Of a DNA stretch of 54,313 nt, positions 1 through 54,313 are shown piece by piece. Source of the DNA: Anaerolineae bacterium (GTDB taxonomy: Bacteria > Chloroflexota > Anaerolineae > JAAYZQ01); NCBI GenBank assembly GCA_016929795.1, contig JAFGIA010000342.1, positions 1 through 54,313 on the forward strand, read 5' to 3'. Every line of letters starts with the position of its first letter. Positions within the stretch are counted from its first letter, which is position 1. The translations under genes were made by a program, and so were the position numbers. The notes below the pieces were generated by a model. That model was not told the DNA's origin. It did no database searches and was given only the letters and a program-made list of their open reading frames with translations.

Positions 1-1051
1 CCTTGCGCACCTGCATGCCGATGCCGGCGATGCACGCCATGTCCACGTCGTTGACGTTGGCAATGTTCTCCTGGACGCACATCGCGGCCTCGTTGAGGAA
101 GGGCATGATCAGCCGGTCGACGCTGAATGCCGTGCCCGTCTCCACCACGCCCGACTCTTGCAGGCGCTTGACAATGTCGGCCAGCGGCTCGGCGTCGGCG
201 CGGGTATAGATGTAAAAGCCGGCGCCCGCCTTTTCGCCCAGGCGCTTGTCTTTGACCAGCTCCTGGAAGAGGTGGGCCGGCTTGATCCTGTCGCCATACT
301 CTGACGACAGGTACTCGCCCACATGCGCGCACACGTCGATGCCGAGCATGTCCATCAGCACGAACGGCCCCATCGGCCAGCCAAAGCCGCTGCTGCCCAG
401 CGCTTCGTCGATCTCGGGTGCCGTCGCCGCCCCCTCTTCCAACGCCAACACCGCCTCGTTCAGGTAGGGCATCAACAGGCGGTTGACGAGAAAGCCGGGG
501 CACTCTTGCACGATCACCGGGATCTTGCGCAGGTCCTGCGTGAACTGCTCCACCGTGTCGATCGTATCCTGGTCGGTGTCCTTGCCGGGGATGATCTCCA
601 CCAGCTTCATGACGTGCGCCGGGTTGAAAAAGTGCATGCCGATCACCTTTTCGGGCCGGTTCGTGGCGCTCGCCATCTCGCTGATCGACAGCGCCGACGT
701 GTTCGACGCCAGGATCGTGTCTGGCCCGCATACCTCGCCCAGCTCGCGCAGCACCTGCTGCTTGACCTTCATCACCTCGGGCACCGCCTCGATGATGATG
801 TCGACATCGGCCAACTCGTCATAGCTCAGCGTATACTCGATCAGGCCCAGCTTCTCCTGCACCTGGCCCGCCGTCATCTTGCCCTTGTCCACGCGCGACT
901 GGTAGATCTTTTCCACGTGCTCACGGGCCAGGTCGAGTTGGCCCTGGTCAATGTCTTTTACCACCACCGGCAGGCCGGAAAAGGTCACCACCTGGGCGAT
1001 CCCCCCGCCCATGGCCCCCGCCCCGACCACGCCTACCTTAAAGATCCACAT
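1..1051 (-). CDS. 3-hydroxyacyl-CoA dehydrogenase, partial at window edge
   Basis: NAD-dependent oxidation of 3-hydroxyacyl-CoA in fatty-acid beta-oxidation, cytoplasmic. The first ~350 residues are present and the C-terminus lies outside the window. Reading leftward from ATG 1051, the protein opens with MWIFKVGVVGAGAMGGGIAQ, a GxGxxG Rossmann motif. It carries the family signatures SNTSALSISEMA and HFFNPAHVMKLVEII (catalytic His in HFFNP), then a C-terminal dimerisation domain. A second copy of that domain begins near residue 300 (FSVDRLIMPFLNEA), so the protein has the 3HCDH_N, 3HCDH, 3HCDH layout. An AGGAGG ribosome-binding site sits 5 bases upstream. It is third in an operon with the TetR gene, a thiolase and a small protein. 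No enoyl-CoA hydratase domain is visible in the part seen. Confidence 0.93.
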   Translation of the reverse strand, partial: MWIFKVGVVGAGAMGGGIAQVVTFSGLPVVVKDIDQGQLDLAREHVEKIYQSRVDKGKMTAGQVQEKLGLIEYTLSYDELADVDIIIEAVPEVMKVKQQVLRELGEVCGPDTILASNTSALSISEMASATNRPEKVIGMHFFNPAHVMKLVEIIPGKDTDQDTIDTVEQFTQDLRKIPVIVQECPGFLVNRLLMPYLNEAVLALEEGAATAPEIDEALGSSGFGWPMGPFVLMDMLGIDVCAHVGEYLSSEYGDRIKPAHLFQELVKDKRLGEKAGAGFYIYTRADAEPLADIVKRLQESGVVETGTAFSVDRLIMPFLNEAAMCVQENIANVNDVDMACIAGIGMQVRK

Positions 1052-1074
1052 AGTTCCTCCTTTCTTTTCGGGAT

Positions 1075-1117
1075 GGTGGTGAGCCCAGGACTGCTGAGCA
1101 GCCCTGGGCTCACCACC
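1075..1117. repeat. 15-bp inverted repeat inside the beta-oxidation operon
   Basis: Perfect 15-bp arms at 1075-1089 and 1103-1117 enclose a 13-base loop that can itself pair (ctgct/agcag), giving an almost continuous hairpin. It lies in the 78-base gap between the small protein and the dehydrogenase gene. There is no long T-run on the leftward side, so an RNA-processing or mRNA-stabilising hairpin, or a REP-like element, is as likely as a terminator. Confidence 0.75.
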
Positions 1118-1129
1118 AAAAGATCTAGA

Positions 1130-1390
1130 CTACCACGTGGGCAGCATGATGGCTGCGGATGGGTTGTCGAGACGGACGAAATAGACCCACCCGTCCGGGT
1201 ACTTTTGGTAGGCCGCAGCGTCTGCCTTGCCGAACGTGGCGCCCGGGAAATAGTCGCCGCTGTTCGGCTCGATCGCCACCACCACCGCCTTCCCATCGAG
1301 CTCACCCTGCAGCTCTTCGAACCGCGCGCGCGCCTTCTGCTCAAACTCGACACGCAGCTTTTTGTCCTGCCACAATGTGACGTCGGCCAT
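1130..1390 (-). CDS. small conserved-looking protein in beta-oxidation operon (86 aa)
   Basis: Soluble 86-residue protein of unknown function. The N-terminal half is a charged helix (LWQDKKLRVEFEQKARARFEEL) and the C-terminal half looks like alternating strands with conserved-looking Gly and Tyr residues (GKAVVVAIEPNSGDYF, YPDGWVYFVRL). The overall pattern is reminiscent of small DUF5678-type 'GKWVAI' proteins, but that resemblance is weak. AGGAGG precedes ATG 1390 and overlaps the thiolase stop codon (TAG 1403-1401), so translation is probably coupled. Its place between thiolase and hydroxyacyl-CoA dehydrogenase suggests a link to lipid oxidation, which is an inference from position only. 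Confidence 0.75.
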   Translation of the reverse strand: MADVTLWQDKKLRVEFEQKARARFEELQGELDGKAVVVAIEPNSGDYFPGATFGKADAAAYQKYPDGWVYFVRLDNPSAAIMLPTW

Positions 1391-1400
1391 CTTTTTCCTC

Positions 1401-2600
1401 CTATTTCCGCTCGATCACGATGGCGCCACCCATGCCACCGCCGACGCACGCCGTAGCCACACCCAGGGGCACGTCGCGCTTTTGCATCTCGTGGAGCAGC
1501 GTCACCACGATGCGCGTGCCGGTGCAGCCCACGGGATGGCCCAGCGCGATCGCGCCGCCATTCACGTTCACGCGCTCCCAATCCCAGCCCTGATCCTCCA
1601 GCTCGATGCCCACGGCCATGCTCTGTGCCGCGAACGCCTCGTTCAGCTCGATCAGGTCCACGTCCGTCAGCTTCAGCCCACCCTTTTTGAGCGCCTTTGG
1701 CACCGCGTAGGCCGGGCCCAGCCCCATGATCTCGGGCGGCAGCGCGGCATAGGCATAGCTGCGGATGTAGCCCATCGGCTCCAGGCCCAGCGCCTTGGCC
1801 TTCTCAGCGGTCATGACGATCACCGCCGCCGCCCCGTCGCTGATCGGGCACGCATTGGCTGGCGTGACAGTGCCGCCCTTTTTGAACACCGTCGGGTAGA
1901 GCGCTGCCTTTTGCACGCTCAGCGTGGCGTTGATGCACTCGTCCTGCATAATATCCTCGTACGCCACCTCCTGGCCTGCCACCTTTTTGCTGACCCGTAC
2001 CGGCACGATCTCGTCGCGGAAACGGCCCATGCGCGTGGCGCGGAACGCCTTCTTGTGGCTGTTCACGGCAAACTTGTCCTGCTCCTCCTGGCTCAGCCCA
2101 TACATCATGGCCAGGTTCTCGGCCGTGTAGCCCATCATCTGGTCACACACCGGGTCCTTCAGGCCCTCCCACAGCGTGTCGACAAAGGTGTCGTGGCGCA
2201 GCTTGAGTCCCCAGCGCGCGCCGCGCACCACGTAGGGCGACGTGCTCATGCTCTCCGTGCCGCCGCACAAAAAGACCTCGCCGTCGCCCGCCTGGATCGC
2301 CTGGTAGGAACCGGTGATCGACTGCATGCCCGACACGCAGTTGCGCTGCACTGTAAAGCCAGGCACGTTCACCGGCACCCCCGCCATCAGCGCTGCCACG
2401 CGCCCAATGTTCGGCGCGTCACTCTGCTGCCCAATGCAGCCCAGCGCCACGTCGTCGATCTCTTTGGCATCGAGCCCGACACGGGCAATTACCTCTCGAA
2501 ACACGATAGCCGCCAGCTCCTGGGCTGGCAGAGAGCGAAACGCCCCCCCGTGGCTGCCGATCGGCGTCCGTACGCCCCCAACGATCACCACTTCTTTCAT
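1401..2600 (-). CDS. thiolase (acetyl-CoA C-acyltransferase)
   Basis: Catalyses thiolytic cleavage of 3-ketoacyl-CoA, or the reverse condensation, as the last step of beta-oxidation. At 399 residues it has the usual thiolase length. The nucleophilic Cys is about residue 88 in QRNCVSGMQSI. The His of the GGAIALGHPVGCTG motif and the second catalytic Cys in TACVGGGMGG are near the C-terminus. ATG 2600 is chosen because a strong GGAGGG site precedes it and MKEVVIVGGVRTPIG is the standard thiolase N-terminus. The start overlaps the TetR stop codon (ATGA), so regulator and enzyme are translationally coupled. Whether it is degradative or biosynthetic cannot be told from sequence alone; the operon partners favour degradation. 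Confidence 0.96.
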   Translation of the reverse strand: MKEVVIVGGVRTPIGSHGGAFRSLPAQELAAIVFREVIARVGLDAKEIDDVALGCIGQQSDAPNIGRVAALMAGVPVNVPGFTVQRNCVSGMQSITGSYQAIQAGDGEVFLCGGTESMSTSPYVVRGARWGLKLRHDTFVDTLWEGLKDPVCDQMMGYTAENLAMMYGLSQEEQDKFAVNSHKKAFRATRMGRFRDEIVPVRVSKKVAGQEVAYEDIMQDECINATLSVQKAALYPTVFKKGGTVTPANACPISDGAAAVIVMTAEKAKALGLEPMGYIRSYAYAALPPEIMGLGPAYAVPKALKKGGLKLTDVDLIELNEAFAAQSMAVGIELEDQGWDWERVNVNGGAIALGHPVGCTGTRIVVTLLHEMQKRDVPLGVATACVGGGMGGAIVIERK

Positions 2601-3283
2601 ACGTTCTCCCTCCTTTGTGTTACATCCCTTTCTGTGTACCTCTCTTGCTTGCCGTCCTTGAGGCCCGCTACCACCAGGTCGAGGGTGCAGCGGAACATTG
2701 TCTCCAGGTCGGCGCCGATCATCCGCTGGCGCAGCGGGTGCCCCATCAAGACCATCACCCCATTCAGCGCCGCCCAGGCCGACCCGGCGGCCAGCCATGC
2801 GTCGTCGACACAAAAATCCCCCTGCCCCACGCCATTCTCGATCGAGCGCGCCAACACGCCCAGGCCGTGCAGGCTCTGCTCGAGCACCTCCTGGTACAGC
2901 TCGCGCGAGATCGACTCCTCGAACCGGCCGCGGTCAAAGGCCATGATCAGCCGGAAATAGCTGCGGTTCTGTTGGGCAAAATCGAGATAAGAAGCAGCCA
3001 GGGCGCGCAGCACCTTCTCGGGGGACGACGAGGTGTGGGCGGCATAGCTCTCTTCCAGGCGGTCGACGAGCTGCTCCAGCCCCTCTATAAGCAAATGAGC
3101 AAGGATCTCTTCCTTGCTCGCAAAATAAAGATAGATGGTGCCCTTGCTCACCTGGGCTCGCGCTGCTACGTCGTCGACCGTAGGAGTGTGAAAGCCACGC
3201 TCAAAAAACTCTTCGCGTGCCGCGTCGAGGATCTCCTGGCGGCGCTGTACCTTTTCCCGCGCCCGGCGCTCGGCAGTACTCAA
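2597..3283 (-). CDS. TetR-family repressor of the beta-oxidation operon
   Basis: DNA-binding regulator of 228 residues. The N-terminal TetR helix-turn-helix (about residues 14-60) ends with the typical VSKGTIYLYFASKEEIL. The rest is a helical ligand-binding domain with the FadR/PsrA-like size expected for acyl-CoA-responsive repressors. A TTG start at 3283 is used because GAGGAGAGG lies just upstream and MSTAERRAREK fits the family. It is the first gene of the operon it presumably controls; palindromes overlapping its own promoter (3319-3339) make autorepression likely. The acyl-CoA ligand is inferred from neighbours. Confidence 0.93.
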   Translation of the reverse strand: MSTAERRAREKVQRRQEILDAAREEFFERGFHTPTVDDVAARAQVSKGTIYLYFASKEEILAHLLIEGLEQLVDRLEESYAAHTSSSPEKVLRALAASYLDFAQQNRSYFRLIMAFDRGRFEESISRELYQEVLEQSLHGLGVLARSIENGVGQGDFCVDDAWLAAGSAWAALNGVMVLMGHPLRQRMIGADLETMFRCTLDLVVAGLKDGKQERYTERDVTQRRENV

Positions 3284-3318
3284 TCGCCTCTCCTCTCTGC
3301 CCGAAAACCGACTCCCGG

Positions 3319-3339
3319 TCAGTCACTGACTGACAGTCA
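3319..3339. promoter_or_regulatory. overlapping palindromic TetR operators
   Basis: TCAGTCA-C-TGACTGA (3319-3333) and TGACTG-A-CAGTCA (3327-3339) are two overlapping perfect palindromes. They begin at the last base of the -10 box and cover the expected start site, the classic position for repression by a TetR dimer or pair of dimers. Assignment to the adjacent TetR gene is an inference. Confidence 0.8.
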
Positions 3340-3367
3340 TTATACAGCAAATGGGGCAGGGTGTCAA
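3339..3367 (-). promoter_or_regulatory. consensus sigma70 promoter of TetR/thiolase operon
   Basis: On the minus strand TTGACA (3367-3362), a 17-base spacer and TATAAT (3344-3339) form a perfect consensus promoter. Transcription would start near 3332, inside the operator, leaving a leader of about 50 bases before the TTG start. Confidence 0.9.
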
Positions 3368-3411
3368 GTGTGATTCAAGCCAGTCATGCCCTGCCCGTCA
3401 AGGTCACGCAC

Positions 3412-3440
3412 TTGACAGATTGCCCCTTCTGCAATACACT
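3412..3440 (+). promoter_or_regulatory. promoter of PHP gene, predicted leaderless
   Basis: TTGACA (3412-3417), 17 bases, TACACT (3435-3440). The expected start site is about 3447-3449, on or next to the ATG at 3449, and no ribosome-binding site is visible. Confidence 0.65.
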
Positions 3441-3448
3441 ATGCCTCT

Positions 3449-4159
3449 ATGGACGAAAACGCCCGCGTGGATCTGCACACGCATTCCTTCTTGAGCGACG
3501 GAGCGCTTCTCCCAAGTGAACAATTGCGGCATGCCCTGGTGCGTGGCTTGGGCGCCATCGCCATCACCGACCATGCCGACGATTCGAACATGGAGCCACT
3601 CCTGCGCCAGCTCCTGGAGTTTGCCGAGAGCGGCGCGCGCGCCTTTGACCTGGCCTTCATCCCCGGAGTCGAGCTGACGCACGTGCCGCCGGCTGACATT
3701 GGCCGGCTGGCGAGGCGCGCCAGGCGCCTCGGCGCGCGCCTTGTCGTCGTGCACGGTGAGACGCTGGTCGAGCCCGTCGCGCCCGGCACCAACCGCGCGG
3801 CGGTCGAGGCCCCTGGCGTCGACATCCTGGCCCACCCGGGCCTGATTACGGAAGAAGAGGCCGCGATGGCGGCAGCGAATGGCGTCGCCCTGGAGCTCAG
3901 TGCACGCCAGGGTCACAGCCTGACGAACGGGCACGTGGCGCGCGTGGCGCGGGCGACCGGTGCGCACCTGGTCGTCAACAGCGATGGGCACAGCCCCTCA
4001 AACCTGATCGATCAAACATTCGCCCGCCTCGTGGCACGCGGCGCCGGGCTCGACGACGACGAGGTCTATGCGGCACTCGTCACCAATCCATGGGCGATTG
4101 TGGCCCGGGCCACGGGGCACTGGTCTCGCGATACAGCCGCGAGATTGCAGTCGATTTGA
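3449..4159 (+). CDS. PHP-domain metal-dependent phosphoesterase
   Basis: Predicted cytoplasmic hydrolase of the polymerase and histidinol phosphatase superfamily, 236 residues. Metal ligands are visible in order: DLHTHS (HxH near residue 10), TDHAD (near 42), an E in PGVELTH (near 75), HGE (near 107), a His in ILAHPG (near 130) and NSDGHS near the C-terminus. This set suits a trinuclear metal site. The substrate could be a sugar or nucleoside phosphate; histidinol phosphatase activity is possible but there are no his genes nearby. The gene seems to be leaderless and is followed 11 bases later by the CpXC gene, so the two probably form an operon. Confidence 0.9.
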   Translation: MDENARVDLHTHSFLSDGALLPSEQLRHALVRGLGAIAITDHADDSNMEPLLRQLLEFAESGARAFDLAFIPGVELTHVPPADIGRLARRARRLGARLVVVHGETLVEPVAPGTNRAAVEAPGVDILAHPGLITEEEAAMAAANGVALELSARQGHSLTNGHVARVARATGAHLVVNSDGHSPSNLIDQTFARLVARGAGLDDDEVYAALVTNPWAIVARATGHWSRDTAARLQSI

Positions 4160-4170
4160 AAGGAGAAACT

Positions 4171-5541
4171 GTGAGCACGTCATCTCGATACCAGAGTGCT
4201 TCCATCACCTGTCCCAACTGCCAGACCCGGTTTGTCACGCCGATCGTGACGATCGTCGACGCCGCGCGCGACCCGCAGGCCAAGGCACTTTTTCTCTCCG
4301 GGCAGGCCAACGTCGCCATCTGTCCCCAGTGTGGGCACGGTGGGGTATTGAGCACGCCGTTCGTATATCACGATCCAGACAAAGAGATCCTATACACCTT
4401 TGTGCCCCAGCAGTTGGGACTGAGCGAGTTCGAGCAGGAGCGGACCATCGGCGACCTGACCAGCCGGGTCATGTCGTCGTTGCCGCCCGAAATGCGCAAG
4501 GGCTACCTGCTCCAGCCTCGTCGCTTCCTGTCGATGGAAAGCCTCGTCGAGGCGGTGCTCGAGGCTGAGGGAATTACGCCCGTGATGATGCAGGCACAGC
4601 GCGATCGTGCCGACCTGCTCGGCCAACTGCTGCAGGAGGCGGATGAGGACGCACGTGCGCAGATTGTGAGCGAAAACAGCGCCAAGATCGACATGGAGTT
4701 TTTCCAGATGTTGGGGCTCAACGTCCAGCTCGCGCAGGCACAGGGGTTGGACCAAGTAGCCGAGGAGCTGCTGGACTTGCGCGAGCAACTGATCGAGCTG
4801 ACCGAGGCAGGGCGCGAAGTTGCCGACAGAGAAGCAGCCATCCGCGAGCTGGGCAGCGAGATTACGCGCGAGGGACTGCTCGACAAGCTGATCGATGCGG
4901 CCCTGGCGGGCAAGGAGGCACGCATCGAGACGATGGTGGCCCTGGCCCGGCCGGCGATCGATTACACCTTTTTCCAGCAGCTCTCAGCCAAGATCTCGGG
5001 TGCCAGGGAGGCGGGTGACGTGGCGCGAGCCGACACGCTGCACGCGCTACGCAATACGATCCTGCAGATCACCGACGAGATCGACGCCGAGATGCGGCGC
5101 GCCACCCAGGAGGCGGCCGCCGTCATCGAAGAGATCCTGCACAGCGACGACATCGAACAGGCCGTGCGCGACAACCTGCCGCGCATCGACGATCTCTTTC
5201 TGTCAGTTCTGGCGCGCAACATTGACGCCACCAGGCAAACGGGGCGCGAGGAGGATGCGGAGAGACTCCAGCACATCGCCGACATCCTCTTGCAGCTCAT
5301 CCAGGAGAGCCAGCCGCCAGAGATCCGCTTTATCAATCGCCTGATCGAGGTCGAGGATCCCGCAGAGCGCCAGGCAATGCTCGATGACTCGCCCGGCCTG
5401 GTGAACCGCGAGCTACTTGAGATCATGGACATGCTGGGCGATGACCTGAACGAGCGCGGCCGCCCCGAGCTGGCAGAGCGTCTGGCGGCAGTGCGCGCAC
5501 AGGTCGCCGCCATGGTGCCCAGTATCATCCAAACGCATTAG
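4171..5541 (+). CDS. CpXC-domain zinc-ribbon protein with long helical tail
   Basis: Function unknown. A GTG start at 4171 is chosen because AAGGAGAAACT precedes it, giving 456 residues. The N-terminus (residues 1-110) is a CpXC domain with two cysteine pairs, CPNC near residue 14 and CPQC near residue 52, likely binding zinc. The remaining ~340 residues are almost wholly helical and acidic, rich in Glu, Gln, Leu and Arg, with repeated segments such as NSAKIDMEFFQMLG, ARPAIDYTFFQQLS and NLPRIDDLFLSVL that look like a helical repeat. No membrane segment or signal peptide is seen. The domain occurs widely in uncharacterised bacterial proteins; a scaffold role is only a guess. Confidence 0.85.
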   Translation: MSTSSRYQSASITCPNCQTRFVTPIVTIVDAARDPQAKALFLSGQANVAICPQCGHGGVLSTPFVYHDPDKEILYTFVPQQLGLSEFEQERTIGDLTSRVMSSLPPEMRKGYLLQPRRFLSMESLVEAVLEAEGITPVMMQAQRDRADLLGQLLQEADEDARAQIVSENSAKIDMEFFQMLGLNVQLAQAQGLDQVAEELLDLREQLIELTEAGREVADREAAIRELGSEITREGLLDKLIDAALAGKEARIETMVALARPAIDYTFFQQLSAKISGAREAGDVARADTLHALRNTILQITDEIDAEMRRATQEAAAVIEEILHSDDIEQAVRDNLPRIDDLFLSVLARNIDATRQTGREEDAERLQHIADILLQLIQESQPPEIRFINRLIEVEDPAERQAMLDDSPGLVNRELLEIMDMLGDDLNERGRPELAERLAAVRAQVAAMVPSIIQTH

Positions 5542-5560
5542 GACACGCCGGGCCGCAGCG

Positions 5561-5611
5561 ACGTAGGGGGCGCAGCAGTGCTGCGCCCCTACGTATGATG
5601 GTCTTTTTTTT
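5561..5611 (+). terminator. rho-independent terminator after CpXC gene
   Basis: A hairpin at 5561-5594 (acgtagggg...cccctacgt arms with inner cgcag/ctgcg pairing and one bulged G) is followed by a T-rich run at 5602-5611. The 3' arm overlaps the end of the convergent gene on the other strand. The gtagggg...cccctac arms resemble palindromes dispersed in many Chloroflexota-type genomes. Confidence 0.8.
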
Positions 5612-5990
5612 CTTGGGGCGCGGGCAGTTCAGGGAGGAAACGCAGATCGACAGGCAAATCGCCCGTGGGTGCGACGCCGACTACGCCGGGGGCTTCCACC
5701 AGGCGCTCGGCGGCGTGGCGCGTGGAGGTGACAAACAGGGTGTTAAATGCCGTCGGCTCGCCCACCTGGGCCACGTCGCTGGCCAGGCCGTGCTCGTCGA
5801 TCCAGCGCATCAGCTCGTCGCGAATGCCTGCCGCACTCGACTTGAGAGCCCGGTACCTTTCACGCCGGCTGTAGCGTCGCAACTCTTCGTGTGACGGCCG
5901 CTCCAGCGTCAGCATGACTGTAATCATGCCGGGCGGGATATTGGACGAGTACAAGGGCTGCAAGCCCCCCGCACCTGATTTTCCTGTCAC
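5589..5990 (-). CDS. I9-propeptide-like partner of the subtilase
   Basis: Small protein of 133 residues (GTG 5990) or 112 residues (ATG 5927, MITVMLTLERP). It resembles a stand-alone subtilisin propeptide/inhibitor I9 domain: an opening strand ITVMLTLE, a central helix, then FNTLFVTSTRHAAERLVEAPGVVGVAP, which matches the I9 pattern ending in 'L...PGVxxVxP'. It starts one base after the stop codon of the upstream subtilase gene, so the two are co-translated. Known relatives act as folding chaperones and tight inhibitors of S8 proteases; that role here is inferred. The C-terminus (EKKDHHT) overlaps the convergent terminator hairpin. Confidence 0.7.
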   Translation of the reverse strand: MTGKSGAGGLQPLYSSNIPPGMITVMLTLERPSHEELRRYSRRERYRALKSSAAGIRDELMRWIDEHGLASDVAQVGEPTAFNTLFVTSTRHAAERLVEAPGVVGVAPTGDLPVDLRFLPELPAPQEKKDHHT

Positions 5991-5991
5991 T

Positions 5992-7251
5992 TTAGCTCAC
6001 CCTCGCCAGTCCAGCGCCCACCCGGCTGCCACCCTGTGGCAGGGGAAGGGCGTGATCGAGCAGGTGCTGCTTCAGAGCCAGCCCCTGCAGGCCCGGATAT
6101 TTCTGTGCCACCAGGGCCGCGATGCCGGTTACATAGGGAGCCGCCATGCTCGTGCCGCTCTTGACAGCATAGATACTGTGACCGCCCGCGTTGCGCTCCA
6201 ACGCGGCCAACACGTCGACGCCATAACCGGCGATATCGGGCTCAGGCTGCTGGGTGAGCGGCGACAGACCGCTGCCACTGAACCAGGCCGGCTGCAGGTC
6301 GACGCCTACCGCCCCTACTGATAATGCCTCCGGAAAGTAACCCGGGGCGCGCACTATACCAGCCCCGTCGTTCCCGATGGCGACGATGGGAAGCACATCA
6401 AAATCTACTACCAGCGTTTCGAGGATGAGCTGCATCCCCTGCATCACCGACTGGACCTGTGTAGCGCTGATCCACTCGGGCCGGAACCCAAGTGACAGGT
6501 TAATAATCGTGGGCCTGTCGACATACTCCTCGCGCTGGAACTGAGAGAGCATCCAGTCGAGGGCAATCACCACCCGCTCCAGGCTTGTTCTGACTGTTTC
6601 GCTCTCGATCACTGAGGCCACCATCAAGTCCACGCCTGGCGCAATGCCCACGTTCTTGCCGGCAATGATGCTGGTCACGTGGGTGCCGTGGCCGTTCGTA
6701 TCAAAGCCGCGCACGGCGCGCACCGCCTCTGGAGTTGGGCGCAGAGGAATGTAGCGAAAGTCGATCTTTTTGTGGCGCAACTCCAGGTGGTCAGCATCAC
6801 ACCCCGTGTCGAGCACACCCACGAGTACCCCCTTGCCCGTCACCCCCTGCCCAGGGGCCTGCGCCACGCCGCTTTCGTCGGGCCAATACTGCTTGCGCCG
6901 CGGCCGGCGCTGGTAGCGGCGGGCCGACATGGCCACCGGCAAACCCATTTCAATGTCGGGCATGATGTGATACTCCGGCTCGAGCACCGCCTGGGCACGC
7001 TGCGCGGTTGCCTCGTCGGTCGTCTCTACCACATACGCACCCGCATAACCCAGGCTTTGGTACTGGTCGCCCCCTTCCGGCGCGCGCTGCTCAGGCTCCA
7101 CCTTTGACAGGCCGATCCGTTCCAGCGCTTCCGACTGCCCGACCGTCGGTGCCTCTCTCAAAATGGCCAACCGCTTGCCGTCCATCGACAAATCCGACAG
7201 CCCCATGGTCGCCGCGCGGGGCACCCTACGCAGGGCGATAAATTTCGTCAT
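5992..7251 (-). CDS. subtilisin-like serine protease (S8), no signal peptide
   Basis: Serine endopeptidase of about 419 residues with an intact triad: Asp near 148 (GVLDTGCD), His near 188 (NGHGTHVTS), Ser near 368 (SGTSMAAPYVTG), and oxyanion Asn near 294 (AIGNDG). Residues 1-120 look like a propeptide (AYVVETTDEATAQRAQAVLEPEYHIMPD). No secretion signal is seen, so the enzyme may act inside the cell or leave by an unknown route. ATG 7251 is preferred over GTG 7269 because GAGGAGAAG lies about 10 bases upstream. A consensus promoter drives it, and the I9-like gene follows in the same operon. Confidence 0.92.
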   Translation of the reverse strand: MTKFIALRRVPRAATMGLSDLSMDGKRLAILREAPTVGQSEALERIGLSKVEPEQRAPEGGDQYQSLGYAGAYVVETTDEATAQRAQAVLEPEYHIMPDIEMGLPVAMSARRYQRRPRRKQYWPDESGVAQAPGQGVTGKGVLVGVLDTGCDADHLELRHKKIDFRYIPLRPTPEAVRAVRGFDTNGHGTHVTSIIAGKNVGIAPGVDLMVASVIESETVRTSLERVVIALDWMLSQFQREEYVDRPTIINLSLGFRPEWISATQVQSVMQGMQLILETLVVDFDVLPIVAIGNDGAGIVRAPGYFPEALSVGAVGVDLQPAWFSGSGLSPLTQQPEPDIAGYGVDVLAALERNAGGHSIYAVKSGTSMAAPYVTGIAALVAQKYPGLQGLALKQHLLDHALPLPQGGSRVGAGLARVS

Positions 7252-7283
7252 GACGGCTCTTCTCCTCACATGATCTGACTATG

Positions 7284-7312
7284 ATTGTAGCACCCTCACT
7301 CCACAATGTCAA
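7284..7312 (-). promoter_or_regulatory. sigma70 promoter of the subtilase operon
   Basis: Minus strand TTGACA (7312-7307), exactly 17 bases, TACAAT (7289-7284), lying 33 bases upstream of the ATG at 7251. Confidence 0.85.
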
Positions 7313-7430
7313 GGGCAAACTGCAAGCAGCAAGTGGCAGGGCCTGGCCAAGCGGCAGGCACGCGCTACTTCCTGTTCCTTGCAGCGCAATGCTATTGCAA
7401 GCATATTGCAATGTTCAGGCACGCGCGGCG

Positions 7431-7439
7431 TGGTATAAT
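7431..7439 (+). promoter_or_regulatory. extended -10 promoter of the chemosensory operon
   Basis: TGGTATAAT is a perfect TGn-TATAAT extended -10; no good -35 lies 16-18 bases upstream. The upstream 7386-7412 segment has repeated gcaat/attgc elements that could be a regulator site. The leader to GTG 7505 is about 60 bases. Confidence 0.7.
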
Positions 7440-7504
7440 GGACGAGTGCGGCGGTCGCATCGCTCGTCATCTTTCGTGCGCCTTGCTTCATGAGGGAGGA
7501 TGTA

Positions 7505-7909
7505 GTGGAAGGGAAAAGAATCCTAATCGTCGAAGATGAGCCACGAATTGCATTGGCCCTGTGCCGTGCCCTCGAGCTACCTATGCGCGGAACGCCACAG
7601 GTTGACATCAGCCCTGTCGCCGAGACGGCGCTGGCCAAGCTGCAATCCGAATCGTTCGATCTTTTAATCACCGATCTACGCATGCCGGGGATGGGAGGCG
7701 TCGAGTTGATGCGCCTCGTGCGCGACACCAGTCCACACACCAAGCTGATGCTGATCACCGCGTTCGGCTCGCCCGACGTTGAGGATGTTGCCCGCCGCCT
7801 GGGGGCCACCTACCTGCCCAAACCTTTCAGCTTGCACGCTTTTGTCCACACTGTCGAGGGTATCCTGCACAGCATACCCCGCGAGGCAGAGCGGGTAGAG
7901 GCGAGCTAG
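7505..7909 (+). CDS. single-domain response regulator (CheY-like)
   Basis: A 134-residue receiver with no output domain. The acidic pocket (VEDEP near residue 9), phosphorylatable Asp in LLITDLRMPGMGG (near 57), Thr in LITAFG and Lys in YLPKPF are all present. GTG 7505 is chosen because GGGAGGA lies just upstream; ATG 7490 would leave no site. It is the first gene of the chemosensory operon and is followed by a CheW gene 40 bases later, so it is a likely phosphorylation target of the hybrid CheA. Confidence 0.93.
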   Translation: MEGKRILIVEDEPRIALALCRALELPMRGTPQVDISPVAETALAKLQSESFDLLITDLRMPGMGGVELMRLVRDTSPHTKLMLITAFGSPDVEDVARRLGATYLPKPFSLHAFVHTVEGILHSIPREAERVEAS

Positions 7910-7949
7910 GTAGAGATCGCGCATTCACCACAAGGAGCCAGGGCGCACG

Positions 7950-8534
7950 ATGGAACATGCAGGTCATCCAGACAGACGAGCCGACGCCACCACCGACCTT
8001 GACGCGCTCACCTCTCGTCACATCGTCATCTTTCGCCTGGGCAGCGATACCTTTGCGCTACCCGTCGAGCCTGTTGCCCAGATCCTGCCCATGCTGGCCA
8101 TCACACCGCTGCCCCAAGACGCCGGCGCCCTGGTTGACTCGGTGCTTGGAGCGATCGACCTCCGTGGACAGGTGGTGCCCGTCGTCGATCTGTGCCGCCA
8201 CATCGGCCTGCCCCACATCGCGCTGGAGCGTGACACGCCGCTCATCGTGGCGCGGGCGTGCGGGCTGACGGTCAGTCTGATCGTCGACGAGGTCGTCGAC
8301 GTGGTCGCCGTGAGCGCGGCCGACATCACATTGCCAGGCGCCATTCTCCCCGACGGGATGGGGCAGATCCCTCTGATTGCAGGGATTGTGCGTGTGCCCG
8401 GCGCGCCAGTGGGAAGGCTGGCGTTGCTGCTCGACGCGGAGCAACTCTTTGCGCCCAATCAACGAGAGGCATTGGTGCATGCTATCGAGATGATCCACGA
8501 GCAGGGTCCAAGCGCCCGGGTGGGTGTGCCATGA
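7950..8534 (+). CDS. CheW-like coupling protein 1
   Basis: Adaptor of 194 residues linking a CheA kinase to receptors. The CheW fold is recognised from HIVIFRLGSDTFALPVEPVAQILPM, the IDLRGQVVPVVDL motif and IVDEVVDVVAV. Residues 1-25 are a hydrophilic extension. The C-terminus overlaps the CheR start (ATGA at 8531-8534). It is one of two divergent CheW copies in the operon, so they may couple to different inputs or one may compete with the other. Confidence 0.92.
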   Translation: MEHAGHPDRRADATTDLDALTSRHIVIFRLGSDTFALPVEPVAQILPMLAITPLPQDAGALVDSVLGAIDLRGQVVPVVDLCRHIGLPHIALERDTPLIVARACGLTVSLIVDEVVDVVAVSAADITLPGAILPDGMGQIPLIAGIVRVPGAPVGRLALLLDAEQLFAPNQREALVHAIEMIHEQGPSARVGVP

Positions 8535-10249
8535 GCCAGTCGACCCGGGATGTACAAGCGCCCCTGTTCAGCCCGCGCGACGCCGAACGTTTTGGCGAGA
8601 TCGTCGAGCGCCACTTTGGCCTCTTTTTCCCCGCAAACAGGCAGGATGAGCTGGAGCGCGGCGTGCTTCAAGCATTCGCCACGTCCACATGCCGCGACCT
8701 CGACGCTTTCTACCGCCTGGTCGAGGCCGAAGCCAGGCCGGGCAGTGCCCCAGGGCTGGAGCTGGAACGGCTGGTAAACGCGCTGACGGTGGGCGAAACC
8801 TACTTTTTCCGCGATGCAGGCCAGTTCGACGCCCTTTACCACACGGTGCTACCTGAGCTGATTGAGCGCCGGCGTCGCGTGCGCACACTGCGCGTGTGGA
8901 GCGCCGGGTGCGCGAGTGGTGAAGAGCCCTACTCGATCGCCATGATGCTGTGCCTACTGCTACCTGACATCGACGAGTGGTCGATCACGGTGCTTGGCAC
9001 TGACATCAATGCCGAGTCGCTGGCACGCGCGCGAGAGGGTGTGTTCGGTCACTGGGCCTTCCGTGAAGAGCGCGCTCAAGCATGGCGCGACCGCTTTTTT
9101 GCACCGGTCAACGGGCCATCGGTCGAGCCGCCACCTGCCAGCGCCACGCGCCAGCGCTGGGCCCTTGTGCCCGAGGTGCGGCGGTTGGTCACCTTTCGCC
9201 GGCTCAACCTCGCAAACGAGAACTATCCATCGCTCACCACCAACACGGCATTCATGGACCTGATCTTGTGCCGCAACGTGACGATCTATTTCAGCGACAG
9301 GGCGACGCGCCTGGTGATAGAAAAGCTCCACGCAGCGTTGGGGCAGGATGCCTGGCTGGTGGTGGGCCACGCGGAGCCGTCGCCAGCCCGTTATGCGCAC
9401 TTGGAGCCGCACAACTTTCCAGGCGCCGTGCTCTATCGTCGGGTACAGCACGACCCCTTCTCTGTCATTCGACAGACAGCACCGCTGCCACCCACACTGC
9501 CAGCGCCCGGGCCCGCCACCGCCCCAGGCACGCCGCCAGGAACTTGCCAGAGAGGCGCTTGCAGGTTCGCAGTGGGCGCTCGGGCGCCAGAGAAACATGC
9601 TGAAGCACACACCACAAACGGGCGCTCTGACAGGCCGTCGGGGTGTGCCATCTCTGACCGTGCCCCAGAGACGCACACACATGCCTCAGAGAGAGAGATA
9701 CGCGAGGTGATTGAACAGGCGCGCGAGATGCTCGAATATGGGCATTCGGAGCAGGCATGTCAGGTGCTGGAAGCGATCGTCGCGCGCGGCGATGTGGCGT
9801 TGTCACTGGCGCCTGACGTGTACGCCTTGCTGGGGCAGGGGCACGCTAATCTGGGAGATCTGCCCACTGCCGAGCAGTGGTGCTGGCGGGCCATTGCAGC
9901 CGATCGCCTCGCGCTCGATGCCTACTACACGCTCGCCCTCGTGCTTCAACACCAGGCCCGGCTCGACGAGGCAATCGATGCCATGAAAAAGGTCGTATAC
10001 ATCGATAGACATTCGATCCTGGGTCACTATGGACTTGCCAACCTTTACCGCAGCCGTGGGCAAGAAGACCTGGCGCGGAAGGCCATGGAAAATGTGCGCC
10101 GGCTGCTGGAAAACAAGCCGCCAGGAGAGATAATCCCGAGTTCCGGCGGGATCACGGCCGGGCGCCTGTACAAAGCCGTCATGAAACAGCCGCGACACAC
10201 TCCCGATATGCGCCTGGCGCACGCCGAAAGCCAGCCGGGTGAGTCATAG
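8531..10249 (+). CDS. cheR: CheR protein-glutamate methyltransferase with C-terminal TPR
   Basis: S-adenosylmethionine-dependent methylation of receptor glutamates. The 572-residue protein has a CheR N-terminal helical domain (about 15-80), then the methyltransferase domain with WSAGCASGEEPYSIAM, LGTDINAESL and DLILCRNVTIYF. A low-complexity Pro/Ala/His linker covers about 315-390 and TPR-like helical repeats about 395-520 (IDAMKKVVYIDRHSILGHY). CheR-TPR fusions are known from Frz/Dif-like and alternative-function chemosensory systems. The start is the ATGA overlap with CheW1. A target receptor is not encoded nearby. Confidence 0.94.
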   Translation: MSQSTRDVQAPLFSPRDAERFGEIVERHFGLFFPANRQDELERGVLQAFATSTCRDLDAFYRLVEAEARPGSAPGLELERLVNALTVGETYFFRDAGQFDALYHTVLPELIERRRRVRTLRVWSAGCASGEEPYSIAMMLCLLLPDIDEWSITVLGTDINAESLARAREGVFGHWAFREERAQAWRDRFFAPVNGPSVEPPPASATRQRWALVPEVRRLVTFRRLNLANENYPSLTTNTAFMDLILCRNVTIYFSDRATRLVIEKLHAALGQDAWLVVGHAEPSPARYAHLEPHNFPGAVLYRRVQHDPFSVIRQTAPLPPTLPAPGPATAPGTPPGTCQRGACRFAVGARAPEKHAEAHTTNGRSDRPSGCAISDRAPETHTHASEREIREVIEQAREMLEYGHSEQACQVLEAIVARGDVALSLAPDVYALLGQGHANLGDLPTAEQWCWRAIAADRLALDAYYTLALVLQHQARLDEAIDAMKKVVYIDRHSILGHYGLANLYRSRGQEDLARKAMENVRRLLENKPPGEIIPSSGGITAGRLYKAVMKQPRHTPDMRLAHAESQPGES

Positions 10250-10255
10250 GAGACA

Positions 10256-10888
10256 ATGGATGGACAACCTTTTGATCGGCGACACGTGGGTGGAGTGACG
10301 AGCGTGATGACCAGGCCCGCACAGGATATCGATCCCGCCGTCATGGAAGTATGGACCCAGCGTGCTGCCGAGCTGGCGCGCGTGCCGGCGGCTGAAGACG
10401 AGGGAGAGCACGTGGCGCTGGTTGTGGCGCGCATCGGGGGCGAGATGTACGCATTTGACGCGCACTATGTCTCTGACATTCGCCCAGCCGGATCAATGGC
10501 CCATGTGCCGCGTGTACCGGCCTGGGTGGCCGGTGTCACGGCCATCCGGGGGCGCATCCTGTCAGTGTTCGACCTGGCAACGTATTTTGGGTTGCCCACG
10601 GTCAAAAAGAGGGCCGAGCAGGGCAGCCAGCACCTGGTAGCCGTCGAGACACCGGACATGGAGCTGTGCCTACTGGTCGACGAGGTGGTGGCGGTGACCC
10701 CATTGGCTATGAGCAGCCTGCAAGAGGCTGCTGGAAACTTGCAGGGCCTGCCGCCGGAATATGTGCGTGGCATCGCGACCGACTCGGCTGTGAGCGCAGC
10801 TCCGTGGGGCGAGGGATTGCTCGTCGTCCTCGACCTGCCGGCACTACTCGCCGACAGGCGCATCGTCATCGACCAGGAAGCGATCTAG
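10256..10888 (+). CDS. CheW-like coupling protein 2
   Basis: Second CheW-domain protein, 210 residues, with an N-terminal extension of about 50 residues. The CheW core is seen in VVARIGGEMYAFDAHYVSDI, VTAIRGRILSVFDLATYFG and LLVDEVVAVTPL. AGGAGA lies directly upstream of ATG 10256, seven bases after the CheR stop. The order CheW-CheR-CheW-CheA-CheB resembles Frz/alternative-function clusters rather than flagellar ones. Confidence 0.9.
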   Translation: MDGQPFDRRHVGGVTSVMTRPAQDIDPAVMEVWTQRAAELARVPAAEDEGEHVALVVARIGGEMYAFDAHYVSDIRPAGSMAHVPRVPAWVAGVTAIRGRILSVFDLATYFGLPTVKKRAEQGSQHLVAVETPDMELCLLVDEVVAVTPLAMSSLQEAAGNLQGLPPEYVRGIATDSAVSAAPWGEGLLVVLDLPALLADRRIVIDQEAI

Positions 10889-10951
10889 CAACGTGGGTCG
10901 CCAGAGACAGGATATAGAGAAGTAAAGAAGCACATTGTAGAAAAGATCGAC

Positions 10952-13327
10952 ATGGGACGCAGCGCCAGAATCCGAGAACAACTGATCAGCAGCTTTCGCG
11001 CCGAGTTGGCCGAGCACATCCAGACCATGACAGACGGCCTGCTCGCCTTCGAAGAGGGCCGCGTGCCGCCGGAGGAGCGCCAGGCACATCTCGAGACGAT
11101 CTTTCGCGCCGCGCACAGCTTGAAAGGTGCTGCGCGCGCGGTGAATGTCACGATCATCGAGCAGTTGGCGCACTCGCTGGAGAACCTGCTCGATGCCATC
11201 CAGTATGACACGGTGCCGCTCACCTCACAACTCTTTACGGCCTGCTATCGCGCGCTCGACGCGATCCAGTCAGTCCAGGCAGCATACGAAACAGGCGAGA
11301 CAACGCCCCCACTCGAAGCGATCATCGCCCTCGCCGATCTGGAAGCGTTTCGCAAAATGCCACACACCCAGCCAGCGTCTGCTGCCGAGGCAGCAGCCCA
11401 CGCGCCACAGGTGGAGGCAGGGGCACAGCCTGCCGCCACTGGTCAGCAGGGGGCGGATCGACCACGTCGCACCCTGGAAGCGATCCTGGCCGATGGTATG
11501 GCGCAGGCATCGGACATGGGGCCTTCAAGTGCCGAGCGCCCTGTCGGAGGTGAAGAGACGGTGCGTGTCAGCGTCGCGAAACTGGATTCGCTCATGGTGC
11601 AATTGAGCGAGCTCCTGGTGGCGCGCATGCGTGCGCAACAGCGACTCGAGCAAAGCCGCGCACTGCAAGAATACCTCAGCGCCTGGCAGCGCGAATGGCT
11701 GCCAGCCCGCGCCGCAGGCAGTCGCCTAGGCCAGCGCCAAGAAGAGCGGGGGAGAGAAAACGGGATAGGCACTGCGACCCAAGAGCTGGCCACGATCCTG
11801 GCGTATGTCGATGCGAACCAGCAATACCTGGTCGATGCGACCACCCTCGCCGATAGGCTGTCGCGGCTGTATACCGAGGACACACTCCACCTATCGCTGG
11901 CAATCGACCAGATCGAGCAAGAGATCAAGCACATGCGCATGCTCCCCCTGGCGACGATCACGGTGCCCTTTGGCCGCATGGTACGCGATCTGGCGCAGGC
12001 GGCAGGCAAAGAGGTACGTCTCGAGATCTCGGGCGACAACACCGAGATCGACAAGCAGATCCTGGAACAGATCAAGGACCCCCTAGTCCACCTGCTGCGC
12101 AACGCGATTGACCATGGCATCGAGCAGCCCTCAGTCCGCCAGGCAGCAGGCAAACCGCGTACAGGCAAGATCATCCTCGCTGCCGAGCAACAAGGGCAAG
12201 ATGTCGTCGTTCGCGTGTCAGACGACGGCGCCGGCCTGGACCTGGATGCACTGCGGCGCGCCCTGGCGCGCCGGGGGCGCGCCGATGTGGCATCGCTAAC
12301 AGAGGGAGATCTGCACGATCTGATCTTTGCGTCCGGCGTGTCCACCTGCCCGCTCATCACCGACATTTCCGGACGCGGCATTGGCCTCGCCGTGGTGCGC
12401 CGTAACGTCGAGGCGCTTCACGGCAGGGTTGAAGTCGATAGCGCGCCAGGTGCCGGCAGCACCTTTATCCTGCGCCTGCCGCTGACTCTGACCAGCCTGC
12501 ACGGGTTGCTGGTGCGCTGCGCAGGGCAGATGTTTGCACTTCCGCTGAGCGCCGTGCACCATATCCGAATGGTCAGGGCAGGCGAGGTGCAGCGCGTGGA
12601 AGGACGCGAGGTCATCGAATATAGCGGGCTACCGGTAGTTCTGGCCCGCCTCGACGATATGCTTGAGCTGCGGCGCGGCAGCAATGTGGGGCAGGCAGCA
12701 TGCACGGTGGTCATTGTTTCCGCCGGCGAGCGCCTGGCTGGCTTGGCCGTAGACGAGCTGGTGGGAGAAGAAGAGGTAGTGGTCAAAAGCCTGGGCCGCC
12801 AGTTGAAACGAGTAACAGGCATTGCAGGTGCGACGGTGTCTGGCAGCGGCGAGATCGTTCTCATCCTGAACCCTGTTGACCTCGTCAACCTCGCGATCCG
12901 CGGCCAGCGCCGTTCAGTGTTTGAGACGCATGCACCGAATGCCGAGCAGGAAGAGCCAACCCGGCACAGGATCCTGATCGTCGACGACTCGATTACGACA
13001 CGCACGCTCGAGAAAAATATCCTGGAGGCGGCAGGTTATGTTGTCGAGGTAGCGACCGACGGTATCGAGGCACTGAGCTTGATGGCTACCCAGGGCACTC
13101 CCGATCTCGTGGTGACAGATATTCTGATGCCACGCATGGACGGGTTCGAGCTGGTAGAGCGGATCAAGGCGGAGGAGCGCACCGCGCACCTGCCTGTCAT
13201 TCTCGTTTCGTCGCTCGACTCGCCAGAGGACAAGGCGCGCGGCATCCAGGTTGGCGCTGATGCCTATATCGTCAAGAGTCGATTCGATCAGAGCAACTTG
13301 CTGGACACAATCGAGCAGCTCATCTAG
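10952..13327 (+). CDS. cheA: hybrid chemosensory histidine kinase CheA-REC
   Basis: Core kinase of 791 residues. Domains in order: HPt (about 8-115, phospho-His near 55 in AAHSLKGAAR), a Pro/Ala/Gln-rich linker with no recognisable P2 domain, H-dimerisation region (about 205-340), HATPase_c (about 345-520, LLRNAIDHGIE N-box and ISGRGIGLAVV G-box), CheW-like P5 (about 525-660) and a C-terminal receiver (about 670-791, ILIVDDS, VVTDILMPRMDG, Asp near 725). Absence of P2 and presence of a fused receiver suggest direct phosphotransfer or a phosphate sink. No clear ribosome-binding site precedes ATG 10952. It probably transfers to the two single receivers and CheB of the same operon. Confidence 0.95.
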   Translation: MGRSARIREQLISSFRAELAEHIQTMTDGLLAFEEGRVPPEERQAHLETIFRAAHSLKGAARAVNVTIIEQLAHSLENLLDAIQYDTVPLTSQLFTACYRALDAIQSVQAAYETGETTPPLEAIIALADLEAFRKMPHTQPASAAEAAAHAPQVEAGAQPAATGQQGADRPRRTLEAILADGMAQASDMGPSSAERPVGGEETVRVSVAKLDSLMVQLSELLVARMRAQQRLEQSRALQEYLSAWQREWLPARAAGSRLGQRQEERGRENGIGTATQELATILAYVDANQQYLVDATTLADRLSRLYTEDTLHLSLAIDQIEQEIKHMRMLPLATITVPFGRMVRDLAQAAGKEVRLEISGDNTEIDKQILEQIKDPLVHLLRNAIDHGIEQPSVRQAAGKPRTGKIILAAEQQGQDVVVRVSDDGAGLDLDALRRALARRGRADVASLTEGDLHDLIFASGVSTCPLITDISGRGIGLAVVRRNVEALHGRVEVDSAPGAGSTFILRLPLTLTSLHGLLVRCAGQMFALPLSAVHHIRMVRAGEVQRVEGREVIEYSGLPVVLARLDDMLELRRGSNVGQAACTVVIVSAGERLAGLAVDELVGEEEVVVKSLGRQLKRVTGIAGATVSGSGEIVLILNPVDLVNLAIRGQRRSVFETHAPNAEQEEPTRHRILIVDDSITTRTLEKNILEAAGYVVEVATDGIEALSLMATQGTPDLVVTDILMPRMDGFELVERIKAEERTAHLPVILVSSLDSPEDKARGIQVGADAYIVKSRFDQSNLLDTIEQLI

Positions 13328-13352
13328 CAGCAGGGGGAAAGCTGTCAGGGCG

Positions 13353-14474
13353 ATGAACAGAGAGTCGAAGGGCATTCGAGTCGTCGTCGTCGACGACTCG
13401 CCGACAGTACGCCAATTGCTGGTTGCGATTTTGCAGGATGAACCTGGCATGCACGTTGTCGGAACCGGTGCCAACGGCGAGGATGCCGTGCACCTTACGC
13501 GCCAACTGCGCCCCGACGTGGTGACAATGGACGTGCGTATGCCCCGCATGGATGGGCTGCAGGCAACACGCGAGATCATGCGCGAGGTACCGACGCCGAT
13601 CGTCATCGTCACCGGCAATCTGGTGCACGCCGACGTGGACATCACCTTCGAAGCATTGCGCGCCGGTGCGCTTACCGTGGTGCGCACTCCTGGCCTGGCC
13701 GACCCCGAAGGGTGCGCCGGGTTGATCCGAACCGTGCGGCTGATGGCCGGCGTGCCCGTGGTGCACCATTGGGCACACACTGTACACGTGCCGGATGCCC
13801 GGCCTGCGCCCGTCTTGCCCAGCGCGCCACCAGCAGTAAAGAGCTATGGTGCCCCCAAAATCGTGGGCATGGCTGCATCAACGGGCGGTCCGGGCGCGAT
13901 TGCCTCGATCCTGCGCCATCTCCCTGCGGACTATGCAGCACCGATTCTCGTGGTCCAGCACGTTGCCGCGGGATTTGTGGCGGGCCTGGCAGAGTGGCTA
14001 GACAGCCAAACCCCCCTGCACGTCACTCTGGCCAATCATGGCGACAGGCCTCAGCCTGGCACTGTGCTAATTGCACCAGACGACTATCACCTGCAGATCA
14101 ACATGCGTGGCATCGTCGAGCTGTGCCGTGAGCCGCCCTACAAAGGACTGCGCCCCTCGGCCAACCACCTGTTTCACTCACTGGCCAGCGCCTATGGCCC
14201 GGCTGCGATCGGCATCATCCTGACAGGCATGGGCGATGACGGCGCCGAAGGCTTGCATGCCCTGCACCAGGTCGGCGGGCTGACGGTCGCACAGGATGAA
14301 GCTACGTGTGTCGTGTACGGTATGCCTCACCAGGCGGTAGTAGCTGGCGGCGTCGAGCGCTCACTATCACCAGACGGCATCGCACGTCTGCTCGTGTCCC
14401 AAAAAGTCCCGAGCCCCGTCCAGCCGCCCGCCCCTGTGGCACACCGGGCTCATGATGAGGAAGATCTACCATGA
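13353..14474 (+). CDS. cheB: CheB protein-glutamate methylesterase/response regulator
   Basis: Removes methyl groups from receptor glutamates, activated by phosphorylation. The 373-residue protein has a receiver (VVVDDSPTV, VVTMDVRMPRMDG), a Pro/Ala linker (about 145-180) and the methylesterase domain with catalytic Ser in AASTGGPGA, His in VQHVAAGF and Asp in TGMGDDGAEG. ATG 13353 is used because MNRESKGIRVVVVDDSP is a natural receiver start; the upstream AGGGGGAAA is somewhat distant. It overlaps the next gene by ATGA. With CheR it implies a methylated receptor encoded elsewhere. Confidence 0.95.
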   Translation: MNRESKGIRVVVVDDSPTVRQLLVAILQDEPGMHVVGTGANGEDAVHLTRQLRPDVVTMDVRMPRMDGLQATREIMREVPTPIVIVTGNLVHADVDITFEALRAGALTVVRTPGLADPEGCAGLIRTVRLMAGVPVVHHWAHTVHVPDARPAPVLPSAPPAVKSYGAPKIVGMAASTGGPGAIASILRHLPADYAAPILVVQHVAAGFVAGLAEWLDSQTPLHVTLANHGDRPQPGTVLIAPDDYHLQINMRGIVELCREPPYKGLRPSANHLFHSLASAYGPAAIGIILTGMGDDGAEGLHALHQVGGLTVAQDEATCVVYGMPHQAVVAGGVERSLSPDGIARLLVSQKVPSPVQPPAPVAHRAHDEEDLP

Positions 14475-14893
14475 CCGATCTGAATACGATCCCAATCCAA
14501 AACGAGCTGGATATCATCGAGGCCAGAATGCACGTCCGCAGGCTGGCACGCGAGGCAGGCCTGGACCTGTTTGACCAAGCACGCATCTCCCTCGCCACGT
14601 CGACCATGGCTATTATCCTGGGACTCGAAAAGTCGGGCCATGGGTCGATCCACTTGTCGCAACTGAACGACGGGAGCCGAATCGGCGTGCAGGTCATCTG
14701 CATCCAGCACGACGCGTCAATCCACGACCTTGTCGAAGGAGTCCTCGACGATGCACGGCGCATGGTAGACGAGCTGGGTGTGAGCGCTCTACCCAATGGC
14801 ATCGCCGTGACGCTGATCAAGTGGGCAGCCAGAGATCGACACCGCACGGACCACGAGGCAGGCCACCCGGCATTTGCCAATGCCGACCTTTAG
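14471..14893 (+). CDS. RsbT/anti-sigma-kinase-like protein, degenerate ATP site
   Basis: A 140-residue protein that aligns by eye to RsbT-type small HATPase proteins: VRRLAREAGLDLFDQARISLATSTMA matches the N-terminal 'GF...D...IxxAxSELA' helix, and a C-terminal LPNGIAVTLIKWAAR matches the 'GTTVxxxKW' strand. The N-box is altered (STMAIILGLEKSG instead of SELARN) and the DxGPGI segment is replaced by CIQHDASIHD, so ATP binding is doubtful. It starts inside the CheB stop (ATGA), making it a genuine operon member. It may be a partner-switch or scaffold component linking the chemosensory pathway to a stressosome or STAS-type target; that is inference. Confidence 0.7.
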   Translation: MTDLNTIPIQNELDIIEARMHVRRLAREAGLDLFDQARISLATSTMAIILGLEKSGHGSIHLSQLNDGSRIGVQVICIQHDASIHDLVEGVLDDARRMVDELGVSALPNGIAVTLIKWAARDRHRTDHEAGHPAFANADL

Positions 14894-14916
14894 GATCGAT
14901 CATCTTGTACATGCTG

Positions 14917-14962
14917 CCTATGCGGCCGGCTCCGGTGTGTTATGTCACCTATGCGACCGGCT
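14917..14962 (+). repeat. 15-bp near-direct repeat before second receiver
   Basis: CCTATGCGgCCGGCT (14917-14931) and CCTATGCGaCCGGCT (14948-14962) are spaced 31 bp apart, about three helical turns, in the 96-base gap before the receiver at 14990. A regulator site is possible; no promoter hexamers are obvious. Confidence 0.5.
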
Positions 14963-14989
14963 ACCAGCCAAGTTTGATGAGAGGAAAAC

Positions 14990-15406
14990 ATGTCCGAAGA
15001 GTTGAGCAACCGTGAAGCACAGGAGAAGACAATCCTCGTGGTAGAAGACAGTACCACACAGGCACTCCACCTGCGCACACTCCTCGAACGCGAGGGGTTG
15101 AACGTGCTCTGGGCACGTGATGGGCGCCAGGGCATCGAGCTCACCCAGGAGCACCTTCCCAGCCTCGTCGTCCTCGACATCCAGATGCCTGATGTGAACG
15201 GCTTTGAAGTGTTACGCCAACTCAAATCGACGGCGGCAACAGTCGAAATCCCCGTGGTTATGTTTACTCGCTATGACGATGCTCAATCGGTGATTTCGGG
15301 GCTCGAGACGGGTGCTGTCGACTATATTCCCAAAGATGCGTTTGCCGAAGCCGTGCTCCTCGAGACGCTGCGGCAGATGGGCTTCATCGCGCCCCAGAAC
15401 GATTAG
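14990..15406 (+). CDS. single-domain response regulator
   Basis: A 138-residue receiver. VVEDSTTQ gives the acidic pocket, Asp near 65 lies in VVLDIQMPDVNG, Thr in MFTRYDD, and Lys in DYIPKDAF. No output domain is present. GAGAGGAAA precedes ATG 14990. It closes the rightward chemosensory operon and is convergent with the REC-winged-helix gene. The 'STTQALHLRxLLE' N-terminus resembles receivers that work with hybrid CheA kinases. Confidence 0.92.
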   Translation: MSEELSNREAQEKTILVVEDSTTQALHLRTLLEREGLNVLWARDGRQGIELTQEHLPSLVVLDIQMPDVNGFEVLRQLKSTAATVEIPVVMFTRYDDAQSVISGLETGAVDYIPKDAFAEAVLLETLRQMGFIAPQND

Positions 15407-15447
15407 GCGCTCTCCCGATCGGGCTGGCGGAAGTGGAAGGGTGCGGA

Positions 15448-16275
15448 TCAGCCTTCGGGAGTGAACAGGTAACCCTGCCCGCGAATGGTGCGCACAAGGG
15501 TGGGATGGGTTGGATCGAACTCGATCTTTTTTCTGAGGCGTGAGATGTGCGGCCGCACTATGCCGCGCGCTACTGCCTCGATCACGTCGTAGCCGAGTGC
15601 CGTCGCGGCCAGGACACGGCACGAAAGGGGGGCTCCCGGGTTCTCCATGAGGCAGCCCAGCAGGGCTGCTTCGTTTTCTGTCAGCTCGGCGTCGAGGCTG
15701 TCACGCACATCCGGCCTCGAGACCACGACGAGCCGCTTTTCCATATCAAGAGCCACAGGACCAGCATGCAGAAACCGCTCGCCGCGGGTGCCTGCCTGCC
15801 TATGGTCGTGTGCTTCTTCCGCTTGCAAGGCGGCGAGCGCCTCGGCCATGACGCGGATCAGGTGCCGCCGGCGCAGCTTTTCGCGGCGCTGCTCAAGGGC
15901 GCGCGAGACCGCCGCGTGCACCTCACGCACGCTGGTAGGCTTGAGCAAATAATCGACAGCCCCGGCACGCACGGCCTCAATGGCGCTGTCGACGGTGGCG
16001 TGCGCTGTAAAGACGATAACAAGCAGGTCGGGATAGCGCGCTGCAACACGGTGCATCACGTCGACGCCATCCATGCCGGGCATGCGCAGGTCGAGCAGCA
16101 TCAGGTCGTAGGAGCTGCTGGCAAGCCGGGCGAGTGCGTGCTCACCACTGGCCACCCCTTCCGCCTCGTAGCCTGTCAGCTCGAGCGCGCGGGTGATAGC
16201 ACGCCGCGTCGTCTCTTCGTCGTCGACTATGAGCACGCGCGCACCCGGAATCGGCGGTCCCTGTCCATGATCCAT
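15448..16275 (-). CDS. OmpR-type response regulator (REC + winged helix)
   Basis: Transcription factor of 275 residues. The receiver spans about 10-125 (LIVDDEETTRR, LMLLDLRMPGMDG, FTAHAT, DYLLKPTS). A linker of about 70 residues follows, then a C-terminal winged helix (about 195-275: LTENEAALLGCLMENPGAPLSCRVL, PHISRLRKKIEFDP, IRGQGYLFTPEG). Its receiver looks more like the NtrC type than OmpR. ATG 16275 is preferred over TTG 16293. It lies 21 bases after the kinase stop codon, so the pair is one operon and a cognate two-component system. Confidence 0.93.
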   Translation of the reverse strand: MDHGQGPPIPGARVLIVDDEETTRRAITRALELTGYEAEGVASGEHALARLASSSYDLMLLDLRMPGMDGVDVMHRVAARYPDLLVIVFTAHATVDSAIEAVRAGAVDYLLKPTSVREVHAAVSRALEQRREKLRRRHLIRVMAEALAALQAEEAHDHRQAGTRGERFLHAGPVALDMEKRLVVVSRPDVRDSLDAELTENEAALLGCLMENPGAPLSCRVLAATALGYDVIEAVARGIVRPHISRLRKKIEFDPTHPTLVRTIRGQGYLFTPEG

Positions 16276-16296
16276 CAAGCGTTCACCCTGCAATTT

Positions 16297-19110
16297 CTAC
16301 AGTTCATCCTCGTCCCCCCTACAGGCAGGAAGCGTGATGGTGAATGCAGCTCCCCCATCGGCACCATTCGCCGCCGCAATAGTGCCGCCGTGCTGCTGAA
16401 TAATGCTATAGCTGATGGCCAGGCCAAGGCCGGTGCCGCTCTCTTTCGTCGTCTGGAAAGGCTCAAACAGCCGCGCGAGAATGTCGGCCGGAATGCCAGG
16501 TCCGCTGTCGGCAAAGCGTACGATCACCTTGTCGCCGGTGGCGTAGGCTGAAACGTGCACGCGCCCGCCACCTGGCATCGCCTCCACCGAGTTCAGGAAG
16601 AGGTTGAGAAAGACCTGGGCGAGCTGGTCACGCGAGGCACGCACCAGAGGCAAGTCGTCGGGCAAGTCGGGATGGAAGGTGATGCGACTGTATTGGAGCT
16701 GCTTTTCAGCCAGCGTGTACGCATAGTAGACGACGTCTATGGCCGACACAGGTTGGCGCTCGGTGCGCATCGGGCGGGCAAAATCGAGCACCCGGCTGGT
16801 GATCGTCATCAGGCGCTCGATCTCTTGGCGCACTGCCTCGAGATACTCGGTACGCTCTTCTTCTCCCAGTGGAAAGTCGAGGGCCAGCTCCAAGCTGCTG
16901 CCCATCGATTGCAGCGGGTTGTTGATCTCGTGCGCCAGCGCGGCGGCGAGGTGGCCCATCGCCGCCAGGCGCTCTGTGCGCAACAGCACCTGCTCCACCT
17001 GCTTGCGCTCAGTGATGTCGCGTGCGATCACCAGCACGGCAGGTTGCCCTTCATACTCGATTACGCGACTGCTCAGCTCTGTTGGGATGGTCGTGCCGTC
17101 GCTCCGGACATGCACAGTCTCGTCAAAGTGGTGCCCGTAGCGCTGCAACTCGTCGAGGCGCAGCGGAAGCTGGGCGGCATACTCGGGCGGCTCGATATCT
17201 GCCGGCGTCCTTGCCAGGAGCTCCTGGAGGCCCAATCCAAGCCGCTGGCAGGCGACACGATTGGCAGCGAGAAAACGGCCACTCTTGGCCCCCACGGAAG
17301 AAGCAAGCTCGTGGATAAAGATTGCATCACCCGCATTTTCGAACAGCGTGCGATAGCGCGCCTCCGATTGGCGCAGCGCCTCTTCCATCCGCCGCCGCGC
17401 GCTGATATCGGTGACGAATAGGGTGGCCCCGACAAAGGCGCCTTCCTCGCTGTAGTGGGGCAGCGTCGAGAGGATAGCATACAGGTCGGTACCATCTGCG
17501 TGCTTGAGCACACAATCCTGCACACTCCCCTGCCGCCCGTCCACCTCCACGCGCTCTGCAAAGAGGGGAAGAACCGATGCATAGCTATGCGAAAAAAAGT
17601 CGTAGAGGCGGCGCCCGACGAGGTCGTCCACGCTTTCGTAACCGAGAATGCCGGCCAGGCGTGCATTCGCGAAAACTGTCACGCCCTCGCGGTCGATCTC
17701 CCACACACCGGCGTGCGACTGCTCGACGAAACGCCGGTAGCGTGCCTCTGACCGGCGTAGCGCGTCTTCGACGGCCTTGCGCTCTGTGATATCCATCGCG
17801 GTAAAGACAACGGGGCTCACGCCGCCGGCAGCGTGGGCCTTGGGATCCAGTGGAGCAGAGCTGAGCAAGACATGCACCAGGTGCCCATCGGCGTGCACAA
17901 AGCGGGTCTCGACAGAGCCGACTCCATGCTGGTCGATCAGAGCATACTTTTCGCGGCCGACACGCTCAAATTCGTCGTCGTCGGGATACAACATGCGCGC
18001 ACTCTGGCCCGCGAACTGTTCCGCGCTCCACCCGACCATGCGCTGCAGCGCTTCGTTGGTCCACCCAAAGACACGGTTAGTGACCATGCCAATGCCGATC
18101 GGGGCTGCGCGAAAGATGCTGTGCAGGGCGGCTTCGCTCTCGCGCATCGACTTTTCCGCACGCTGCCGCTCAGCAATTTCCGCCTGCGCCTGCCGGTAGA
18201 GGCCCGCATTGTAGACGGCGATCGAAGCAAGCTCGGCAAACTGGCCCAGGAGCGCTAGCTCTTCAAACTGAAAGCGACCAGGCCGTGGCGGCGCGACGAG
18301 AAGCAGGACACCGACGACGTGCAACTCGGATACGAGTGGAACCCCGGCCGCGTAGACAACCGTCCCCAGCCCACGCGCCATGTCGATCAGAGCGGCAGGC
18401 ATCGACTCGGCCGGCTGGAAAGCCAGATCCTCGACGATCGAGTGTCCTACTTTCCACACGCGCCCGGCGACGTCACAGCCCTGCTCGATCCGGCAGCCGA
18501 CGTGGCCCGAGTAGGCACCCCGGCCCACATGGATGCGCATCTCTGCTCGGTCCGCGTCGAGCAGCGAGACAAAGCCATGCGGCGCTCCGACGAGCGTGGC
18601 AGCGCGGTTGAGGATCGTGTGCAGAATCGAATCCAGCGGGCGGCGTGCAATCAGGCCGAGTGCGGTTTCGTGCAGCGCCGCGAGATACTCTGTCTGGCGC
18701 GCCTGCTCGGCCTCGCGCCGGCTCTGTTCGGTGATGTCACGCAGTGTGCAGACAATGTGGTTGCGCAGTTTGCTGTCAGCGCCTTGCAGCGAATAGGCCC
18801 AGCACTGGTAGGTGCCCTGCAATCCCGAGACCTGGTGCACCCCGCTCGCCTGGCCGCCGCTGCCGGCAACACGCAGCACGGGGCAGCCTTGAGGGAACGC
18901 ATCGCAGCCATCGAACAGGCTGGCATAGTAACGTCCGGACAGCGATTCAGGCGAGACGCCCAGCCAGTCGGCAAAGGTCTGGTTCGCGTGGACGACGCGA
19001 AGCTCGGGATCGAGCAGCATGATCGCGTCGCTCATTGCATCGCAGATCAGTTGCCACAAGCCCGCACTGTCCACACGGTCGGCGTCCATCGCCTGCACGC
19101 TCGCCCTCAC
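16297..19110 (-). CDS. multi-PAS/GAF soluble sensor histidine kinase
   Basis: A 937-residue kinase (GTG 19110; ATG 19089 is the alternative start). Domains: PAS (about 20-130), GAF (145-305), three more PAS/PAC units (325-440, 450-570, 575-700), HisKA with phospho-His near 726 in AAALAHEINNPLQS, and HATPase_c (about 815-930: NLFLNSVEAM, DSGPGIP, GTGLGLAIS). No transmembrane segment is seen, so it senses a cytoplasmic signal, perhaps redox or a small ligand through PAS/GAF. The H-box type (HEINNPL) is NtrB-like, fitting the NtrC-like receiver of its partner. It is adjacent to the chemosensory operon but on the other strand. Confidence 0.95.
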   Translation of the reverse strand: MRASVQAMDADRVDSAGLWQLICDAMSDAIMLLDPELRVVHANQTFADWLGVSPESLSGRYYASLFDGCDAFPQGCPVLRVAGSGGQASGVHQVSGLQGTYQCWAYSLQGADSKLRNHIVCTLRDITEQSRREAEQARQTEYLAALHETALGLIARRPLDSILHTILNRAATLVGAPHGFVSLLDADRAEMRIHVGRGAYSGHVGCRIEQGCDVAGRVWKVGHSIVEDLAFQPAESMPAALIDMARGLGTVVYAAGVPLVSELHVVGVLLLVAPPRPGRFQFEELALLGQFAELASIAVYNAGLYRQAQAEIAERQRAEKSMRESEAALHSIFRAAPIGIGMVTNRVFGWTNEALQRMVGWSAEQFAGQSARMLYPDDDEFERVGREKYALIDQHGVGSVETRFVHADGHLVHVLLSSAPLDPKAHAAGGVSPVVFTAMDITERKAVEDALRRSEARYRRFVEQSHAGVWEIDREGVTVFANARLAGILGYESVDDLVGRRLYDFFSHSYASVLPLFAERVEVDGRQGSVQDCVLKHADGTDLYAILSTLPHYSEEGAFVGATLFVTDISARRRMEEALRQSEARYRTLFENAGDAIFIHELASSVGAKSGRFLAANRVACQRLGLGLQELLARTPADIEPPEYAAQLPLRLDELQRYGHHFDETVHVRSDGTTIPTELSSRVIEYEGQPAVLVIARDITERKQVEQVLLRTERLAAMGHLAAALAHEINNPLQSMGSSLELALDFPLGEEERTEYLEAVRQEIERLMTITSRVLDFARPMRTERQPVSAIDVVYYAYTLAEKQLQYSRITFHPDLPDDLPLVRASRDQLAQVFLNLFLNSVEAMPGGGRVHVSAYATGDKVIVRFADSGPGIPADILARLFEPFQTTKESGTGLGLAISYSIIQQHGGTIAAANGADGGAAFTITLPACRGDEDEL

Positions 19111-19157
19111 GTTGGCCTCGCCCTGCCGTCGAGGCGTGATCGAACCTCTGGCCTCGC

Positions 19158-19186
19158 ATTATACCATTGGACGGCGACCAGGGCAA
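19158..19186 (-). promoter_or_regulatory. promoter of the histidine kinase gene
   Basis: Minus strand TTGCCC (19186-19181), 17 bases, TATAAT (19163-19158), about 48 bases upstream of GTG 19110. Confidence 0.75.
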
Positions 19187-19247
19187 GCGGCTCTCCACGG
19201 TGATTCTCATGAACAATTGACAACGCTCGAAAAGCAGCAAGCAGCAA

Positions 19248-22200
19248 CTAGCTTCTCCCGATCCTCACCTGCTTCGACGCGACGAGCTGGCCATCGGCAA
19301 AGCCATAGAGCGACAGATAGAGCGTATCACCTCCCTCCGGCATAGGCGGGACGTCGAGAATAATGGCTCGTTCCCCATCGACGACGTCGAGCGAGCCCTG
19401 CGGCCTGGCGCCGAGGTAGATGTCGAGGCGCGACACACCATAGGTGGTAACTCGGGTGGCCAGCGTTGCCCCCGTCACCCCGTCGACAGTCAGGGTAAGC
19501 TGGTATGAGGGCAGATCGACGAGAATGGCAGCGGCGTGATCCATCAAGTCGGCGTTGCTTTCCAGCAAATCCCGCCGCGTCAGCAGGTGGCGATGATCAG
19601 GCACCACACCCAGGTCCTCGACGGGGATGCCACTGCGCTCGCCGACGCGCAGCGTGCGACGGATGGCCACGCGCATACCGGCGCCATGGGGTAGCGGCTG
19701 GAAAGGCGAATCGGGTCGCAAAGTGTACGGATCGGCAGGGTCGTTCATCAGCATCCGTAGCAGGTCGTGAGTCCAGACATTGGCGCCACCGGCGCCTGTG
19801 TTGCCGCCGACGCCCAGGATCGGGCCGATGCCGTGATCCTGAAACCCCGCGGCAAAGATGTCTGTCGCACTGTAGCACAGCGCATCCGTGATCAGGACAA
19901 CTGGACCGCAGTACTGCTGGCCCACTGTATTACACGACTCTGGCGACGTGATTGGAAATGCGCGCGAGTAGGTGGCCCCCGTCTGCACCGCCTGGGCGAT
20001 CGAGTCGATCCAGGGACGGAGATCCAGATCCGACAGCACGCGCGACGGAGCATGGCGCCGGCACAGGTCGAGCATGAGCGGCGTGTTAATGAACTGGGCA
20101 TGCTGTGGCTCGACGTGGCGTGGCGTCATCACCTGCAGCAGGCGCTCAGCCGCATAGATCAGCCCGCCGCCGTTGCCACGCACGTCGAGGATCAGCCCAT
20201 TCTGCGGCAGTTGAGAGGCGAGGCGCACAAACTCGGCGACAAAGGCATCTGCGTCGGGCACGTTGAAGGTAAAGATGCGGATGTGGCCAAAGGTGCCGTA
20301 CAGGGTGTCGACCATGCGTGCCCGAAAGACCGTGGGCAGTGCTGTCTCCAGGCCACCGGGTGGCGCCGCACGCACCACCACGTCAGCGGCTACCCGCTGT
20401 TCGGCAGCTACCGCCTGGGGTGCATACAGCACTTTTTTGATCTGATGGATCGCGTCGGTCTGCAGATCATAGCCCAGCATGGCGGCACCGGGGCTCAGAG
20501 CATCGGGATCGATGGTTGCCGGCGAGGCTGCCGGCGAAAACACGAGCCACCGCTGGCGCATCTCCAGGTCCTCCCCCTGCGGGGTGCGGTAGCCGACAAC
20601 CACCCACTCCTCGTCGGGTGGCAGCATGCGCACCAGGGGCCGGACGGTGAGTGAGTCAAGGGCACGCGCGTGCCGCGCGTCGGCATTGCCTCCTGCCTGG
20701 CGCGCCGCGTTCACCTCGATCGCGCGCCGGATCGGGACTCCGTTCCAGTAGCGCACCTCCACCCCAGCGTGGAATGTTGCCGGGCCGGCGTCACCTACCA
20801 CCTTTGACACAACATAGTGCGGCTCGCCACCCTCGTAATACTCCTCGATCATGAAGGGCAGAAACGCCGTCTTGTCGCGAAAGGGCTGCGGCAGCAGGTA
20901 ATTGGTGTGCAGGTCACGCACGGACGTAAAGATCTGGATCAGCTCTGTGTGAAAGTCCCTTTCCGACTCGATGTTGGCCTCCGCCTGCTGTTCGAGGCGA
21001 TAGCGGAGCAGGCGCAGGTGCTGTATTGGATCGATGGCGTGCATCGCCCGCTTGAGCGGGAGGTGGACATAGATCCGCTCGATCAGCACCAGCGCCTGGT
21101 CGACGATACGCCGCCTGTCGGCAATCGACAACAAGCCATGCGTCCGGCCAAAGGTCCCCAGGTCGATCATGCCGGCGAACTGGGGCTGGATAGCAGGGTG
21201 TAGGTTGTAGACAAACTCGGCATCGGCCGGCAGTGGATTGGCTCCGTACAGGGGCGGCAGCCCATTCTTCACATAGTCTGGCAGGTTGGGCTGCACCGCG
21301 AGCCGCGCAAAGTAGTCTGGATCGCCTACCACTGTCAGCGGGTCGAGGTCCACCCGTACGCCGCTCAACAGATCCGAATAGGTGACTCCGGTGGCGGTGC
21401 CGAGCGCGGTCCCGGCCAGCGGAAAGCCCGTCACCTCGCCTGTGCCAGGATCGGGGAGATGGGGGCGCAGCGACTCACCCACCAGGTCATCCTGGTCGAG
21501 GCACAGGAAGGCGACCGGCCTGCCGTCGTCGAGCAGGTCAGCATCGGCTGCCCCCCGGGCGGCGAGTGTTCCACTCGCCGCCAGCACGGCGAGTGCTTCC
21601 GCCGGTGTGTCAAAGCTCTGCCCCATCCTGGCCAGCAGGGCCAGTGCCGAGGTGCCCTCCTCGAGCACGCGCGCCAGCTCGGGCAGGCGTGACAGCCCGT
21701 CGAGCAGCAGATCGCGCGCCGCGGCCAGTGTCAGGCCACGCACCAACGGGTCGGCACACTCGTCGTCGAGGTTCAGCACGCGCGCGGCGCCGCCGACGTC
21801 GATGGTCTCTGTACCCTCGCCGACGCCGAGCGCTTTCATCAGCGCCGCCTGGCCGCAGCGCGGCACACCGTCCACCACCACCAAGGTGAGGGATGATTCA
21901 CGCGCCTGCAGCAGCCGCTCGTAGGGATCGCCTTGCCGCCCGTTCACCAGCACCAGGTCCGCACGCTTGCCCACCTCGATCGAGCCCAGGGCCGCGTCCC
22001 ATTTCAGAATGCGCGCCGCGTCGCGCGTCACCATCGCCAGCAGGTCGCGTGCCTCGAATACGCCGCCTGACACCTGGCTGACCAGCGCCGCGACTTTGAG
22101 CTCGCATAACAAGTTCTTGCTGCCAGAGGGTGACCAATCGGAGCCGAGGCCGATGAGCGCGCCCGCGTCGCGTGCTGCGCCCACATCGGCCGTCTCGGCA

Positions 22201-22985
22201 TAGAGCAGCAGGTTACTGAGGGGCGACCAGACCATGGCTCCCCCATGGTCGCCGAGCACCTGAAAGTCTTCAGGGAAGAGCGGCACACAGTGGATACCTG
22301 CCAGTGCCGGCGTGATGGCCCACCGATCCTCCGCCAGGCGCAGTGCCTCGAAATGGCGGCGCGAGGCAGGGTCGGCGCCTTCGGCCAGGTGGAGAAGCAG
22401 GCACGAGCCACGCTCCAGGCGCTTCAGGAACGATTCGCCGTCGGCTGCCGCCACGTCGTCGATGCGCGTATCTGCCTCGGGCAGCGCCGGATCGTCCGTG
22501 TCCTCCACGTTGCGCACCACACCGCGATAGTAGGGCTGGATACCTACTCCATACAGGGCCAGCCCCTGTGACGTGGTCACACCACCTAGCAGGCACTTGG
22601 CCTCCACATAGCGCGCAATCGCCGGCACATAGCGCGGCGTCTTGCCCAACACCTGCATTGGCCCGGTGATCAGCTTCTGTTTGGCGGGATGGCTGCGCCA
22701 CTGGCCGCGGTTCACAAACCGCCTCGGCACCGTCCACAGGGGAAGGATGTTATAGCTCAGGTGGTTGTGGAGTTCGATCAGGCCAGGATAGATCGTGTCC
22801 CCAGTGCGGATCAGGCGCACCGCCTCAAAGCCAGCGGGTGGCGGCTCGTCCGCCGGCTGGACGGCGATGATGTGCGCCCCGGCGATATATACCACGCCCC
22901 GGTCCAACACTGTGAACCGGTCGTCCATGGTCACCACCTTGCCCTCTAGCGCATAGCGCCGCGCTTCACCCCGGTTGGTTGGCAT
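19248..22985 (-). CDS. amidohydrolase fused to S41 (CPAF-like) protease
   Basis: A 1245-residue two-enzyme fusion. Residues 1-390 are an amidohydrolase of the chlorohydrolase/deaminase type: HNH near 74 (GLIELHNHLSYN), LHLAEG, a His in GIHCVPLF, and Asp in LGSDWSPSGSKNLL. Residues about 390-600 are a linker with a helical Leu/Ala part. Residues 610-1140 are S41-like: SVRDLHTNYL (His near 693), LILDVRGNGGG, and CYSATDIFAAGFQDHG with the nucleophile Ser near 1037, then GNTGAGGANVW. This matches CPAF-like S41 enzymes better than the KxxxQ tail proteases. A beta-rich C-terminal domain follows. No signal peptide. GGAGGAG precedes the ATG. Substrate unknown; a peptide or cyclic amide processed in two steps is speculative. 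Confidence 0.85.
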   Translation of the reverse strand: MPTNRGEARRYALEGKVVTMDDRFTVLDRGVVYIAGAHIIAVQPADEPPPAGFEAVRLIRTGDTIYPGLIELHNHLSYNILPLWTVPRRFVNRGQWRSHPAKQKLITGPMQVLGKTPRYVPAIARYVEAKCLLGGVTTSQGLALYGVGIQPYYRGVVRNVEDTDDPALPEADTRIDDVAAADGESFLKRLERGSCLLLHLAEGADPASRRHFEALRLAEDRWAITPALAGIHCVPLFPEDFQVLGDHGGAMVWSPLSNLLLYAETADVGAARDAGALIGLGSDWSPSGSKNLLCELKVAALVSQVSGGVFEARDLLAMVTRDAARILKWDAALGSIEVGKRADLVLVNGRQGDPYERLLQARESSLTLVVVDGVPRCGQAALMKALGVGEGTETIDVGGAARVLNLDDECADPLVRGLTLAAARDLLLDGLSRLPELARVLEEGTSALALLARMGQSFDTPAEALAVLAASGTLAARGAADADLLDDGRPVAFLCLDQDDLVGESLRPHLPDPGTGEVTGFPLAGTALGTATGVTYSDLLSGVRVDLDPLTVVGDPDYFARLAVQPNLPDYVKNGLPPLYGANPLPADAEFVYNLHPAIQPQFAGMIDLGTFGRTHGLLSIADRRRIVDQALVLIERIYVHLPLKRAMHAIDPIQHLRLLRYRLEQQAEANIESERDFHTELIQIFTSVRDLHTNYLLPQPFRDKTAFLPFMIEEYYEGGEPHYVVSKVVGDAGPATFHAGVEVRYWNGVPIRRAIEVNAARQAGGNADARHARALDSLTVRPLVRMLPPDEEWVVVGYRTPQGEDLEMRQRWLVFSPAASPATIDPDALSPGAAMLGYDLQTDAIHQIKKVLYAPQAVAAEQRVAADVVVRAAPPGGLETALPTVFRARMVDTLYGTFGHIRIFTFNVPDADAFVAEFVRLASQLPQNGLILDVRGNGGGLIYAAERLLQVMTPRHVEPQHAQFINTPLMLDLCRRHAPSRVLSDLDLRPWIDSIAQAVQTGATYSRAFPITSPESCNTVGQQYCGPVVLITDALCYSATDIFAAGFQDHGIGPILGVGGNTGAGGANVWTHDLLRMLMNDPADPYTLRPDSPFQPLPHGAGMRVAIRRTLRVGERSGIPVEDLGVVPDHRHLLTRRDLLESNADLMDHAAAILVDLPSYQLTLTVDGVTGATLATRVTTYGVSRLDIYLGARPQGSLDVVDGERAIILDVPPMPEGGDTLYLSLYGFADGQLVASKQVRIGRS

Positions 22986-23041
22986 CTGCTCCTCCTCTTC
23001 TGGCTACACAGAGATTCACAGAGAAAACGGAGACACGCTTC

Positions 23042-24034
23042 TTACCCAGGCACGATCCAGCTCCCTTGCTCCGCACTCGCCACGACCGCTTCGATGGCGG
23101 CCATATTGGCCACAGCGTCGTCGAGGGGTGTGGGCACCGGTCGATTCTCAATCACGGCCAGGGAAAAGAAGTCGCCCTGGATCGTATACTGGTTCGCCGG
23201 CGCCAGCTCGATCGCGTCGACCTCGTCGTCGTGCTGGTGCCACACCCGGCAGCCGCAGTCGGGCGGCGCATTGAAGGGGATCTCGATCTCGACCCGCCCC
23301 GTGGTGCCCACGATGTTGACGCGCTGGAAGGGCGCAAGCTGAGTGGCGCACGTAAAGGTAGACGTGCCCACACCAAAGTCGAGGATGCCCGCCGTCAGGC
23401 GGTCGGTGCCAAAGGTGGGGTCGCGCTCCACAATCCCCATCACGCGCGCCGGCTCGGCATCAAACAGAAACCGGGCAAGCGAGAGGCAATAGCAGCCAAT
23501 GTCCATCAGCGCGCCCCCGCCCACGTCTGCCTGGTTGCGAATATTGTCGGGATCGACGTTATAGTAGGCGAAAAAACTCTGAACCGTGCGCAGCTCGCCC
23601 ACGCCCCCCTCGGCCACGATCTGCTTGGTCCGCTGCCACTGGGGATGAAAGCGGTACATGAACGCCTCCATCACCTTCAAGTTGGGGTGGGCATGCGCCG
23701 CAGCCTGTAGCTCGCGCGCCTGGCCGGTGCTCAAGCCGATTGGCTTTTCGCATAGCACGTGCTTGCCAGCTTCCAGCGCCTTGATCGACCAGGGCACGTG
23801 CAGGTGATTGGGCAGTGGAATGTAGACGGCATCGACGTCAGGCGACGCGAGCAGCGCCTCGTACGAGCCGTAGGCACGCGGAATGCCCAGCCAGCGTGCC
23901 GCTGCCTCCGCCCGCCCGAGATCGCGTGAGGCAATGCCCACGACCTGGCTATGTGCACCCGCCTGCATCGCGGGAATCACTTTCTCGAGGCCGATCTTGG
24001 CAGTACTCAACACCCCCCAGCGTAGCTTTTCCAT
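23042..24034 (-). CDS. Gfo/Idh/MocA family NAD(P)-dependent oxidoreductase
   Basis: Sugar- or cyclitol-type dehydrogenase of 330 residues. The N-terminal Rossmann domain (about 1-120) starts WGVLSTAKIG and includes AVYIPLPNHLH and the hallmark EKPIGLS (Lys near 95). The C-terminal alpha/beta domain carries GGGALMDIGCYCLSLARFL with the catalytic-region Asp and Cys/Tyr. ATG 24034 is supported by AAGGAG seven bases upstream. It is transcribed leftward toward the amidohydrolase-S41 gene with a 56-base gap, so co-transcription is possible. A TATAAT is present on the minus strand at 24131-24126 without a good -35. Confidence 0.93.
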   Translation of the reverse strand: MEKLRWGVLSTAKIGLEKVIPAMQAGAHSQVVGIASRDLGRAEAAARWLGIPRAYGSYEALLASPDVDAVYIPLPNHLHVPWSIKALEAGKHVLCEKPIGLSTGQARELQAAAHAHPNLKVMEAFMYRFHPQWQRTKQIVAEGGVGELRTVQSFFAYYNVDPDNIRNQADVGGGALMDIGCYCLSLARFLFDAEPARVMGIVERDPTFGTDRLTAGILDFGVGTSTFTCATQLAPFQRVNIVGTTGRVEIEIPFNAPPDCGCRVWHQHDDEVDAIELAPANQYTIQGDFFSLAVIENRPVPTPLDDAVANMAAIEAVVASAEQGSWIVPG

Positions 24035-24157
24035 AGGTCGCTCCTTTCCATTCTCGAGAACTTGCGCAGCACCAATCGCTCTGATGTGAGGATCACGCCA
24101 ATACTCCCCCATCTTTTCTCAGCGCATTATAACCGAATTCACACCGGAAGAAAAGTA

Positions 24158-24206
24158 GCAAGGAACAAGGGTCAAGTGGCAAGACCACTTGACCCTTGTT
24201 CCTTGC
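24158..24206. terminator. perfect 22-bp inverted repeat, likely terminator of chagasin gene
   Basis: Arms at 24158-24179 and 24185-24206 are exact reverse complements with a 5-base loop. On the leftward strand the stem is followed by a pyrimidine/T-rich stretch (ctacttttcttcc), so it probably ends transcription of the gene at 24222. Such a long perfect stem is unusual for an ordinary terminator and may be a REP-like element. Confidence 0.75.
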
Positions 24207-24221
24207 GGCCTGAAACGCGAT

Positions 24222-24653
24222 TTAGCGAACGACTACTTCTACGGTGAACTGCTGCAGTGGCTCGACGCCCTCCTCCCACGGCCGGTGATACACCAGGTTG
24301 AGGGTCGTGGTCCCCGTCCCTGCAGCTTCAAAGCGCAGCACCTCCGTGCCCCCCGCGCCGACCACGTTTCCGCTGGTGGCTGCCTGCCGGAACTCGACCT
24401 CACCCACCGGCTTGAGCACTGCCTGGTCCCCGGCGGACTGTTGCCAACCGTAGCCGGTGGATGGGTTGGACGGTAGCTCGACGACGAGCGCCTGCCCCGG
24501 CTTTAGCTCGATCTGGCTGCCTGCATCCGCCTCTGTCAGCCGGATCTCTGCCGCCTCGCCGGCGCTGGCGGCCGATCCACACGCCACCAGCAGCGCGGCC
24601 ACGACACACAATGCACCTACAAACAACATGTTGCGAGCCCACTCCCTTCTCAT
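24222..24653 (-). CDS. chagasin-family (I42) cysteine protease inhibitor lipoprotein
   Basis: A 143-residue exported lipoprotein. It begins with a lipoprotein signal (MRREWARNMLFVGALCVVAALLVACGS, lipidated Cys near 25). The mature part is an Ig-like chagasin domain with the three inhibitor loops: NPSTGYGW (near 62), a Gly-rich VGAGGTEVLRF, and YHRPWEEG. GAGGAGG lies seven bases before ATG 24653. Known chagasins inhibit papain-family proteases; the physiological target here is unknown, and no papain-like protease is encoded in the window. Confidence 0.88.
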   Translation of the reverse strand: MRREWARNMLFVGALCVVAALLVACGSAASAGEAAEIRLTEADAGSQIELKPGQALVVELPSNPSTGYGWQQSAGDQAVLKPVGEVEFRQAATSGNVVGAGGTEVLRFEAAGTGTTTLNLVYHRPWEEGVEPLQQFTVEVVVR

Positions 24654-24757
24654 CCGAGCACCTCCTCGAGAATTCTTTCTCTCGCTCGGATCATAGACGC
24701 TGGATGGTGCATCCAAGTTCCACCAGGAGTGCCCCTCCACCCATCACACATCACGTT

Positions 24758-24786
24758 TTCACACTTCAAGCTTTTTGCGGTATACT
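24758..24786 (+). promoter_or_regulatory. promoter of GNAT gene, MITE inserted just downstream
   Basis: TTCACA (24758-24763), 17 bases, TATACT (24781-24786). The last bases of the -10 are part of the duplicated target sequence of the palindromic element at 24791-24870. Confidence 0.7.
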
Positions 24787-24790
24787 GCAA

Positions 24791-24870
24791 GTATCATCTC
24801 AAAAAGTCGGGATGGGCTGTAGGGCGGATTGGCAATCCGCCCTACAGCCCCCAAGTTATTGAGATGATAC
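24791..24870. mobile_element. 80-bp MITE-like palindromic element, copy 1
   Basis: Terminal inverted repeats GTATCATCTCAA / TTGAGATGATAC (12 bp, perfect) and an inner perfect 17-bp stem (24814-24830 with 24834-24850, loop ggc). It is flanked by direct repeats TACTGCAA (24783-24790 and 24871-24878), consistent with an 8-9 bp target duplication. It lies in the 5' leader of the GNAT gene. A diverged relative lies at 34177-34254. No transposase is present. Confidence 0.85.
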
Positions 24871-24902
24871 TACTGCAAGCACGATGCGCAGGGAGGACGA
24901 TC

Positions 24903-25463
24903 ATGGCGCACGATCTGTTTCGCAGCAGCCGGGTGCGGCTGGCGGGGTTGCGCAAAGAAGAGGCAGCGGACATGGTAGCCTGGTCAGAGGATGGGCTCTA
25001 TCTGCGGCTGCAGGACACCAACCTAGCCCGGCCGCAGACAGCGGAGCAGATTGCCGCCGACCTGGACAAGCTGGCCGACGATGCCCACAACCTGGTGTTT
25101 GGCATCCGCACCGTCGAGGATGACGTGCTGATCGGAACGGTGGGATTTTTCGACATCGAGTGGTCGAATGGGGTAGCATGGCTGGGCATGGGCATCGGCG
25201 CGCGGGACTATTGGGACCGCGGCCTGGGCAGCGAGGCGCTGGGGCTGGCACTGCGCTACGCATTCCAAGAGATGAACCTGCACCGGGTCACGCTGACCGT
25301 GCTGGGATATAACATGCGCGCCATCCGCCTGTACCAAAAGTTTGGCTTCCAACACGAGGGCACCTTCCGCGAGTTTGGCCAACGCGACGGCAAACGATAC
25401 GACATGCTCCTGTACGGCCTGTTGCGCCGCGAGTGGCGGGCGCACAACCAGGGGGGCGAGTAA
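24903..25463 (+). CDS. GNAT-family N-acetyltransferase (RimJ/RimL-like)
   Basis: Acetyl-CoA-dependent acetyltransferase of 186 residues. RLAGLRKEEAADMVAW is the typical RimJ/L N-terminus. The acetyl-CoA loop is degenerate (GARDYWDRGLGSEALGLAL), and NLHRVTLTVLGYNMRAIRLYQKFGFQHEGTFRE is the standard C-terminal signature. GGGAGGA precedes ATG 24903. Its transcript would start upstream of, and read through, the palindromic MITE, so the leader RNA should fold into a strong hairpin just before the ribosome-binding site. Substrate (protein N-terminus, amine or drug) is unknown. Confidence 0.92.
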   Translation: MAHDLFRSSRVRLAGLRKEEAADMVAWSEDGLYLRLQDTNLARPQTAEQIAADLDKLADDAHNLVFGIRTVEDDVLIGTVGFFDIEWSNGVAWLGMGIGARDYWDRGLGSEALGLALRYAFQEMNLHRVTLTVLGYNMRAIRLYQKFGFQHEGTFREFGQRDGKRYDMLLYGLLRREWRAHNQGGE

Positions 25464-25506
25464 CAGGTTCGTGATGACGCACAAAATGATAGCGGACTGA
25501 TGAGCC

Positions 25507-26661
25507 ATGTCTGCAGACTGGGCAGTTTTCGCCATCGTCGCCAGCCTGCGCCTGCTTGTGCCGCTCGCCATCCCCCGCTACCCGCTGCCGGCCATCCTCG
25601 CCGCCCTCCTGCTCGACGGTGTCGACCAGACACTATTCCAGCACTTTACGGCGCTGCCACTGGATCACTACCAGGGTTATGACAAATCCCTCGACATCTA
25701 CTACCTGACGATTGCCTACATCTCGACGCTGGCGAACTGGGAGGACCGCTTCGCCCTGCGCCTCGGGCGCCTGCTCTTTTACTGGCGCCTGATCGGCGTG
25801 GCCCTGTTCGAGGTGACCGACCTGCGCGGGCTGCTGCTCCTTTTTCCCAACACGTTCGAGTACTTTTTCATTTTTTACGAGGGGTGCCGTCTGCGCTGGC
25901 ATCCACGCCGCATCGCCCGCCGCACCCTGATCGCCGCTGCGGCGCTGATCTGGATCTGCATCAAGCTGCCACAGGAATACTGGCTCCACATTGCGCAGCT
26001 CGACGCCACCGACTGGATCAAAACACAGCTCCTCGGCGCCTCGCTCGACACGCCGTGGCCGACGATCGTCGCCCGGCACCCCATCACGACACTGCTCGTG
26101 GCCGCCACGGTCGGCCTGGGCGTGGTCGCCCTATCGCGCCTCATTGCGCGGCGCCTGCCGCCGGCCGAGCGAACGCGGCGATTCCGCGCCGGTGCCGGGC
26201 GGGCGTTGTTCGACCGCGAGCGGGTGCGGCGCGCGGTGGATCACGAGGCGCGCCAGATCGTCGACGAGGCGCTGGGCGAAAAGATCGTGCTCATCTCACT
26301 GGTGAGCATCAGCTTTGCCCACGTCCTGCCCAGCGTGCGCGCCACCGATCTGCAACTGGCCATTGGCCTGGGTCTTGTCGTAACGATCAACACCGCATTG
26401 ACGCACTGGATGGCCAGGCGCGGCGCAGGCTGGGCGTTTGCCCTCAGGCAGTTCGTAGTCATCGGCGTGGTGAACGTCGCCCTGGTGCTGGCCTACACCG
26501 CCCTCCGCACCTACCTCGGCACCCCGGTCAACGCCATCACGGTCCTCTTTTTCGCCCTGTTGCTGACACTGCTGCTGACGTTGTTCGATCGCTACCGGCA
26601 GGTGTACCTGATGCGCTTCACAGATGTCGAAAATCACTCTTCAGGCGCGAACGGATTGTAA
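25507..26661 (+). CDS. multi-pass integral membrane protein, unknown function
   Basis: A 384-residue membrane protein. Hydrophobic segments are seen near residues 5-38, 95-125 (LLFYWRLIGVALFEVTDLRGLLLLF), 140-155, 195-215, 260-300 and 310-360 (about eight helices), with a basic cytoplasmic stretch near 215-245 (RRLPPAERTRRFRAGAGRAL). Conserved-looking features are WEDRFALRLGRLLFYWRL and FEYFFIFYEG. No catalytic motif was recognised. No good ribosome-binding site precedes ATG 25507. It follows the GNAT gene by 43 bases and may share its transcript. Confidence 0.8.
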   Translation: MSADWAVFAIVASLRLLVPLAIPRYPLPAILAALLLDGVDQTLFQHFTALPLDHYQGYDKSLDIYYLTIAYISTLANWEDRFALRLGRLLFYWRLIGVALFEVTDLRGLLLLFPNTFEYFFIFYEGCRLRWHPRRIARRTLIAAAALIWICIKLPQEYWLHIAQLDATDWIKTQLLGASLDTPWPTIVARHPITTLLVAATVGLGVVALSRLIARRLPPAERTRRFRAGAGRALFDRERVRRAVDHEARQIVDEALGEKIVLISLVSISFAHVLPSVRATDLQLAIGLGLVVTINTALTHWMARRGAGWAFALRQFVVIGVVNVALVLAYTALRTYLGTPVNAITVLFFALLLTLLLTLFDRYRQVYLMRFTDVENHSSGANGL

Positions 26662-26712
26662 CCTCGAGTGGGCCGGCAGACAGGTGCCGAGCGCCGTACA
26701 CCGTCGTAATAT

Positions 26713-27803
26713 GTGGATTCAAAAACAGAAGGAAACGGCGTGCACGTCAAGCTGAGCTTCCCCGGCGCCCATCCTCACCCCCGCCTGGAGCCGTTCAACC
26801 GCCTGGACACGCGCGTCTCGTACTTGACCGGCAGCGACCCGGCCCAGTGGCGGTCGGACGTGCCCGCCTGGGGTGGCGTGCGCTACGTGGCGCTCTATCC
26901 CGGCATCGACCTGGAGCTCACCGGCGAGGCGGACTGGCCGCTGCTGCGCGTAGACAGGTCGCCGGCGAAGGTGAGCGTGCGGCCACGCGGCGCACAGGCA
27001 TTCGAGGGAGCCGCGCCCTTTTCCCGGATGCCCCCCAGCGACTGGCTGTGTCGGCACGAGATGACAACCCTGGCGACCTGTTCTACGGTGCTTTCCTGGG
27101 CGGCAGTAGCCGGGAGGTTGGCTATGGTATCGTCGTGGATGAGGATGGAGCGGCTTACGTCACAGGCTACACCTACTCTGTCGACTTTCCCACCACACCG
27201 CGCGCCTTTGACACGAGCTATGGTGGTGGCCAATCCAGCGACGCCTTTGCCGTCAAGCTGGTGATAGGGGCTGAGGGGTACTCTATCTCCGGCAGGGTGA
27301 CGGATGCCGGCGGCGGGGGCCTCCCAGGCGTGACCGTCTCTGGAGGATGGGCTGGCACGGCCGTAACCAACGCCCATGGCGACTATGCCCTCAGACACGT
27401 TATCACTGGGACTTGCACGCTCACCCCAACGCTCGTGGGTTACACTTTTGACCCCATCACGCGCACCGTGTCGGTGCCGCCCGACGCCACCGGCCAGGAC
27501 TTTCAGGCCACGCAGTTGACCTACTCGATCAGCGGCCGTGTATCCGACGTCGATGACAATCCGATGGCCGGCGTCACGATCTCGGTCACGGGCGGCTACT
27601 CCGTCACCACGGACGTGTTGGGCACATACACCCTCACCAACCTGATCTCAGGAACCTACACCCTGACCCCGATGCTGGAGGGTTATGTCCTTGAGCCCAT
27701 CACGCGCACGGTTCACGTGCCGCCCAACGCTACCGGCCAGGACTTTCGTGCCGTGCCCGAGGGGTACCTGTTCTACCTGTCGCTGGTGCTCCGAAACTGG
27801 TGA
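26713..27803 (+). pseudogene. decayed SBBP-repeat/carboxypeptidase-regulatory secreted protein
   Basis: Fragments of one secreted protein in two frames. In one frame from about 26713 comes VHVKLSFPGAHPHPRLEPF...WRSDVPAWGGVRYVALYPGIDL, the N-terminal module usual before SBBP repeats. It loses coherence near 27050. A different frame then gives a single SBBP repeat (YGAFLGGSSREVGYGIVVDE ... PTTPRAFDTSYGGG), followed by two carboxypeptidase regulatory-like repeats (each starting YSISGRVxD and ending PPxATGQDF) and the tail FYLSLVLRNW. The signal peptide is missing and the join lacks expected sequence, so both 5' truncation and an internal deletion or frameshift have occurred. The intact 3' half, including the tail motif, suggests recent decay. 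Confidence 0.75.
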
Positions 27804-27893
27804 GTTGCCGGCGGGCGTGAGCAGCGGAAGGAGGCGCGAGCTTGCTCGGGGTTGGGTGCTAATGCATCTTTCCAGGATAACGCGGTTCTGCCG

Positions 27894-30656
27894 CTATTCT
27901 GGCGGCAGCATCCCCAGCTCACGCGCCCGTGCCACCGCCTGCGCACGGGCGTGCACACCGAGCTTGCCATAGATGCTGCCGGTGTGCGACTTGACGGTGG
28001 GCAGCGAGATAAAGAGGCGCCGCCCGATTTCAGCGTTCGACAGGCCCTGGGCCAGGAGCACGAGCACTTCCAGCTCGCGCTCCGACAGTGGCTCGACGAG
28101 GGGCTGATCCTCCGCTGCCACCGTGGCAACTGAGCCGGACGCAAAAGCGGCGAGCAACTGGCCGACGTAGCGCGGCGCGAGGCCGCGCGACCCGGCTCCC
28201 TTGAGCAATGCTGCCATCGGCCCACCCAGGTCGACAAAGAGGCGCACGTACCCTTCGGGCTCGGCCAGCGCGAGTGCCTGCGCCAGGGCGGCGAGGGCGG
28301 CGTCCCGCCGGTTCAGCGCGTGGCACGCCAGGGCGCGCAGCGCGTGCAGATCGATCACGCTCCCCCCGCGCCCGGCCTCGACGGCCGCCGGCAGCATCGC
28401 CTCGGCCAGGGCCAGGGCCTCGGCGGGCCGGCCCCCGGCCAGCAGCAGGCGGGCCAACGTCAGTTCCTCGAACTCGCGCAGATACTCGGTCTTGCCCACC
28501 TGTCGATAGTCGCGCGCCCAGGCAGAAGTGAGGTCGTATCGCCCCTGCGCCAGCCAGATGCGCGCCTGGTAGGCTGACGTCAGGATCTGCAGGCGAGGGA
28601 TGCCGTCGCGCTGCGCCCCCTCCACCGCCTGCCGGACGGCGCGGAGAGCACCGTCCGCATCGCCCTGCGCCTGTCTCACCTGGGCAAGCACCGCGTATAT
28701 GCTGCCAAAGCTGGCCGGGATTCCCCCCCGCGTGAGAAGGTCCAGTCCCTCGATCAAGTGCTGCCCGGCGGCCTGAAGGTCATTCCACTCGTACAGGATC
28801 TTGGCCTGCTCGAGCCCGACAAACCCGCCGACAAAGATGCTCTCGCCACGCGCCGTGCTCAGGTTCATCGCTTCCTGGCAGGTGCGCATCGCCTCGCGCA
28901 GCCGGCCCTGCACGATGAGCGTCTCGGCCAGATTGCAGGCAAAGGGCATGGCGGCAAAGCTGAGACCGGCGTCAAGGGCGATGTCAAGTGCTATTGAAAA
29001 CTCGTGCTCTGCCTCCACGACGTCGCCGGCCCGCAGAGCGGCCATGCCCAGGATTGCGGGTGTGCGAAAACGGGCGATGGGGTCGGCGTCGGGGGCCGCG
29101 GCGAGCGCCTGGCGAACCAGATCTCGAGCCTCGCGCACCTCACCCAGCACCACGGCGTAGGAGGCGCGATCCACGGTCACCAGCCGGGTGAGCCGCTCGA
29201 CTTCTGGCACCTCGGGGTGATTGTGCAGCCAGGACTCCAACTCGCCCAGCTCGCGGCTCGCCGTCTCGGGCTGGCCCGACACGTACAGGGTGCGCGAGGT
29301 AAAGAGCCACAGCCAGGGCTTGCTCCGGATCACGCCGTCGGGCAGCGCCTGCAGCCAGCGCCGGATCATGGTAATATCCGCGTGCGACCAGGTGCTGACG
29401 CGCGTAATGGTGCGCTCGATTACGCCGGCGGCCAGCTCATCGTCCTGGCCCGCCAGTGCATGGTTCACCGCCTCCACCCCGAACCCCTCCTGCTCGAACC
29501 AGGCTGCCGCCCGGTGGTGCAGCACAGGCACCTGCTCGGGCTCTACCTCGTGCAGCCGTGCCCGCAGCAGGTCGGCAAAGAGCGCATGGTAACGGTACCA
29601 CCGGTGCTCGTCGTCGAGCGGCATGAGAAAGATGTTGGCGTGGTCGAGGTGGGCGAGGACGTTGGAAGACTGGCAGGTTGGCAGACCAGTCTTCCAACCT
29701 TCCAACTTTCCAACCTTCCAACCTTCCAACAGTGCATCACACAACGGCGCGCACATCCGATCCAGGATCGACGTCCAGAGCAAAAAGCGCTGTATCTCCT
29801 CCGGCTGGCGGCTCAACACCTCGTCGGTCAGGTAGTCGAGGAAAAGGTGGTAGCGCCCTGAAAAGCCCGAGACAAACTCGGCACGGCTGGCAGGATCGCG
29901 CCCCTGCATCGACAGAGCTGCGAGCTGCAAGCCGGTGATCCATCCTTCGGTGCGCGATTCGAGCAGCGCGATGTCTGTGGGAGCCAGTCCCAGCCCCATC
30001 GACTCGTTCAAAAAACGTGCTGCTTCCTCGGTGCTGAAAGCCAGGTCGCGCTGGCGGATCTCGGTCACCTGCCCGCGCGCACGCAGGCGCGACAGGGGCA
30101 AGGGTGGGTCGTGGCGCGTGATGACTACCAGGTGCACCGTCGGGGGGAGGTGCTCCACCAGCAGGCCGAGCGCCTCGTGGATGCCCAGGTCATCGACCGC
30201 GTGATAGTCGTCGAGGGCGACCACCAGCGGCGCGCCGTGGGCAGCCAGGTCATTGATCAGCGTCGTAACCAGCGAAGGGATCGGGGGGAGGTGGGGCACT
30301 TTCAGCAGGGGCCGGATGCCCTGCGCGAGTGAGGCGTCGACCGTGTCCAGTGCGGCGACCAGGTAGGTGAAAAAGCGCGCGGGATCGCTGTCGCCACTGT
30401 CGAGCGACAGCCAGGCGACGCCTCTCGATGCCGGCTCGTCGTCACCCGTCGTCGAGCGCAGCCGGGCGAGCCAGCCACTGGCCAGCGTCGTCTTGCCCGA
30501 TCCTGCCGGCGCCGAGATCAGGGTGAGCCGGCGATACAGCCCGGCGTCAAGGCGGGCGATCAGGCGCGGGCGCGGCACCCAGCCGGGCCGGACGGGTGGG
30601 ATATAGAGCTTGGTGGTCAACAATGGCGTCGCCAATTCTCGCTGCTCCCGCCGCAT
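27894..30656 (-). CDS. MalT/LuxR-type STAND ATPase transcriptional regulator
   Basis: A 920-residue regulator. ATG 30656 (MRREQRELATPLLTTKLYIPP) matches the family N-terminus. Domains: NB-ARC/AAA ATPase with P-loop SAPAGSGKTTLA near 48 and Walker B LVVALDDYH near 150; a winged-helix/TPR sensor region of about 400-850; and a C-terminal LuxR helix-turn-helix (LSERELEVLVLLAQGLSNAEIGRRL ... TVKSHTGSIYGKL, about 855-915). Five tandem 8-bp repeats lie inside the coding sequence (29691-29730), adding LLEGWKVGKLEGWKTG between the ATPase and sensor parts. Ligand and target genes unknown; the divergent 78-residue gene is a candidate target. Confidence 0.94.
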   Translation of the reverse strand: MRREQRELATPLLTTKLYIPPVRPGWVPRPRLIARLDAGLYRRLTLISAPAGSGKTTLASGWLARLRSTTGDDEPASRGVAWLSLDSGDSDPARFFTYLVAALDTVDASLAQGIRPLLKVPHLPPIPSLVTTLINDLAAHGAPLVVALDDYHAVDDLGIHEALGLLVEHLPPTVHLVVITRHDPPLPLSRLRARGQVTEIRQRDLAFSTEEAARFLNESMGLGLAPTDIALLESRTEGWITGLQLAALSMQGRDPASRAEFVSGFSGRYHLFLDYLTDEVLSRQPEEIQRFLLWTSILDRMCAPLCDALLEGWKVGKLEGWKTGLPTCQSSNVLAHLDHANIFLMPLDDEHRWYRYHALFADLLRARLHEVEPEQVPVLHHRAAAWFEQEGFGVEAVNHALAGQDDELAAGVIERTITRVSTWSHADITMIRRWLQALPDGVIRSKPWLWLFTSRTLYVSGQPETASRELGELESWLHNHPEVPEVERLTRLVTVDRASYAVVLGEVREARDLVRQALAAAPDADPIARFRTPAILGMAALRAGDVVEAEHEFSIALDIALDAGLSFAAMPFACNLAETLIVQGRLREAMRTCQEAMNLSTARGESIFVGGFVGLEQAKILYEWNDLQAAGQHLIEGLDLLTRGGIPASFGSIYAVLAQVRQAQGDADGALRAVRQAVEGAQRDGIPRLQILTSAYQARIWLAQGRYDLTSAWARDYRQVGKTEYLREFEELTLARLLLAGGRPAEALALAEAMLPAAVEAGRGGSVIDLHALRALACHALNRRDAALAALAQALALAEPEGYVRLFVDLGGPMAALLKGAGSRGLAPRYVGQLLAAFASGSVATVAAEDQPLVEPLSERELEVLVLLAQGLSNAEIGRRLFISLPTVKSHTGSIYGKLGVHARAQAVARARELGMLPPE
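29661..29730. repeat. in-frame 8-bp tandem repeats and 13-bp inverted repeat within MalT-like gene
   Basis: Five units of cttccaac (one with tttccaac) run from 29691 to 29730. They are preceded by inverted arms at 29661-29673 and 29686-29698. Unit length is not a multiple of three, so gain or loss of one unit would shift the reading frame of the regulator. A degenerate stretch of the same 8-mer type occurs at 30784-30807, outside the gene. Confidence 0.85.
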
Positions 30657-30699
30657 GTGTATGGCACTGACTGCCGGCAAAGCGTGCGGTCCTGGCACC

Positions 30700-30728
30700 A
30701 TTGTACCATATTGCGGTCGTAGTGGCAA
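30700..30728 (-). promoter_or_regulatory. promoter of the MalT-like regulator
   Basis: Minus strand TTGCCA (30728-30723), 17 bases, TACAAT (30705-30700), about 44 bases before ATG 30656. Confidence 0.78.
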
Positions 30729-30816
30729 TGGACGCCTGGCACGGGTATAGGGCGACTGGATTGGGACTGGGAGTGGACCAACCTTCCAGGCTTCCGATCT
30801 TCCAGTCCTGCCGCTT

Positions 30817-30841
30817 CTGTGATACAATTCCTCTATCACAG
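30817..30841. promoter_or_regulatory. 8-bp inverted repeat around probable -10 of the 78-aa gene
   Basis: CTGTGATA (30817-30824) and TATCACAG (30834-30841) with a 9-base spacer. A rightward TACAAT (30823-30828) overlaps the left arm, so the palindrome covers the expected start site; an operator or a leader hairpin is possible. Confidence 0.55.
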
Positions 30842-30858
30842 AGGCCGGAGGATCACAG

Positions 30859-31095
30859 ATGGCAAACCTGTACGACAAGGAGTCGGGCAGACTGATCGGC
30901 CCCATCAGCGAGCGGGATCTCGACTTTTTGATGCGCCAGCTCGAGGAAGAGGGACTGGAAGATCAGGATTACTATATCGATCCGGTCACCCTCGACTGGT
31001 TCGAGGATCACGGCGCCGATCCGGCGCTCGTCGAAATGTTGCGCCATGCCCTGGGCGACAGCGAAGGGGTAGAGATTGCCTGGCGGGAAGATTGA
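30859..31095 (+). CDS. small conserved-looking acidic protein (78 aa)
   Basis: Acidic 78-residue protein of unknown function: MANLYDKESGRLIGPISERD, a helix DFLMRQLEEEGLEDQDYYID, then DWFEDHGADPALVEMLRHAL and a C-terminal VEIAW strand. This pattern, a GxI strand then two helices, recurs in small proteins of many unrelated bacteria as far as I recall, though no function is established. CCGGAGG lies before ATG 30859. It is divergent from the MalT-like regulator and could be its target. Confidence 0.78.
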   Translation: MANLYDKESGRLIGPISERDLDFLMRQLEEEGLEDQDYYIDPVTLDWFEDHGADPALVEMLRHALGDSEGVEIAWRED

Positions 31096-31112
31096 CGCCC
31101 TGAGCGCTCCTC

Positions 31113-31125
31113 GGTGCCTGGCACC
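31113..31125. repeat. GGTGCCTGGCACC palindrome between convergent genes
   Basis: A 13-base perfect palindrome in the 36-base gap between two convergent genes. No T-run follows. A partial copy (cctggcaccatt) lies at 30691-30702. It may be part of a dispersed repeat. Confidence 0.5.
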
Positions 31126-31131
31126 ATCCTG

Positions 31132-31806
31132 TTACGCCGGGTACACGTCCAGCACCATCACCACCGCGTCGGGTGCCACGATTCGGACATAGTCACGGAT
31201 GCCCTCCAGGTGGCGGCGCACGGCGGCTGGATCGATCCCGGCCGGCGCGTACACGGTGAAGAGCACCTGTTTTGTCTCCGGGCGGATCTGGGTGCGATCG
31301 TCGGGGCCATAGAGGATGCTCGACAGCACGCCACGCGCGTCGGCGATGTACATGTCGCCTTCCTTCAGCACCTGCTCGCTGCCGCCGAGCCGCACATACC
31401 GCTCTGTGCCACCAGCCACGTCGATGCGCACCGGCGCCTCCACTGCCGCCAGGTCATGCCCGGCAGTGAGCAACGCGTTCTGAAGCTCGGCCATGAACAT
31501 GGCCTCGACCAATGCCGACACACGTGGAATCGATTTCCCCTTCCACGCCACCGACTCGACCTGGTGCTGGACGTGGTAGCTCTTGCCAAAATGCTTGTAG
31601 TAGGTCGCGTACGCCTGCATCACAGGCTGTGCCTTGAGCGCAGCGCGGTCGAGCGGGCCATAGCGGGCGCGCAGATCTGCTTCCAACGCGTCCTTGCACC
31701 GGTCGAGCTCGGGGTTCGTTTCCGGGTTCGCCACGTCGCGCATCGTGAGCATGCCCACGGATGCGCCGGGGTATGCCTGCCGCCATGTCTCGGTGATCAG
31801 CATCAT
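31132..31806 (-). CDS. B3/B4 tRNA-binding-domain protein (PheT-like)
   Basis: A 224-residue stand-alone relative of the B3/B4 domain of phenylalanyl-tRNA synthetase beta chain, the domain that carries the editing site. Recognisable stretches are RDVANPETNPELDRCKDALEADLRARYG, YYKHFGKSYHVQHQVESV, LVEAMFMAELQNALLTAGHDL, and DARGVLSSILYGPDDRTQI. ATG 31806 is chosen because GGGAGG lies seven bases upstream. Free-standing B3/B4 proteins are assumed to hydrolyse mischarged tRNA, or to act on small amino-acid ligands; not proven. It has its own consensus promoter and is convergent with the 78-residue gene. Confidence 0.85.
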   Translation of the reverse strand: MMLITETWRQAYPGASVGMLTMRDVANPETNPELDRCKDALEADLRARYGPLDRAALKAQPVMQAYATYYKHFGKSYHVQHQVESVAWKGKSIPRVSALVEAMFMAELQNALLTAGHDLAAVEAPVRIDVAGGTERYVRLGGSEQVLKEGDMYIADARGVLSSILYGPDDRTQIRPETKQVLFTVYAPAGIDPAAVRRHLEGIRDYVRIVAPDAVVMVLDVYPA

Positions 31807-31833
31807 CTCCTTGCCTCCCTGCATCGTAAAGAG

Positions 31834-31862
31834 ATTCTAGCCCGGAAGGGCGTGGCTGTCAA
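31834..31862 (-). promoter_or_regulatory. promoter of the B3/B4-domain gene
   Basis: Minus strand TTGACA (31862-31857), 17 bases, TAGAAT (31839-31834), 28 bases before ATG 31806. Confidence 0.82.
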
Positions 31863-31952
31863 GCGTGATGCGTGAGCTGCTCCGCTCCTCAATACAGGAC
31901 GTGGCGGCCGAGCCTGCAACAGCCAAAGTGGGCAAGCCAGGGCAATCCCATT

Positions 31953-32032
31953 TGTCGTTGCGAAGAGCGCCAGCGACGAAGCAACCCCCTCTTGCGTAAG
32001 GGGGAGATTGCTTTGCTTCGCTCGCAATGACA
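31953..32032. repeat. palindromic 'IASEAKQSP'-type interspersed repeat
   Basis: About 80 bases form a long imperfect hairpin (ttgtcgttgcg...cgcaatgaca arms, inner ccccct/aggggg). Read on the minus strand it encodes VIASEAKQSPPYARGG, the peptide given by a widely scattered bacterial repeat. It lies in the 378-base gap between divergent genes, between their promoters. Nothing else was seen in that gap besides the two promoters. Confidence 0.8.
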
Positions 32033-32079
32033 GCTTCCAGGTGCCGAATGTGCTTGCCCTGTGGGCCAGCGACGGATGC

Positions 32080-32108
32080 TTGACGGCGGTGGGGGTCGGT
32101 GCTATACT
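32080..32108 (+). promoter_or_regulatory. promoter of the nucleotidyltransferase gene
   Basis: TTGACG (32080-32085), 17 bases, TATACT (32103-32108), about 77 bases upstream of GTG 32185. Confidence 0.75.
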
Positions 32109-32184
32109 CGGCTTGGCGGCCTGTGACAGGGCAGCTTGGCGCAAGCAGGTCGCTCGAAAGCGTGCGAGCACAAGGAGGATCGTC

Positions 32185-32973
32185 GTGCCGGGGGACGAGG
32201 TGTGGCCCACTGCCTACCCTGAGGTGAATGGCGCGCTGCGTGCCTTGCTTGCCGGCGTGCAGTCGGTGCTGGGCGATCTTGTCGTGGGGTTGTACGTCCA
32301 TGGATCGCTGGCCGGGGGTGGCTTTGAGCCGGGGCGGAGCGACATCGACTTTTGTGTTGCCACCAGCAGCCCACTGCCGGCAAGCCTGCTGCCCAGCCTT
32401 GAAGCGATGCATGTGCGCCTCGCGGCGAGTGGCCGGCCGTGGGTTGACAGGCTCGAAGGGTCGTACATCCCCCTGCGCGCGCTGCGCCGCTATGACCCTG
32501 CCGACGCCCACCATCCCGCGCTGCGCGTCGACGGGTCGTTTGACGTCGACCACCATGGCGTCGATTGGATCATCCAGCTCTACGTCATGCGCGAGCATGG
32601 GATCGCCGTGGCTGGCCCACCGCCCCGGACGCTGATCGATCCCATCCAGCCGGACGATCTGCGGCGCGCCGCGCTCGGCATCCTGCACGCCTGGTGGGTG
32701 CCGCAGCTCGCCGATCACACGCGCCTGTGTGCCGCAGAGTATCAGGCGTATGCGGTTCTGACCATGTGCCGCATCCTCTACACCCTGGAGCATGGCACGG
32801 TGGTGCCCAAGGCGGAAGCAGCGCGGTGGGCGCGGGGTATAGTAGATGAACCGGGGGCGCTGTTGATCGACCTCGCCCTCGCCTGGCGGCATAGGATGGC
32901 GCTCGACAGGCTGGAAGATGTGCTCGGTTTGATCCGAGACACGGTGCGACGCGCGGAACGATATTCAGGCTGA
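32185..32973 (+). CDS. aminoglycoside-nucleotidyltransferase-like protein (AadA-like)
   Basis: A 262-residue nucleotidyltransferase. The catalytic signature GSLAGGGFEPGRSDIDF (GS...DxD near residues 39-54) is followed by a C-terminal helical domain of the AadA/DUF4111 kind (LRRAALGILHAWWVPQLAD, YQAYAVLTMCRILYTLEHG). GTG 32185 is chosen because AAGGAGG stands eight bases before it. Related enzymes adenylylate streptomycin or spectinomycin, but many environmental members have unknown substrates, so resistance should not be assumed. It has its own promoter and is convergent with the metallo-hydrolase gene. Confidence 0.85.
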   Translation: MPGDEVWPTAYPEVNGALRALLAGVQSVLGDLVVGLYVHGSLAGGGFEPGRSDIDFCVATSSPLPASLLPSLEAMHVRLAASGRPWVDRLEGSYIPLRALRRYDPADAHHPALRVDGSFDVDHHGVDWIIQLYVMREHGIAVAGPPPRTLIDPIQPDDLRRAALGILHAWWVPQLADHTRLCAAEYQAYAVLTMCRILYTLEHGTVVPKAEAARWARGIVDEPGALLIDLALAWRHRMALDRLEDVLGLIRDTVRRAERYSG

Positions 32974-32995
32974 ATCGTATAGTGGGTAAATCCGA

Positions 32996-34102
32996 TTACA
33001 GGGTCACAGCGATGCCTGCATCCTCCGCCTCAGGGTAGCGCGGCCGGTAATCGTATTCGCGCCGCAGTGACTGTGCATCCCACTTGGTCGTCTGTGGCAC
33101 GCGGTAGTTAAAGAGGATCTCTTTGTCCTGTCCGCCGTAGGCCAGGATGCGCGCCATCGCCTCGTCGTCGGGGTGGTGGTGGCTGCGGCTGTCGGTGGAG
33201 ACGAGATAGCGCCGGCAGTCGACGAGGCTGAGCAGGCGGCGGGAGACGTTGTTCTTGCTGCCGTGGTGCGGTACCTTGAAGGCGTCCAGGGGCAGGCGTT
33301 TCAACCCCAGCTCGTTGAGGTATTGCTTGACCGAATCCTCGAGGACGGTGGGGTGCGCATCGCCTGCGAGCAGGCAGCGCGCGCCTTTGTATTCGAGAAG
33401 GAAGGCGATGCTGCTGCCGTTGGCGGCGCGGTTGTCGCCGCGGTAGCGTGTCTCCAGGAGTTGTTCGACGTCAGGCACAGGCAGGCCCCGCGGCCTGTCT
33501 TTGTCGGGGTCGTAGCGGCTGTCCTCGTCAAGGACATGGAGCCAGTCCCCGGTCGATCCGGGATCGGGATAGTCCTTCTCCGCCCGGGTGATGACTCTGC
33601 GCCATTCCTTGCGCAGCTTGGCCAGACGGGACGGCACGGGGGAAAGCAGGACCAGCTCGAGCCCTCCGGCGAACCGGATGCGGGGGAGTGGCACGCCAGG
33701 TTGGACTACTACAGGTCCGGCATCAAAGTGGCGATTCCAGCGCAGGCCGAGGTGCTTGAGACGGGCCGCGACGTACTCACCCTGCACAGGGCCGCGGGGA
33801 TCGCTGTCCGGAGGGCGCAGTTGATCCCAGCCGTTGAACCACACGTCGTCGAACTTGTAGTTGAGATCGGGGTTCTGGAGGAGGCGGACGACGCCGTCGA
33901 TGTGGTCATTGTCGACATGCGTGACGACGAGCAGCTCAAAGGTACGCTCCACCTCGCCAAGCCTCTTTATCCGCTCGCGCAGTGGTTCGTAGGTGGCATG
34001 GGTGCCGCCGTCGATCAGGATGCGGCGCACATTGTGTGGCGGGCCATACTCGATCCAGAGGCAGTCGCCATTGTCGGCGGGCAGCATTTCGATTCTGAGC
34101 AT
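32996..34102 (-). CDS. ComEC/Rec2-like stand-alone metallo-beta-lactamase-fold hydrolase
   Basis: A 368-residue cytoplasmic protein with the ComEC-type MBL fold but no membrane part: LPADNGDCLWIEYG, LIDGGT, THVDNDHIDGVVRLL (HxHxDH-type site with Val/Asn substitutions), LLAGDAHP, FKVPHHGSKNN and VSTDSRSHHHPDDEAMA. GGGAG lies five bases before ATG 34102. Stand-alone members occur both in nucleic-acid metabolism and as parts of defence loci; no defence partner is visible here, so function is open. The promoter at 34142-34170 lies next to a palindromic element. Confidence 0.88.
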   Translation of the reverse strand: MLRIEMLPADNGDCLWIEYGPPHNVRRILIDGGTHATYEPLRERIKRLGEVERTFELLVVTHVDNDHIDGVVRLLQNPDLNYKFDDVWFNGWDQLRPPDSDPRGPVQGEYVAARLKHLGLRWNRHFDAGPVVVQPGVPLPRIRFAGGLELVLLSPVPSRLAKLRKEWRRVITRAEKDYPDPGSTGDWLHVLDEDSRYDPDKDRPRGLPVPDVEQLLETRYRGDNRAANGSSIAFLLEYKGARCLLAGDAHPTVLEDSVKQYLNELGLKRLPLDAFKVPHHGSKNNVSRRLLSLVDCRRYLVSTDSRSHHHPDDEAMARILAYGGQDKEILFNYRVPQTTKWDAQSLRREYDYRPRYPEAEDAGIAVTL

Positions 34103-34141
34103 TTTCACTCCCGCGGTTCTCTACAATTTCCTGGATGACTG

Positions 34142-34170
34142 CTTGTATCACTATTCATTACTTTTGTCAA
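34142..34170 (-). promoter_or_regulatory. promoter of the ComEC-like gene
   Basis: Minus strand TTGACA (34170-34165), 17 bases, TACAAG (34147-34142). The palindromic element starts seven bases upstream of the -35. Confidence 0.65.
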
Positions 34171-34176
34171 GTCACG

Positions 34177-34254
34177 GTATCTGCTCAATAATCGGGGGTT
34201 GGGGTGTAGGGCGGATTGGCAATCCGCCCTACACCCCCCAAGTTATTGAGGTGA
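34177..34254. mobile_element. MITE-like palindromic element, copy 2 (diverged)
   Basis: Related to the element at 24791-24870: same inner stem core (gtagggcggatt-ggc-aatccgccctac; 17-bp arms 34201-34217 and 34221-34237) and the same right flank (ccccaagttattgag). Outer arms are ctcaataa (34184-34191) and ttattgag (34243-34250). The terminal repeats have diverged and no clear target duplication remains. It lies between convergently pointing and leftward genes, upstream of the ComEC-like promoter. Confidence 0.8.
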
Positions 34255-34279
34255 GGGAATTATGCTTTGCCCATCAGGG

Positions 34280-37200
34280 TCAGTGCCTGACTACGATCGG
34301 GAGATAGATGTGATGGATGGCGCTGGTTGTGGCGAAGGACCAGGTGAGTGGTGCTGTCATGGCGTTGCCCCACCCATCCTCAGCCGTGAGGGTGGCGTGG
34401 TAGGTTGTTCTGCCATCCAACCCCGCGTGCGTGGCTGTGACCACGGTGCCGGACAGGTTCCAGCGCAGGAGCCAGCCGCCAGGATCAGGGCTGAGCGTGA
34501 GCTGCAGGTTCAGTGGCGCTACCTCTTCGTCGAACTCGATGACCAGGGGCGCGTCGAGCGGCACGTCATCCGCCCCGGCGGCGGGTGACGTGCGCAGCAC
34601 GGTGGGTGGTGTCGTGTCGGGGATGACCCACTGGTAGGCAACGCCGCCAACCGTCCAGCCGTCGATCCGCTCGCGCAGGGCGAGCTCGAAGGCCAGGCCA
34701 GCTTCTCCCTCAAAGCGGAGGCCGACCGACACGGCCTCGCCGGCCAGCATCGGAATGGCGCCGATGGTGGCCGAGACGGCGCCGGTGGCCTGGATCTCTT
34801 GCGTCGGTGTCAGTACCTCGATGCCTGCCCCCCAGCTTACCCCGTAGGCCAGCCAGCGATCGAACAGCTCGCCCGGCAGCGAGATCGTGATCGTTCCGTT
34901 CAGGGGAAAGGTGCGCCGCTCGACGACCAGGTCCACGTCGTGGGGCCGGTCGTAGATGTTGACCAGCCGCACGTCGGCCTGTTTGACATCGCGGCCGTCG
35001 CGCATCGTCCCGGGGTTGGGATAGATCTCGACGTTGCGCCAGGAGACATTGTTGTCGTAGGGCACCCACTGTGGCGCGCACTCGAGCCCCGCGTTGAAGG
35101 GATCGCCCGCGGCGTCGATCACGGTTTGTAGACAGGTGTGCCCGCTGCGCACCGGCACCCACGTGGTGCTCAAGATGCGCACTTCGCCCGGCTGAAGATC
35201 TTCCAAGCTGACCGTGCCGATATAGGCCCAGTCGCCGCAGCGCACGCCGAGCGACGACTCGATCCAGTAGACGTCGAGTGTCCCACTGGTTGGGAACTGG
35301 CCCCGGTTGCGCAGCCGGACATACACGGTGTTGTCGACGCCCTCGATCGGCTCCTCGTGGATCAGGCCGCCATCAGGCTGGTGTCGCACCCAGATGTCGG
35401 GCGAGGTGTACCAGTTGTCGAACCCACTCGGCACGGCGCCGGTGTCGTCAGGATTGTCTTTTGTCCAGGCATCGGGTGGGTGCGGAACCGCGCTCACCAC
35501 TCGCGAGTAGACGTCGTTCGCAGGGTTGCTGTCGCCGACGAGGGCGTGTGAGCAGGTTATGGTGTACGCCCCTTGCTGGGTGGGTGTGTAAGCCGGAAAG
35601 TCGAGCAGATCCCAGGCAGCGGGCTGGACCTCGCCGCTGAGCCTGACCTCTGTGTACACGGGCGCGCCACCATACTCGATCTGACAGGTCGCTGCCACAC
35701 TGACTACCGCCTGGCTGCCGATGTTGCGCAGGGTCGCCTGCACATCGAAGGGCATGCCGAGCGAGACCTGCCCGCCAGGCGCGACATTGACCACAGCCAG
35801 GTCGTGCAAGGGCGGATTGGATTCGGTCACAACCACGACCTGGTCCACAGAGATGCCGGAGAGGGTGTCGACCACCCCGCTGGGCCAGGTGACCTCGACG
35901 GTCACCGTGCCGTCGTACGCCCCCAGCCCGAACTCGACGGGCAGGCTGTCCTGGGACGCAAACCCCGAGCCACCACTCACTTCTCGGATCTGGCTCAGCC
36001 CTGCCGCCACGACCTGCACGCGGGCACCGATCCCATCCGCATTGCTGTACGAACCGGACGTGCGCACGTGCAGCCAGTGGTTGCCGTTCCCCCGGTTGCG
36101 GTACAACAGGTTCGGACCATCGTTGCGGTTGGTGACATAGGCGTCCAGGTCGCCGTCGCCGTCATAATCGGCCGAGGCAATCCCGTGCGCGTTGGCGCTG
36201 TGGGTGAGGCCGGGGTGTTGGGCAAAGGTTCCGTCGCCGTTGTTGAGGTAGAGGGCATTCGGACCATCGTTGACGACCCATACGTCCAGGTCGGCATCAT
36301 TGTCCAGGTCGCCCAGGGTGACGCCAATGCCGTTGCCCGGGTCGTTGACACCCGCCGGAGCGGACATGTTGGTAAAGACGCCGCCGTCGTTGCGGTAGAA
36401 CGCATTCTCCTCACCATAGTTGGTGACGTACAGGTCGAGGTCGCCATCGTTGTCGAGGTCGCCCCAGGCTGTGCCGCGGCTAAAGCGGGCATCGCTCACC
36501 CCTGCTGCCGCCGTGACGTCGGTGAACGTCCCGTCGCCATTGTTGCGAAAGAGTGTGTTGGGGCCGTTCTGGGCAATGTAGAGGTCGGGATCTCCGTCGT
36601 CGTCATAGTCACCCCACGCCGCACCCTCGCCTCCCTGGCTACTGCCGGCCAGTCCAGCCGGGCCGGCGACATTACTAAAGGTGCCATCACCCTGGTTGTG
36701 ATAGAGGGCATGGTCGGCCCAGTAGCCGACGACGAGCAGGTCGAGCCAGCCATCGGCGTCATAGTCGGCCCACGCCACGGCTGTGTTGTCCGCCGGGTTG
36801 TCCACCCCCGCGGCCGCGCCCACCTCGGCAAAGGTCCCGTCGCCCTGGTTGCGGTAGAGCAGGTTGGGCTGGTTGTGGCGGGCCACATAGAGGTCGAGGT
36901 CGCCGTCTTGATCATAGTCGGCCCAGGCCGCGCCAAAGCCTGCCCCGCCATCTCCCACCCCGCCCGCAGCGCTCGAGTCGGCAAAGGTCCCGTCGCCCTG
37001 GTTTGCGTACAGAATGTCCGCTTCGCCGCCATCCACGCCACCCTGGGCAACAAACAGGTCCGCGTCGTCGTCGCCGTCATAGTTGCCCCAGGCGATGCCC
37101 AGGCCATCGCCCGTGTCGTCGGTGCCAGCACTGGTGGCGACCTCATCCAGGATCGGGGTGGCAAGCACGCCGGTAAACTCGTACGCCCCCATATCAGGCC

Positions 37201-39079
37201 AGGCGTCTCGCGGCATGCCATCCAGATCGTGGACTGGCGCGCCAGCGGGTGTGCCACGGTCCACAACCGGGGACCAGGCCGTCAGGTGATAGTCCCCGCC
37301 AGGTAGATCCAGAAAGACGGGGTCGTCATTCGTATTGCCTTCACCTGGCCAGCCACCCTCCACGTCCGAGTAAGCCACCTGGCCCGTCGCGTTCCCCCCG
37401 AGCGAGATGGACCAGCCGTTGTAGTAGACAATACTGTTGGTGATGGTCAGCGTCCAGCCCTGGTCCGTGTTGAGCAGCACGCCGCCGTCGTTGTTGGCGA
37501 TCGTAGCGTTCATGATCCGTCCGGTCCCATTGAGGTGCACGCCGATGGTGCCGTGGTTATCGGCGACGAGCGTGTTGCTGAGGGTCAACGCACCACTGTG
37601 CACCCGGATGCCCGAGGCGCCCTGCTCGGCCTGGTTGTGGACGATCCGGCTGTCGACGATGGTCAACTGCCCGTGAAGGTTCACGACCCCTCCGGCTCCC
37701 TGGCTTTCGAGCCCGCCGTAGGCCCAGTTGTCGCGTACCAGGCAGTTGCGCAGGGTGATGGCCTGGTCGTCGGCATACACGCCGCCGCCCATCTGGCCGC
37801 TGCCGCCCGCGATTGTCAGCCCATCAAGTACCGAGCCACCGCTGCCCCCCGTATAGCGCACCGCCGAACTGCCCCAGTGGGCGAGAACGCCTGGCGAGAG
37901 CGCCGGGTTGGCGTCGTGCAGCGTCCAGTGGAGCCCATCCAGCGATTCGGCATAGTGGATGGCACCGGCCTCATAGTTCGTGTACCACATCTTGAGCAGG
38001 CCACCGTCATCAATCACGACCGGGTCGCCGATTGATGTCGCCTCGGACACGACCGGGCCGGTCAGGAAGCGGGTCCAGGAGATGCCGTCGGTGCTGGTGA
38101 CGACGCCGATGGCCGGGGGACCCAGCGGTCCGGCAGCCGCGTACCACATCCAGTAGGTGCCGCCCAGCTTGAGCACACTGGGCCCCCACAACGCGGCCTC
38201 GTCCCACTCGCCAGCCTGTGGGTAGAGCACCGGCCCCTGCTTGGTCCAGGTGACCTCGTCTGGCGCCGTGGCGTAGGCGATGATCGCCCCCTGGTCGCCG
38301 ATGGCGTGGTACCAGCGCTGGTAGGTGGCGCCATCGTGCAGCACGCTGCCGTGGCCGGCTGCCTGCTGATCGTACCCTTCCGGGCCGGCCTGGATGATCG
38401 GGTTGCCAGGATACTTGTGCCACGAGATGCCGTCGGTGCTGGTGGCGTAGCCCGTCTGTCGTAATCCATCATCGCCACCGCCCTCATACCAGAGTTTGTA
38501 GAGGCCGCCCTCTTGGATCACGTTGCCACCATGCTCGCCCGACGCGCCGTCCCAATCGCCCGGGGTGCCGGCAAGCACCGGATTGGAGATCGATTTCGTC
38601 CAGGTCAGGCCATCTGTGGAGGTGGCCAGGCCGAGGGCGAGCTGGCTGTCCAGGTTGTAGCCGTCGTACCACATCTTTAGCTCGGCGCCGTCGCGGATGA
38701 CGGCCGGCTTGGCGACCTGGCGGCCATCCCAGTCGGCCGGCGTGGAGTGGTGATCGTTGAGGAGGCTCGTCTCATACAGCGCCAGGTCGCGCTGCCAGCC
38801 AGGTGGGCCGGAATAGCCACCTTCGATCGTGATCGGCAGCGTGATGCTCAGGTGCTCCGTGTAGGTGCCCTGTGCCACGCGGATCGTGTCTCCGGCAAAG
38901 GCGTTGTCGATCGCCTCCTGGATGGTGGTATAGTCGCAGCCGGTGCCCGGCGGCGGGCAGACGGTCAGCGTGGCGTCGATCTGCTGGGCGGCGACGCCCA
39001 CCGCTGCGAGTGTGACGAGCAGGGCCAGCGCCGCGAGGCTGCCGGCCAGGGCCAATCTTCTCTTGCCTTGTTCGTTCAT
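34280..39079 (-). CDS. giant secreted beta-helix/five-blade propeller/FG-GAP/Ig protein
   Basis: A 1599-residue exported protein. Signal peptide at 1-32 (RRLALAGSLAALALLVTLAAVGVAAQ). A beta-helix begins with TTIQEAIDNAFAGDTIRVAQGTY (about 45-110) and is interrupted at about 108-400 by five repeats of the GH43-like pattern 'KMWYxG...GxATSxDGxxW'. The helix resumes at GGSVLDGLTIAGG. Then come seven FG-GAP/VCBS repeats with DxDxDxD calcium loops, a UnbV/ASPIC domain (NHWLHVRTSGSYSNADGIGA), CARDB-like domains, a Big_5 Ig domain (TSPAAGADDVPLDAPLVIEF) and the tail IYLPIVVRH. AAGGAAGGAT precedes ATG 39079. It is last in the 42228-to-34280 transcription unit; adhesion or polysaccharide binding is inferred. 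Confidence 0.9.
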   Translation of the reverse strand: MNEQGKRRLALAGSLAALALLVTLAAVGVAAQQIDATLTVCPPPGTGCDYTTIQEAIDNAFAGDTIRVAQGTYTEHLSITLPITIEGGYSGPPGWQRDLALYETSLLNDHHSTPADWDGRQVAKPAVIRDGAELKMWYDGYNLDSQLALGLATSTDGLTWTKSISNPVLAGTPGDWDGASGEHGGNVIQEGGLYKLWYEGGGDDGLRQTGYATSTDGISWHKYPGNPIIQAGPEGYDQQAAGHGSVLHDGATYQRWYHAIGDQGAIIAYATAPDEVTWTKQGPVLYPQAGEWDEAALWGPSVLKLGGTYWMWYAAAGPLGPPAIGVVTSTDGISWTRFLTGPVVSEATSIGDPVVIDDGGLLKMWYTNYEAGAIHYAESLDGLHWTLHDANPALSPGVLAHWGSSAVRYTGGSGGSVLDGLTIAGGSGQMGGGVYADDQAITLRNCLVRDNWAYGGLESQGAGGVVNLHGQLTIVDSRIVHNQAEQGASGIRVHSGALTLSNTLVADNHGTIGVHLNGTGRIMNATIANNDGGVLLNTDQGWTLTITNSIVYYNGWSISLGGNATGQVAYSDVEGGWPGEGNTNDDPVFLDLPGGDYHLTAWSPVVDRGTPAGAPVHDLDGMPRDAWPDMGAYEFTGVLATPILDEVATSAGTDDTGDGLGIAWGNYDGDDDADLFVAQGGVDGGEADILYANQGDGTFADSSAAGGVGDGGAGFGAAWADYDQDGDLDLYVARHNQPNLLYRNQGDGTFAEVGAAAGVDNPADNTAVAWADYDADGWLDLLVVGYWADHALYHNQGDGTFSNVAGPAGLAGSSQGGEGAAWGDYDDDGDPDLYIAQNGPNTLFRNNGDGTFTDVTAAAGVSDARFSRGTAWGDLDNDGDLDLYVTNYGEENAFYRNDGGVFTNMSAPAGVNDPGNGIGVTLGDLDNDADLDVWVVNDGPNALYLNNGDGTFAQHPGLTHSANAHGIASADYDGDGDLDAYVTNRNDGPNLLYRNRGNGNHWLHVRTSGSYSNADGIGARVQVVAAGLSQIREVSGGSGFASQDSLPVEFGLGAYDGTVTVEVTWPSGVVDTLSGISVDQVVVVTESNPPLHDLAVVNVAPGGQVSLGMPFDVQATLRNIGSQAVVSVAATCQIEYGGAPVYTEVRLSGEVQPAAWDLLDFPAYTPTQQGAYTITCSHALVGDSNPANDVYSRVVSAVPHPPDAWTKDNPDDTGAVPSGFDNWYTSPDIWVRHQPDGGLIHEEPIEGVDNTVYVRLRNRGQFPTSGTLDVYWIESSLGVRCGDWAYIGTVSLEDLQPGEVRILSTTWVPVRSGHTCLQTVIDAAGDPFNAGLECAPQWVPYDNNVSWRNVEIYPNPGTMRDGRDVKQADVRLVNIYDRPHDVDLVVERRTFPLNGTITISLPGELFDRWLAYGVSWGAGIEVLTPTQEIQATGAVSATIGAIPMLAGEAVSVGLRFEGEAGLAFELALRERIDGWTVGGVAYQWVIPDTTPPTVLRTSPAAGADDVPLDAPLVIEFDEEVAPLNLQLTLSPDPGGWLLRWNLSGTVVTATHAGLDGRTTYHATLTAEDGWGNAMTAPLTWSFATTSAIHHIYLPIVVRH

Positions 39080-39119
39080 GCTATCCTTCCTTGCTTCATG
39101 TGTCGGACTCGGCATGCCT

Positions 39120-41951
39120 CTAGCCATTCCTGGAGACGATGGGCAGGTAGAAGCGATAGAGGCCGAAATCGACTGTGGTGACATCAGAGAAGCCGCCGGC
39201 TGTGGCGGTGATGACTGCGATGCCGCCCGATCCACTGGTGGTGAGTGTGGCCACAGCCACGCCGCGGGCGGTGAGGGCCGTGGCGTCGATGGTGCCGAGG
39301 CTCGAGACAAAGCTCACCACGGTGCCGTCGGAGGCGAGGCCATCGTATTGGCCCGACACGGTGGCGCTGACGATGGCCGTGGTGGCATTGATCACCGCCG
39401 CATCGACTTCTATGCCCCCCGGTGGGTTGTAAAGAAACTCGACCGTGACAAATGCCGTGGCGGTGACGTTGGCTGTAGCGGTGAAGGTGTACACGCCGGG
39501 GAAGGTTACTCCACCTGCCCAGCCACCCTGGAGGTGGCCATCGCTCGTCGTTTTGACGCGATTGAACGGGGGTGCCCACGGCTGCTCGTAGGTGATGGTG
39601 ACCGTGGTGCCGTCGGCTACCCAATTCTCATCGCGATCCACGACCAGGGCGTGGTAAAAGAGCTCGTGGAGGCCGTTGGCATAGACGATGCCGGCCGGGT
39701 CGGTCCACATCGTGATGGTCACTGGCTGGCCCGGTTCGGGCGCAGGCCGGCTGTAGGCCCACGTGCCGCTAAAGCCGGCATAGAGGGTCTGTGTGGGCGC
39801 ATCGTTATTCACGATCAGGGATCTTGGTTCCATCTGGGGCGTGCCGCTGTTGGTGTCGCTGTCGAGCCAGGTCTGCCCGCCGTCGGGCGTCTCGGCGATA
39901 TAGCCCCAGCCACCCAGGTAGACGTGGCTGGGCACGTGGGGATCGATGGCCAGCAGGTAGCCACTGGCCTGGTTGAATGGCGGGTTGTTGGAGCGAATGA
40001 GCGTCCAGGAGTCACCGCCGTCCGTGCTCTTGTAGACGTCATAGGGTCCCTTGGTCGCGGCATAGATGACGTTAGGCTTTTGGTAGTCCACGGCGATGGA
40101 GCCGATGGTATGGGAGGTGACCAGGGTCGGTTGCCACGAGTCGCCGCCGTCGGTGCTGCGGTAGATGGTGCCCTCACAGCCTATCGGGTCGCACGCCTCG
40201 CCGCCGATATACACCACGCCGGCATTCGTCGGATCGATGGCAATGACCTCGATCCGGGACGATTCAGGGCGGGTAAAGACGACGGTCCACGAGGCGCCGT
40301 CATCCAGGCTGCGCACCACCACGGCCTGGTCGCCCGACCAGTTGGGGTGGTCCGCGCCGGCGGCATAGACGGTGCCGGTCATCGACGGGGCGATCTCGAT
40401 GTCCAGGATCGACTCATCTCCGCCAGAGCAGTCGCTGATGATAAAGGTTGGGGTAAAGACTGGCTCGAAGGTCAGCCCACCGTCCGCGCTGCGGACCACG
40501 GGCCCGCGGTCGCAGTTGTACTCGCCGCCATAGATAATGTCGGGGTTGTCGGGATTGATGGCAAAGGCGCCCATGCACGCTTCGTCGACCATCGTCCAGT
40601 TCCAGCCTCCGTCGGTGGAAAGCCAGCCGCCGTTGCAGTCGGTGGCGGCGAACATCTTGGTGTGATTCGACGGATCGACGTCGAGGTCACGGGGCGAGAG
40701 TGGCCCCTCGATCTGGTCGTTGCGCTCTTCCCAGTTCCAGTTGGCGCCGTCGTAGGTGCCTTTGAGCACCCCGCGCTGCTCACCACCGGCGTAGAGGGTC
40801 GGCGATGCCTGCCCCAGGTCGAACTCGAAGGCGGTGCCTCCATCCCAGATGCCGGTCACCGGGCTCCAGGTGCCAGGGTCGCCGTTTGAGGCGCTGGCCC
40901 AGATCTGCTGCCACCAGCGCGTATAGACGGTGTTGGGGGGCTCGAAAAGGAGTGGGCCGCCGGCGTCGCTGAGCACCTGGGTCCAAGTTGGGCCTCCATC
41001 CGAGGTGCGAAAGACGAGGGGCGGGCCTTCGGTCCAGGTGCCCCAGCCGCTCGCGGCGTACACCGTCAGTGGATCGCCGGGATGGCCCAGCAAGGACTGG
41101 ACGTGTGCATTGGTCAGGGTGTGTGTATAGGGCCAGGTGGCGCCGCCGTCGTCGCTCCGGTAGAGGATGGTGTCGCTGTGGGCACTGCCGCCCCACTGGC
41201 GAGCCGAGGCCCACACGACGGAAGGAGCGGCCGGGTGGTTCATCACGGCCAGGATACCCCCCTCTCCGTCAGGTGGGGTGGTGGTCAGGATCGGCGTCCA
41301 CGTCAGGCCGGTGTCGTCCGTGCGGTAGACGAGGCCGCTCTGCACCCGATCCGGTCCCACAAAGTGATAGAACCAGCCGCCAATGATGGCCACGTCAGTG
41401 TCGGTGGGGTGGACAGCGACGTCGAGCCACACCCCGCGGTCGGTCGAAGAAAAGGCCGGCGTCCAGCTCACGCCGCTGTCATGGCTGGTATAGATGGATA
41501 CACCGGCGCCATCCGGGTTAAAGGCCCCGGCATAGACGACGGTCCCGGTGACGCCCAGGGAGTAGACCTGGTGCCCGGCAGTAAAGACAGGCGTCCAGGT
41601 GGCCGCGCCGTTGGTCGTCTTGTAGATGATCGACGGCCCGGAATCGTAGGTGCCCAAGGGGGCAACGGCGGCGTATACCGTGCCCGAGATCGTGGGGTGC
41701 ACGGCCAGGGCACACACCTGCCCACCCGCGCCGATGGGGCCACCGAGCGGCGTCCACACCCCGTCACCGGATGGCGCCGCGGGCCGCGCCGCCCGGGCAA
41801 AGTCAGGCTGGTGCGGCGAGCCCTGACTGTCTGCCATGGCGACGGCGCCAGCTGCCAGGAGCAGGCCCAAGGCCAACAGGCCCATCGCGAGGGTGAGACT
41901 GAGCCAAACGGCTTCAGGGCGAGATTCCTTCCTCAGAGTGGGTTGTTTCAT
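39120..41951 (-). CDS. secreted BNR/sortilin-like beta-propeller protein
   Basis: A 943-residue exported protein. A signal/anchor segment lies at about 15-41 (LSLTLAMGLLALGLLLAAGAVAMA). Most of the protein is repeated BNR/Asp-box units such as IYKTTNGAATWTPVF, VYRTDDTGLTWTPIL and IYRSTDGGDSWQPTL, forming one or two sortilin (VPS10)-type propellers (about 60-720). A beta domain and a Big_1 Ig-like domain follow (DGTVVSFVSSLGTIDATALTARGVA), and the protein ends in YRFYLPIVSRNG. AAGGAAAAG lies ten bases before ATG 41951. It is 40 bases upstream of the FG-GAP gene and 64 bases downstream of the 70-residue gene, so all three are probably co-transcribed. Confidence 0.9.
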   Translation of the reverse strand: MKQPTLRKESRPEAVWLSLTLAMGLLALGLLLAAGAVAMADSQGSPHQPDFARAARPAAPSGDGVWTPLGGPIGAGGQVCALAVHPTISGTVYAAVAPLGTYDSGPSIIYKTTNGAATWTPVFTAGHQVYSLGVTGTVVYAGAFNPDGAGVSIYTSHDSGVSWTPAFSSTDRGVWLDVAVHPTDTDVAIIGGWFYHFVGPDRVQSGLVYRTDDTGLTWTPILTTTPPDGEGGILAVMNHPAAPSVVWASARQWGGSAHSDTILYRSDDGGATWPYTHTLTNAHVQSLLGHPGDPLTVYAASGWGTWTEGPPLVFRTSDGGPTWTQVLSDAGGPLLFEPPNTVYTRWWQQIWASASNGDPGTWSPVTGIWDGGTAFEFDLGQASPTLYAGGEQRGVLKGTYDGANWNWEERNDQIEGPLSPRDLDVDPSNHTKMFAATDCNGGWLSTDGGWNWTMVDEACMGAFAINPDNPDIIYGGEYNCDRGPVVRSADGGLTFEPVFTPTFIISDCSGGDESILDIEIAPSMTGTVYAAGADHPNWSGDQAVVVRSLDDGASWTVVFTRPESSRIEVIAIDPTNAGVVYIGGEACDPIGCEGTIYRSTDGGDSWQPTLVTSHTIGSIAVDYQKPNVIYAATKGPYDVYKSTDGGDSWTLIRSNNPPFNQASGYLLAIDPHVPSHVYLGGWGYIAETPDGGQTWLDSDTNSGTPQMEPRSLIVNNDAPTQTLYAGFSGTWAYSRPAPEPGQPVTITMWTDPAGIVYANGLHELFYHALVVDRDENWVADGTTVTITYEQPWAPPFNRVKTTSDGHLQGGWAGGVTFPGVYTFTATANVTATAFVTVEFLYNPPGGIEVDAAVINATTAIVSATVSGQYDGLASDGTVVSFVSSLGTIDATALTARGVAVATLTTSGSGGIAVITATAGGFSDVTTVDFGLYRFYLPIVSRNG

Positions 41952-42015
41952 GTTCGCACTTTTCCTTCCTGATTGTGTGGGTGCAAGAATGGTGGATCGG
42001 TGTCTCTATGGTCGT

Positions 42016-42228
42016 TCAGTGCTCACCTCCTTCCTCCATCCGGGTGGTACACGCTCGCAAGTGATCGAACAAGGCCTCGAGGCTGGCGAACGCGGTGCGC
42101 TGGCCGGTGTGCGGGCACTCGAGAGAGGCCCGCCAGGTTGGCTGACCACCGCAAGTCACGGGCCAGAGGCGCAAGAGGTAGGAACGATAGCCTGACTCCT
42201 CGATCACAGTCCTGTGCTCGCCAATCAT
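42016..42228 (-). CDS. small protein heading the surface-protein operon (70 aa)
   Basis: A 70-residue soluble protein of unknown function: YRSYLLRLWPVTCGGQPTWRASLECPHTGQRTAFASLEALFDHLR. The pattern of a strand, WRASLExPHTG and a C-terminal helix recurs, as I recall, in small proteins next to SARP/LuxR regulators in Chloroflexota. GGGAGAG precedes ATG 42228. Its promoter carries SARP-type heptad repeats, so it is likely the first target of the divergent regulator. Confidence 0.78.
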   Translation of the reverse strand: MIGEHRTVIEESGYRSYLLRLWPVTCGGQPTWRASLECPHTGQRTAFASLEALFDHLRACTTRMEEGGEH

Positions 42229-42256
42229 CGCTGCTCTCCCTGTGAAGCGTACGTTC

Positions 42257-42289
42257 AGTATATCAGGCCGGCGTTAGGAAAACGTTAGG
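42257..42289 (-). promoter_or_regulatory. SARP-type heptad repeats and -10 of the leftward operon
   Basis: Read leftward: CCTAACG (42289-42283), 4 bases, CCTAACG (42278-42272), 9 bases, TATACT (42262-42257). Two heptads on an 11-bp period ending about one helical turn before the -10 is the standard layout for SARP activators, whose sites replace the -35. The divergent SARP gene is the obvious binder; this is inferred. Confidence 0.72.
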
Positions 42290-42291
42290 GC

Positions 42292-42371
42292 CAATACCTT
42301 TCCAACAAGCTCCCAGGCCCGTCTCGGGCCGCCCCCGGAGACGGGGGCTTAGCCTTATTTGAACGGTATTG
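42292..42371. mobile_element. 80-bp MITE-like element with 10-bp target duplication
   Basis: Terminal repeats CAATACC / GGTATTG extend imperfectly (CAATACCnTTCnAAnAAG) and an inner stem cccgtctc (42318-42325) / gagacggg (42338-42345). The direct repeat ACGTTAGGGC flanks it at 42282-42291 and 42372-42381. It shares no evident sequence with the elements at 24791 and 34177. It sits inside the SARP divergon and separates the heptad pair from the SARP gene promoter. Confidence 0.8.
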
Positions 42372-42395
42372 ACGTTAGGGCACCGGTGCGGAAGG

Positions 42396-42424
42396 TTGAG
42401 TTTTGCCGCCAATTCGAGTATAAT
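42396..42424 (+). promoter_or_regulatory. promoter of the SARP regulator
   Basis: TTGAGT (42396-42401), 17 bases, TATAAT (42419-42424), about 48 bases before ATG 42473. Confidence 0.75.
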
Positions 42425-42472
42425 GCGCTGGTCGAGAAGGGCAACGTCGTCGTTGGATGGAAAGGATGGACC

Positions 42473-45400
42473 ATGGCCCGGCTGGTCGTAAAGCTGCTCG
42501 GTTCGTTGCAGGTGACACTGGATGGTGAGCCGGTCACGGGTTTTGAATCGGACAAGGTCCGGGCACTGCTGGCCTATCTGGCCGTGGAGAAGGAGCGGCC
42601 ACAGCGCCGCGAGCGGCTGGCGGGCCTGCTGTGGCCCGAGCGCCCCGAGCAAGCCGCCCGCGCCAATCTACGCGTCGCCCTCTTTAACCTGCGCACGGTG
42701 ATCGGCGACCGGATGGCCGCCCCGCCCTTGCTGTGCATTACCTCGCAGGCGATCCAGCTCAACCCCACAGGCGATCTCTCTGTCGACGTGGCCGACTTTG
42801 CTGCTCTGGTCGAGATGCGCGACATCCCGTCGTTGGAGCAGGCGATCCAGCTCTACCGCGGCGACTTGTTGGAAGGCTTCTCTCTGCCCGACAGCGCGGC
42901 CTTTGAGGAGTGGCTGCTCCTCACGCGCGAGCGGCTGGCGCGGCAGGCAGTGGGCGCGCTGCGGCAGGTGGCAGCGCATCATGAGGCGGTGGGCATCTAT
43001 CACCAGGCGTTGCACTATACGCGGCGCGAGGTGGCGCTGGACCCATGGGCAGAGGCGGCCCACCGCCGGCTGATGCGCTTGCTGGCCCGCACGGGCCAGC
43101 GCAACGCGGCGCTGGCACAGTACCAGAGCCTGGAGCAGACACTGGCCCGGGAGCTGTGCGTCGAGCCGGAAGATAGGACGGTGGCTCTCTACCGGCGCAT
43201 CCGGGATAAAGTGGACAGTGAGCCGCCGCCCCCGACGCTGTCCCACAACCTGCCCGCGCCGCTGACCCCCTTTGTTGGGCGGCGGGGGGAGCTGGCGGCC
43301 ATCGGCGCGCGGCTGCGCGATCCAGGGTGCCGGCTGCTGACGCTGGTCGGCGCGGGGGGCTGTGGCAAAACGCGCCTGGCGCTGCAAGCTGCGCGCGAGC
43401 TTGGGGCTGGGGAGAACCGCTTCCCGGACGGGCTCTATTTTGTCGCCCTGGCGTCGCTGCAATCATGCGCCGATATGGTGGCCGCGATTGCCGGGGCGTT
43501 GGCTTTTCCTCTCGCCGCCGGGCAGCAGGCCGGCGCGCACCGGCCCGAACAGCAGGTGATCGACTATCTGCAACACAGGCGCGTGCTGCTCGTCCTCGAC
43601 AATTTCGAGCACCTGATCGCACCGGACTCGACAGGGGAGGAGTGCCTCGACTGGCTCGTGGCGCTGCTCCAGGCTGCTCCGGGGGTGTGTGCCCTGGTCA
43701 CCTCGCGGGCCAGGCTCAACCTGCAGGCTGAGTACCTCTTGCCCGTCGGCGGCATGGCGCTGCCCGGGCCGGAGGCGCGGCTGGAGGAGGTGGCGAGCTG
43801 CGACAGCGTGGCGCTCTTTGTCGACGGCGCGCGCCGGGTGCGTGTTGACCTGGCGCTCACGCCCGGCAACGCCGCGGACGTGGTCGCCGCGTGCCGGGCG
43901 GTCGATAGGCTCCCCCTGGCCATTCTGCTGGCGGCAAGCTGGACCGCCACGCTGTCGCCGGCCGAGATCGCCGGGCGCCTGACCGGCGACGGGCGCGAGG
44001 GCCTCGACCTGCTGGCTGCCGGTTGGCGTGACGTGCCCGACAGGCAGCGCAGCATGGCGGCGGTATTCGGCTACTCGTGGCGCCTGCTGACGGGATCGGA
44101 GCGCGCCACCGTGCAGAGCCTGTCTGTGTTTCGGGGCAGCTTTGGCCGGCAGGCAGCCCTGGAGGTCACGGGCGCGCCGGGGCGCGATCTGGAGAGCCTG
44201 GTGCACAAATCGCTCCTCAACTATGCCCCGGCCGGCCGATTCTTTATGCACGAGCTGCTGCGCCAATACCTGGCAACAAAGCTGGCCGGCGACCCGGTGG
44301 ATCGCGAGGCGGTGCTCCGACGCTATGGCGCCTACTATGTCCGTGCGCTCGACCGTTGGGCGGATGAGATCAAGGGCGAGAAGCAAGAAGTAGCCCTGTC
44401 CGAGATGGAGTTCGAGATCCAGAACACCCTGGCTGCCTGGGAGTGGCTGGTCGAGCAAGGTGAGGTTGGCCAGTTGGAGGGCGCGCTCGACGGGCTGTGT
44501 CTCTTTTTCGACTGGCGGGCGCGCTACCGGCAGGGTGAGGCGACCTGCCGGCGGGCGGTCGAGCGCCTCGCGCCTCGGGCGCGAGGCACGGGCCGCGGCC
44601 AGCGCCTCTTGGCACGCCTGCTGGCCTGGCAGAGCCTCTTTGTTCACTACCTGGATGGATCGGAGCCGGCGGCCCCCCTGCTCGAACAGAGCCTGGCCCG
44701 GATCGAGGAGGCCCGCCTGGCCGGGGCGGAAACGTGCGCCGAGATGGCGCACGCCCGCTGGTGCCAGGGCCGGCTGCTGGTCAGCCGCCACCGCGAGCAG
44801 GCGCGCGCTGCCTACGGAGAGAGCCTGGCGCTCTGCCGGGCGCTCGGTGACCGGTGGGGCGAGGCCAATGCCCTGGCGGCACTCGGCGGCGTGGCGTGGA
44901 ACCTGGGCGACTATCGCGAGGCGCGCTGCTGCCACGAGGCGAGCCTGTCCATCCGGCAGGCGCTGGGCGACCGGCGCGGCATCGCCGACTCGCTGATGTC
45001 TGTGGGTGTGACTGCGCTGCACCAGGGGGAGGTTGACGTCGCTGGGGAGCTTGTGCAGCGTGGCTGTGCCTTGCGCCAGGAGCTCGGCGACCGGCGCGGA
45101 CAGGCCGACGGCCTGCGCCACCTGGGAGTGACTCGCCTCCTTTCGGGCGAGTTTGGCGAGGCGGTGTCGCTGCTGGAGGCGAGCCTCGACATCTATCACG
45201 ACCTTGGGCTTCGCTTTGGCCTGGAGGTGGCGATGTTGGGCGAAGGACTGGTGCATAGCGGGCAGTACGAGGCGGGGCGGGCTCGCGCAGAAGAGGCGCT
45301 GGGCATCGCCAGGGGCACGGGATTCCGGCGCGGCATCGGATACGCGCTGCTGGTGCTGGGCGAGGTGGCGCTGGCGCGGGACGCCTTTGAGGAGGCCGAT

Positions 45401-45820
45401 GCGTACCTGGCCGAGAGTGTGGCCGTGTATCGGGAGATCGAGCAATGGGACGAATGCTGCCGGGCGCTGGCGACGCAGGCCTATGCCTGGCGCGGGCTGG
45501 GCCACAGGCCGTGGGTGCCGCCGGAGCTGCTGGCCGAGCTCCAGGTTGCCGTAGAGCGAGGTGCTTTCATTCCGCTCCTGTGGGCGCTACCTGTGCTGAC
45601 CCTCCTTCTGGCCGACGCCGGCCAGTCCAGGCGCGCTGCCGAGCTCGACGCCGAGGCGGCGCGTTATCCAGCGCTCACCCGCTCGGCCTGGTTGGCGCAC
45701 CTGCTCGGTCGCCCCTTGTCCATAATCGCCAAGCCTGTTCCTGCCCCTGCCCAGCCTCTGACTCTTCCGGATCGTGTCATGGCTGTGCTGATGGATCTCT
45801 CCAGCACCTTCCTTCACTGA
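42473..45820 (+). CDS. SARP-type regulator: BTAD + NB-ARC ATPase + TPR
   Basis: A 1115-residue transcription activator of the AfsR kind. Domains: OmpR-like winged helix (about 1-95, KLLGSLQVTLDGEPV), BTAD (about 95-250, ending LARELCVEPEDRTVALYRRI), NB-ARC ATPase (P-loop TLVGAGGCGKTRLAL near 290; Walker B VLLVLDNFEHL; ARLNLQAEYLLPV), a winged-helix linker, and a TPR array of about 700-1060 (repeats such as ALGDRRGIADSLMSVGVTALHQGE). ATG 42473 gives the usual MARLVVKLLGSLQ start. It is divergent from the 70-residue/BNR/FG-GAP operon and is the likely activator acting on its heptad repeats. The signal sensed is unknown. Confidence 0.94.
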   Translation: MARLVVKLLGSLQVTLDGEPVTGFESDKVRALLAYLAVEKERPQRRERLAGLLWPERPEQAARANLRVALFNLRTVIGDRMAAPPLLCITSQAIQLNPTGDLSVDVADFAALVEMRDIPSLEQAIQLYRGDLLEGFSLPDSAAFEEWLLLTRERLARQAVGALRQVAAHHEAVGIYHQALHYTRREVALDPWAEAAHRRLMRLLARTGQRNAALAQYQSLEQTLARELCVEPEDRTVALYRRIRDKVDSEPPPPTLSHNLPAPLTPFVGRRGELAAIGARLRDPGCRLLTLVGAGGCGKTRLALQAARELGAGENRFPDGLYFVALASLQSCADMVAAIAGALAFPLAAGQQAGAHRPEQQVIDYLQHRRVLLVLDNFEHLIAPDSTGEECLDWLVALLQAAPGVCALVTSRARLNLQAEYLLPVGGMALPGPEARLEEVASCDSVALFVDGARRVRVDLALTPGNAADVVAACRAVDRLPLAILLAASWTATLSPAEIAGRLTGDGREGLDLLAAGWRDVPDRQRSMAAVFGYSWRLLTGSERATVQSLSVFRGSFGRQAALEVTGAPGRDLESLVHKSLLNYAPAGRFFMHELLRQYLATKLAGDPVDREAVLRRYGAYYVRALDRWADEIKGEKQEVALSEMEFEIQNTLAAWEWLVEQGEVGQLEGALDGLCLFFDWRARYRQGEATCRRAVERLAPRARGTGRGQRLLARLLAWQSLFVHYLDGSEPAAPLLEQSLARIEEARLAGAETCAEMAHARWCQGRLLVSRHREQARAAYGESLALCRALGDRWGEANALAALGGVAWNLGDYREARCCHEASLSIRQALGDRRGIADSLMSVGVTALHQGEVDVAGELVQRGCALRQELGDRRGQADGLRHLGVTRLLSGEFGEAVSLLEASLDIYHDLGLRFGLEVAMLGEGLVHSGQYEAGRARAEEALGIARGTGFRRGIGYALLVLGEVALARDAFEEADAYLAESVAVYREIEQWDECCRALATQAYAWRGLGHRPWVPPELLAELQVAVERGAFIPLLWALPVLTLLLADAGQSRRAAELDAEAARYPALTRSAWLAHLLGRPLSIIAKPVPAPAQPLTLPDRVMAVLMDLSSTFLH

Positions 45821-46045
45821 TGCCGCACGTCCCGGTTCTATGACCGCTTCTACATCGTAATCGCTCACGTGCCTGTCATCCTTCACTCGCTCATAGCTGC
45901 GGCTGTATTCTACCTCGATGTCACCCGTCTTGACAAGGTGTTCTCGGAACGCAGCAATCACGCCAGAGTGTTTGCTGCGCGCAAGCCCTCGAGACACGAG
46001 GCAGGCAGTTGCGGCGTAAAAGATGGCGTAATACGCGCGGTTCAC
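45790..46045 (-). pseudogene. HEPN-domain remnant
   Basis: A fragment of a HEPN protein: NRAYYAIFYAATACLVSRGLARSKHSGVIAAFREHLVKTGDIEVEYSRSY ... DYDVEAV, the core two helices of the MNT/HEPN type. The N-terminal helix is missing, since reading starts (GTG 46045) inside the stop codon of the upstream MBL gene. After about residue 84 the sequence runs antisense into the end of the SARP gene and stops looking like HEPN. No nucleotidyltransferase partner is present, so it is a remnant of a HEPN/MNT toxin-antitoxin-like pair. Confidence 0.7.
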
Positions 46046-46653
46046 AGCCGAGCCGTAAAAGGCGTCAGAGCAGGACCGTGGGCCGGATATATGGTGGTCA
46101 CGCCGAGTTCGCGCAGCAAGCGCCAGCTCGCGGACAGGCTCTCCATGTCTTCCTCTGTGGCAAGGCCAGGAGGCGCGAGATCCCCGGTAAACGCGAGGCC
46201 ATGGTCCAGCACCAGGGACACGCTGTCTTCGGAGTGGGCGGGCGTGGGGACGATCTCGCCCTGGATGCCGATCTCGTGGAGCACGGAGCGGCTTTTGGCG
46301 AACGAGATGACGACATTGTCGTGGGTGGTGATGTCCAGGTAGTTGTCCTCAGGCTTGGTCCACCTTTTCATGCGCGGGATGGCACTGACCTGCACATCAA
46401 GCACCAGGAGCGGCACGCCAGCCAGCTTGAGCTCCTGGGCCACGCCGGCGTGATCGATGTGATAGTGGGTAGCGAGCCCGTACCGGATCTGAGCGAGGGG
46501 GACGTCCATGCGCCTGAGATTGGCCCGCATGAGGCCCATGGTCCCCGGCCACCCCAGATCGACGAGCAGGCGCGAAGTGCCGGCACTGACGACCCAATAG
46601 TTGGTCGAGCGGTATCCGACGTTGACGATGGTGACCGGCAACTGTGGTGGCAT
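46042..46653 (-). CDS. MBL-fold metallo-hydrolase
   Basis: A 203-residue zinc hydrolase of the glyoxalase-II/lactonase-like group. Metal ligands are THYHIDHAG (HxHxDH near 64-69), a His in TPAHSEDSVSL, Asp in FTGDLAPPG and His in YPAHGP. The C-terminus is short after YPAHGP and its stop codon overlaps the HEPN remnant. The promoter places the start site at about 46654, so the message may begin at the ATG. Substrate unknown. Confidence 0.88.
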   Translation of the reverse strand: MPPQLPVTIVNVGYRSTNYWVVSAGTSRLLVDLGWPGTMGLMRANLRRMDVPLAQIRYGLATHYHIDHAGVAQELKLAGVPLLVLDVQVSAIPRMKRWTKPEDNYLDITTHDNVVISFAKSRSVLHEIGIQGEIVPTPAHSEDSVSLVLDHGLAFTGDLAPPGLATEEDMESLSASWRLLRELGVTTIYPAHGPALTPFTARL

Positions 46654-46660
46654 GGACGAT

Positions 46661-46689
46661 AGTATGGACTACAAGTCTTTGTTTGTCAA
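46661..46689 (-). promoter_or_regulatory. promoter of MBL gene, probably leaderless
   Basis: Minus strand TTGACA (46689-46684), 17 bases, CATACT (46666-46661). Start site expected near 46654, next to ATG 46653, and no ribosome-binding site is seen. Confidence 0.6.
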
Positions 46690-46763
46690 GAGGAGGGTGG
46701 GCGTTAGGGTTTGGCTGCCCTTCTGTCAAGGCTGGGGGCTGGGCTATCACGGTCGTTCACACC

Positions 46764-46792
46764 TTGACAGGCCCGCGATCCTCGTGCATAAT
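46764..46792 (+). promoter_or_regulatory. promoter of the GNAT/GNAT/ICMT operon
   Basis: TTGACA (46764-46769), 17 bases, CATAAT (46787-46792), about 98 bases upstream of GTG 46891. Confidence 0.78.
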
Positions 46793-46890
46793 CAACCCAC
46801 TGGCGCGAGACCTGGGCCGGCACAGAGGCGTGCTGCACAAGGTGCCGGACGAGATGGCGCGCGACAATACGCTGTTGGGGGAGCTGGACT

Positions 46891-47703
46891 GTGTCAGACG
46901 TTCAGGTTGTAGCACGCGAGCACAGGGGGGCGCTCGCCCTGCTCTTTGCGGAACACCCCCCTACTTTTTTGATCGACACGGTGCTTGAGGGCCACGCAGG
47001 CATGGCCTGGGCCGACGACGCCCGCGAGCCACACGCGGCCATGCTGGCCTACGCCGACGTCGTGATCTATGGCGGCGACGCGACGCACCCGGTGGCACGC
47101 CGGCTGGTGCGAAAGCTACCCATCTACAAAGGCATGCTGCCGTCACCCGGTGGCTGGCGCACGCTTGTCAAAGGCGTGTACGGCACACGAGTCGTCGCCA
47201 TCGAGCGCTATGCCTTTTCTGACCGCGGCCTCGACCTGGCACACCTGCATGCGTTGGCGCAGCGGGTGCCAGCCGGGTTCGAAGTGCGGCCCATCGACCT
47301 CGATCTGGCGGAGCGGATCGTGTCCGAGTTGGACGCGGTGGCCGAGGACCAGGGCGTGAGCCAAGATCACAGCGTGATCGAAGATCACGTGCGCAATTTC
47401 GACTCGCCGGCCGATTTCGTGGCGCGCGGGGCCGGGTTCGTGGTGATGCGCGGCGACGAGATCGTCGCGGCCGCGTCGTCGTACGCCGCGTGCAATCGCG
47501 GGATCGAGGTGCAGGTGAACACCGCCGAGGCGTACCGGCGTCGCGGCCTGGCAACGGCGGTGAGCGCGAGGCTGATCGCCGACTGCCTGGCGAGCGGCCT
47601 GGAGGTGCACTGGGATGCAGCGAATGAGGAATCGGCTGCGCTGGCGAAAAAGCTGGGCTACACACCGGCGGGCAGCTACGAGATGCTCTTGAGGGTGGCA
47701 TGA
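46891..47703 (+). CDS. GNAT acetyltransferase with N-terminal extension
   Basis: A 270-residue protein. Residues about 1-140 form an alpha/beta domain (FLIDTVLEGHAGMAWADD ... ADVVIYGGDA) and the C-terminal part (about 150-268) is a GNAT domain with EVQVNTAEAYRRRGLATAVSARLI (acetyl-CoA loop RRRGLA) and WDAANEESAALAKKLGY. This two-domain layout matches uncharacterised GNAT_acetyltransf proteins. A GTG start is preceded by GGGGGAG. It is first of three genes transcribed together; substrate unknown. Confidence 0.88.
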   Translation: MSDVQVVAREHRGALALLFAEHPPTFLIDTVLEGHAGMAWADDAREPHAAMLAYADVVIYGGDATHPVARRLVRKLPIYKGMLPSPGGWRTLVKGVYGTRVVAIERYAFSDRGLDLAHLHALAQRVPAGFEVRPIDLDLAERIVSELDAVAEDQGVSQDHSVIEDHVRNFDSPADFVARGAGFVVMRGDEIVAAASSYAACNRGIEVQVNTAEAYRRRGLATAVSARLIADCLASGLEVHWDAANEESAALAKKLGYTPAGSYEMLLRVA

Positions 47704-47728
47704 GCACAATTCACGTGGGAGATGAGGT

Positions 47729-48280
47729 ATGGAAGGTCGAACCATGACACACGGGCCCGTCGATCCGGCACGCGTGATCATCCGCGAAGCGCGACCCGAC
47801 GACGCGGAAGTGATGATCGCCTTTGTCAACACGCTAGCGGCGGAGCGCGACATTGACATTCTGCTCATGCCGGGCGACTTTACGCTGACGGTCGAGGAAG
47901 AGGCCCAGACGCTGGCCGGCTATGCCGCCGCCGACAACTCGCTCTTTCTCGTAGCCGAGATCGACGGCACGATCGCCGGCAACCTGAATTGCAGCGGCGG
48001 CAAGCGCCAGGGCACACGCCACACGGCGACCCTCGGTACGTCGGTGGTGCGCGAGTGGCGCGGGCGGGGCATTGGGACGCTGCTGATGGCGCGGGCCATT
48101 GACTGGGCGCGCGCGAGCGGCGTGGTGCGCCGCATCGAGCTGCAGGTGTTTGCGCGCAATGCACGCGCGATCCACCTGTACGAAAAGTTCGGTTTCATTG
48201 TCGAGGGACGCCACCGCCAGGCGGTGTATCGCTACGGCGAGTACATCGACATCCTGACCATGGCTCTCCTGCTGGAGTGA
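47729..48280 (+). CDS. GNAT N-acetyltransferase
   Basis: A 183-residue acetyltransferase (ATG 47744 would give 178). IREARPDDAEVMIAFVNTLAAE is the typical GNAT start; the acetyl-CoA loop is VVREWRGRGIGTLLM; the end is LQVFARNARAIHLYEKFGFIVEGRHRQAV. It is 25 bases after the first GNAT gene and six bases before the methyltransferase gene. Similar proteins include peptide or phosphinothricin-type acetyltransferases; the substrate cannot be assigned. Confidence 0.92.
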   Translation: MEGRTMTHGPVDPARVIIREARPDDAEVMIAFVNTLAAERDIDILLMPGDFTLTVEEEAQTLAGYAAADNSLFLVAEIDGTIAGNLNCSGGKRQGTRHTATLGTSVVREWRGRGIGTLLMARAIDWARASGVVRRIELQVFARNARAIHLYEKFGFIVEGRHRQAVYRYGEYIDILTMALLLE

Positions 48281-48286
48281 TCGCGC

Positions 48287-48838
48287 ATGGACCCCTACCT
48301 GATGGGCTACATCCTGCTGGTGCTCGTCTACCGGCTGGCGGAGAGCTGGGCGATGGCGCGCACCGGCACACTCGACCGCAAGCCCGTGGCCGACTGGACG
48401 GCGGCGCTGATCATGGTGCCCTACTGGCTTGTCATCCTCGGCTCGGCGTTCGAGTACATCACTTTCCAGCAGCCGTCGACGCCGCTGGCGGCGCTGCTCG
48501 GCGCGCTCTTTTTCGCCGAAGCGGCGCTGGTCCGTGTGCGGGCACACCTCGACCTGGGGGAGGGATTTTCGATCTTTCTCGTAGAGGAGGGAGGGCAGGA
48601 GATTGTGACGCGCGGCCTGTATGCACACATCCGCCACCCCCTTTACCTGGCGAATATCCTGTTGTTGATCGCCTGCCCACTCTTCCTGTCGGCCCAACTG
48701 GCGTGGATCGTCACGCTGCTGGGCATCGGCGGCGTCGCCGCGCGCATCAACATCAAAGAGCGCGTTTTGCTCAAAGAGATACCGGGGTACGACGAATACA
48801 AGAAGCGGACAGCACGGCTAATTCCCAAGGTGTGGTAA
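48287..48838 (+). CDS. isoprenylcysteine carboxyl methyltransferase-like membrane protein
   Basis: A 183-residue integral membrane protein with four or five hydrophobic segments (about 5-20, 38-60, 68-84, 115-145). The ICMT/PEMT signature is LYAHIRHPLYLANILLLI (SAM-binding RHPxY) and ERVLLKEIPGYDEYKKRT (E near the C-terminus and GYxxY). Bacterial members methylate lipids or small molecules, or have no known substrate. It closes the GNAT-GNAT operon with a gap of six bases. Confidence 0.88.
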   Translation: MDPYLMGYILLVLVYRLAESWAMARTGTLDRKPVADWTAALIMVPYWLVILGSAFEYITFQQPSTPLAALLGALFFAEAALVRVRAHLDLGEGFSIFLVEEGGQEIVTRGLYAHIRHPLYLANILLLIACPLFLSAQLAWIVTLLGIGGVAARINIKERVLLKEIPGYDEYKKRTARLIPKVW

Positions 48839-48888
48839 AGCTCAATCGCTGATCACATCCCCAGCCCGACGTGGCTCACATTACTCGC

Positions 48889-49944
48889 TCACCCCGTCGT
48901 CGCACCCTCCACAATCGTGAACCGCTTCGCGTCACAGTCGATCACGGCCTCGACGCCGTACGGCAGCACGAACATCGGATCGGTATGCCCAAAGTCCATG
49001 CGCGTGACGATCGGCAGATCCGTCAGGCCTTCCTCGTCGCGCACCACGGTGCAGATCGCCTCGTCGTACTCGTCGAACTGCTCCGGCGGCACGCCGCCGC
49101 CCGGCCGGCCAAAGAGGATGCCCGACAGCTCGCCCAGGATGCCCATTGCTGCGTAGGTGCGCAGCCCCCTCAGCACTGCCTCCGGCGGCGGCGCTTCTTC
49201 CGACGTCTCGAGGAAGAGAATCGCCCCGCGCCACATCTCTGGCGCGGGCCACACGGGCGTGCCGCGCAGCCAGTCGAGGATCTCGAAGCAGCCGCCGATC
49301 AAGTGCCCGCGGTGGGTGCCGCTGCCCTGCAGGAACGACCAACCTGCCGCCGGGTTGAGCTGGCGCTTGCGCGCCTGGTTCTCGGGGTCGGCCCAGTCGA
49401 GGTGTTCGACAGTCCAGCCGTCATGGTTCGGCGCGACCCGGCCAATCGGTTCGGATGAAAAGAGCGTCCTTCGTACGGACTCGACCATGTAGGGGAACAT
49501 GCCGGCGTTTTCCGCAAACCCCGACATGATCGCCGGCCCGTAGAACGACACCAGGCCCGCCTTCAGGCACGCCAGCAGCGTGACCGTCGTGTCCGAATAG
49601 CCCATCACAATCTTGGGATTGGCGCGGATCACATCCAGGTCCAGGAAGGGCAGGATGCGGATCGAGTCGTCGCCGCCGATCGTCGAGATGATCCCGTGAA
49701 TGGACGGGTCGGCGAACGCCTGCATCAGGTCGGCGGCCCTCGCCTGCGGGTTGTCCGCGATCCACGCGGGGTCCGCCAGCGTGTGGGGCATCTCGACGAC
49801 GGTCAGACCAAACTCGGCCTCGAGCTGCCGCTTCCCGGCCTCGTAGCGGTGCGGGATCTCTCCTGGCCCCCCCCACGACAGGGAGACGGTGGCAACCTTG
49901 TCGCCCGGCCGCAGCCGGGGCGGCTTGATCAGTTCCGGTTTCAT
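48889..49944 (-). CDS. S66 LD-carboxypeptidase / MccF-like peptidase
   Basis: A 351-residue serine peptidase. PRLRPGDKVATVSLSW is the standard N-terminus. The nucleophile Ser lies in KIVMGYSDTTV (near 115) after GGDDSIRILP. The C-terminal half has GHLIGGCFEIL, ILFLETSEEAP, and MDFGHTDPMFVLP with the catalytic His. ATG 49944 is chosen over the longer reading because AAAGGAAT precedes it. The MccF-like length suggests either murein LD-carboxypeptidase or hydrolysis of peptide-nucleotide toxins; no microcin genes are nearby. Confidence 0.92.
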   Translation of the reverse strand: MKPELIKPPRLRPGDKVATVSLSWGGPGEIPHRYEAGKRQLEAEFGLTVVEMPHTLADPAWIADNPQARAADLMQAFADPSIHGIISTIGGDDSIRILPFLDLDVIRANPKIVMGYSDTTVTLLACLKAGLVSFYGPAIMSGFAENAGMFPYMVESVRRTLFSSEPIGRVAPNHDGWTVEHLDWADPENQARKRQLNPAAGWSFLQGSGTHRGHLIGGCFEILDWLRGTPVWPAPEMWRGAILFLETSEEAPPPEAVLRGLRTYAAMGILGELSGILFGRPGGGVPPEQFDEYDEAICTVVRDEEGLTDLPIVTRMDFGHTDPMFVLPYGVEAVIDCDAKRFTIVEGATTG

Positions 49945-50025
49945 GGCTCGGATTCCTTTCCGTATCGTGCATACAATATCACACTTGACCAGGATACACA
50001 AGGCGATGACGTGCGCACGCTGTGC

Positions 50026-50054
50026 TTGACATTTCCCGGCGGCTGCGCTAAGAT
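50026..50054 (+). promoter_or_regulatory. promoter of the small secreted protein gene
   Basis: TTGACA (50026-50031), 17 bases, TAAGAT (50049-50054), about 26 bases before ATG 50081. Confidence 0.78.
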
Positions 50055-50080
50055 ACACCGAGCGAACAAGGAGATGACCT

Positions 50081-50740
50081 ATGTCAAGTAAAGCGCTTTC
50101 TACACGCAACCTGACCGTGGGCCTGGCGCTGATCGCGCTCCTGGCCGTGCTCTTTACCCTGGGAGTGGCTGCCCAGGATCGCGGCACCAGCACTACCGGC
50201 GATCTGCCCGAGAAGGTCACGCCAGTGGAAGAGGGCGAGCTTCTTGCCGAGACCACCAGCCCCAGCCATGCCTTTTTCTACAAGCGCTACTCGGCCGACA
50301 CCTTTGTGCCCGGCGTCTCTGACATGGAGTACCGCTACGAGACCGGAGGCTGCATGTCTCGCACCGGCGGCGCCTCGTACACTCACACGGCGCACAGCGT
50401 GCAATTGCCGGAAGGCGCCGAGATCACCTATATGCGCCTCTACTTCTATGACATGGACGCCGAAAACGACGCGGTGGCACAGCTCATGTCGTACGACGGT
50501 CAGGGCGGCGTGGAACTGATCGACCTGGTTCGGTCGGAGGGAACTCCCGGCTGGAGCAGCGCGGGGAGCGGGTCGCCCATCTCCCACGTGGTCAACAACA
50601 AGGACGAAACGCTGGCGCTGTGGCTCTATTTCGGGGAGAGCACCGACAGCAACTTACGGCTGTGCGCGGTGCGCATCCAGTACAAGTACACGCTGTCGAG
50701 GACCAGCTTGCCGCTGATCCTGAACGAGAGCAACCCTTAA
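50081..50740 (+). CDS. small secreted protein with C-terminal LPLILN tail
   Basis: A 219-residue exported protein of unknown function. Signal peptide about 1-31 (LTVGLALIALLAVLFTLGVAAQ). The mature part is a beta-rich domain (HTAHSVQLPEGAEITYMRLYFYD, ALWLYFGESTDSNLRLCAVRIQYKY) resembling a jelly-roll, with two cysteines that could pair. It ends SRTSLPLILNESNP, a weaker version of the YLPxVxRN tail of the large secreted proteins. AAGGAG precedes ATG 50081 and the gene is monocistronic. Confidence 0.82.
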   Translation: MSSKALSTRNLTVGLALIALLAVLFTLGVAAQDRGTSTTGDLPEKVTPVEEGELLAETTSPSHAFFYKRYSADTFVPGVSDMEYRYETGGCMSRTGGASYTHTAHSVQLPEGAEITYMRLYFYDMDAENDAVAQLMSYDGQGGVELIDLVRSEGTPGWSSAGSGSPISHVVNNKDETLALWLYFGESTDSNLRLCAVRIQYKYTLSRTSLPLILNESNP

Positions 50741-50855
50741 GGACCGCGGATCGCTGATTGCTGGCCCGACCACCACTTTCGTGGATCACCAGTGGTCAAG
50801 ACGCGCATATTGATCATCTGCCCTGCTTGTTTCCCGTCCAGGAGTGCAGGCATTT

Positions 50856-51857
50856 TCATGGCTCGACTTTCTCCGCTCGTCTCAGTACACCCGCGTGCGC
50901 AGTGGACAGCCTGGAAACACGACTCTTAAGCACAGCATACTCCTGCTTCTGAAACGGGCAGACCTTGATGCAGATCGAACACCCATAGTTGTCCGCAAAG
51001 TATGGAAAGCAGCGGTTGGTGTCGGTGCACGTCACCAGCCCATTCGGTTTCTCAACCGGGACGTCGAGGATGGCCTGCGGCGGGCACGCTTTGGCGCACC
51101 GCTTGCACAGGCGACAATAGTCTGCGATCCACGCGTCCGGATTCTCGTGGCCAAACGGTAGATTCTCGATGCTGGTAAACACTGCCGCAAGCCTCACGCG
51201 AGGGCCGAACCTGGGCGTGATCAGCAGCCCATGCATGCCCTGCCACCCGAGGCCGGCTTGCTGGGCAAGGGGTGGATAGAGGGCCAGGCCCATCAAGGGG
51301 TGCCCGGCGTGGGCCGAGTAGCCACGCTTTCGCAGATAACCGGCGAGCTTGTTCGAGGCCACGCCGAGGTGGTGGTACGTCTCGTGCACCGCCACAAACG
51401 ACTGCTCGCTGGGCGAGGTGTCGATCCGGGGCTTGTCCATCTCCATCGTCAGCACAATGGCGTTGGGATGCAGGATAGCCTTGCCGCGAAAGATCAACGT
51501 TTCAGGCACCCGCGCATAGCCCAGGTCGTCGATCCCGATCGAGTGGGCAAACGCTTCCAGGTCTGCGATCTCGGCGGGTGGTATGTGCGTTTTCGGTTCG
51601 ACAGGGTTCTTGTCCAGCGTGTGGAGCGATTCCTGGATGCCCCGCAGGCTGCCCAGCATGTGGGACATGGCCTTTCGCGTCGCAGGCGGCGCGTCGCCTC
51701 CCCGCTTGAAGAACTCGGCGACGATCTCGAAACGTTCGGGCGAGTCCTCGGCGGCACGGACCATGCCCGGCGTGGCGGCCAGCTCTGCTTCCCGGTTCCA
51801 CATTCTCTCGACGAACAGGCGGCGCATGATGGACATTGGGACCGTTGCAAGGTTCAT
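50856..51857 (-). CDS. 4Fe-4S double-cluster protein, QueG/reductive-dehalogenase-like
   Basis: A 333-residue protein whose C-terminal region has two ferredoxin-type clusters: CRLCKRCAKACPPQAI and GCSICIKVCPFQ. The preceding domain resembles the cobalamin-binding part of epoxyqueuosine reductase or reductive dehalogenases (GLGWQGMHGLLITPRFGPRVRLAAVFTSI). No TAT signal is seen, so it is cytoplasmic and unlike respiratory dehalogenases. GGGAGG is upstream of ATG 51857. It lies 13 bases downstream of the TetR gene and is probably controlled by it. The substrate is unknown; relation to queuosine synthesis is doubtful because queG is usually shorter in its N-terminal part. Confidence 0.85.
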   Translation of the reverse strand: MNLATVPMSIMRRLFVERMWNREAELAATPGMVRAAEDSPERFEIVAEFFKRGGDAPPATRKAMSHMLGSLRGIQESLHTLDKNPVEPKTHIPPAEIADLEAFAHSIGIDDLGYARVPETLIFRGKAILHPNAIVLTMEMDKPRIDTSPSEQSFVAVHETYHHLGVASNKLAGYLRKRGYSAHAGHPLMGLALYPPLAQQAGLGWQGMHGLLITPRFGPRVRLAAVFTSIENLPFGHENPDAWIADYCRLCKRCAKACPPQAILDVPVEKPNGLVTCTDTNRCFPYFADNYGCSICIKVCPFQKQEYAVLKSRVSRLSTAHAGVLRRAEKVEP

Positions 51858-51870
51858 GATGTTTCCTCCC

Positions 51871-52656
51871 TCATCCTTCGTGTACGCGGGTGCCATGCAG
51901 GAAGAGATCGGCGATGAACTCGGCGGTCTCGCGTGCGTCTTCCAGCGGCCCCGCACTGAACACCGGGACCTGCAAAGCAAAGGCCATCAACATGCCTGCC
52001 AGCGCCGTTGCCATCTGCTCCGGGTCTCTGCGCCGCAACCGGCCCGAGGCCACGGCCGCCTCAAAGAAGCGGACGAGGTCGACCCGCGTCCCCTTGGGCG
52101 CTTCGCGCAGCCGGGCCAGGAGGTGCTCGGTTTTTTCCCCTTCGACGAGGCCCAGCCAGATCATGTCCCGGTTCTCATGGAGAAAGGTGAGCATCTCGGT
52201 GATCAATTGGGTCAGGTCAGCCTCGATGTCGCCGCGGCTCTGCGCCGCGACACGTTCAAAGGCTCTCTGCGGCGCATAGTGCTGCATAAAGGCGCGGACC
52301 AGGTTTTCCCTGTCGCCAAAATGACGGTAGAGGGTGGCCACGCCCAGCCCTGCTTCGACGGCAATCTCTTCCATCGTTGTACGGGTCAGCCCGTTCTTGC
52401 CAAAGGCAACCCGGGCTGCATGCAGGATGCGCGCCGGGATGTCCGGGCCGTCGAGCACCTCAACCTCGAGACCTCGCTCGTCGGCCAGGCGCTGGAGCAA
52501 GGCTTCCTTGCTGCCGATGCGCCGATAGAGCGTGGCGCGAGACAGATGGCTTTCCGCGGCCAGTCGCTCCATCGTGAAATCGCCATCCGGTTCGGCAACC
52601 AGCAGCCGCTCCGCGACGTCGAGAATCGTGACGTCCACTTTGCCCTGACGTGACAT
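51871..52656 (-). CDS. TetR-family regulator with two tandem N-terminal HTH domains
   Basis: A 261-residue regulator. A first TetR_N-like HTH covers about residues 9-60 (ILDVAERLLVA ... SHLSRATLYRRIGSKEALL) and a second about 75-125 (ILHAARVAFGKNGLTRTTMEE ... GLGVATLYRHFGDRENLV). A single TetR ligand-binding domain follows (about 130-255). GGAG lies eight bases upstream of ATG 52656 and inside a palindrome, so the protein may repress its own translation start. It is followed by the 4Fe-4S protein gene. The ligand is unknown. Confidence 0.88.
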   Translation of the reverse strand: MSRQGKVDVTILDVAERLLVAEPDGDFTMERLAAESHLSRATLYRRIGSKEALLQRLADERGLEVEVLDGPDIPARILHAARVAFGKNGLTRTTMEEIAVEAGLGVATLYRHFGDRENLVRAFMQHYAPQRAFERVAAQSRGDIEADLTQLITEMLTFLHENRDMIWLGLVEGEKTEHLLARLREAPKGTRVDLVRFFEAAVASGRLRRRDPEQMATALAGMLMAFALQVPVFSAGPLEDARETAEFIADLFLHGTRVHEG

Positions 52657-52657
52657 G

Positions 52658-52679
52658 ATAGATACTCCTATCTATTGTA
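52658..52679. promoter_or_regulatory. palindromic operator at -10 and RBS of the double-HTH TetR gene
   Basis: ATAGATA (52658-52664), CTCC, TATCTAT (52669-52675) is a perfect 7+4+7 palindrome whose centre is the ribosome-binding site. A leftward TACAAT (52679-52674) overlaps it. The -35 is weak. The 190 bases upstream of it contain three CATACC copies (52778-52823) and nothing else recognised. Confidence 0.65.
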
Positions 52680-52866
52680 TCATCTCGACACCAGTGTACT
52701 ATGCAAGAGCAGAGCTGTCAAATCCAGGTGGCGGGTGTGCGCTGCCGGGCAGCAGTCCACTGGTCACGGCCCCTGGATCATACCGCAATCATACCGATCG
52801 GATGATGCGCCTCATACCCTGTGCGTGATATCCTGTAGCCAGTGAGCACGCTGGGGAGGACGGGTC

Positions 52867-53115
52867 ATGAGGCAACCGTGGGTATATGAGATACAAGTGC
52901 AGGGCCGGATTGGGGAGCGTTGGGCACACTGGTTCGACGATATGCAGGTCAGCATCGAGCCAGGGGCGGAGCCCGAGACCACTAAACTGACCGGTGCCAT
53001 GGTCGACCAGGCTGCCTTGCTCGGCGTCCTGCACAAGCTCTACACGCTCGGCCTGCCTCTGTTGTCCGTGCGGCGAGAGGAGGGGGATGGAATGAATGGT
53101 GAGCGTGAGGCATGA
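52867..53115 (+). CDS. small conserved-looking protein before ABC exporter (82 aa)
   Basis: An 82-residue soluble protein: YEIQVQGRIGERWAHWFDDMQVSIEP, ETTKLTGAMVDQAALLGVLHKLYTLGLPLLSVR. The strand-turn-strand then helix pattern is seen, as I recall, in small proteins placed next to ABC exporters and regulators in Chloroflexota; no function is known. GGGGAGGA precedes ATG 52867. It is 53 bases upstream of the ABC ATPase gene; the gap holds a short gtggtgcgtgatgc-type repeat. Confidence 0.75.
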   Translation: MRQPWVYEIQVQGRIGERWAHWFDDMQVSIEPGAEPETTKLTGAMVDQAALLGVLHKLYTLGLPLLSVRREEGDGMNGEREA

Positions 53116-53168
53116 TGTGTGGTGCGTGATGCGTGGTGCATGAGACGAAAGAAGTGAAGGAGCATACG

Positions 53169-54089
53169 ATGACAACAAAGGAGTTTGGAGAGGAAACCGT
53201 GTTGGTGACGCGCGGGCTGCGCAAGGCGTACGGCAAGGTGCAGGCGCTGCGCCGGGTGGATCTGGAGGTGCGGCGCGGGGAGATCTTTGGCTTTCTGGGG
53301 CCGAACGGGGCAGGCAAGACCACGACCATCCGCTGCCTGCTCGACCTGATCCGGCCCGACGGCGGCACGCTACGCGTGCTCGGCCTCGATCCGCAGGCCG
53401 AGCCGGTCGCTGTGCAGGCGCGCACCGGCTACCTGCCGGGCGAGCTGCACCTGAATGACAACGTCAGCGCCGAGCGACAGCTCCGGTTCCTGGCCGACAT
53501 GCGCGGCGGCGTGGCCGATTGGGCGCACGTGCGCGCCCTGGCCGATCGCTTGCAGTTGGACCTGGGCCGGCCGATCAAGAACCTGTCCAAGGGGAACAAG
53601 CAGAAGGTGGGCGTGGTGCAGGCGCTGATGCACCGCCCGGAGCTGCTGCTGTTCGACGAGCCGACGAGCGGCCTCGACCCGCTGATGCAGCAAGAGGTGC
53701 TGGGCCTGATCCGCCAGGCACGGGCGGAGGGGGCGACGGTCTTTTTCAGCTCGCACATCATGAGCGAGGTGCAGGCGGTGGCTGACAGGGTGGCCATGAT
53801 CCGGGAGGGCGAGATCGTCGAGGTGGCCGACACACAGGCACTGGTCGACCGCGCCCTGCGCCACGCGACGGTTGAATTCAAGGAGCCGGTCGACTGCGAT
53901 GCCCTGGCCCGCTTGCCGGGCGTGACCCTGCTGTCGCGCGACGACAGCCAGCGGATCACCCTGCAGGTGGAAGGCGACATGGAACTGCTGGTCCGCGCCC
54001 TCGGCAGCCTGCCGGTGCGCGACCTGGAGACGAGCAGGCCCTCGCTCGAAGAGGTGTTCCTGCGCTACTATCAGACCTCAATTTCGTGA
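53169..54089 (+). CDS. ABC transporter ATP-binding protein (CcmA/BcrA type)
   Basis: A 306-residue ATPase of ABC-2 exporters. Walker A GPNGAGKTTT (near 46), Q-loop region GYLPGELHLN, signature LSKGNKQKVG, Walker B LLLFDEPTSGLDP and His-loop SSHIMSE are intact. The C-terminal about 75 residues form the usual DUF4162-like extension (ATVEFKEPVDCDALARLPGV). AAGGAG precedes ATG 53169. The permease gene starts 36 bases later. Substrate may be a drug or lipid; not determinable. Confidence 0.95.
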   Translation: MTTKEFGEETVLVTRGLRKAYGKVQALRRVDLEVRRGEIFGFLGPNGAGKTTTIRCLLDLIRPDGGTLRVLGLDPQAEPVAVQARTGYLPGELHLNDNVSAERQLRFLADMRGGVADWAHVRALADRLQLDLGRPIKNLSKGNKQKVGVVQALMHRPELLLFDEPTSGLDPLMQQEVLGLIRQARAEGATVFFSSHIMSEVQAVADRVAMIREGEIVEVADTQALVDRALRHATVEFKEPVDCDALARLPGVTLLSRDDSQRITLQVEGDMELLVRALGSLPVRDLETSRPSLEEVFLRYYQTSIS

Positions 54090-54125
54090 AATTGAGGCGA
54101 GCTAACCGCTCGAGGAGAGTGTATC

Positions 54126-54313
54126 ATGTTCACAACGTTGCGTTACACCCTGTCGTCCTTTCGTGGGCAGATCATCGGCTGGGGCCTTGGCGTGGCCGCC
54201 CTCGGCCTGATCCTGGTCCCCTTCTACGACGTATTCATGGAGCAGCAGGGCGACTTGATGCAGATGATCGAGAGCTATCCGCCCGAGTTCCTGGCCTTCT
54301 TTGGCGGCGACGC
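54126..54313 (+). CDS. ABC-2 permease, partial at window edge
   Basis: First 62 residues of a membrane protein: MFTTLRYTLSSFRGQIIGWGLGVAALGLILVPFYDVF, with the first transmembrane helix about 15-33, then a loop with PPEFLAFFGG. The sequence continues beyond the window. GAGGAGAG precedes ATG 54126. With the ATPase just upstream it forms an ABC-2 type exporter. Confidence 0.85.
   Translation, partial: MFTTLRYTLSSFRGQIIGWGLGVAALGLILVPFYDVFMEQQGDLMQMIESYPPEFLAFFGGD

Follow-up and report, generated by a model that had tools for sequence, protein, structure and literature searches.

In the window, i.e. the whole stretch of 54,313 nucleotides analysed here, four proteins end in FYLSLVLRNW, IYLPIVVRH, FYLPIVSRNG and SLPLILNESNP, at the coordinates reported in the initial annotation (Table 1). 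The first three end in [YF]L[PS]xVxR plus one or two residues. A relaxed motif, formulated post hoc from tails already seen, lies at most 12 residues from the stop in 3 of the 42 called window proteins, the fourth tail not being counted, and at an internal site in 2 of the 42. Shuffled window proteins had a mean of 0.04 terminal motifs and none of 2000 shuffles gave three. The presence of near-identical tails on several proteins is thus confirmed, and so is the absence of a hydrophobic helix with a basic end after the window tails: the chain stops one to four residues past the motif.

Table 1. Tails of the window and the proteins that carry them.
Feature	Coordinates	Strand	Remarks
Multidomain-protein remnant (SBBP, CarboxypepD_reg), tail-ended	27048..27803	+	start is the gene caller's choice
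Tail FYLSLVLRNW	27771..27800	+	last 10 residues of the SBBP/carboxypeptidase-regulatory-domain remnant, stop 27803; Ser replaces Pro
Secreted giant	34280..39079	-	Beta_helix, choice-of-anchor Q, FG-GAP, UnbV_ASPIC, CARDB and Big_5 domains
Tail IYLPIVVRH	34283..34309	-	end of the beta-helix/FG-GAP/ASPIC/Big_5 protein, stop 34280
Secreted BNR/Sortilin-Vps10 propeller protein	39120..41951	-	943 aa
Tail FYLPIVSRNG	39123..39152	-	end of the BNR/Sortilin-type propeller, stop 39120
Small secreted protein	50081..50740	+	219 aa, beta-rich fold, no Pfam family
Putative divergent tail SLPLILNESNP	50705..50737	+	end of the small secreted protein, stop 50740

The first three carriers had been described as unrelated secreted proteins. 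This holds in full for two of them; the ORF ending at 27803 (called start 27048) has no in-frame export signal. The giant is predicted at 1599 aa in the database (P0149), and the tail ends 25 of 29 homologs of its C-terminal part, as judged by eye. For the propeller it ends 35 of the 42 closest homologs, with or without an Ig-like domain in between. The fourth tail, initially taken for the same motif, lacks both the aromatic residue and the Arg. We nevertheless count it as a probable divergent member of the family, by homology, because the homolog P0145 ends in FLPFVTR at the same place. Its Leu-Pro is invariant across 23 aligned sequences.

Consensus, position and distribution of the tail

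The tail consensus spans about ten residues, [IVL]-[YF]-L-P-[LIV]-[VIL]-x-[RK]-(mostly 0 to 4 residues)-COOH. One position is mostly basic (42 Arg and 20 Lys of 68) and its spacing to the stop has a favoured length. Near the matches of our tail model A2, 49 of 63 motif copies lie no more than 14 residues from the stop and the other 14 are internal. Of the 49, 26 stop exactly two residues past the Arg position. Stop-to-stop ORFs from DNA mostly not selected for matches contain 8 terminal versus 7 internal copies; the called proteins of such DNA (n = 1264) contain 7 and 6, i.e. an about 25-fold enrichment per position at the C-terminus. Thus the motif is not equally frequent at internal positions, and its placement right at the stop codon applies to most copies near model matches but not to the 14 internal ones there, nor to 7 of 15 elsewhere. 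In G206, sampled evenly over 800 kb, stop-to-stop ORFs gave 1 terminal and 3 internal matches and called proteins 0 and 2; a first regular expression found no convincing tail in the same 800 kb. The spread of a single DNA segment as the origin of the tails is ruled out, since 47 tails contain 46 distinct 21-mers: selection acts on the peptide, not on one DNA segment.

A pattern scan of all genomes returned 60 stretches, 44 of them from records whose name is Chloroflexota or one of its classes. In Chloroflexota records 43 of 46 matches terminate an ORF of at least 75 aa, versus 3 of 16 in the others. Model A2 gave 868 matches in 33 Chloroflexota genomes, chosen because the pattern scan had matched them, versus 12 in 16 other genomes. 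A second tail model, A6, gave 646 matches in 17 tail-rich and 2 in 18 tail-less Chloroflexota genomes, and 5 in 16 others. Just 12 of 201 sampled Chloroflexota have at least four A2 matches at E<=0.2, these counts being lower bounds with a model biased to the Arg type. The tail is frequent in some Chloroflexota but not phylum-wide, and stays at chance level in the 16 other genomes; related domains outside the tail-bearing lineages come without it. Chance resemblance is ruled out by the window shuffles together with the A2 and A6 genome counts.

The motif is already catalogued, as putative only: NCBIfam NF050076 (sort_motif_YLP) and NF053834 (ultrashort_CTERM) are named “YLP-box putative sorting motif-containing protein”. 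The signal can therefore not be called undescribed, as it initially was. Like the YLP-box, the tails lie on exported proteins of unrelated families. Positions 2-11 of the 11 of NF050076 align on YPIYLPLVLR of the tailed protein L184, at 13.3 bits for a cut-off of 15. In two sets, 12 of 30 and 8 of 9 tailed proteins match NF050076 at E<=1; at E<=10 it matches 12 of 35 sequences in the alignment of P0003 and 4 of 28 in that of P0002. The four window tails gave no match at E<=10, perhaps lost in HMMER's filters, and the two models flag none of 23 members of the family of P0004, the small secreted protein. Ends of Lys, Asn and SLPLILN type may lie beyond these models. Searches of titles and abstracts in the open-access PubMed Central literature showed no paper on such a tail.

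Export signals, preceding domains and the anchor slot

A candidate export signal is present in 30 of 38 tailed versus 54 of 179 other ORFs (p = 6e-8), by a crude rule which 8 of the 38 fail, some of them secreted-looking by eye. The association with signal peptides thus holds. Thirty tailed proteins match 73 Pfam families, the most frequent being found in 8 of them: the tail is tied to export signals and independent of the domain that precedes it. Some of this cargo consists of hydrolases, which could act away from the cell.

Twenty-three choice-of-anchor Q proteins reach their own stop. Seventeen carry a clear tail and one a weak tail; two end in a membrane helix with basic residues and three in neither. 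When 20 residues or fewer follow the domain, the tail is present in 10 of 10. The tail therefore takes the slot where other proteins have membrane anchors, which links it to anchoring beyond mere co-occurrence with secretion. A lipobox occurs in 1 of 34 tailed versus 32 of 192 untailed exported proteins (p = 0.035). For a second C-terminal anchor (helix plus basic residues) the figures are 0 of 34 and 9 of 192, which is not significant (p = 0.36).

The residues of the tail are beta-prone and many cargo proteins finish in Ig-like domains, so the tail could form the final beta-strand of a shared domain, Ig-like or other. We consider this very improbable. The tail is kept in homologs without Big_5 or without an Ig-like domain: in P0161 and P0177, which lack Big_5, a conserved QWVIP stretch is directly followed by the tail, and in P0012, P0016 and others the propeller is. 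Pro/Thr linkers precede some tails (L007, L013, L018, L036). In the structure model of P0004 residue 203 closes the last strand and disorder is predicted for residues 207-219, the tail lying beyond the folded beta domain with a pLDDT below 50. The model of an 86-aa tailed protein obtained with AlphaFold has a pLDDT of 43, too low to interpret, and the tail profile matched no solved structure up to E=10. That the tail is just the terminal strand of an Ig fold, raised as a possible refutation, was rejected on the domain-less homologs and on the disorder predicted for P0004.

Candidate machinery and proposed role

The architecture of tripartite C-terminal tags is described in PMC11980579. Like LPXTG, PEP-CTERM, GlyGly-CTERM and MYXO-CTERM, the YLP tail is C-terminal, found on exported proteins of many families and present in dozens per genome, and it can be exchanged behind one and the same upstream domain. 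Unlike them it has neither transmembrane helix nor cytoplasmic basic end (0 of 34 tailed proteins). The PEP-CTERM system differs further by its exosortase: of 36 genomes, one (G017) has PF09721 above cut-off and another (G192) below it. As for LPXTG, sortase is present in tail-rich genomes, but the tail YLPLVLR has no helix and no LPXTG-type motif.

The absence of a helix, the C-terminal location, the surface proteins and the C25 peptidases around recall the type IX secretion CTD. This CTD is a whole domain, whereas the YLP tail has about ten residues. That the tail, a short hydrophobic C-terminal signal, is an outer-membrane (BAM beta-signal) or type IX secretion signal seems extremely unlikely, even though one tailed protein matches NF033707 PorU: Omp85 (PF01103) was found in 0 of 36 Chloroflexota versus 2 of 2 controls, and SprA_N (PF14349) in 0 of 23 versus 1 of 2 controls, the Bacteroidales one.

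All 17 tail-rich genomes contain sortase PF04203, but so do 13 of the 19 tail-less ones. C25 (PF01364) is above cut-off in 16 of 17 tail-rich versus 1 of 19 tail-less genomes, and the latter, G037, has Lys-type tail ends of its own. The tail-rich G209 has sub-threshold C25 matches only. Among 24 C25 proteins inspected by eye, 16 end in or near a tail themselves and so look like cargo. On these grounds the C25 peptidase was rejected as the sorting enzyme, despite the conserved Arg/Lys of the tail and the co-occurrence of the two. In the gene neighbourhoods of tails a conserved secreted pair alone stood out, and no enzyme. None of exosortase, SprA and Omp85 can serve as a general explanation, and sortase and C25 peptidase are possible ones; the internal copies and the three absences constrain what the machinery may be. 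The dedicated machinery invoked initially is thus a matter of inference, the families examined being absent, non-discriminating or largely cargo.

A transpeptidase, either sortase-like or an Arg/Lys-specific C25 peptidase of the PorU kind, could cut near the Arg/Lys and attach the protein covalently to the envelope. The basic position with its favoured distance to the stop, the slot shared with cleaved tags, the presence of sortase and C25 in tail-rich genomes and that of C25 in G037 with its Lys-type ends are consistent with such processing. We hold it to be rather unlikely in view of the sortases of tail-less genomes, of G209, which has a classical LPDTG-helix-basic protein separate from its tails besides its weak C25 matches, and of the cargo-like C25 proteins; moreover, a cut at an internal copy would break the protein apart. 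It is improbable that the tail serves the stability or folding of released proteins, without surface anchoring. The internal copies, and hydrolases that could work away from the cell, would fit; the location where other proteins have anchors, the restriction to some lineages and the tail-less related domains elsewhere argue against it.

C-terminal enrichment, the export link and the anchor slot support the initial reading as a sorting signal, and a role in surface sorting or retention is likely. With somewhat less assurance, we propose that the tail is the YLP-box, a non-membrane C-terminal tag that keeps or places exported proteins at the cell surface in some Chloroflexota lineages. It would act outside the membrane, after export, and be read by a conserved envelope partner. 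In the likeliest route this partner would dock the hydrophobic residues YLPLVL as a short peptide in linear form, for which an extended tail, or at times an internal copy, would suffice. Given such a role, the internal copies make the chances of docking, as opposed to obligatory C-terminal cleavage, slightly better than even. More tentatively, this would amount to a surface-display system unlike the tripartite ones. In it an envelope partner would read, by docking and not cleavage, a helix-less tag of about ten residues, mostly C-terminal but also internal, on tens to perhaps more than 100 exported proteins per genome, the Lys-, Asn- and SLPLILN-type variants belonging to the same code. Should this be borne out, bacteria with a multilayered and still poorly understood envelope would use a display tag that has no membrane helix.

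Concerning the cargo, a fold search with P0004 gave weak matches, many of them carbohydrate-binding jelly rolls.

The window tails and their catalogued relatives

The four tails of the initial annotation, FYLSLVLRNW, IYLPIVVRH, FYLPIVSRNG and SLPLILNESNP, were confirmed in the sequence at stops 27803, 34280, 39120 and 50740 respectively. A relaxed motif, composed after the tails had been seen, lies at most 12 residues from the stop in 3 of the 42 called window proteins and is internal in 2; shuffling (n = 2000) gave a mean of 0.04 and never reached three. The tail-bearing proteins had been taken as secreted, and a signal-peptide-like N-terminal stretch is indeed found in the FG-GAP giant, the BNR propeller and the small fourth protein, but the protein ending at 27803, a remnant, has no in-frame export signal.

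The tail had also been proposed as undescribed. This has to be abandoned: NCBIfam release 20 holds NF050076 and NF053834, both named “YLP-box putative sorting motif-containing protein”. No published account was found in the open-access literature searched. NF050076 (11 positions, cut-off 15 bits) matches 12/30 and 8/9 tailed proteins of two sets at E≤1, and at E≤10 12 of 35 members of the propeller family and 4 of 28 of the giant family, the window members not being among the matches listed. As 40-residue pieces, the four window tails are flagged by neither family at E≤10. The window carries divergent members of a tag that is catalogued as putative.

Distribution and exported proteins

We scanned the genomes of 84,980 species for YLP followed by three hydrophobic codons, Arg, any codon and a stop. 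Among the 60 stretches obtained, 44 come from records whose titles name Chloroflexota or a group within it; of the 16 other titles, one names no phylum. Chloroflexota matches terminate an ORF of at least 75 aa in 43 of 46 cases; 13 of the 16 others terminate frames below 50 aa. Profile A2, built from 41 tails without the stop codon, gave at E≤0.5 868 matches in 33 scan-positive Chloroflexota genomes (median 20 per genome, range 1–106) and 12 in the 16 other genomes, against about 8 expected by chance. Of 201 evenly sampled Chloroflexota genomes, at least 64 had any match at E≤0.2; because just 12 (a lower bound) had four or more, the tail is lineage-specific within the phylum. Profile A6, which draws on 62 tails found in homologs of two window proteins, agrees: 646 matches in 17 tail-rich and 48 in six further tail-bearing Chloroflexota, 2 in 18 tail-less Chloroflexota (selected for zero A2 matches) and 5 in 16 other genomes.

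The association with export signals that the initial annotation had proposed to test was observed in every set, under a crude rule that left out 5'-open ORFs and with a few “tailed” rows that are chance regex matches. Candidates are commoner on tailed than on other ORFs at A2-match loci (30/38 vs 54/179), at pattern loci (27/30 vs 39/108) and in genomes G017 (13/14 vs 37/118), G209 plus G206 (3/5 vs 153/748) and G110 (3/3 vs 73/289). Thirty complete tailed proteins above 130 aa (of 49) contain 73 Pfam families, the most frequent, DUF11, in 8. A secreted protein directly adjoining a short tailed one is a recurrent pair; several of these partners have an FTYQGRLT-like sequence and most have no Pfam family, one having Peptidase_S74.

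Coordinates of genomic loci (L numbers) and of one window ORF
Feature	Source	Start	End	Strand
Gene pair: secreted protein directly beside ~90-aa tailed protein	L165	1054	3184	
Same pair	L166	2197	3607	
Same pair	L084	1744	3433	
Same pair	L085	5851	7635	
Same pair	L177	8131	9541	
Same pair	L184	1766	3624	
Tandem tail motifs near single C-terminus, YLPLVTRN...YLPLVIRD	L165	2	451	
Internal YLPLVMRN protein, then directly small LPDTG-helix-basic protein	L146 (G209)	11243	14334	
Single ORF: amidohydrolase domain, peptidase S41 domain further along	window	19248	22985	-

Position of the tail and the preceding fold

The tail could have been the last strand of one Ig-like fold, but it is kept without an Ig domain, is disordered in a model and belongs to no fold. 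Among 837 propeller homologs it ends, by a strict rule, 35 of the 42 closest (P0005–P0046), regardless of an intervening Ig-like domain, and 6 of 77 more distant ones among the best 120. Its Leu-Pro is invariant in the alignment of the window propeller with 34 of these 42, which omits eight homologs, five of them without strict tail. For the C-terminal part of the giant, 25 of 29 homologs (P0150–P0178) end in the tail by eye; in P0161 and P0177, which have no Ig-like Big_5 domain, it follows QWVIP directly. P0155 and P0173 end neither in the tail nor in IFKDGFED, and the tail is absent from ten weaker homologs (P0179–P0188). P0169 and P0170 (48–49% identity over 92–93% of the queried part) have IFKDGFED at this place instead, which may be a further short C-terminal tag without a helix. 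For the fourth protein, all 23 aligned sequences (query and 22 of 25 homologs, the remaining three lacking that end) keep the Leu-Pro, one of them ending FLPFVTR. In its AlphaFold model (mean pLDDT 75.6) the last strand spans residues 192–203, and the tail (207–219) has pLDDT below 50 and no secondary structure.

The tail was said to lie right at the stop codon, which is not always so. In 40 stretches with strong A2 matches (ten tail-rich genomes plus G231; 261 called proteins), 49 of 63 motif matches are at most 14 residues from the stop, 26 of them with exactly two residues beyond the Arg position, and 14 are internal, some plainly unrelated by eye. In less selected DNA (G206 and G110, not picked for matches; G209, partly picked; 13 arbitrary G017 contigs) a stricter motif is terminal 8 times and internal 7 times in stop-to-stop ORFs, and 7 and 6 times in 1264 called proteins, a 25-fold per-position enrichment at the end; the motif is therefore not equally common inside proteins. 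Seven G017 stretches picked for matches gave 12 terminal and no internal copies. Internal copies nevertheless exist, several in large secreted proteins, some ahead of LTD-like or CARDB-like sequence (named by eye). On contig C175 of G209 (L146–L149) the motif occurs at mirror positions, with apparently identical genes inverted (L148); this looks like a palindromic misassembly.

Among 68 homolog tails the Arg position holds Arg in 42, Lys in 20, Asn in 3 and other residues in 3, with two residues after it in 28. The data as a whole suggest a code taking in Lys, Asn and SLPLILN variants. Every synonymous codon of Leu, Pro, Val and Arg is in use among the tails, 47 of which yield 46 distinct 21-mers.

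Proposed anchoring and candidate machineries

A sorting or anchoring role of the tail is strengthened by these data. The choice-of-anchor Q domain (NCBIfam) exceeds its cut-off in 23 of 25 Chloroflexota genomes; the window giant also has it, scoring 29.1 bits against a cut-off of 25. Among the 30 loci obtained, 23 extend to the protein's own stop; 17 of these end in a tail that is clear by eye and has Arg, Lys or Asn, one in a weak tail (FLPSLAC), two in a membrane helix with basic residues, one of these from the exosortase-bearing G017, and three in neither. Where the domain has at most 20 residues after it, the tail is present in 10/10. This slot is a stronger argument for an alternative anchor than the counts among export-signal proteins, where tailed ones less often carry a lipobox (1/34 vs 32/192, p=0.035) and a C-terminal helix-basic end shows no significant difference (0/34 vs 9/192, p=0.36), most of these nine resembling ordinary membrane proteins.

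We favor docking of the tail by a putative envelope partner; covalent processing of the tail is the main rival. The survey argues against several candidate machineries: exosortase (PF09721) is above cut-off in just 1 of 36 genomes, Omp85 (PF01103) in 0 of 36 and SprA (PF14349) in 0 of 23, and no partner was found among genomic neighbours of tailed genes. As for the co-occurring protease or transferase suggested earlier, sortase (PF04203) is in 17/17 tail-rich genomes but also in 13/19 tail-less ones, and G209 has a classical LPDTG protein, while C25 peptidases (PF01364) co-occur with the tail (16/17 vs 1/19), the exception being G037, which has Lys-type tail ends. Because 16 of 24 C25 proteins inspected by eye themselves end in or near a tail (8 do not), these peptidases are better read as cargo, though one or other of them may still be an enzyme of the system. 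Those of loci L241–L260, L193, L201 and L203 are gingipain/PorU-like and common in tail-rich Chloroflexota in which no SprA was found. Two similar C25 peptidases end in FLPLVAGD and FLPLVMGD, the Arg being missing.
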